Source: a virus. Taken from it: 24,710 nucleotides of DNA. Positions 1 through 24,710 of this stretch are shown here, piece after piece. The stretch covers positions 1 through 24,710 of IMG/VR virus record IMGVR_UViG_3300046009_007483; one strand, written 5' to 3'. The notes under the pieces are model-generated. The model ran no database searches. It worked only from the letters and a program-made list of their open reading frames with translations, and was not told the origin of the DNA. The position numbers and the translations under genes are program-made. The stretch's first letter is position 1, and every line of letters starts with the position of its first letter.

Positions 1-1284
1 GGACTTTCCTTCATTTTCTGGTTGCGATTGTTTATAGTCTAAGAAGGTGTTTAAGACATCTATACCTATGCCTATGGCAGTCCCTATGCCAGGGACAAAA
101 TATGCAATACCAGCGGCTACTTCTAACAATCCACCAAAATAATCTCCACTACGAAAACGATCCACAGCAAAAGCAAAAGATAATAAACTTCCTACACCAG
201 GAATCCATTTAAAGACTTTTGCTAATTTTGTGAAATGTTTTGCTGCGCCTTTAGCGATAAATTTTATTACGGCTGTCGTTTTACCGAAAAACTTAGGTAT
301 AGCTTTCAATGCACCCGCCGATACTATTTTTGCTAATCCTTCATTCTCTTCTTTAATCTTCAAAATTACTTTATCATAAAATTCATGCGCTATAAACATT
401 AATCCTCTTCCGATAGATGCAAGCGCATCCCCCACCATTGACATTAAATCACCTATTCCACCAAGAATATCTTCAAGCTTTTTGTTTAAATACCCTTTAG
501 TTTCCTTGTTGGTTAGTTTTTCACCTATCCATGTGAATATCCCAGAAATTGTTTCTTTAATAAACCCTTTAATCTTTTTACCTAAAGGTGTTTCGTTTAA
601 CAACTTTATAATATATGCACCAGTTAATATCAATGCCCCCCATTCGAGGATTGATCCTAGAAGACTTCCTTTATTTTCGCCTGAGTCTTCTTGATCAAAT
701 ATATTAGTCGTCTTCTCCTTCTTTGGTTTTTGATCTGTTTTTTCTTTCCATGTCGCTAATAAAGATTTGAAGAATCCCTCTTTTTCATCTTTTGGCGGAA
801 GGATATCTTCTTTTTTGGTGAATAGACCTGATAGAGTAGCTAAAGCTGCGGCTGAAATTCCTGTTATAACCATCGGCGATTCGGTTTCACTAATCATTTT
901 ACGCATATCCACCATGAAATTCGTCAAATTTAACGGTTGATTGGTTCCGCCAATCGTCGATGCTATAGGAGGAGGGATCGCGTTAGTGGGTTTTAACGAT
1001 TTAACATATTTTGAAAGATCATTAAATGTGTCAACTGATTTTGAAAGACTATCTTTAAATTTACCCAAAGGTTTTTCCAACTTTGATGACATGGCAGCAA
1101 GCTTTTTTGCAAAAGTTTTGCTTGCATCTGCTAATTTAACTAAAGGTCCAGTTTCTCCGTTCAACGGGGCATCCTTATTCTCGAATATTTTTTTAAATTT
1201 TGATTTTAAATAGTTCGAACCACCGCCGTTATTCTTCATATATTCGTCGAATGCGAGTAGTAGTTGATTTGCAGTGATATCCAT
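1..1284 (-). CDS. Tail structural protein, tape-measure candidate (3' end beyond window)
   Basis: The frame is open from an ATG at 1284 to the window edge, so about 428 N-terminal residues are visible and the C-terminus is missing. An in-frame stop lies two codons upstream of the ATG, which fixes the start, and a late-promoter motif on this strand precedes it by 6 nt. The N-terminal third is Lys/Ser/Leu-rich and probably helical. The visible C-terminal part carries hydrophobic, glycine-rich stretches such as WIPGVGSLLSFAFAV and AYFVPGIGTAIGIGI, a pattern known from tape-measure and other tail-lumen proteins. It lies downstream of the gp48/54-like and gp26-like genes on the same strand, near where T4 keeps gene 29. 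The structural role is likely. The tape-measure call is inference from composition and position. Confidence 0.5.
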   Translation of the reverse strand, partial: MDITANQLLLAFDEYMKNNGGGSNYLKSKFKKIFENKDAPLNGETGPLVKLADASKTFAKKLAAMSSKLEKPLGKFKDSLSKSVDTFNDLSKYVKSLKPTNAIPPPIASTIGGTNQPLNLTNFMVDMRKMISETESPMVITGISAAALATLSGLFTKKEDILPPKDEKEGFFKSLLATWKEKTDQKPKKEKTTNIFDQEDSGENKGSLLGSILEWGALILTGAYIIKLLNETPLGKKIKGFIKETISGIFTWIGEKLTNKETKGYLNKKLEDILGGIGDLMSMVGDALASIGRGLMFIAHEFYDKVILKIKEENEGLAKIVSAGALKAIPKFFGKTTAVIKFIAKGAAKHFTKLAKVFKWIPGVGSLLSFAFAVDRFRSGDYFGGLLEVAAGIAYFVPGIGTAIGIGIDVLNTFLDYKQSQPENEGKS

Positions 1285-1290
1285 TTTTTA

Positions 1291-1296
1291 TATTTA
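1291..1296 (-). promoter_or_regulatory. T4-type late promoter motif for the leftward tail gene
   Basis: The minus strand reads GATAAATA, with TAAATA ending 6 nt before the ATG at 1284. It sits back to back with the rightward motif at 1300-1307. Confidence 0.55.
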
Positions 1297-1299
1297 TCC

Positions 1300-1307
1300 T
1301 ATAAATA
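1300..1307 (+). promoter_or_regulatory. T4-type late promoter, perfect TATAAATA
   Basis: This is the full T4 late consensus octamer, followed by 5 nt and then the ATG at 1313. In T4 this octamer lies at about -13 to -6, so the transcript would start at or next to the A of the start codon. Confidence 0.7.
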
Positions 1308-1312
1308 AGTAC

Positions 1313-1927
1313 ATGGATAATTTAGCCTTAATATATGAATCGAATACAATCGTCAATCCGCAAACTTTTAGAGAGAATTTAGTCAATGATATCCTCTATT
1401 ATCATGAAAATAACAAGGTTGAAAAACGCGATGCTCTTTTGACTCATATAACCGAGGCAGAAACCGAATATCTAGTCGAACAGGGATTAGTTAATGAAAT
1501 ATTCGGCGCACCATCGCAGCGCGGTTTCGTGCAAAGCGCAAAGGATAAAGTCGCTGGGGTTTTTGGTGGACAAGAGTCTGGAACAAGAAACAAATTAACA
1601 GAGATTTATCAAAAAGTTTGGGCTGAATATATCAATTATGTCAAACATATCTCCACATATGCAAAACAGCAACGTGGATTAGGCGGAAATTCTTCGGTTG
1701 CACCTGAATCTGCCGATACATTGGTAGATTTCCTTATGAAAGTTCTGAAGATTGATCCGAAGATTATCAATGCGGCCTTTACAAGTGCAGGACAAGCTCA
1801 AGATGCGCCATCTTTGGCAAAGAAAGATGTGGGTGCTATCATCTATAAAACATTACAACTTCGTTATCAAGGCAACGGCACACCTGCCGCATACCAATCA
1901 AAGTTTCAGTTACCAGCATCACTGTAA
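1313..1927 (+). CDS. Unknown phage protein with capsid-targeting-like N-terminus
   Basis: This 204-residue protein is not recognised. The ATG at 1313 was chosen over an upstream GTG at 1274 because it lies 5 nt after a perfect late-promoter octamer and because the GTG would overlap the divergent gene. The N-terminus, MDNLALIYES, contains I-Y-E, which fits the [L/I]-x-E site of T4-type prohead protease and resembles the targeting peptide of T4 internal head proteins. The middle is hydrophilic with a Gly/Ser/Ala-rich linker near residues 120-135, and the C-terminal third looks helical. It is the only rightward gene among leftward tail genes and overlaps the end of the convergent gp26-like gene by 9 nt. 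A virion or prohead-core protein is plausible but unproven. Confidence 0.65.
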   Translation: MDNLALIYESNTIVNPQTFRENLVNDILYYHENNKVEKRDALLTHITEAETEYLVEQGLVNEIFGAPSQRGFVQSAKDKVAGVFGGQESGTRNKLTEIYQKVWAEYINYVKHISTYAKQQRGLGGNSSVAPESADTLVDFLMKVLKIDPKIINAAFTSAGQAQDAPSLAKKDVGAIIYKTLQLRYQGNGTPAAYQSKFQLPASL

Positions 1928-2707
1928 GAAGAAACCTGCATCCAGTTCAATTTCGGATTCATATGTCGTTCCCTCGTGGGTCGTGCTAACGCTTAATACC
2001 TTCTGGAGATTTTTACCGAAATTATCGTCGATCTTCGCAATAGCCTCTGAAAGAAATGACGAAGGTAGTCTATCAGCCAGTTTGAGGCGTTCGTCCACCG
2101 ATAGAGAGGTAAGGTCAATAGTCGCTTCCCCGATTGTCAGAGAGGTCAAAAACATCACCAGACTGTTCATGAATATAGGTGCGACCAAGGATTTCATTTG
2201 ATTCACATCTCTTTGATCAATTTTACTCATCTGCGTTTGGTATAGAAAGTTATCGAATAGATACTCATCTTCGATGGAAGTGTAATTGATGGTTCCAGTG
2301 ATACCATCTTTAGTGATAGTAACAGGTTCTTGTTTCAGTCCTTTTTTGAATTTCTTGAGATGTTTATCGATGTTGATCTTTTTACTGGTTTTCAGTTCAG
2401 TAAATTCCACGCTAATATCTGGAGAAATGTTTTGCGCTCGAAGCTGTAAAAGTATGATTGGTTTATCATATACCGAAATTGTTTTAAGATCAACATCCAA
2501 GATATCACGTAAAATACCATAAACTATTATGTTGAATTGGTTGGCTGCGAACGGTCCCTCAACAGTCGTTTTGATTAGTTTTTTAGTGTGTTGTGCATTG
2601 AGAGGGCGAACAGGAACGTCAGTATCGAGAGAAGGAATGTAGATCGTTTTTTCTAGTTTCTTATTGGCATTATCTAATGCGGCTAAAATATCATTGAAGT
2701 TTTCCAT
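1919..2707 (-). CDS. gp26-type baseplate protein (paralogue without zinc cysteines)
   Basis: This 262-residue protein resembles the T4 gp26-type baseplate family (Pfam T4_baseplate). It has an early 'IPSL...VPVRPLNAQHTKKLIK' region, then a central 'DKPIILLQLRAQNIS' stretch where the family has its conserved 'ill.LR..svG' segment. The ATG at 2707 is preferred to an in-frame start 12 codons earlier because a TAAATA motif ends 8 nt before it, while the earlier start would overlap the upstream gene's end. The C-terminal half (SLVMFLTSLTIG..., then ...ADRLPSSFL) aligns by eye with the same region of the gene just upstream, so the two look like tandem paralogues. This copy lacks the CxxC pairs. It is the last gene of the leftward baseplate operon and ends convergently with the unknown gene at 1313. 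Family call by eye, moderately sure. Confidence 0.6.
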   Translation of the reverse strand: MENFNDILAALDNANKKLEKTIYIPSLDTDVPVRPLNAQHTKKLIKTTVEGPFAANQFNIIVYGILRDILDVDLKTISVYDKPIILLQLRAQNISPDISVEFTELKTSKKINIDKHLKKFKKGLKQEPVTITKDGITGTINYTSIEDEYLFDNFLYQTQMSKIDQRDVNQMKSLVAPIFMNSLVMFLTSLTIGEATIDLTSLSVDERLKLADRLPSSFLSEAIAKIDDNFGKNLQKVLSVSTTHEGTTYESEIELDAGFFLQ

Positions 2708-2715
2708 ATAGTTTT

Positions 2716-2721
2716 TATTTA
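2716..2721 (-). promoter_or_regulatory. T4-type late promoter motif before gp26-like gene
   Basis: TAAATA on the minus strand lies 8 nt before the ATG at 2707, just inside the intergenic junction. It supports the internal start of the gp26-like gene. Confidence 0.45.
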
Positions 2722-2743
2722 ATGTTGATTTCAGTTGAATCAA

Positions 2744-3739
2744 TCATAAGTCTGATGGTGTTCTTGCCATGTGCGCGACTTCTGCATTATAATCCCCAAA
2801 CAAATCTGCCCCCTCTGATAAACCATTTGAAGGTGGTTCTGTGGATTGCGATTGGTGGGACATTTCAACGAATTGAGTGAGAACCTTTATCTCTGAATAT
2901 GAGAGTTTGTTTAGGAATGAACCATCTAAGTGTGAATGAGACGAAACACTGAAATAATCGCGCAAAAATACATCTAGAGAACTATCCCTAAATACCAACT
3001 TCGTCATTTCGTTGATATTATCGGATTGTAATTTCAATTCGAATTCCTCCGAACACTTTCCACAGTGAAATTTAAAAAATATCACTTTATCGAAAATATT
3101 ATGAATATTAGTAATATAAGCCGTTTTGATTTTCTCCATCACTTTGTACGGAATTCTAGAGAGTAATGCATTCTGTTGGTCAATATTTAACTCATCTAAG
3201 ATATGTTCTTTATCTCCGATGATAATACTGGATATGAAAGATATCATATAGCTGTGGAGTCTGTAATCGGTCGATCTGGTATCGATATTCAAGTCAGCAT
3301 TAAGGAGAAGATTACTATATTCTTTTTTAATAGAAGGGACATCGCAGATGATACTGACCGGATAGTCTTCTATCGATATCTCCGAACGGAAAGACTTATC
3401 GATCTTATCGCTTAAAAAAATCAACATGTTCTCTAAATCTAAAAATAGTTTGGTATCTGATGAACATTTGGAACATTTTCTCTGGAGTTGCAAATCTTTA
3501 CCCACGGCATGTATTTTTAAATAGGTGGCGATGATAAATCTATCTATGATCGTAAAATGATCCACATCGAAGTCAGCAATAAGGTTGTCTTTTATGATTA
3601 TGTTTAAATTGTATAGAAAATTTAGATTGCTCTCATCCGTCAGATTTTTCAACAAAACTCTATATTGCTCATTCGACATTTCATAAAAATGAAGATGTTT
3701 TTGGAGGGATGGTATCCATATGAGCAAGGTGTTCCGCAT
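2744..3739 (-). CDS. gp26-type baseplate hub protein with a split zinc site
   Basis: This 331-residue protein matches the layout of the T4 gp26 baseplate family as found in marine T4-like phages. It has an N-terminal 'WIPSLQKHLHFYE', a segment 'YLKIHAVGKDLQL' (family-like 'LR..SVG'), then a first CxxC at C89/C92. After a helical stretch ending 'FISSIIIGDKE', a second CxxC follows at C226/C229. The two pairs are about 135 residues apart and could together bind one zinc, as in a zinc ribbon split by an insertion. The C-terminal 60 residues are polar and likely a tail. It starts 35 nt after the tube-fold gene and ends against the second gp26-like gene, so it reads as mid-operon. No TAAATA motif precedes it. 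Role in the central baseplate is from family knowledge. Confidence 0.6.
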   Translation of the reverse strand: MRNTLLIWIPSLQKHLHFYEMSNEQYRVLLKNLTDESNLNFLYNLNIIIKDNLIADFDVDHFTIIDRFIIATYLKIHAVGKDLQLQRKCSKCSSDTKLFLDLENMLIFLSDKIDKSFRSEISIEDYPVSIICDVPSIKKEYSNLLLNADLNIDTRSTDYRLHSYMISFISSIIIGDKEHILDELNIDQQNALLSRIPYKVMEKIKTAYITNIHNIFDKVIFFKFHCGKCSEEFELKLQSDNINEMTKLVFRDSSLDVFLRDYFSVSSHSHLDGSFLNKLSYSEIKVLTQFVEMSHQSQSTEPPSNGLSEGADLFGDYNAEVAHMARTPSDL

Positions 3740-3774
3740 GTATGTAATTACTCGTATTGACTATGTATTACCAG

Positions 3775-4830
3775 TTACGGTATTCTAAATGGTTCTGGTA
3801 ATGGCTGTTGTGGTGGAGGGTTAGACATCCCAGGTTGAAGTAATGGCGGTCTGTTTATTTGAGGTGTGGGTGTGAAAAAATTAAACTGGGGCGCATTAAT
3901 CTGACTCTCAAATGTATTAACAATTCTACCGTTACGAATCGTAGAAGTAGCAGGTAAGTTCCCCCAAGTCGAGACATTAGGGCTTGGACTAGGTGTTGGT
4001 GGGCCTTGAATAGGGTTAAATGCTCTATTATTGAAAGGGGATGAGGCCGAACCTACACCACCACTACCACTATTTCCCGTAAATTGATCAAATCCGTTAT
4101 CTTCGATGTAATAAGAGTTAAACACGAATGAAGTCTGTCTTTTCCCATAATCTGATGACGGACTTTGAGTTTTCTGTTCGGTAGATATCGACATAGGGAC
4201 AGCATCTTTAAAAACCCAATGTTTACGAATTGTGTTAGGCGTACATGCACCAGTTTTTGCTAATTCATATAGATGGATCGTACTCTTGATGCTTCTGTCT
4301 CTTTGTTGAGCAATGAGTCCTTTATGGGTGGCTAAAATCTGCCACGGTCTTAATACCCCTTCGGTGAATGACCTATTTGTTTCTAAGAAAGTTATTGGTA
4401 GATCAGTGAAATCTTGCCTACCGTTCATGATGGGCGCATTTATAAACCCTCTACGGCTTCCTTCCCCTATTCCAACCCTCATTATCTCCGAAGATTCACC
4501 TGGAAGATCAACGCCTTGAGCGAAAATACATCCGACCACATTTTGGGTCGCATCCGTCCAAGTTTCATCTGCCGAGGAACCGACATTCCAACCGACAGGT
4601 TCAAATGCGGGAAATGTCTGTTTTATCTCATTGATGAGAAACTCTTTATTATCTGCCTCGATGACTAATACCCATTGAAATCCGAGAGCAATGTTATATG
4701 CCCAGTTACACATCATATGATGGAAGTGTGAGACATTATTATGAGTTATGTCTACACCCTGAATAGGGCATAGGATATCTTCATAATATCTGGGGGTAAT
4801 TATACCACAATTAGTGTAAAGGCCGATCAC
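3775..4830 (-). CDS. Tail-tube-fold baseplate protein, gp48/gp54-type, with Pro-rich tail
   Basis: This 351-residue protein starts at a GTG; the first in-frame ATG is 38 codons later and would remove a conserved-looking N-terminus. TAAATA lies 5 nt before the GTG, which supports it. Residues about 145-245 follow the pattern shared by T4 gp19, gp48 and gp54: 'DLPITFLETNRSF', a stretch containing 'LRPWQI', a beta strand 'IKSTIHLYELA', then 'HWVFKDAVPMSIST' and 'SFVFNSYYIED'. This matches the tube fold used for the tail-tube initiator or cap on the baseplate. From about residue 255 the protein becomes Gly/Ser then Pro/Asn/Gln-rich to the end, probably disordered. It follows the small basic gene with almost no gap. 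The fold call is moderately sure; gp48 versus gp54 cannot be separated. Confidence 0.55.
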   Translation of the reverse strand: MIGLYTNCGIITPRYYEDILCPIQGVDITHNNVSHFHHMMCNWAYNIALGFQWVLVIEADNKEFLINEIKQTFPAFEPVGWNVGSSADETWTDATQNVVGCIFAQGVDLPGESSEIMRVGIGEGSRRGFINAPIMNGRQDFTDLPITFLETNRSFTEGVLRPWQILATHKGLIAQQRDRSIKSTIHLYELAKTGACTPNTIRKHWVFKDAVPMSISTEQKTQSPSSDYGKRQTSFVFNSYYIEDNGFDQFTGNSGSGGVGSASSPFNNRAFNPIQGPPTPSPSPNVSTWGNLPATSTIRNGRIVNTFESQINAPQFNFFTPTPQINRPPLLQPGMSNPPPQQPLPEPFRIP

Positions 4831-4834
4831 TTAA

Positions 4835-5290
4835 TTATTTATCTTTCATAAATCTCATCTTAGTGCCATCTTTGAAATAGTTTTTATTGACCTTTTTGCC
4901 GACTCGTGAAACTCCATTAGCGAGATTGTATTTAACTTCCATGTCTCCCTGCTTTGAGTGGACTGTTGCCCCTGGCTGTTTTGGATTCACGCCATCGATT
5001 CTTATATGTCCCCCATTCCCTCTTGCAACGGCGATTTCATGAGGTGTTTTTTGCGACTTGTTTTGTCCCCTAGGACCGTCCATATCCCAGATATTACCGA
5101 TGTATTGCTGTTGCCCTAATTTGGTTCTTTGTGAAGGAGTTTTAGATGTCATTGTTTGAACCTTTCGAGGTTGAGCCTTCGGATACATGCTGGCATCCCA
5201 ATATCTAGACTTTTGTTCGCGTCTTTTGCTTTTTGCCGTGAAAAGCTCACGAATTATCGATTCACAAAAAGTATCAAAATCTGGTGTCAT
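4835..5290 (-). CDS. Small basic protein, unknown; first gene of baseplate operon
   Basis: This 151-residue protein is not recognised. It is strongly basic and Gly/Gln/Lys-rich throughout, for example around 'SKSKRREQKSRYW'-like and 'RVGKKVNKNYFKDG' regions, and has no membrane segment. The start MTPDFDTFCESIIRELF contains I-R-E and resembles the capsid-targeting peptides discussed in the findings. A late-promoter motif lies 6 nt upstream, making this the head of a leftward run through the tube-fold and two gp26-like genes. Its stop codon overlaps the late motif of the next gene. A nucleic-acid-binding or virion core role would suit the charge but is a guess. Confidence 0.6.
   Translation of the reverse strand: MTPDFDTFCESIIRELFTAKSKRREQKSRYWDASMYPKAQPRKVQTMTSKTPSQRTKLGQQQYIGNIWDMDGPRGQNKSQKTPHEIAVARGNGGHIRIDGVNPKQPGATVHSKQGDMEVKYNLANGVSRVGKKVNKNYFKDGTKMRFMKDK
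4836..4841 (-). promoter_or_regulatory. T4-type late promoter motif overlapping upstream stop codon
   Basis: TAAATA on the minus strand lies 5 nt before the GTG start at 4830. The last two bases of the motif belong to the TAA stop of the preceding gene. Confidence 0.5.
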
Positions 5291-5296
5291 ATTTAT

Positions 5297-5302
5297 TATT
5301 TA
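5297..5302 (-). promoter_or_regulatory. T4-type late promoter motif at head of baseplate operon
   Basis: GATAAATA on the minus strand lies 6 nt before the ATG at 5290. It shares the 63-nt divergent gap with the promoter of the primase gene. Confidence 0.55.
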
Positions 5303-5311
5303 TCATTTGTA

Positions 5312-5339
5312 TTGATATACAGGATTTTGGTGGTATATT
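5312..5339 (+). promoter_or_regulatory. Possible sigma70-like (early) promoter of primase
   Basis: TTGATA and TATATT are separated by 16 nt, ending 14 nt before the primase ATG. No TAAATA motif occurs on this strand here, fitting early expression. Similar boxes precede the glycosyltransferase and the 8969 operon. Confidence 0.35.
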
Positions 5340-5353
5340 CTTATGAAAGAATA

Positions 5354-6340
5354 ATGGAATTACCCCAAGCATACACCATATCCAAATTTTACTCCATCTC
5401 AGAGGGTGCGAGGCAATATTCTTCATATATAAATGGCGGATGTCCGATTTGCCATGAAGGATCGAATTGGGGCCGAAAAAGAAGACTGTATTATTACTTG
5501 TCCGATGACTTCCTATACTGCTATAATTGCGCGAGGTCGTGGAACCCCTATTGGTGGGTTAAAGAGGCTACAGGGATGTCATATCGCGAAATACAAGAGG
5601 ACATGCGAGACTATGATGATGGTGGAGGGTTTGTTTTACAACATGAAAAAACCGAAAGCATGGAGTGGGTATTACCAGAATTGCCAGGAGAATGCGTTAA
5701 TCTTAAGAGTCAGATTCAACTAGACTATTACAAAGGTAATAAGATAGTTCAATTGGCTAAACAAGTGTGCGAACAGCGAAGATTGTTCACAGCATTAAAT
5801 TCGCCCAAAGCATTGTATGTCTGTATAAATGACAAATACCATAAGAATCGTTTAATAATTCCTTTCTATAAAAACAATAAAATTGAGTCCTATACATCGA
5901 GAAAATTACTTGACTCAGACACTAAGGCGAAATATGTTCTAAAATTCAATTCCAAGAAACCTCTATTTGGTATAGATAATTTGACCGATGATCTACCATA
6001 CATCTTTATATTTGAAGGGCAGATCGATTCTTTCTTCCTTAAGAATGCAGTCGCAGTTTCGGGATTAGAATTAACTACAGAGCAAGAAGACGAACTTAGG
6101 AGTTACCCGTTCCATCAGAAAATATGGGTTATGGATAACCTAAAGTTTGAAAACGATGAGGTTAAACGTAAAGCATCCGAAAAACTCAAAAACGGAGAAT
6201 CTTTATTTTTCTACGAGAATGATTTCTCCCCATTCAAAGACTTAAATGATTACTGTGTAGAAAAAAAGCTGGATACTATTGATCCAGCTTTAATTTTGAA
6301 TAATGTATATTCGGGTGGTAAAGGATTACTTAAGATTTAA
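5354..6340 (+). CDS. 61: DNA primase, T4 gp61 / DnaG type
   Basis: This 328-residue protein would make RNA primers for lagging-strand synthesis with a gp41-type helicase. The N-terminal zinc-binding domain is clear: CPIC at C30/C33 and CYNC at C56/C59. A TOPRIM domain follows, with 'YIFIFEGQIDSF' (E221) and 'IWVMDNLKF' (D261), and a later 'KDLND' motif (about 295-299) typical of phage primases. The second acid of the TOPRIM D-x-D is not where expected, since the sequence reads D-N-L, so the metal site may be altered or shifted. The ATG at 5354 gives the normal family N-terminus just before the zinc site; longer upstream frames would run into the divergent gene. Its last codons overlap the convergent core-like gene by 4 nt, and its 3' end contains that gene's terminator. 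Confidence 0.85.
   Translation: MELPQAYTISKFYSISEGARQYSSYINGGCPICHEGSNWGRKRRLYYYLSDDFLYCYNCARSWNPYWWVKEATGMSYREIQEDMRDYDDGGGFVLQHEKTESMEWVLPELPGECVNLKSQIQLDYYKGNKIVQLAKQVCEQRRLFTALNSPKALYVCINDKYHKNRLIIPFYKNNKIESYTSRKLLDSDTKAKYVLKFNSKKPLFGIDNLTDDLPYIFIFEGQIDSFFLKNAVAVSGLELTTEQEDELRSYPFHQKIWVMDNLKFENDEVKRKASEKLKNGESLFFYENDFSPFKDLNDYCVEKKLDTIDPALILNNVYSGGKGLLKI
6261..6291 (-). terminator. Intrinsic terminator inside the primase 3' coding end
   Basis: A perfect 10-bp stem (6265-6274 with 6282-6291) and 7-nt loop is followed, on the minus strand, by a run of seven T. It lies about 45 nt beyond the stop of the leftward gene 6337-7032, so it would end that transcript while also coding for the primase C-terminus on the other strand. 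Confidence 0.6.
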
Positions 6341-7032
6341 CCTCTTATCATACGGTGTTTACGTGAGCGTTTATGACGGACGCTTTCCGAATAACTCATA
6401 CCGAGATTGGCACCACCACTACCTGCACTTTGAGGATTACCCCTCATCATATTGTCATTTTGGGGTGCTCCAGAGCCACCGCCTTGAAAAGAACCTAGAT
6501 TTTCTTGTGCTTCTTCTGCATCAATTTCCTCAACATCCGAGACGAAATCATCGATCTGACCCTTTAGGGATGCCAATTGACCTTCGAGTTCTTGTACTGC
6601 TGATTGGAATTCATCAAGATTGCTGTGCAATTCTTCAAATGCTGCCATTTTAGTAGGCTCACTAGCAAGGAATGCGGCCATGATAGCATAAGGGTCTTGT
6701 GAGATTTGATCGATTTTACCATTCGAATAGATGTTAATCTTATTGACGAATTTGAATACATTGCCGAGTTTTTCTCTAAGCTGACCCATAGGCATCTGTT
6801 TCACTGCTTCAGGCGAAAGAGTGCTGGCAAATTCGGACATTTTCGAATTGAAATGTTTTTGAACTGCTGTGAAAGTATCTTGGATACCTTGAGTTAAAAA
6901 TTCATCGGAATCGGTTCCCTGATCGAGAAATCCTTCTAGTGCATTAGGGTCTTCTGCGTGGGTGCGGGAATTACCACCGTTTGGGAGGTCTTGTTCGAGA
7001 AGAAGTTTTGTGAAAAATTGAGAATATTTCAT
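6337..7032 (-). CDS. Prohead-core-like / virion protein with targeting-like N-terminus
   Basis: This 231-residue protein is not assigned to a known family. It begins MKYSQFFTKLLLEQD, which closely resembles the T4 capsid-targeting sequence and contains L-L-E. Residues 60-190 are Gln/Glu/Leu-rich and predicted helical, with a likely coiled coil near 'FEELHSNLDEFQSAVQELEG'. The sequence then turns Gly/Asn-rich and ends in a basic tail (RHKRSRKHRMIRG). A helical core plus a basic tail is compatible with a scaffold or prohead core protein, but sequence identity cannot be claimed. It is a single-gene leftward unit: a late motif lies 9 nt before its start and an intrinsic terminator lies past its stop, inside the convergent primase gene. 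Confidence 0.6.
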   Translation of the reverse strand: MKYSQFFTKLLLEQDLPNGGNSRTHAEDPNALEGFLDQGTDSDEFLTQGIQDTFTAVQKHFNSKMSEFASTLSPEAVKQMPMGQLREKLGNVFKFVNKINIYSNGKIDQISQDPYAIMAAFLASEPTKMAAFEELHSNLDEFQSAVQELEGQLASLKGQIDDFVSDVEEIDAEEAQENLGSFQGGGSGAPQNDNMMRGNPQSAGSGGANLGMSYSESVRHKRSRKHRMIRG

Positions 7033-7041
7033 ATATTAATC

Positions 7042-7047
7042 TATTTA
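7042..7047 (-). promoter_or_regulatory. T4-type late promoter motif
   Basis: GATAAATA on the minus strand lies 9 nt before the ATG at 7032. Confidence 0.45.
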
Positions 7048-7076
7048 TCCTAAAATAGTAAAAGTTAAAGTTTTAC

Positions 7077-7105
7077 TTGATCTGAACCTCAAATGGTGGT
7101 AATAT
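7077..7105 (+). promoter_or_regulatory. Possible sigma70-like promoter of glycosyltransferase
   Basis: TTGATC and TAATAT are separated by 17 nt. If real, the -10 box overlaps the ATG at 7104, and translation would begin at the ATG at 7113 or 7116. Confidence 0.3.
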
Positions 7106-7832
7106 GATACATATGATGCAACAAACAGTATTTGTAATTCCGACTCCGAAGACTCTTGATGAATATAAATCATCCGAACCCTATCAAACCTTGTCTTCGA
7201 TACAGAACGAGGAATTGTTCAATGTAACTATCGATATTGTTGCCGAGAACACTAAGGGGATTTCACAGATATATAACGAAAAGATGGCCCTTTATTCTGG
7301 ATGGGATCATATTAATAATGTGGTCTTCATGCATGATGATGTGGAAATTCATGATAAATTCATTCTGAAGAAGTTGAAAAAAGCCCATGAGAAATATGAC
7401 GTTGTTGGAGTGGCTGGAGCTACAAAACAGGTATATTCAAAAGATAAACCCTCTCTCTGGCATATGGCATGTGATAATTTTATTTGGGGGTCTGGGGGAA
7501 AAAGCGGAGACGGTAGAGGTTTCATCACGACTCCACATAAAAATTATATAACTCAGACTTTTTTTGGACCAACCCCTTATCCCGTTGATTTTATTGACGG
7601 TTGTTTCATGAGTTTTAATCTTGAAGCGGTTAAAAATTCGGGGGTAAGATTCGATGAAGACTTTCACTTTCACCATTATGATCTCCAGATGTGCTTGAAC
7701 GCAAAATTGTTAAATTTGAAAATTGGGGTTTGGCCAATTTTTATCATTCACTATAGTCCAGGTTTGAGATCGTTAGATGATCCCGCCTTTATCGCCAGTG
7801 ATAAACTTTTTAAGATTAAGAATAATATCTAA
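7104..7832 (+). CDS. GT2-like glycosyltransferase
   Basis: This protein of up to 242 residues resembles GT-A-fold glycosyltransferases of the Glyco_tranf_2_5-like type that many phages carry. Seen directly: a strand followed by 'VVFMHDDVEIHDKFI' (H77-D78-D79, a DxD-like metal/nucleotide-sugar motif), then 'DVVGVAGATK', then 'VDFIDGCFMSFNLEAV' and the acceptor-side 'RFDEDFHFHHYDLQMCL', ending 'IGVWPIFIIHY'. Three ATGs (7104, 7113, 7116) are possible; GGTGG lies just before the first, while a possible -10 box overlaps it. Substrate is unknown: surface glycan, virion protein or modified base. It ends convergently with the homing endonuclease (4-nt overlap). A second copy's C-terminus survives at 8817-8972. 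Confidence 0.65.
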   Translation: MIHMMQQTVFVIPTPKTLDEYKSSEPYQTLSSIQNEELFNVTIDIVAENTKGISQIYNEKMALYSGWDHINNVVFMHDDVEIHDKFILKKLKKAHEKYDVVGVAGATKQVYSKDKPSLWHMACDNFIWGSGGKSGDGRGFITTPHKNYITQTFFGPTPYPVDFIDGCFMSFNLEAVKNSGVRFDEDFHFHHYDLQMCLNAKLLNLKIGVWPIFIIHYSPGLRSLDDPAFIASDKLFKIKNNI

Positions 7833-8755
7833 GGTAAATGGATATGTGGATTCTCTGTTATACGAATAAAATTAGGAGTCACCCTTCTAGCCACTAATTC
7901 TTTATGAAGAGCAAGACGATACCGCGTTCTAATCGTGGCCGTATAGTTTTTTCTAAATGGTTCATTCCCATATGTGATGGCCTTATTTATATCTGGATGC
8001 CAATACGCCCCATCATACTCTAAAATTAACACTATAGCATCTTTATTTTTGCATTCTTTATCATCTTTTGTTTTGAAAACTACTAAATCATAAAAATATA
8101 TACCTCTTGGATTTTTATAATTATGATTTAAGAAAAATTCATGTTCGCCATACATACACCGTTCGGGATCGATATCGTTTTTAACGATGAAAGATTCGAT
8201 AAACGATGTCGCAACTTTGGAGGTTTTTATTGATTTACGTTTTTCTAATAATGAAAGTAAATTAGCGCGAAATGCTGGGATATCTATAAGTCTATAAACG
8301 CCGTATTTTCTAAATATGGTTTCTTTACTTTTTTCTCTTATTATTTTCGAACCGTATCCACCATAATTGGTTTCACAGGTAGCCCTTTTCTTCGCTTTTA
8401 CGGTCGGGTCTTTAGACGGATTAGATACGCCATATCTATCTTGGTATGCGTTCTTTTTCTTTTCTTGAACATCGGGAGCATTATTAGAACATAAATTAGA
8501 ACAATACGTTCTATATACTTGTTGTGATTTCATTAACCAGTACGGAAATACGACTAACTTATTACATACTACACACTTAGGTCTATCTGATATGTCATTC
8601 ATATAACAATACGCTCGCTCTGAATAATGCGTCTCGGTAGGTAAAAAGGCCGTTTTTAAATATATATCATTTTTAATATCGTCGTCCAATTTATCAAAAA
8701 TCAATCGGCTGAATCTTTTACGAAAAAACAGTTCTTTAATATGAGCCTGAAACAT
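7829..8755 (-). CDS. Homing endonuclease, zinc finger plus Vsr-like (EDxHD) nuclease
   Basis: This 308-residue protein has the build of free-standing phage homing endonucleases. An N-terminal four-cysteine finger (C61, C64, C85, C89) is followed by repeated 'K..T...KYG' DNA-binding units (about 103-155: 'AYQDRYGVSNPS', 'ATCETNYGGYGS', 'TIFRKYGV'). The C-terminal Vsr/very-short-patch-fold nuclease has 'YFYDLVVF' (D223) and 'LILEYDGAYWHPD' (E246, D248, H253, D255). Such enzymes cut allelic sites in related phages and spread by repair. It is inserted, in reverse orientation, between an intact glycosyltransferase and the C-terminal remnant of another, suggesting that its arrival rearranged a glycosyltransferase pair. 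A late motif lies 8 nt before the start. Confidence 0.75.
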   Translation of the reverse strand: MFQAHIKELFFRKRFSRLIFDKLDDDIKNDIYLKTAFLPTETHYSERAYCYMNDISDRPKCVVCNKLVVFPYWLMKSQQVYRTYCSNLCSNNAPDVQEKKKNAYQDRYGVSNPSKDPTVKAKKRATCETNYGGYGSKIIREKSKETIFRKYGVYRLIDIPAFRANLLSLLEKRKSIKTSKVATSFIESFIVKNDIDPERCMYGEHEFFLNHNYKNPRGIYFYDLVVFKTKDDKECKNKDAIVLILEYDGAYWHPDINKAITYGNEPFRKNYTATIRTRYRLALHKELVARRVTPNFIRITENPHIHLP

Positions 8756-8763
8756 TATATCGA

Positions 8764-8769
8764 TATTTA
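8764..8769 (-). promoter_or_regulatory. T4-type late promoter motif before homing endonuclease
   Basis: GTAAATA on the minus strand lies 8 nt before the ATG at 8755. Confidence 0.4.
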
Positions 8770-8770
8770 C

Positions 8771-8799
8771 TTGTTTATATTGGAAGTATGTGATATATT
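8771..8799 (+). promoter_or_regulatory. Possible sigma70-like promoter of the 8969-12270 operon
   Basis: TTGTTT and TATATT are separated by 17 nt. The preceding bases (TTTAC) match those before the glycosyltransferase promoter. It lies upstream of the gene remnant and the replication operon. Confidence 0.3.
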
Positions 8800-8816
8800 A
8801 CTATCGAACAATATGA

Positions 8817-8972
8817 AATCAGCAGATATTAAAAAAGGCAAATCGTTCTATAGGTGTTTGGCCTATTTTTGTTGTCCATTACGGTTTAGGAGAATTCCAA
8901 AATGACCCTTTATGGCACAAATTAGCTGCAAAATTCGCAGAGGAATATAAGAATTACAATTTTTCAATATGA
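8817..8972 (+). pseudogene. C-terminal remnant of a second glycosyltransferase
   Basis: The frame encodes about 51 residues. Its 'SIGVWPIFVVHYGLG' matches 'KIGVWPIFIIHYSPG' near the end of the intact glycosyltransferase at 7104-7832, and both end in a short Lys/Asn-rich tail. A stop codon (8814-8816) interrupts the frame just upstream and no start codon serves it. The remnant's TGA overlaps the ATG of the next gene (ATGA at 8969-8972), the coupled arrangement expected if an intact glycosyltransferase once headed this operon. The homing endonuclease lies immediately upstream on the other strand. A short ATG frame at 8813-8905 overlaps it in another frame and looks accidental. Confidence 0.65.
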
Positions 8973-9457
8973 TTGACCGATATTACAAATTAGATCATCC
9001 AGAGCAGAACATATGTAACTTGGATACATGGTATCCTGAACATCCGAAATATTCATACGATGGTAATATTCTAATCGCCGATCAACCCGAGAAAATAGAG
9101 ATAGTATATGAAATCCCTCATTTTTCGAGGGGGTCAGGGATACTTTTTTCTGATTTATTTTTGATGAAGATCGCATATCATATGTCTAATACATGTCAAG
9201 AAAAAGGGTCACATATTGTACGAGATGATATTATAGAGGTTAGAACAGTCCTATCCTTTGAGCCGGATTCTTTAATAATAATTCCTGAAACTAAAACGGT
9301 TGCAAAGGTGGTATGTTCCAAGATCAAATATAACAACACCTTCACCTCTCTGCTTAATATAAATTCCGACTACAGTAACTCAGATTTCTTGAAAAGAATA
9401 GAAGACGAGTTCTTTAACCTTATAAGAACAACCCGAATTAGAGCAACAAGACTATGA
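8969..9457 (+). CDS. Conserved-looking unknown phage protein
   Basis: This 162-residue protein is not recognised. It is soluble, acidic and mixed alpha/beta in appearance, rich in Ile/Tyr/Asp, with strands such as 'EKIEIVYEIPHF' and 'SLIIIPETKTVAKVV' and a helical C-terminus (FLKRIEDEFFNLI). No metal motif or membrane segment is visible. It opens the replication operon: its ATG overlaps the stop of the glycosyltransferase remnant and its own TGA overlaps the ATG of the clamp-loader-like gene, so translation is probably coupled. A role linked to replication is suggested only by this position. Confidence 0.6.
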   Translation: MIDRYYKLDHPEQNICNLDTWYPEHPKYSYDGNILIADQPEKIEIVYEIPHFSRGSGILFSDLFLMKIAYHMSNTCQEKGSHIVRDDIIEVRTVLSFEPDSLIIIPETKTVAKVVCSKIKYNNTFTSLLNINSDYSNSDFLKRIEDEFFNLIRTTRIRATRL

Positions 9458-9861
9458 TTAATAATTTTGATATAATAGACAATGTTCTGTTCCGAAAGAA
9501 AGACCTCGAACTTTTAGTCGGGGACGATTGTTCTCAATGGGTAATCAATAAAGGTATTTCTTTTCATTCAACAGTCCTTGCTCAATTTATAAACACGACA
9601 GCAAATATTTACGGGAAATACCTTGAACCGCAACAGTATATCGACTATATTAACACGATAATACCTAAGACCCAATATCGTAAAATTGAATGGTTGAAGA
9701 GCGAAAAGACTATTAAAATGCCTATTCCGAATATTGCACAGTTGGCCGAATACTATGAATGTAGTCAACGTGAAATTAAAGAACTTTTTACAGATTTCCC
9801 TGATATGGTAGAAGAGGAACAAGAAGAAAACTTGAAAAAATACAAAAGAAAATCTAAATAA
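9454..9861 (+). CDS. 62: Clamp-loader small subunit, T4 gp62-like (probable)
   Basis: This 135-residue protein resembles gp62, the small subunit of the gp44/62 sliding-clamp loader. Support by eye: 'WVINKGISFHSTVLAQFINTTANIY' recalls the family's 'NrgLS...vl.aN.mN' region, 'PQQYIDYINTIIPKTQYRKIEWLK' recalls its 'qyd.l.n.i..kkRf.kW.K', and a C-terminal helical unit 'IAQLAEYYECSQREIKELF' follows. It is shorter than T4 gp62 (187 residues). The C-terminus is charged and lysine-rich. The start overlaps the upstream stop (ATGA). A gp44-type large subunit is not in this window. Called by pattern only; an unrelated small replication protein remains possible. Confidence 0.5.
   Translation: MINNFDIIDNVLFRKKDLELLVGDDCSQWVINKGISFHSTVLAQFINTTANIYGKYLEPQQYIDYINTIIPKTQYRKIEWLKSEKTIKMPIPNIAQLAEYYECSQREIKELFTDFPDMVEEEQEENLKKYKRKSK
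9855..9860 (+). promoter_or_regulatory. T4-type late promoter motif before co-chaperonin
   Basis: CTAAATA lies 9 nt before the ATG at 9870. Its last two bases belong to the stop codon of the clamp-loader-like gene. It could add late expression to a gene in an early operon. Confidence 0.45.
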
Positions 9862-9869
9862 ACACAACT

Positions 9870-10301
9870 ATGGACGCACAAGAGAGATTACTACAATCCG
9901 TTATCGATAAGAAGATATATTCTGAAAAAATCATAAATCATGATGTTGATTTGAACAAGTGGAATATCCGTTCACTCTATAAAGACACATTATGGTTGAA
10001 GCTGTTGGACGAACCCGATGCAGACCTTCTTAAAAAAGGTAGCTTGTTTGTTAAGGCCAGCCAGATTAAAGGGCCGTATAGATTAGCAGAAGTTATTATG
10101 GTCGGCCCAGATTCAGTTAATGCAAAACCTGGAGATAGGGTTATTTTACCTCAAATGACGGGCCAACCTGGATATAGATCATATGAAGGTTTTAAGACAT
10201 GGTTCGTCAAAGAAGATGCAATTATGGCAGTCTTAGATTTCGAAGGAACCGATGAGGAAATGCATCAAGACATCGAAGAGCAACTTTTATTGAACGTATA
10301 A
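9870..10301 (+). CDS. 31: GroES/gp31-like co-chaperonin
   Basis: This 143-residue protein looks like the phage counterpart of GroES (T4 gp31), which caps host GroEL so that the major capsid protein can fold. The body reads like a GroES barrel: 'LWLKLLDEPDADLLKKGSLF', then 'GPYRLAEVIMVGPDSV', then 'AKPGDRVILPQMTG', then 'DAIMAVL'. The stretch 'KGSLFVKASQIKG' occupies the place of the GroEL-binding mobile loop. An extra acidic C-terminus (about 20 residues) and a 30-residue N-terminal extension make it longer than T4 gp31 (111 residues). A late-type motif precedes it inside the operon, as would suit a head-assembly factor. The fold is fairly convincing; function is by family. Confidence 0.6.
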   Translation: MDAQERLLQSVIDKKIYSEKIINHDVDLNKWNIRSLYKDTLWLKLLDEPDADLLKKGSLFVKASQIKGPYRLAEVIMVGPDSVNAKPGDRVILPQMTGQPGYRSYEGFKTWFVKEDAIMAVLDFEGTDEEMHQDIEEQLLLNV

Positions 10302-10303
10302 TT

Positions 10304-10531
10304 ATGAATGAACGTGAATTTTGTTATTGGTTACAAGGTTTCTTTGAATTGGGTGGTCAGGATGTGGTAGAATTATCGGCTGAACAAGTGCAGATCATTG
10401 AGGACCATTTGGCTCTAGTCTTTAAAAAAGTTACCCTTGACAAAAAACAATCTTATTGTTCACCGCAACCTGATGTTTACTTTCCCCTCAATACCGCACA
10501 TTCAGGTGTAACTGCTGTAGCATTATGTTGA
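10304..10531 (+). CDS. Small conserved phage protein, unknown
   Basis: This 75-residue protein has a 'REFCYWLQGFFELGG' start and 'LSAEQVQIIEDHLALVF' helix. That N-terminal pattern (cyWLQGyFEL ... Q...I..HL) is familiar from many T4-like and other tailed phages, where no function is known to me. It starts 2 nt after the co-chaperonin stop and its end overlaps the next start by 7 nt. Confidence 0.65.
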   Translation: MNEREFCYWLQGFFELGGQDVVELSAEQVQIIEDHLALVFKKVTLDKKQSYCSPQPDVYFPLNTAHSGVTAVALC

Positions 10532-10839
10532 ACGCGACTGATGATATAGATTTTCCTCCGGTTCAAGAGGGATATATTAGACATTTCACTGATCATACGG
10601 GGCGGTGGTATGAGGATATTCCAGAGGCGGAATATAATCAACCGCCGTCTGAGTTAAAGGCTGAACTACTACAACTGCTACGAGAAGAAATTGATGCAGA
10701 GATGATTCGTCGTATGCGTGAATTTAGTTGTGATTTCTGTAAAGGCGTCGATGAGGAGATTATGGGAAGAATTCGTGCATTATATCCAGAAGATAAATAT
10801 ATGGGTGAACAATGCATCCCTTCAGTTTCTTCTAGGTAA
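10525..10839 (+). CDS. Small acidic unknown protein
   Basis: This 104-residue protein is not recognised. It is acidic, with a central amphipathic helix (ELLQLLREEIDAEMIRRMREF) and a single CxxC (FSCDFCKG, near residue 70). The ATG at 10525 overlaps the end of the previous gene. Its last 35 nt overlap the GTG start proposed for the next gene in another frame. Such overlap chains run through the whole operon. Confidence 0.5.
   Translation: MLNATDDIDFPPVQEGYIRHFTDHTGRWYEDIPEAEYNQPPSELKAELLQLLREEIDAEMIRRMREFSCDFCKGVDEEIMGRIRALYPEDKYMGEQCIPSVSSR
10794..10799 (+). promoter_or_regulatory. T4-type late promoter motif inside a coding end
   Basis: GATAAATA lies 5 nt before the proposed GTG start at 10805 and within the coding region of the preceding gene. 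Confidence 0.35.
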
Positions 10840-11317
10840 AAATGTCGTTGAACTGACTTTTGTTAGACGACATAAGAGAGAAGAATACTCTGATATTAGA
10901 GGTCTGTTTGGAACCACAAGTCCTGATTTGTTGAACAGTGATTTCGGATTTCAAGTTTTACAGTTTCGACCCCCTAATGGGATAGGAATGGGTTATGATT
11001 ATAAGCAGAAAGGTCTATGCGTAGTGTGGGATATCTTTAGACAATCATATAGAGTGTTTGGGTCGGAACAAGTGCAGATACGTAAACAGTGGGATGTATC
11101 CACTCCAGAAGCATTAGAAGAGTTTAAACAATACTTCTATGATAATGTCTTCTCATACACTGAACAACAGAAAGAGGAGTTTATGGGATATGTTGGACAA
11201 TTGAATATTATTCGGAATCCTAAAATATCACCACAAACTAGGAACTCAACTAAGTCCTCTATAATTAGTAAATTTACTCCATTTTTCAATAGAATGAAGA
11301 GCTTTTTCGGCAAATAA
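10805..11317 (+). CDS. SH3-barrel / WYL_2 (DUF2693)-like phage protein
   Basis: This is about 171 residues from a GTG. The core resembles the small SH3-like family common in T4-like marine phages: 'GKNVVELTFVRRHKR', then 'DLLNSDFGFQVLQFRPPNG', then 'KGLCVVWDIFRQSYRVF'. The GTG at 10805 places about a dozen residues before the first conserved strand; a longer in-frame start at 10718 would overlap the upstream gene by over 120 nt. A TAAATA motif 5 nt before the GTG supports the choice. The C-terminal 45 residues are Lys/Ser/Asn-rich and end FFNRMKSFFGK, an amphipathic basic helix. Role unknown; the fold suggests a nucleic-acid or ligand-binding barrel. Confidence 0.55.
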   Translation: MNNASLQFLLGKNVVELTFVRRHKREEYSDIRGLFGTTSPDLLNSDFGFQVLQFRPPNGIGMGYDYKQKGLCVVWDIFRQSYRVFGSEQVQIRKQWDVSTPEALEEFKQYFYDNVFSYTEQQKEEFMGYVGQLNIIRNPKISPQTRNSTKSSIISKFTPFFNRMKSFFGK

Positions 11318-11344
11318 GATGTTGCAGCCCAATATTTTTATTTC

Positions 11345-11350
11345 TAAATA
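11345..11350 (+). promoter_or_regulatory. T4-type late promoter motif
   Basis: CTAAATA lies 6 nt before the ATG at 11357, in the 39-nt gap after the SH3-like gene. Confidence 0.45.
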
Positions 11351-11356
11351 TAGAAA

Positions 11357-11728
11357 ATGGAACATAATCATTCGGAACTGGAAAACATACTTCGCCGACA
11401 TCTCCAAAAAGAAATCATCATATCGGTTGATGGTGTAGAAATCAAAAAAGGGAAATTTCTCCTATTCCAAAATAATATTTTGGCGAACAATTTCTATTAC
11501 GATCTCACAATTGAAAAGACCAAAAAAATTGATATTTTCAAACTACCTTACCCTTTTAAGATCGAAGATTATTCCGATGAGGGTCTTCTCTATCTCGATT
11601 ATAGAATTAAGACTCTAGTGGCTAACGATAAACATGTATCTCGTCTAGTCAACCTAAGTGAAAAATATGCAGATTCTTCTAAACCGTCGAAATTTGCTGA
11701 TAAAATAATCGAAATTGAATTTATTTAA
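11357..11728 (+). CDS. Small unknown protein
   Basis: This 123-residue protein is not recognised. It is Lys/Glu/Ile-rich with an alternating strand pattern in the first half (IIISVDGVEIKKGKFLLF) and a helical C-terminus. There are no cysteines, membrane segments or obvious catalytic motif. A late motif precedes it and only one base separates its stop from the next start codon. Confidence 0.6.
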   Translation: MEHNHSELENILRRHLQKEIIISVDGVEIKKGKFLLFQNNILANNFYYDLTIEKTKKIDIFKLPYPFKIEDYSDEGLLYLDYRIKTLVANDKHVSRLVNLSEKYADSSKPSKFADKIIEIEFI

Positions 11729-11729
11729 T

Positions 11730-11975
11730 ATGTGGTATTTCTCTATATTCTCCGGTGAATTATTTGAATCTGAAACTCCTCTTTCTGATCCCCATCAGAT
11801 TCCTTTAATCAGAAAACCCCCGACTCATTGTCGTAAATGTTATGGTAGATTTTTTACCGATTATAACATCACTACGAAACAGTATACTATATGTAATAAG
11901 TGTTTAACTAAATGTTTGAATGCCGAATACATGATGCAGTATTTTAAAGAAAAAGATGCCCGAAAGAAAAATTAA
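11730..11975 (+). CDS. Small zinc-ribbon protein
   Basis: This 81-residue protein has a compact four-cysteine site: 'HCRKCYGRF' (about residues 34-37) and 'CNKCLTKC' (about 55-62), consistent with a zinc ribbon. The N-terminus is aromatic and acidic, and the C-terminus is a charged helix. The ATG at 11730 is preferred to a TTG at 11715, which would overlap the previous gene. Its end overlaps the next start by 20 nt. Phage zinc ribbons of this size often bind nucleic acid or transcription machinery; nothing here specifies which. Confidence 0.6.
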   Translation: MWYFSIFSGELFESETPLSDPHQIPLIRKPPTHCRKCYGRFFTDYNITTKQYTICNKCLTKCLNAEYMMQYFKEKDARKKN

Positions 11976-12270
11976 CGGAATCGTGTACAGAGATGGTAAA
12001 CTCTTTCGATTTATAAATCTTTTCGATGAGAAGATTAGAGATATCTACGAAGAACAGTATAATACCCTAATATCAGGCAAACCTATAACCGAGACGAGTT
12101 TGGTTCTTGTGGAATTCGATTTAGTAGGGTCGAGATATAAGACTCATCCTATTGTAGTCGTGGACATGTTAGATAAGAACTCTAACCCTCTAACAGTTAA
12201 AAGACTGATTAAGGATGAGATTATTAATGCTGCATATAAAACTGCAACATCTTATCTTAGTAAACAATAA
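11956..12270 (+). CDS. Small unknown protein, last gene of the operon
   Basis: This 104-residue protein is not recognised. It has a beta-rich middle (TSLVLVEFDLVGSRY, HPIVVVDMLDK) between charged helices. It overlaps the previous gene at its start and overlaps the convergent glycine-rich gene by 14 nt at its end. No strong terminator was seen between the two convergent genes. Confidence 0.6.
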   Translation: MPERKINGIVYRDGKLFRFINLFDEKIRDIYEEQYNTLISGKPITETSLVLVEFDLVGSRYKTHPIVVVDMLDKNSNPLTVKRLIKDEIINAAYKTATSYLSKQ

Positions 12271-13456
12271 TCAGGGCAAATCCTGACTGCCCGTCACCAC
12301 CTCGTCCCCCATTATATGCGGCCCTATTGCTTCCAGCATCACCGCCTCCTCCTCCACCGCCACCTCCTCCTGCCCCACCTATACCGCCACCCGCACCGTT
12401 GCCGCCGCTATTACCAACATTACCCCCTGCCCCACCGCCTCCACCTGTTCCTATCAGGCCGCTAAATACGCTATTTGCACCGTAAAAGGCAAAACTCTGA
12501 CCGCCTATACCACCACTGAACGCGATAGTAGAGGTAGAGTTACCATGGTTTCCACCATTACCACCAACTCCCCAACCTAAAGTCACCTTAGACCCAGCAC
12601 CACCCGCACCACCACCCGTAGGCAACCAGCCCTCTATGCAATGTTCAGCATTTGATGGGCTATTATAACGTGGATATCTGCCCCCTGCGAATTGTTGATG
12701 AATATTAAAACCGTCAAACGAGACGTTTAATGCACTTGCACCGCCCACACCTCCGACATATGACCCGCCCCTACCTCCTCTACCGCCAACAGCCGTGATG
12801 TCGGTAAAAATAGTAGCACCGCCATCTAATCCATCTGAACCATAAGCCCCGAAAGTTGAGTCCCCATGTGTTCCACCAAGCCCCACATATACATTTTCTA
12901 ATGAGTTCAGGTCTGTAGTATTAACCCAGAAGTCAATAACTGCCGCGCCACCACCTCCACCCCCGCCGCCGTATGCGCCACCTACAAAAACACCGCCACT
13001 TAGAGTCAGATTAATCGTCAATGACGATCCTCCACCGCCACCTCCACCGCCACCCACTAGACGAACGAAGACAGGTCGTGGAAAGGTCGGAGACGGGTTA
13101 GTCCATGTATCTGAAGATGTGAAAAATTGTGAGTCTAAAGCTAAAGAGGATATAGTATTGACGGTCGTATATAACCCAATAAATCTATCTGCGGTATTCT
13201 CGATGGATATCAGGGAATTAGTTAATGAAGTAATCGATGAATTAGAAGATGAAGATAGTGCTATAAGATCGGTAGGATATCCAGATAATGCATTATAGTT
13301 AGCACTTAATGATGATATCTCATTCTGTCCTAATATGGTCTGATCGGCTAATATAGCCAAAGAACCATCGAGACTGCTCAACGATTCATTAAATATGTCT
13401 AATGATTCCGCGAGGTCGTCTAAACGTATGGGTGAATTTGGTATGAAATACGGCAT
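12257..13456 (-). CDS. Glycine-rich tail-fibre/adhesin-like protein (copy B)
   Basis: This 399-residue protein has two parts. Residues 1-115 are Ser/Leu/Asn-rich with heptad-like spacing (LAESLDIFNESLSSLDGSL...), suggesting a trimeric coiled coil. After 'SSDTWTNPSPTFPRPVFVRLVGG' the rest is dominated by poly-glycine runs separated by short loops, ending 'GQSGFALIIVY'. This matches glycine-rich domains of phage fibres and distal adhesins, such as the polyglycine-II sandwich of phage S16 gp38, in which loops contact the receptor. It follows copy A at 13460 within 4 nt and shares its start (MPYxIP), junction and end, so the pair is a tandem duplication. Function as a receptor-binding protein is inferred from composition. 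Confidence 0.65.
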   Translation of the reverse strand: MPYFIPNSPIRLDDLAESLDIFNESLSSLDGSLAILADQTILGQNEISSLSANYNALSGYPTDLIALSSSSNSSITSLTNSLISIENTADRFIGLYTTVNTISSLALDSQFFTSSDTWTNPSPTFPRPVFVRLVGGGGGGGGGSSLTINLTLSGGVFVGGAYGGGGGGGGAAVIDFWVNTTDLNSLENVYVGLGGTHGDSTFGAYGSDGLDGGATIFTDITAVGGRGGRGGSYVGGVGGASALNVSFDGFNIHQQFAGGRYPRYNSPSNAEHCIEGWLPTGGGAGGAGSKVTLGWGVGGNGGNHGNSTSTIAFSGGIGGQSFAFYGANSVFSGLIGTGGGGGAGGNVGNSGGNGAGGGIGGAGGGGGGGGGGDAGSNRAAYNGGRGGDGQSGFALIIVY

Positions 13457-13459
13457 ATA

Positions 13460-14623
13460 TTAGAAAACGTAAATATGGACATATCCTGGTGCCCCGTCCC
13501 CACCACCACCGCCCCATTCGAAAGCACCTGCTCCACCACCACCGCCTCCAGAACCATACCCACCACCATTCCCCCCACCGCCCCCGACATCCTCGCCACT
13601 AGAACCACCCCCACCACCTGTCCCAGTCATTCGAGCAGATGAACCGTTTCCTCCGTTACCATATGGGATACTCGCACCTCCGAGGACTTGTCCTATGGCC
13701 GATGATCCTTGGGCACCACCATTCCCACCTACAAAATAGTCATACAAACCTCCCCCGAGGAATGCGACCCCACCACCACCACCACCACCTGTAGGTAGCC
13801 AACTGATAGATACTGGTTGATTTAATGCCGTTGGGAATCCGCCTGCCCCGCCAGAACAAGTGTTTATTAAAGTCCAACCGTTAGTTCCACCTTCGACCAT
13901 TATAGTACCTCCTGACCCGCCAACGGTCTGCGTTCCGTAACCTCCACCTAAACCACCGAGAGCACTAATATTACTGAAAGATGAAGTGCCTCCTCGACTA
14001 CCCGCTGTAGCAGGTAGTTCCCCCGAACCTCCTAAACCTCCAGCCCCTACTATGACCAATTCCGTTGCAGAAAGCAAACTTGTTTGAGTCCAAAATTCTA
14101 CCACAGAAGCACCACCTCCACCCCCACCGCCGCCAGAATAATCATCTACAGCCGGATTTAGCGGACCTCCACCTCCACCGCCGCCGCCCCCTCCACCGAC
14201 AAGTCGGACGAAAACAGGTCTACTAGCCGGATATGGAGGTGAACCGTACGGATTGTTCCAAACGGTAGAAGATGTGTATAGAGTCTGAGTCGGTGCCCAC
14301 CCCGCTGAATTTGTGTTTACCGTAGTATAAACCGATTCACATGTAATATCACTCAAATCGGCACTTAGGGATATAACATCTGAGCTTAATGAGTTTATAT
14401 CCGAGACGATATCGGCGGAAAAACTGTAAAACGAAGAAACTTCATATAACACACTATCGATATAGATTATATCCGCACTGAGAGAGGCTAGGTCTTCTGT
14501 TATAGAACTTGATAGACTGTACAGATTACTATCTAGAGAGGTAAGAGAAATGTTTAATGTGGATAAAGTGTTCCCAACACTGGAATACTTAGATGCAAGT
14601 TCTGGGATGTAATTATAAGGCAT
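13460..14623 (-). CDS. Glycine-rich tail-fibre/adhesin-like protein (copy A)
   Basis: This 387-residue protein has the same plan as copy B. It has a Ser/Leu coiled-coil-like N-terminus (about 1-115, LSTLNISLTSLDSNLYSLSS), then a junction with 'PYPASRPVFVRLVGG', then poly-glycine runs up to about ten residues, ending 'GAPGYVHIYVF'. The shared 'YTTVNT' motif and 'RPVFVRLVGG' junction mark paralogy, while the loops between glycine runs differ, as expected if receptor contacts diverge. It is the first gene of a two-gene leftward unit with a perfect TATAAATA promoter 5 nt upstream, and it is insulated from the upstream core gene by a terminator. Other options are a head-decoration or short-fibre protein. 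Confidence 0.65.
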   Translation of the reverse strand: MPYNYIPELASKYSSVGNTLSTLNISLTSLDSNLYSLSSSITEDLASLSADIIYIDSVLYEVSSFYSFSADIVSDINSLSSDVISLSADLSDITCESVYTTVNTNSAGWAPTQTLYTSSTVWNNPYGSPPYPASRPVFVRLVGGGGGGGGGGGPLNPAVDDYSGGGGGGGGASVVEFWTQTSLLSATELVIVGAGGLGGSGELPATAGSRGGTSSFSNISALGGLGGGYGTQTVGGSGGTIMVEGGTNGWTLINTCSGGAGGFPTALNQPVSISWLPTGGGGGGGVAFLGGGLYDYFVGGNGGAQGSSAIGQVLGGASIPYGNGGNGSSARMTGTGGGGGSSGEDVGGGGGNGGGYGSGGGGGGAGAFEWGGGGGDGAPGYVHIYVF

Positions 14624-14628
14624 AGTGA

Positions 14629-14636
14629 TATTTATA
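14629..14636 (-). promoter_or_regulatory. T4-type late promoter, perfect TATAAATA
   Basis: This is the full octamer on the minus strand, 5 nt before the ATG at 14623 and just downstream of the terminator at 14648-14681. Confidence 0.7.
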
Positions 14637-14647
14637 ATTGTGAAAAC

Positions 14648-14681
14648 AAAAAAAGCGATAGAAGTTACTCTATCGCTTTTT
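14648..14681. terminator. Bidirectional intrinsic terminator
   Basis: An 8-bp GC-containing stem (14655-14662 with 14669-14676), with A7 before and T5 after, extends the pairing. On the minus strand it ends in a run of seven T, 20 nt beyond the stop of the acidic core-like gene. Confidence 0.8.
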
Positions 14682-14701
14682 CAAATTTCTGTCAGGAGAT
14701 T

Positions 14702-15496
14702 TTAGAAATAATTCTTTTCTTTCTTCCCACTGCGGGTTTTGTAACCAGTGTTTTGCTTACCGAAATTAGCATCTCCGTTACCTTTAACGTGCGAGGTTGC
14801 AGGTTGACGTTTTGCTTTACCGTCATAAGTTCCTTGAGCACCGTGTTCGGCACCTTCTGAACCTTCGGTATCTTCTGGGTCATAACCAGTATCTTGCTTG
14901 CTGAAATCGGCATCTCCGTTACCTTTAACGTGTGATGTTGCAGGTTGGCGTCCAGCTTTTCCGCTGTAGTTACCTTGTGCTCCGTGGTTTGCACCGCCGC
15001 CAGTTTGACCATAAGATTCAAGGGGAATGTCGTCGCCACCGTCGATATCATCAAAACCGTCATCGAAACCATCTTCGTCTTCAAACCCTTCGTCTTCGTC
15101 GCCACCCAAAAGATCAGCTAATTCGCCGAGGGTCATTGCGCGTAGTTCGGAAAGAGTGAATGTGTCTTCATCTCCACCTTCATCGTCACCACCATCGAAA
15201 TCGAAAGTGTCGTCGTTAGTGTCATCAAAACCTAATTCGCCGCCTTCATCTTCGAACTGTTCCATGAAAGTAGAATAAAGAGAATCAAAAGTGTTGCTTT
15301 CTGCTGCATAACCTGCACCAGCATCATAACCGCCTTTTTTACCTTTTTTCTTTTTCTTAAAGGATTTCTTAGGGGTGTCTTCTGCGCTATCATCTGCGTC
15401 AGTGTCGGTATCAGTTCCCTCGTGGATAAGTCCTGCATCAGGGGACATTTGACCAAGGAAGTTTTCTGCGTAAATTTCATCAAGTGATTTTGCCAT
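14702..15496 (-). CDS. Highly acidic prohead-core-like protein with C-terminal repeats
   Basis: This 264-residue protein has a short N-terminus MAKSLDEIYAEN resembling a capsid-targeting peptide, a Lys-rich patch (about 43-55), then a very Asp/Glu/Gly-rich region (about 80-165). Two 47-residue repeats end it; each contains 'HGAQG', then 'RQPATSHVKGNGDA'. Extreme acidity plus a core-like N-terminus recalls T4 prohead core proteins such as gp67, the source of acidic internal peptides, but no direct homology is visible. It is divergent from the large terminase and shares the 45-nt gap with it. A late motif precedes the start by 7 nt and a strong terminator follows the stop. An internal or scaffold virion role is inference. 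Confidence 0.6.
   Translation of the reverse strand: MAKSLDEIYAENFLGQMSPDAGLIHEGTDTDTDADDSAEDTPKKSFKKKKKGKKGGYDAGAGYAAESNTFDSLYSTFMEQFEDEGGELGFDDTNDDTFDFDGGDDEGGDEDTFTLSELRAMTLGELADLLGGDEDEGFEDEDGFDDGFDDIDGGDDIPLESYGQTGGGANHGAQGNYSGKAGRQPATSHVKGNGDADFSKQDTGYDPEDTEGSEGAEHGAQGTYDGKAKRQPATSHVKGNGDANFGKQNTGYKTRSGKKEKNYF
14769..15000 (-). repeat. Tandem 141-bp repeat inside the acidic core-like gene
   Basis: Matching stretches begin at 14769 and 14910 (each starts gcatctccgttacctttaac), an offset of 141 bp or 47 codons, so the reading frame is kept. The two units encode near-identical 'RQPATSHVKGNGDA' segments. Confidence 0.75.
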
Positions 15497-15503
15497 ATAA
15501 GTT

Positions 15504-15509
15504 TATTTA
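15504..15509 (-). promoter_or_regulatory. T4-type late promoter motif for core-like gene
   Basis: ATAAATA on the minus strand lies 7 nt before the ATG at 15496. It is one of a divergent pair with 15530-15535. Confidence 0.55.
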
Positions 15510-15529
15510 TTAAATTATTTCCATTTTTC

Positions 15530-15535
15530 TAAATA
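15530..15535 (+). promoter_or_regulatory. T4-type late promoter motif for large terminase
   Basis: CTAAATA lies 6 nt before the ATG at 15542. Confidence 0.55.
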
Positions 15536-15541
15536 AACTAC

Positions 15542-17248
15542 ATGGGCCGTAAGAAAAACGATCAATATTTAAACAACAACGAGAACCTACCTATTAAGGT
15601 AGAATTCGATTACACACCAGAACAAATCGAGGAAATTCGTCGCTGTAAAGAAGACATTATTTATTTCGCCGAGAACTTCTTCTATATTAAAGTGTTGGGG
15701 CAAGGTAGGCAAAAAATCAAACTTCACGATATTCAAAGAAAACTGATTACTACCATTGTAGAAAATCAGAACACTATTATATGTGCATCTCGCCAAACAG
15801 GTAAATCGACATTGATGACGATTGTATGTCTATGGTATGCACTGTTCCAAAAAGATAAAGAAGTTGCTATCTTGGCTAACAAAGAAGTTCAAGCAAAAGA
15901 GATTCTAGATCGTATCAAATTGGCATACGAAGAAATACCTAACTATATTAAAGCGGGGGTATGGACTTTCTCTCAAGAAATCATCCGTCTCACCAATGGT
16001 TCTAAAATCTATGTTTCCACCACATCCGCAACATCCCTTCGTGGTCGTTCGGTTGATGTGTTGTTCGTTGACGAATTTGCATTCGTTCCTGCCGAAATCG
16101 CAGAAGCATTCTTTAAATCAGTTGTCCCTGTTCTATGTTCCGGTCCCGATTCTAAGATGATCATTACTTCTACACCTAATGGTGTTGGTAATAAGTTCCA
16201 CGAATTGTTCTCTAATGCCGAGAATGGTCGTTCGACAACTTGGGCATGGGATAGAATGTATTGGTATCAAATACCTGGCCGTGACGAAGCATGGAAAGCA
16301 AAGCAACTCGACATGATTGGTTATGATATGCAGATGTGGAACCAAGAATTTGAAATAATGTTCCTCGAAGACGGTCAATCTGCTATTAACCTTGAAGTTA
16401 TCGAGAGACTTAAAAAGATGTGCCGTTCGCCCGATCACTCTTTCGATAATGGAGATTATAAAATTTGGTATCCTGCTGAACCAGAACATATATACGTATT
16501 CGGGGTCGATGTCGCCGAAGGTGTCGGACAAGATTGGTCCGTGATTCAAATATTGGATATCACTGATCTCACTAATATTATACATGCAGGTCAGTATGCC
16601 GTCAACGATCTTCAACCGTTCGTGTTTGCAGAAAAATTGAACCAAATCGCAAGAGCATGGGGTCGCCCGTTCCTGTGCGTTGAAAGTAATAAAGAAGGTT
16701 CTCAAGTTTTAGATGCGCTCATCAATGTCCATCATTATGATAACATCGTGACTGTTACGATGAAAAATGATAAACGTGGTTTCCACCAAAAACCGGGTAT
16801 TTTCTGTCATCAAAATTCGAAATATACGGGTATTATGAACTTCAAATACTTCATTGAACACTTGGAAGTGGTTAAGATATTTGATTTGGCAACACTGAAA
16901 GAGTTCGAAACATTTGTCCGTAAAGAGAATAAGACTTGGACCGCACAAAAGGGTAAACATGATGACCGAGTCATGTCGATGATATGGGCATTATTCATCC
17001 TCGAAAAAGATGTGGCAGAGCAATATCTAGATGTCTTGGAATATGACGAGACTGGTAAACCTTGCCGTATCTCCGATCCTAATCAGGACTTGGCAAATAT
17101 GTCTTTCTATGAACCTGATTCATATTCTGCATATGCAAAAACAGGAGGTGCCCCACTACCTACGATATTCCATATCGGAGGACAAATGGTGTCCGAACAA
17201 TCATTTGAAATGGAGAAGTTCAGTATAGGCGGCTGGCAGATTGCATAA
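15542..17248 (+). CDS. 17: Large terminase subunit, T4 gp17 type (ATPase plus nuclease)
   Basis: This 568-residue DNA-packaging motor is complete. The ATPase domain has Walker A 'SRQTGKST' (83-90), Walker B 'VLFVDE' (173-178) and coupling motif 'ITSTPNG' (208-214). The RNase H-fold nuclease domain shows its three acidic positions: 'GVDVAEG' (D323), 'CVESN' (E381) and 'KHDDRVMS' (D474/D475), corresponding to T4 D401, E458 and D542. It cuts concatemeric DNA and drives it into the prohead through the portal. It is divergent from the acidic core-like gene, and its TAA stop forms the first three bases of the late motif of the next gene. A second, nuclease-free ATPase of the same type lies at 22018-22782. 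Confidence 0.95.
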   Translation: MGRKKNDQYLNNNENLPIKVEFDYTPEQIEEIRRCKEDIIYFAENFFYIKVLGQGRQKIKLHDIQRKLITTIVENQNTIICASRQTGKSTLMTIVCLWYALFQKDKEVAILANKEVQAKEILDRIKLAYEEIPNYIKAGVWTFSQEIIRLTNGSKIYVSTTSATSLRGRSVDVLFVDEFAFVPAEIAEAFFKSVVPVLCSGPDSKMIITSTPNGVGNKFHELFSNAENGRSTTWAWDRMYWYQIPGRDEAWKAKQLDMIGYDMQMWNQEFEIMFLEDGQSAINLEVIERLKKMCRSPDHSFDNGDYKIWYPAEPEHIYVFGVDVAEGVGQDWSVIQILDITDLTNIIHAGQYAVNDLQPFVFAEKLNQIARAWGRPFLCVESNKEGSQVLDALINVHHYDNIVTVTMKNDKRGFHQKPGIFCHQNSKYTGIMNFKYFIEHLEVVKIFDLATLKEFETFVRKENKTWTAQKGKHDDRVMSMIWALFILEKDVAEQYLDVLEYDETGKPCRISDPNQDLANMSFYEPDSYSAYAKTGGAPLPTIFHIGGQMVSEQSFEMEKFSIGGWQIA

Positions 17249-17251
17249 ATA
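17246..17251 (+). promoter_or_regulatory. T4-type late promoter motif formed by the terminase stop codon
   Basis: ATAAATA lies 5 nt before the ATG at 17257. The TAA of the terminase gene is the first half of TAAATA. Confidence 0.5.
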
Positions 17252-17256
17252 ATCAT

Positions 17257-17694
17257 ATGAATTTCTCGCAATTATATACTCTAATTTCCGAAGATATCGA
17301 TTATCCTCTTGCAACTGGTAGGGACGTTCAAGCATTTGCTGGGGATATTGATTGGAAAGGGAAAATTGTATACATGTCACCTGATAAATTTCTTCATCTT
17401 GCTGCACCACTACTTGCTGCTCATATAAACAGAGATGGATTATCGAAATTAAACAAAAGATTACTAGATCAGTTACCGACCGACCCTCTCGTGTTATTGG
17501 TGGATATGCATCCTGTGAAAAAAGTGAGAGGTCATGAGGGGCGTCATCGTGCATTAGCAGCGAAAAAGCTTGGAATCGAGAAGGTTCCGGTGTTGATTTT
17601 CACTGGAAGTATGTATACCCGAACCCCAAAATGGACACCCGAACAACATGCAGATGTTGAGGATGTTGATTCTTTTCAACCGGAAAGATATTAA
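17257..17694 (+). CDS. ParB/Srx-fold-like protein with capsid-targeting-like N-terminus
   Basis: This 145-residue protein has 'KVRGHEGRHRALAAKKLGIEK' in the region 89-109, the 'GHEGRHRA' box typical of ParB/sulfiredoxin-like domains, followed by 'VPVLIF'. A preceding 'LVLLVDMHP' strand fits the same fold. Such domains bind or cut nucleic acid, or act as ATPases or CTPases; which applies here cannot be told. The N-terminus MNFSQLYTLISEDI contains I-S-E and resembles the T4 capsid-targeting peptide. It lies between terminase and the GAF gene, with a late motif 5 nt upstream. The position within the late block and the N-terminus suggest a head-packaged protein delivered with the DNA, like T4 internal proteins. 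That role is inference. Confidence 0.6.
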   Translation: MNFSQLYTLISEDIDYPLATGRDVQAFAGDIDWKGKIVYMSPDKFLHLAAPLLAAHINRDGLSKLNKRLLDQLPTDPLVLLVDMHPVKKVRGHEGRHRALAAKKLGIEKVPVLIFTGSMYTRTPKWTPEQHADVEDVDSFQPERY

Positions 17695-17699
17695 ATAAT

Positions 17700-18200
17700 A
17701 TGAATTTCTATGATTTATTATTAGAAGAAGAAAGGTGTGCTCTTATTAAAGAGGTCCAATGGTTGCGCCCCGATGAATTCTTCGACGATATAACATTCAT
17801 AGCATCCTACATATGTCAGACTCCGATAGCACTTCTAACCCTAATCGATAATCGTTACCAAACTTTTAAAAGCTCTTATGGATTAGACCCTTCGGTTACA
17901 AAAACTGATCGTGAAGCTAGTTTTTGTCATCATACACTACAGAACAAAAAGAATGAACCTCTGGTCGTGGAAGATGCACATTTAGACCCACGATTCATGG
18001 AAAACCCTCTTGTTATAGGATATCCTAACATCAGATTTTACTGTGGCTATCCTTTCACTACAAGAGAAAATGTTCATCTTGGAACATTATGTGTGATAGA
18101 TACCAAACCAAGAAATCTCTCAGAAGACGAAAAATCATGTTTAAATCGTCTCGCAAGAATGGCTAGTTCATTTGCTGACATAAAACATAAAACTAAATAA
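17700..18200 (+). CDS. Stand-alone GAF-domain protein
   Basis: This 166-residue protein is nearly all one GAF domain (about 25-160). Diagnostic pieces are 'TPIALLTLIDNRYQTFKSS' (41-59), 'TDREASFCHHTL' (69-80), 'LVVEDAHLDPRF' (88-99), 'IRFYCGYPF' (111-119) and 'LGTLCVIDTKPR' (127-138). In bacteria such domains bind small ligands or cofactors inside sensor kinases, cyclases and diguanylate enzymes; here no output domain is attached. The conserved Cys in 'SFCHH' is kept. The N-terminus MNFYDLLLEEE resembles a capsid-targeting peptide and contains L-L-E. It begins 5 nt after the stop of the ParB-like gene and is followed by the tail tube gene, so it sits inside the packaging/tail block. A co-injected regulator of host signalling is a hypothesis; a virion structural use of the fold is the alternative. 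Confidence 0.8.
   Translation: MNFYDLLLEEERCALIKEVQWLRPDEFFDDITFIASYICQTPIALLTLIDNRYQTFKSSYGLDPSVTKTDREASFCHHTLQNKKNEPLVVEDAHLDPRFMENPLVIGYPNIRFYCGYPFTTRENVHLGTLCVIDTKPRNLSEDEKSCLNRLARMASSFADIKHKTK
18194..18199 (+). promoter_or_regulatory. T4-type late promoter motif before tail tube gene
   Basis: CTAAATA lies 5 nt before the ATG at 18205 and overlaps the TAA stop of the GAF gene. Confidence 0.5.
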
Positions 18201-18204
18201 TTAG

Positions 18205-18813
18205 ATGAAACAACCCACGCCACCCAATTTAGATTTAGACTGTGAAATCCCTGTAACAGCCGATGGGTATTATTCAGATGAACAGAGCATTATAAATCCA
18301 TCGAGGAAAGATCATTTCCTCTTTGTGATGGACTTACCCCCTGCATTGAAAGATTCTGTTGCGAAAGAAGATAGATTATGCCACAGCGGGAGTTTGGAGA
18401 GATTGGAATTCAGCATTTGGGGAGCAGTTATACCAGATATTAGCGTCCCAAAATTAGATATTACCTTCGGCGGTCAATCATGGGCATGGTCAAGTCATAG
18501 TCGCCCCTCATATGGAACTATTAATTGTAATTTCACTGTTGATAATAGATATGATAATTATTTCATTTTATGGAAATGGTTGAACATACAGAACCAATCC
18601 ATCGAAGGGGATCATGTCGATTTTATGAAAGAATACTCATCTAAAATATCCATATTTCCTCTCGATGAATATAAAAAACCAATAGCCGAATTTGTATATC
18701 ATGATGCATTTATAACAAATATTGGAGGTATAACAAAATCTACTCGTGACGCAGCCGAGACAGAATCGACCTTTTCATTTGACTTTAGCCAATTAGAGAT
18801 GCATCTTATATAA
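18205..18813 (+). CDS. 19: Tail tube protein, T4 gp19 type
   Basis: This 202-residue protein matches the gp19-type tube fold: 'LDITFGGQSWAWSSHSRPSYG', then 'INCNFTVDNRYDNYFILWKWL', then 'SSKISIFPLDEYKKPIAEF', then 'HDAFITNIGGITKS' and a final strand 'STFSFDFSQLEMH'. Stacked hexameric rings of this protein form the inner tube through which DNA passes. It is longer than T4 gp19 (163 residues), mostly through an N-terminal extension of about 40 Pro/Asp-rich residues. It directly precedes the sheath gene; in T4 the order is sheath then tube. Its stop codon lies within the sheath gene's perfect late promoter. Confidence 0.7.
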   Translation: MKQPTPPNLDLDCEIPVTADGYYSDEQSIINPSRKDHFLFVMDLPPALKDSVAKEDRLCHSGSLERLEFSIWGAVIPDISVPKLDITFGGQSWAWSSHSRPSYGTINCNFTVDNRYDNYFILWKWLNIQNQSIEGDHVDFMKEYSSKISIFPLDEYKKPIAEFVYHDAFITNIGGITKSTRDAAETESTFSFDFSQLEMHLI

Positions 18814-18816
18814 ATA
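18809..18816 (+). promoter_or_regulatory. T4-type late promoter, perfect TATAAATA, distal promoter of sheath
   Basis: This full octamer contains the tail tube stop codon and lies 32 nt before the sheath ATG. It would give a leader of about 27 nt, unlike most late motifs here. Confidence 0.65.
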
Positions 18817-18836
18817 AGGAATTATCTGTAAAATAA

Positions 18837-18842
18837 TAAATA
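18837..18842 (+). promoter_or_regulatory. T4-type late promoter motif, proximal promoter of sheath
   Basis: ATAAATA lies 6 nt before the ATG at 18849. Together with the octamer at 18809 it forms a tandem pair before the most abundant tail protein. Confidence 0.5.
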
Positions 18843-18848
18843 GTATAC

Positions 18849-21800
18849 ATGGCTCAAAATAATCTTGCACCACGTATATCTATCCGTGAAATCGACCGCT
18901 CTCAAATTACCGTTCAACCTGCTGGAACTAATGTGTTCCTTGCTGGATTTACTCCACAAGGCCCATCCGATGAACCTTTCAATATCTCGTCTTTGTCCGA
19001 GTTTGAAGAAGTTTTCGGTCTTCCTGGAACACCCGCTGAGAAATATTCTCATAATGCAGTAAAACAGCTTCTTGAAACCTCCCCTGCGGCAGTCACCTTC
19101 ACTCGTATGCCTTATGGTTCTGGTGCAGGTATCGGCTATAGTGATTCTGTAAATGCCTTGATTTTCCCTGTTATCGGCGTAAGTGCAGTCGAAATCGATC
19201 CTTGCGATTACTTCCGTGATGTCGATGAAACCAACTGCCGTGTTAATTTCCCATGGTTGGTCGATTATTTCACCCCTGAAGCAGTATGTTTCGGTTCTTC
19301 TAATCTCAACTGTCCTTTAAATTCACTTGACGAAGATGCGAATGTCTTGTATATTCACAACCACCCAGTCGAATATGATTCGGTCCTTACCGGATTCAAA
19401 TTTGTTGTGGATGATGATTCGACCTCCGAAGATATCAAAATCTTCCAATTGCGTCCAACAGTTAACGGAACCGCAACCGAGTTCAATATCGTCACTGCAT
19501 TTACCCTCTCTTCGATCCCTGGATATAACATCACTCTTGATGAAAATCAATCGAATCTTTCCAACGATGCGAAAAGATTGATCGTTAACCTTGAGAACAC
19601 CCCGTTCACCCAGATCGTCTCGATCACCGCTGGATTCTTAAGCGGACAAACTGTTTCAGGTCTTCCATTGGAAGCAGGAGATGTTTTCGGGACATATTCT
19701 CTCGGAGATGGCGTGTTGAAATATTTCAATGCATCGTCTGATGTTGCTGCCTCATACAAGACCTCTTACACCGTTCTGAGTAGCTTGTCCTCCGGTTCAA
19801 CTCTTTCCCTTACCACAACCGCTGTCAATGCGACTACCACCGATTCTCTTATCGAATTCTGTGCAGTTCCTATCGAAGTTGGTCTTTCATGTGAAACAGT
19901 TCTTGAACTTGGTCTTCAAGTCCCAGAAAAAGATCGATATGATTTCTATCCTCTCATCGGTGATGCACAACTCAACGATGCAAACTTCTATGTCTTAGGT
20001 GCTCCAATCAGCAAAACCTTGAATGCAACCGAATATGAATTGCTTAAAAATGAACAGTTCACTTGGAAATGTGGTGTCTACGAAAACGTTGAGCCTCGTC
20101 TTGATGTTGTTAATAACGATGTCCGTGCTGGTATTGTGGTTGTCAACGAATTGAAGACTGCCCAACTTGAAGATTTCACTGGTTACTACTTGGCATTGAA
20201 CGATAACCTTAATGTTAACCCTAACACTGATTTCGACGATCTCACTGCTGTCGCTGGTTACTACCAAGAACTCTGCCCTGGAGTTTCAGGCGAGTGGATT
20301 CAAGTCCCTGAAGAACGTTGGAACTTCAAAGTTTCAGAAACATTCGACGGAACCGCTGGATCGATTTCAGAAATCACCGAAAATGGTGGCGGAATCAATT
20401 TCGGAACTAAGTCATATAACGATTCTCTTATCGTCTCGTTGTTCAAACTTCGTCCTACTCGTTTGACCGAAACTATCAATAAGCTTGATCAGATTCTTAT
20501 CGAACAATTTACTGGCTCGGTAAATGCTGACCGTAAAGTTAATGATGAATACGGTGGTCCTCCAAGATCAGCTTTCATCGAAAGCACTGTCAACAATGGT
20601 AGCAACTACTTGAAAGTTCTTGTTAACCCGTATCTCTCCAAAAACAACTGTTGGAATGACAATACTGGGGTTCCTCAAAAAACCGTCCGTATGTTCCGTC
20701 AGAAAACAGCAAGTGTGTTCGATTCAGGATTTGATGGTTACAGTGTTCTTGAAGCATATGCCGATAAACTTTTCGGAGTTGGTGCATATAACGGACATTG
20801 CCGTGATGAATTGTTTGAACTTTGTCAGAAAAAAGACATCGGTAACATGGTGGCTAAACTTGAACGTTCTCTTCGTAATGTTGAGAATCCTCTCGAATTC
20901 CCTATCGATCTCACCGTTGATGCTGGTCTATCAACCATCTGGGCTACCCGTGAAGCTGTCAAAGCCGATCACTGTATCACAGACCCTAGTATCTGCTATC
21001 ACTTCGATGATACATACTTCGTTGATACTGACTCGTTGACCCCATATGATGGAACTAACATGGCATCGAAAATCGGAGATGCATGGGAAGTGATCTATAA
21101 TGTCTTCGATAGCTTCGCACGATTCACCCGTAAATCGGTTGGTGGTGTCGGACATCTCCACATTCAAGACCCTCTTCGTCAAATCTTTGTCAATGGTAAG
21201 GATTATAAAGTTGTGCAACGTCAAAAAGGCATTACCCTTGATCCTGCTACTGGTCAACCGACTGAGAAGTATGCAACCTTCAGCCGTAACATTTGGGCAT
21301 CCCTTCGTAACCTCTATGCAGGAACCAACTCTAACTTCTCTGAAAGTCATGCAAACTGGATTAAGAGCTATGATGCAAACACTGATTCTATGATGTGGTT
21401 CGGCCCATCTGCATATAAGGCAGCATTGTTTGCCCGTAACGATTCTAACCAGTTCCCTTGGACTGCTGCACTTGGATTGTCGAACGGACAGCTTGCTAAC
21501 ATCGTGGATATCGCAATCAATCCTAACCAACGCGAAATGGACCTTCTTACCAAAATCGGATTGAACCCAATCGTTAGATTCCCTAACTCTGGCTATGTTG
21601 TCTGGAATACCCTTACTCTCCAAAAAGAGCAAAGTGCATTGCAAGAAAACTATGTTCGTCGTGGATTACTCTGGTTGGCAAATGCAATTCAAGAAAATGT
21701 TCGTGAATTCATCGGTAAACCAAATACCATCATCACCAGAACTCGCACTAAGAATAAGATTACCCCTATCTGTCAATACATGAAAGATAACGAAGGTGTT

Positions 21801-21965
21801 TATGCTTATCAAGTTATCTGTGATGAGAGAAATAACACTAACGAATCAGTTGACCGTGGTGAGCTTCGTATTGCAGTGTATGTCCAACCTACACGCACCG
21901 TGAAACAAATCCTTGTCGATATCATCGTGGATCGCACAGGTGTCACCTCAAGTGTGGTATTCTAA
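18849..21965 (+). CDS. 18: Tail sheath protein, T4 gp18 type, unusually large
   Basis: This 1038-residue protein forms the contractile sheath. The N-terminus is typical: 'APRISIREIDRSQI' and then 'NVFLAGFTPQGPSDEPFNI', 'SLSEFEEVFGLPG' and 'AVKQLLETSPAAVTFTRMP'. The C-terminal third carries the conserved core ('WAALGLSNGQL'-like turn near 875-890, 'YVRRGLLWLANAIQENVREFIG', 'IAVYVQPTRTVKQILVDIIVDRTG'). T4 gp18 has 659 residues; the extra length lies mainly between about 100 and 560, in surface-exposed variable domains. Codons ending in C (ATC, TTC, AAC, GAC) are clearly favoured compared with the ATA/TTT/AAT-rich neighbours, a sign of very high expression. Two late motifs precede it and a strong terminator follows. 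Confidence 0.9.
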   Translation: MAQNNLAPRISIREIDRSQITVQPAGTNVFLAGFTPQGPSDEPFNISSLSEFEEVFGLPGTPAEKYSHNAVKQLLETSPAAVTFTRMPYGSGAGIGYSDSVNALIFPVIGVSAVEIDPCDYFRDVDETNCRVNFPWLVDYFTPEAVCFGSSNLNCPLNSLDEDANVLYIHNHPVEYDSVLTGFKFVVDDDSTSEDIKIFQLRPTVNGTATEFNIVTAFTLSSIPGYNITLDENQSNLSNDAKRLIVNLENTPFTQIVSITAGFLSGQTVSGLPLEAGDVFGTYSLGDGVLKYFNASSDVAASYKTSYTVLSSLSSGSTLSLTTTAVNATTTDSLIEFCAVPIEVGLSCETVLELGLQVPEKDRYDFYPLIGDAQLNDANFYVLGAPISKTLNATEYELLKNEQFTWKCGVYENVEPRLDVVNNDVRAGIVVVNELKTAQLEDFTGYYLALNDNLNVNPNTDFDDLTAVAGYYQELCPGVSGEWIQVPEERWNFKVSETFDGTAGSISEITENGGGINFGTKSYNDSLIVSLFKLRPTRLTETINKLDQILIEQFTGSVNADRKVNDEYGGPPRSAFIESTVNNGSNYLKVLVNPYLSKNNCWNDNTGVPQKTVRMFRQKTASVFDSGFDGYSVLEAYADKLFGVGAYNGHCRDELFELCQKKDIGNMVAKLERSLRNVENPLEFPIDLTVDAGLSTIWATREAVKADHCITDPSICYHFDDTYFVDTDSLTPYDGTNMASKIGDAWEVIYNVFDSFARFTRKSVGGVGHLHIQDPLRQIFVNGKDYKVVQRQKGITLDPATGQPTEKYATFSRNIWASLRNLYAGTNSNFSESHANWIKSYDANTDSMMWFGPSAYKAALFARNDSNQFPWTAALGLSNGQLANIVDIAINPNQREMDLLTKIGLNPIVRFPNSGYVVWNTLTLQKEQSALQENYVRRGLLWLANAIQENVREFIGKPNTIITRTRTKNKITPICQYMKDNEGVYAYQVICDERNNTNESVDRGELRIAVYVQPTRTVKQILVDIIVDRTGVTSSVVF

Positions 21966-21982
21966 TTAGAAAGATATAAATG

Positions 21983-22016
21983 AAAAAGCCGCTGATTAAT
22001 TTCAGCGGCTTTTTTT
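21983..22016. terminator. Bidirectional intrinsic terminator between sheath and ATPase genes
   Basis: An 8-bp GC-rich stem (21988-21995 with 22002-22009), 6-nt loop, A5 before and T7 after. It ends the rightward sheath transcript and, in reverse, the leftward ATPase transcript whose stop is at 22018. Confidence 0.85.
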
Positions 22017-22017
22017 G

Positions 22018-22782
22018 TTAAAGGCGAATGTTAAATTCAGCATCGAATATTTCATCAAATATTTTGTCGTCTCGACATATCTTCCTCATTTCCATGGCCC
22101 ATTTTTCATCCCAATGAGGAACTTCAGACCAATGGAATACACTAGCATGAAAATCATCATTTTTCGCATATTTCCGTAGGATGCTCTTTTCCACATCATA
22201 ATTCGGTGTTCCCGCCATTACCATTATACTGTTATGGGAACTCATAAGGGGCATCATCGATAGATAATATTTTTCAAATTCTTCATGATAATCGACTTCA
22301 TCTAAGAATAGGAAATCAACATTATGTCCACGAATTGCGGTTCCGAGGGCAGATGATGGAGTGAAATATATTTTCGAACTGTTACCGAACATAAGCATCT
22401 CCTTATTCCGTTTCGCATATGATTGACTGAAGGGTGTCCCATTCAAACCGTCGATGATATGCTCACATATAGCCTGAACAAGACTTGACATATTAGATTT
22501 CGATGAAACTATCATAGATGTATAGCAAGAATTAAAGATACACTGATATATTGCGAAAATACATGCTAGTGTGGTCTTCCCTGTCTGTCGTGCCGCTAAT
22601 AATACCGACCGTGGGTTGTTTTGCCACGATTTAAGTAGTTCTGCTTGTTTTGGGTATAATTTAATAAAATCGGAACCCTTTAGATTATTAAATTTGACAT
22701 GTCGATTTGTGAAATATTCTATATCATGTGAACATTTGACGATTTCGCTAATAGTTTGAGAGGGTGGGTATGTTTCAGGCAT
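22018..22782 (-). CDS. Terminase-type ATPase without nuclease domain (second gp17-like motor)
   Basis: This 254-residue protein has the ATPase half of a large terminase only. Seen: 'LYPKQAELLKSW' (42-53), Walker A 'ARQTGKTT' (64-71), 'AIRGHNVDFLFLDEVD' with Walker B acids D161/E162, and coupling motif 'MAGTPNYD' (189-196). It ends 'FDAEFNIRL', matching 'WNQEFEIMF' at about residue 270 of the intact terminase, which is where the linker to the nuclease begins. The boundary is a clean stop codon followed by a terminator, so it looks like a designed single-domain protein rather than decay. A late motif lies 6 nt before its start. Identity to the window's terminase is low by eye, so this is an old divergence or a separate acquisition. 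A packaging helper, a motor regulator or another DNA translocase are possible roles. Confidence 0.8.
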   Translation of the reverse strand: MPETYPPSQTISEIVKCSHDIEYFTNRHVKFNNLKGSDFIKLYPKQAELLKSWQNNPRSVLLAARQTGKTTLACIFAIYQCIFNSCYTSMIVSSKSNMSSLVQAICEHIIDGLNGTPFSQSYAKRNKEMLMFGNSSKIYFTPSSALGTAIRGHNVDFLFLDEVDYHEEFEKYYLSMMPLMSSHNSIMVMAGTPNYDVEKSILRKYAKNDDFHASVFHWSEVPHWDEKWAMEMRKICRDDKIFDEIFDAEFNIRL

Positions 22783-22788
22783 ATGGCA

Positions 22789-22794
22789 TATTTA
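22789..22794 (-). promoter_or_regulatory. T4-type late promoter motif before ATPase paralogue
   Basis: GTAAATA on the minus strand lies 6 nt before the ATG at 22782. Confidence 0.5.
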
Positions 22795-22809
22795 CAGATG
22801 GAGATATAC

Positions 22810-22827
22810 CCTTTCTATAGAGAAAGG
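22810..22827. other. Small hairpin between lipoprotein and ATPase genes
   Basis: A 7-bp stem (22810-22816 with 22821-22827) and 4-nt loop lies just past the lipoprotein stop. On the minus strand no T-run follows it, so termination there is doubtful. Confidence 0.35.
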
Positions 22828-22828
22828 T

Positions 22829-23077
22829 TTATTTCACATTATATCTAATGCGCCATTCCCTGATCTTATCGTTATATTCTTTTAACAACACTGAGTTGGT
22901 TACAAACTGAGAAGTGACAGTATACCTATCTCCTTCTTTGCTGACCACTGGAGGCACTGTGTATGCCTCTAGCGGCGGTTCTATAGGGAAGGCTTCCAGA
23001 GGGGTTTCCATGATGCTAGGAACCGTCGCACATGATACCATGACACTGCACAGTATTGATAATAAGAGTCTATTCAT
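22829..23077 (-). CDS. Small proline-rich lipoprotein (Rz1-like spanin candidate)
   Basis: This 82-residue protein has a lipoprotein signal: a short basic start, hydrophobic core and 'SVMVSC' with the lipid-bearing cysteine at C16. The mature protein begins with a Pro/Glu-rich segment (PLEAFPIEPPLEAYTVPP) and ends in a charged helix (KEYNDKIREWRI). Small proline-rich outer-membrane lipoproteins are typical of the o-spanin (Rz1) that helps disrupt the outer membrane at lysis. No inner-membrane spanin partner, holin or endolysin is visible nearby, so this is a candidate only. A perfect late promoter and an AGGA-like ribosome site precede it, one of the very few such sites in the window. A Gram-negative host would fit. 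Confidence 0.6.
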   Translation of the reverse strand: MNRLLLSILCSVMVSCATVPSIMETPLEAFPIEPPLEAYTVPPVVSKEGDRYTVTSQFVTNSVLLKEYNDKIREWRIRYNVK

Positions 23078-23088
23078 ATTCCTAGTGT

Positions 23089-23096
23089 TATTTATA
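23089..23096 (-). promoter_or_regulatory. T4-type late promoter, perfect TATAAATA
   Basis: The octamer on the minus strand lies 11 nt before the lipoprotein ATG and contains the stop codon of the upstream gene. The longer spacer holds an AGGA motif. Confidence 0.65.
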
Positions 23097-23706
23097 ACAA
23101 TCCATAATCATGCATACACGATTCAACTTCCAACCATAAAAATGTCGGGTCAGGAGAGCCGATTTCCGTAATGAATCCGTCATACCACATCACCCGTTTT
23201 TCATAATCATTTATCGCGATTTTAGCCGAATACTTTACCCCTGCTGTGGGAAAGTCGTTAGCAGTATAATGTCCCTCATCGAATAAGGATTTGAAGAATG
23301 GTTCCAAGTCTTCGGTGAATTCGGAAATTCGGATTTTATGTTCTTTGAATTCTAAAACGATGGTGTCTTCAAAATCAGTCCAAAAATTACAGGAATTTAG
23401 AAAATTGAAGTCATTACTATTCGTATATTTTCTTCGAATGGCTGGAATTATCCAGCGGCCAAACTTATACGTCTTACCGAGACAATTCCGTTCCATCTCT
23501 TCCATACATTGAAACTTAACCTCATCATTTAGAAATACATCATTTGCCGACTCAGTGAAATCAATTATAAGTTTCCATTTTAAATACAGTTTATCATATT
23601 CTTTTTGATTAAAAATAGATACAATATCTATGGATTCTTTTGGGAGGAGGACAAGACTAGCGGCTGAACCCGATAGGGCATTAATAAATTGGCGACGGCA
23701 CAACAT
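23092..23706 (-). CDS. Unknown protein with Tat-like signal sequence
   Basis: This 204-residue protein is not recognised. The N-terminus MLCRRQFINALSGSAASLVL reads like a twin-arginine signal: RRxFI, then a weakly hydrophobic Ala/Ser/Leu stretch, then LP. Twin-arginine signals send folded proteins across the inner membrane and are rare in phages. The rest is soluble-looking, Phe/Trp/Asp/Glu-rich and mixed alpha/beta, with a possible C-terminal barrel ('AKIAINDYEKRVMWYDGFITEIG'). That part is reminiscent of T4-like tube or baseplate strands but no family is claimed. It is followed within 15 nt by the lipoprotein gene, so both may act at the envelope. An amphipathic N-terminal helix is the alternative reading. 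Confidence 0.55.
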   Translation of the reverse strand: MLCRRQFINALSGSAASLVLLPKESIDIVSIFNQKEYDKLYLKWKLIIDFTESANDVFLNDEVKFQCMEEMERNCLGKTYKFGRWIIPAIRRKYTNSNDFNFLNSCNFWTDFEDTIVLEFKEHKIRISEFTEDLEPFFKSLFDEGHYTANDFPTAGVKYSAKIAINDYEKRVMWYDGFITEIGSPDPTFLWLEVESCMHDYGLL

Positions 23707-23764
23707 AGTGTTATACTATACGATATGGAATCACTTCTGTCAACTAAAACAAATCGCCCAGCTT

Positions 23765-23772
23765 TATTTATA
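23765..23772 (-). promoter_or_regulatory. T4-type late promoter, perfect TATAAATA, long leader
   Basis: This octamer on the minus strand lies 58 nt before the ATG at 23706. It is the leftward half of a divergent pair with 23783-23790. Confidence 0.5.
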
Positions 23773-23782
23773 AATCAAACCA

Positions 23783-23790
23783 TATAAATA
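23783..23790 (+). promoter_or_regulatory. T4-type late promoter, perfect TATAAATA
   Basis: This octamer lies 13 nt before the ATG at 23804. Confidence 0.6.
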
Positions 23791-23803
23791 CATATATAAT
23801 ATA

Positions 23804-24364
23804 ATGATTGATGTTAACAACCAGCCTGACCTCGATAGTGTATTAGATGCACTATCAACACCTCCAGTTAAACCTGAACGTAAAACCTCATCGGATACCG
23901 AAATAGTAGAAATGTCCGAAGATGAGATATACAACTTTGTAGTTAACCAGTTGAAAGAGACGATTGAAGCGAATGCCGAAGTCTTGGAACAGTCACGAGA
24001 TATGGTTTCTCAGATAGGAGATGCGGCAGTTTTAGAGTCCCATTCTAAAATTGTGAAAAGTCAAGCAGATTTACTAACCAATCTTGTTTCTACAATGATG
24101 GAGAAAAAGAAACTCGCTCAAGTAGATAAACATAAAACTCGCGATCTTGATCTTAAGGAGAAAGCCCTTGCCGAGAAAAAACCTTACGGTGATATGCAAG
24201 CATTGGGAACGACGAATATCCAGAATAATTTCCTCATGGCGAATCGAGACGATCTGTTCGATTCTTTATTCGAGAAAGACCCCAATAAAAAACAGAAAGC
24301 AGTGCTTAAGATTAAAGAGGCGAACGGTATATCTGAGAATATTTCCGAGGCTATTGATGGGTAA
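23804..24364 (+). CDS. 16: Small terminase subunit, T4 gp16-like (probable)
   Basis: This 186-residue protein has the layout of gp16, which regulates the large terminase during packaging initiation. The acidic N-terminus is followed by two long helices ('EIYNFVVNQLKETIEANAEVLEQ' area, 50-72, and 'SQADLLTNLVSTMMEKKKLAQ', about 86-106). These match the family's central helical hairpin in length and in the 'L...L...n..L' pattern. The C-terminal 'TTNIQNNFLMANRDDLFDSL' recalls T4 gp16 '[20 protein letters not shown]'. T4 gp16 has 164 residues. It is separated from the large terminase by about 6.5 kb, unlike the T4 16-17 pair. Called by pattern, so moderately sure. Confidence 0.6.
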   Translation: MIDVNNQPDLDSVLDALSTPPVKPERKTSSDTEIVEMSEDEIYNFVVNQLKETIEANAEVLEQSRDMVSQIGDAAVLESHSKIVKSQADLLTNLVSTMMEKKKLAQVDKHKTRDLDLKEKALAEKKPYGDMQALGTTNIQNNFLMANRDDLFDSLFEKDPNKKQKAVLKIKEANGISENISEAIDG

Positions 24365-24369
24365 ATTGA

Positions 24370-24375
24370 TAAATA
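24370..24375 (+). promoter_or_regulatory. T4-type late promoter motif
   Basis: GATAAATA lies 5 nt before the ATG at 24381. Confidence 0.5.
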
Positions 24376-24380
24376 TAAAT

Positions 24381-24653
24381 ATGGATTTTGATACCTTGTT
24401 CCAACAGATTGTGGATGAAAATAGTTTCACCTTTGAGCCTAAAAATATACATAGAGACGATTATGGTATTGTCCAGAATAAGAGACGGATCGAAGATGCT
24501 AAATCTAATATTGAAGATTTAATCCGTGGGACTATTACCTATTATAAACAATTCGATAATATTGAGCCATCGAATAATGGGGCAGTTGAAGAGTTGGAAG
24601 GATTTTCCAAATATCTAACTAAGCAATTGAATCCATATCGAAATTTCCGATAA
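24381..24653 (+). CDS. Small unknown protein with targeting-like N-terminus
   Basis: This 90-residue protein is not recognised. The ATG at 24381 lies 5 nt after a late motif and 16 nt after the small terminase stop. The N-terminus MDFDTLFQQIVDEN has the same shape as the capsid-targeting-like peptides elsewhere in the window, although the exact [L/I]-x-E site is V-D-E here. The rest is acidic and helical ('RRIEDAKSNIEDLIRGTITYY' region), with no metal site or membrane segment. Its neighbours suggest a late head or packaging role. Confidence 0.6.
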   Translation: MDFDTLFQQIVDENSFTFEPKNIHRDDYGIVQNKRRIEDAKSNIEDLIRGTITYYKQFDNIEPSNNGAVEELEGFSKYLTKQLNPYRNFR

Positions 24654-24710
24654 GGTCATCGATCACATCACGTAGATGTTTCCTATTGATGCGCCAAATA
24701 ATGCATCCAT
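24619..24710 (-). CDS. Possible C-terminal end of a leftward gene entering from the right
   Basis: A minus-strand frame is open from the window edge to a TAG at 24619, encoding 'IIWRINRKHLRDVIDDLIG' and a short acidic end, which reads like real protein. It overlaps the end of the small gene above by 35 nt. A second frame ending at 24663 is also open (15 codons) and cannot be excluded, so at most one is real. Confidence 0.3.
   Translation of the reverse strand, partial: GCIIWRINRKHLRDVIDDLIGNFDMDSIA

What the first reader, a model, noticed from the sequence alone, without database searches (positions are those of the whole stretch)
17700..18200. Stand-alone GAF sensor domain inside the packaging/tail gene block
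A nearly perfect GAF domain without any output domain is encoded between terminase and tail tube, under the late-promoter regime, with a capsid-targeting-like N-terminus. GAF domains normally sense ligands in host signalling proteins. A late, possibly head-packaged copy could be injected with the DNA to bind a host second messenger or cofactor at the start of infection. The Cys in 'SFCHH' leaves open cofactor binding.
Basis: partly seen in the sequence, partly recalled or inferred. Interest (0 to 1): 0.75.

Follow-up and report, generated by a model that had tools for sequence, protein, structure and literature searches.

The report
Phage-borne stand-alone GAF sensor domain
A T4-like phage from an environmental sample carries a borrowed bacterial sensor (GAF) domain in a swappable gene slot, and its first ten residues resemble the tag T4 phages use to load proteins into the head for injection, so it may be delivered into the host, although that and its ligand are unproven.

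Summary
The ORF at 17700-18200(+) is real: a 166-aa, single-domain GAF protein (Pfam E=1.6e-9; AlphaFold pLDDT 94; Z=24.9 to the GAF of the diguanylate cyclase Dcsbis). It is under purifying selection (dN/dS about 0.09). Its slot, between terL and tail tube, is a variable cargo site: one relative has only GAF, one only the neighbouring 145-aa ORF, four an unrelated 330-aa protein, and three none. The gene is accessory, not packaging or tail machinery. Residues 1-10 (MNFYDLLLEE) replace the bacterial N-terminus and match, in class and spacing, the T4 capsid-targeting sequence with its [LI]xE cleavage motif. The same N-terminal signature recurs on many unrelated proteins of a sister phage, which encodes the T4 gp21-type protease; it is absent from 445 bacterial genes and 83 GAF homologues. 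The best reading is a capsid-loaded, injected accessory effector. How it acts (ligand sponge or dominant-negative dimer partner) is inferred. cNMP, bilin or haem binding has no support. A second, unrelated prophage lineage has a stand-alone GAF of the same family beside its terminase genes, without the tag. Virion mass spectrometry is decisive.

The parts
17700..18200 (+). Stand-alone GAF-domain protein, 166 aa
17700..17729 (+). Capsid-targeting-like N-terminus MNFYDLLLEE with candidate [LI]xE cleavage sites at residues 7-9 and 8-10
   Evidence: T4 rule from PMC9026906
17257..17694 (+). Second cargo ORF in the same slot, 145 aa, N-terminus MNFSQLYTLISE; no family assigned
15542..17248 (+). Terminase large subunit, T4 type; left border of the cargo slot
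18205..18813 (+). Tail tube protein; right border of the cargo slot
   Evidence: phrog_45, E=3.7e-15
17245..17252 (+). ATAAATAA, late-promoter-like motif at the terL stop and cassette border
18849..21965 (+). Tail sheath protein

Best explanation
The gene is accessory cargo. A bacterial GAF sensor module, related to those on diguanylate cyclases and sensor kinases, was captured by a T4-like phage lineage, and its own N-terminus was replaced by a capsid-targeting-like peptide (MNFYDLLLEE). It is inserted in a variable slot between terL and tail tube. Inferred steps: it is made late, bound to the prohead core through the peptide, trimmed after LLE/LEE by the gp21-type protease, and ejected with the DNA. 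In the new host it would act at once through its pocket (sequestering an unknown, probably hydrophobic, ligand) or its dimerisation helices (pairing with and poisoning host GAF-containing signalling enzymes). Shown: the fold, the purifying selection, the slot variability, the shared N-terminal signature, and the protease in a sister phage. Not shown: packaging, cleavage, injection, ligand or target.
For: GAF fold. Purifying selection, window vs L002: dN 0.014, dS 0.166. Cargo slot: L002 GAF only, L003 orf145 only, L004/5/6/10 a different 330-aa protein, L007-9 empty; none of the more distant loci has a gene-sized gap there. No GAF in 11 related phage records. N-terminal signature, loose pattern: 16 of 88 genes in sister phage G002 (about 2 expected), in a cluster at 6.6-21 kb that includes a NUDIX protein. 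Strict pattern: 7/88 in G002 and 2/30 in the window, against 0/445 bacterial genes and 0/770 genes of distant T4-like loci, and 0/83 GAF homologues. All three unrelated protein families found in the slot carry the loose signature. G002 encodes an S77 (gp21-type) protease, a gp23-type capsid protein and a scaffold rich in [LI]xE sites. T4 precedent: the first 10 residues of IPIII suffice, residues 4 and 7 matter for targeting and 8 and 10 for processing (PMC9026906); ip genes have been found by this signal (PMC12373910).
Against: The strict pattern was written after seeing the sister-phage hits and allows the spacing that GAF has; GAF's own shuffle probability is only 0.006, and its loose match alone is weak (0.13). 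Sisters G003 and G004 show weaker enrichment (6 vs 1.7; 8 vs 3.0). Some genes with loose matches lie beside baseplate genes, so the signature may not be head-specific. The window fragment has no capsid genes, so its own protease is unseen. The stand-alone GAF of another prophage lineage has no such peptide, so packaging is not needed for a phage to keep a lone GAF.
Confidence: 0.55

Rival explanations
1. A moron-type accessory gene that acts inside the infected cell after late expression (for instance as a dominant-negative partner of host GAF-containing cyclases or kinases), with no packaging; the N-terminal helix is only a capped start of the domain.
For: A second phage lineage (L186, L187, L189, L192, L194) carries a 165-171-aa stand-alone GAF of the same family beside HNH/TerS/TerL genes on the opposite strand, with an ordinary bacterial N-terminus. 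In the model residues 3-18 form one continuous helix.
Against: The first ten residues differ from all homologues and match the lineage's recurrent N-terminal signature.
Confidence: 0.28
2. A structural or assembly factor for packaging or tail, as its location suggests.
For: Located between terL and tail tube on the same strand.
Against: Absent from the same slot in a close relative with about 90% identical terL and 98.5% identical tube (L003), and in L004-L010; no phage in a collection of 50,697 records has it.
Confidence: 0.04
3. An enzyme of the free methionine-R-sulfoxide reductase type, which are stand-alone GAF proteins using cysteines.
For: Stand-alone GAF with cysteines at 76, 115 and 131; fRMsr structures (4mmn) are among the Foldseek matches, E=6e-8; C115 is phage-specific.
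Against: Far closer in sequence and fold to the Dcsbis sensor GAF (37% identity, Z=24.9) than to 4mmn (10% identity); C76 and C131 are conserved in the sensor family itself.
Confidence: 0.05
4. A chance or decaying gene capture without function.
For: Long branch (1.72) and loss of some family-conserved residues; found in only two contigs.
Against: Open frame in both contigs, 15.5 synonymous vs 5.5 non-synonymous changes, dN/dS about 0.09.
Confidence: 0.05

Closest known systems
GAF domain of Dcsbis (PA2771, PDB 4zmu) and related GAF sensor domains of diguanylate cyclases and kinases
   Same: Same fold (Z 24.9), about 37-41% identity, the SFCxH, DPRFxxNPLV, IRFYxG and GTLC motifs, both dimer helices present
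   Different: No output domain, capsid-targeting-like N-terminus, RQW changed to YQT, A115 to C, two short insertions, LDT lost
T4 internal proteins IPI-IPIII with capsid-targeting sequence
   Same: Short N-terminal peptide with hydrophobic/aromatic residues and an [LI]xE motif at about residue 10; non-essential, swappable cargo genes; gp21-type protease in a sister phage
   Different: Cargo is a recognisable bacterial GAF domain, not an orphan fold; packaging and cleavage not tested
Stand-alone GAF genes of an HK97/lambda-type prophage lineage (L186, L187, L189, L192, L194)
   Same: Same GAF family (40% identity), single domain, beside terminase genes
   Different: Opposite strand, different phage type, ordinary bacterial N-terminus
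Phage sponge proteins such as Acb4 that sequester immune nucleotides (PMC11722364)
   Same: Would share the proposed mode of action: a small ligand-binding phage protein
   Different: Acb4 is reported to block CBASS nucleotide signalling; no GAF relation or ligand has been tested here

Membership tests
GAF domain (PF01590) | Profile match above the curated cut-off | tested here: met
   38.8 bits vs 22.4
GAF domain (PF01590) | GAF fold | tested here: met
   pLDDT 94.4; Foldseek and VIA best match 4zmu
Dcsbis-like GAF sensor subfamily | SFCxH, DPRFxxNPLV, IRFYxG and GTLC motifs | tested here: met
   invariant and near-invariant columns, present in the phage protein
Dcsbis-like GAF sensor subfamily | Linked output domain (GGDEF, PAS/HisKA and similar) | tested here: not met
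   166-aa single-domain ORF; most bacterial homologues are longer, a few are stand-alone
Cyclic-nucleotide-binding GAF | NKFDE motif and cNMP binding | tested here: inconclusive
   Motif not aligned here; nearest solved relative has a degenerate motif and binds neither cAMP nor cGMP (PMC4937426)
Bilin- or haem-binding GAF | Chromophore-attaching Cys or haem-ligating His at the known positions | tested here: inconclusive
   Fold matches to bilin GAFs only at about 8-15% identity; ligand residues not mapped
fRMsr | Catalytic cysteine set | tested here: inconclusive
   Cys 76, 115, 131 present, positions not mapped on fRMsr
T4-type capsid-targeted internal protein | N-terminal targeting peptide with [LI]xE near residue 10 | tested here: met
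   MNFYDLLLEE; strict pattern match, own shuffle probability 0.006
T4-type capsid-targeted internal protein | gp21-type prohead protease in the phage | tested here: inconclusive
   Found in sister phage G002; head genes not on the window fragment
T4-type capsid-targeted internal protein | Presence and cleavage in the virion, injection | not testable with these tools
   Needs virion proteomics

The most novel reading that the evidence does not exclude
A T4-like phage lineage loads a lone sensor-type GAF domain into its capsid and injects it to intercept a host signal (as a ligand sponge) or to poison host GAF-dimer signalling enzymes at the very start of infection: an injected anti-signalling effector.
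Probability: 0.3. Interest if true: 0.78.

Novelty: new variant of a known kind. Interest (0 to 1): 0.5.

Why it matters
Known injected T4 internal proteins with assigned roles inhibit restriction enzymes. A capsid-tagged sensory domain would extend injected effectors to interference with host signalling, and could give a handle on the unknown ligand of a very common bacterial GAF subfamily. The terL/tail-tube slot and the N-terminal signature also give a simple way to list further candidate injected proteins in this uncultured phage lineage.

Tried and rejected
Single-sequence AlphaFold gave a poor model (pLDDT 44) and was replaced by the 74-sequence model. The only INPHARED hit (MT838032) is a GAF-PAS protein of 785 aa on what looks like a bacterial contig. 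IMG/VR hits L083 (GAF-GGDEF at a contig edge) and L084 (host flank of an inovirus-like prophage) are not relatives of the window phage. The tree gives no reliable donor: the phage branch is 1.72 long and its weakly supported neighbours come from unrelated phyla. No hit in PADLOC for GAF or orf145; only a sub-cut-off match to PtsP in NCBIfam. Literature searches found no paper on a phage stand-alone GAF. Pocket residues were not mapped, because model coordinates were not at hand.

Full report
Observation. The ORF at 17700-18200 on the + strand encodes 166 aa and holds nothing but a GAF domain. Pfam GAF scores 38.8 bits against a cut-off of 22.4. The best solved relative is the GAF of the diguanylate cyclase Dcsbis (4zmu), by sequence (E=2.9e-24) and by fold (Foldseek E=2.9e-18; VIA Z=24.9) on a confident model (pLDDT 94.4). 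The gene follows terL and a 145-aa ORF and precedes tail tube and sheath. The phage is a 24,710-base IMG/VR fragment, T4-like by terminase.

Is it a gene under selection? Between the window and contig L002 the GAF shows 15.5 synonymous and 5.5 non-synonymous changes (dN 0.014, dS 0.166). It is kept as a functional protein.

The site. Among 80 terminase-bearing loci, the terL/tube junction holds: GAF and orf145 (window), GAF alone (L002), orf145 alone (L003), a 330-aa unrelated protein (L004, L005, L006, L010), or nothing (L007-L009); in all other loci where both genes were found the gap is at most 209 bases. Cassettes join at short TAAATAAT-type borders. None of 11 related records holds a GAF anywhere. 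So this is a swappable accessory slot, not packaging or tail machinery.

The N-terminus. Bacterial homologues start with variants of 'xxPxNExxRLxAL...LDTxPE'. The phage protein aligns from E9/E10 onwards and has MNFYDLLLEE in front. In T4, ten residues of IPIII suffice for capsid targeting; residues 4 and 7 matter for targeting, 8 and 10 for processing, and gp21 cuts after [LI]xE (PMC9026906). Y4, L7, L8 and E10 of the phage GAF fit that register. In sister phage G002, N-termini such as MKFSELYNLLTE, MRFKDFFLLQE, MKFDFLYKLLLE, MTFDRLAKLILE and MKFEQLYSLITE recur on unrelated proteins, clustered at 6.6-21 kb and including a NUDIX protein. Loose pattern: 16 of 88 genes against about 2 expected. 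Strict pattern: 7/88 there and 2/30 in the window, against 0/445 bacterial genes and 0/770 genes of more distant T4-like loci, and 0/83 GAF homologues. All three unrelated families in the slot match the loose pattern. Caveats: the strict pattern was set after seeing these hits; GAF's own shuffle probability is 0.006; sisters G003 and G004 are less enriched; some matches lie near baseplate genes. G002 has a gp21-type S77 protease, gp23-type capsid protein and a scaffold full of [LI]xE sites.

Mechanism. Injection as head cargo is the best-supported reading (0.55). What it does then is inference. [quoted passage not shown] The phage protein keeps both helices in the model, which would permit pairing with host GAF enzymes. 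It has lost the near-invariant R and W of the RQW motif and A115, so its ligand may differ. Sponge proteins are a known phage strategy (PMC11722364). The invariant C76 belongs to the whole family, so it gives no specific hint of a cofactor.

Relatives. Five IMG/VR prophage contigs of an HK97/lambda-type lineage carry a 165-171-aa stand-alone GAF of the same family beside HNH, TerS, TerL and portal genes on the opposite strand, with an ordinary bacterial N-terminus. Lone GAFs have thus been recruited at least twice by phages, and packaging is not a prerequisite; this feeds the main rival (0.28). The donor cannot be named: the phage branch is long and its neighbours weakly supported.

Verdict. 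Observation confirmed; interpretation partly supported. Each half (a GAF sensor domain; a capsid-targeted cargo peptide) is a known kind, the combination is a new variant.

Noticed in passing
L186, L187, L189, L192, L194, about 7956-8471: Stand-alone GAF genes of the same family in a different (HK97/lambda-type) prophage lineage, on the opposite strand beside HNH/TerS/TerL; the profile phrog_14602 matches the L189 protein at E=3e-48.
   Followed up: partly
G002 (L169/L170), about 5456-21866: Cluster of unrelated proteins, up to 1187 aa, with a shared MxFxxLYxLLxE-type N-terminus; one is a NUDIX protein, most have no family: candidate injected cargo.
   Followed up: partly
window 22018-22782 (-): A 254-aa protein matching only the ATPase part of T4-type terminase large subunits, in addition to the full terL at 15542.
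   Followed up: no
L003 1288-4008 and L010 6840-9548: terL matches are split by some 850-900 bases with overlapping residue ranges, suggesting an inserted intron, homing gene or duplication.
   Followed up: no
window 17257-17694 (+) and L199-L203: The 145-aa ORF has relatives in other viral contigs whose N-termini differ (MIKLKSLLKE, MIKLKTLLLE) but keep an LLxE-like motif; it has an HEGRHRALAAKKLGIEKVPV stretch reminiscent of ParB-like domains.
   Followed up: partly
window 7829-8755 (-): Homing-endonuclease-like gene (phrog_3339, E=1.5e-11) in the structural region.
   Followed up: no
window 12257-13456 and 13460-14623 (-): Two neighbouring glycine-rich proteins with similar layout, perhaps fibre or adhesin parts.
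   Followed up: no
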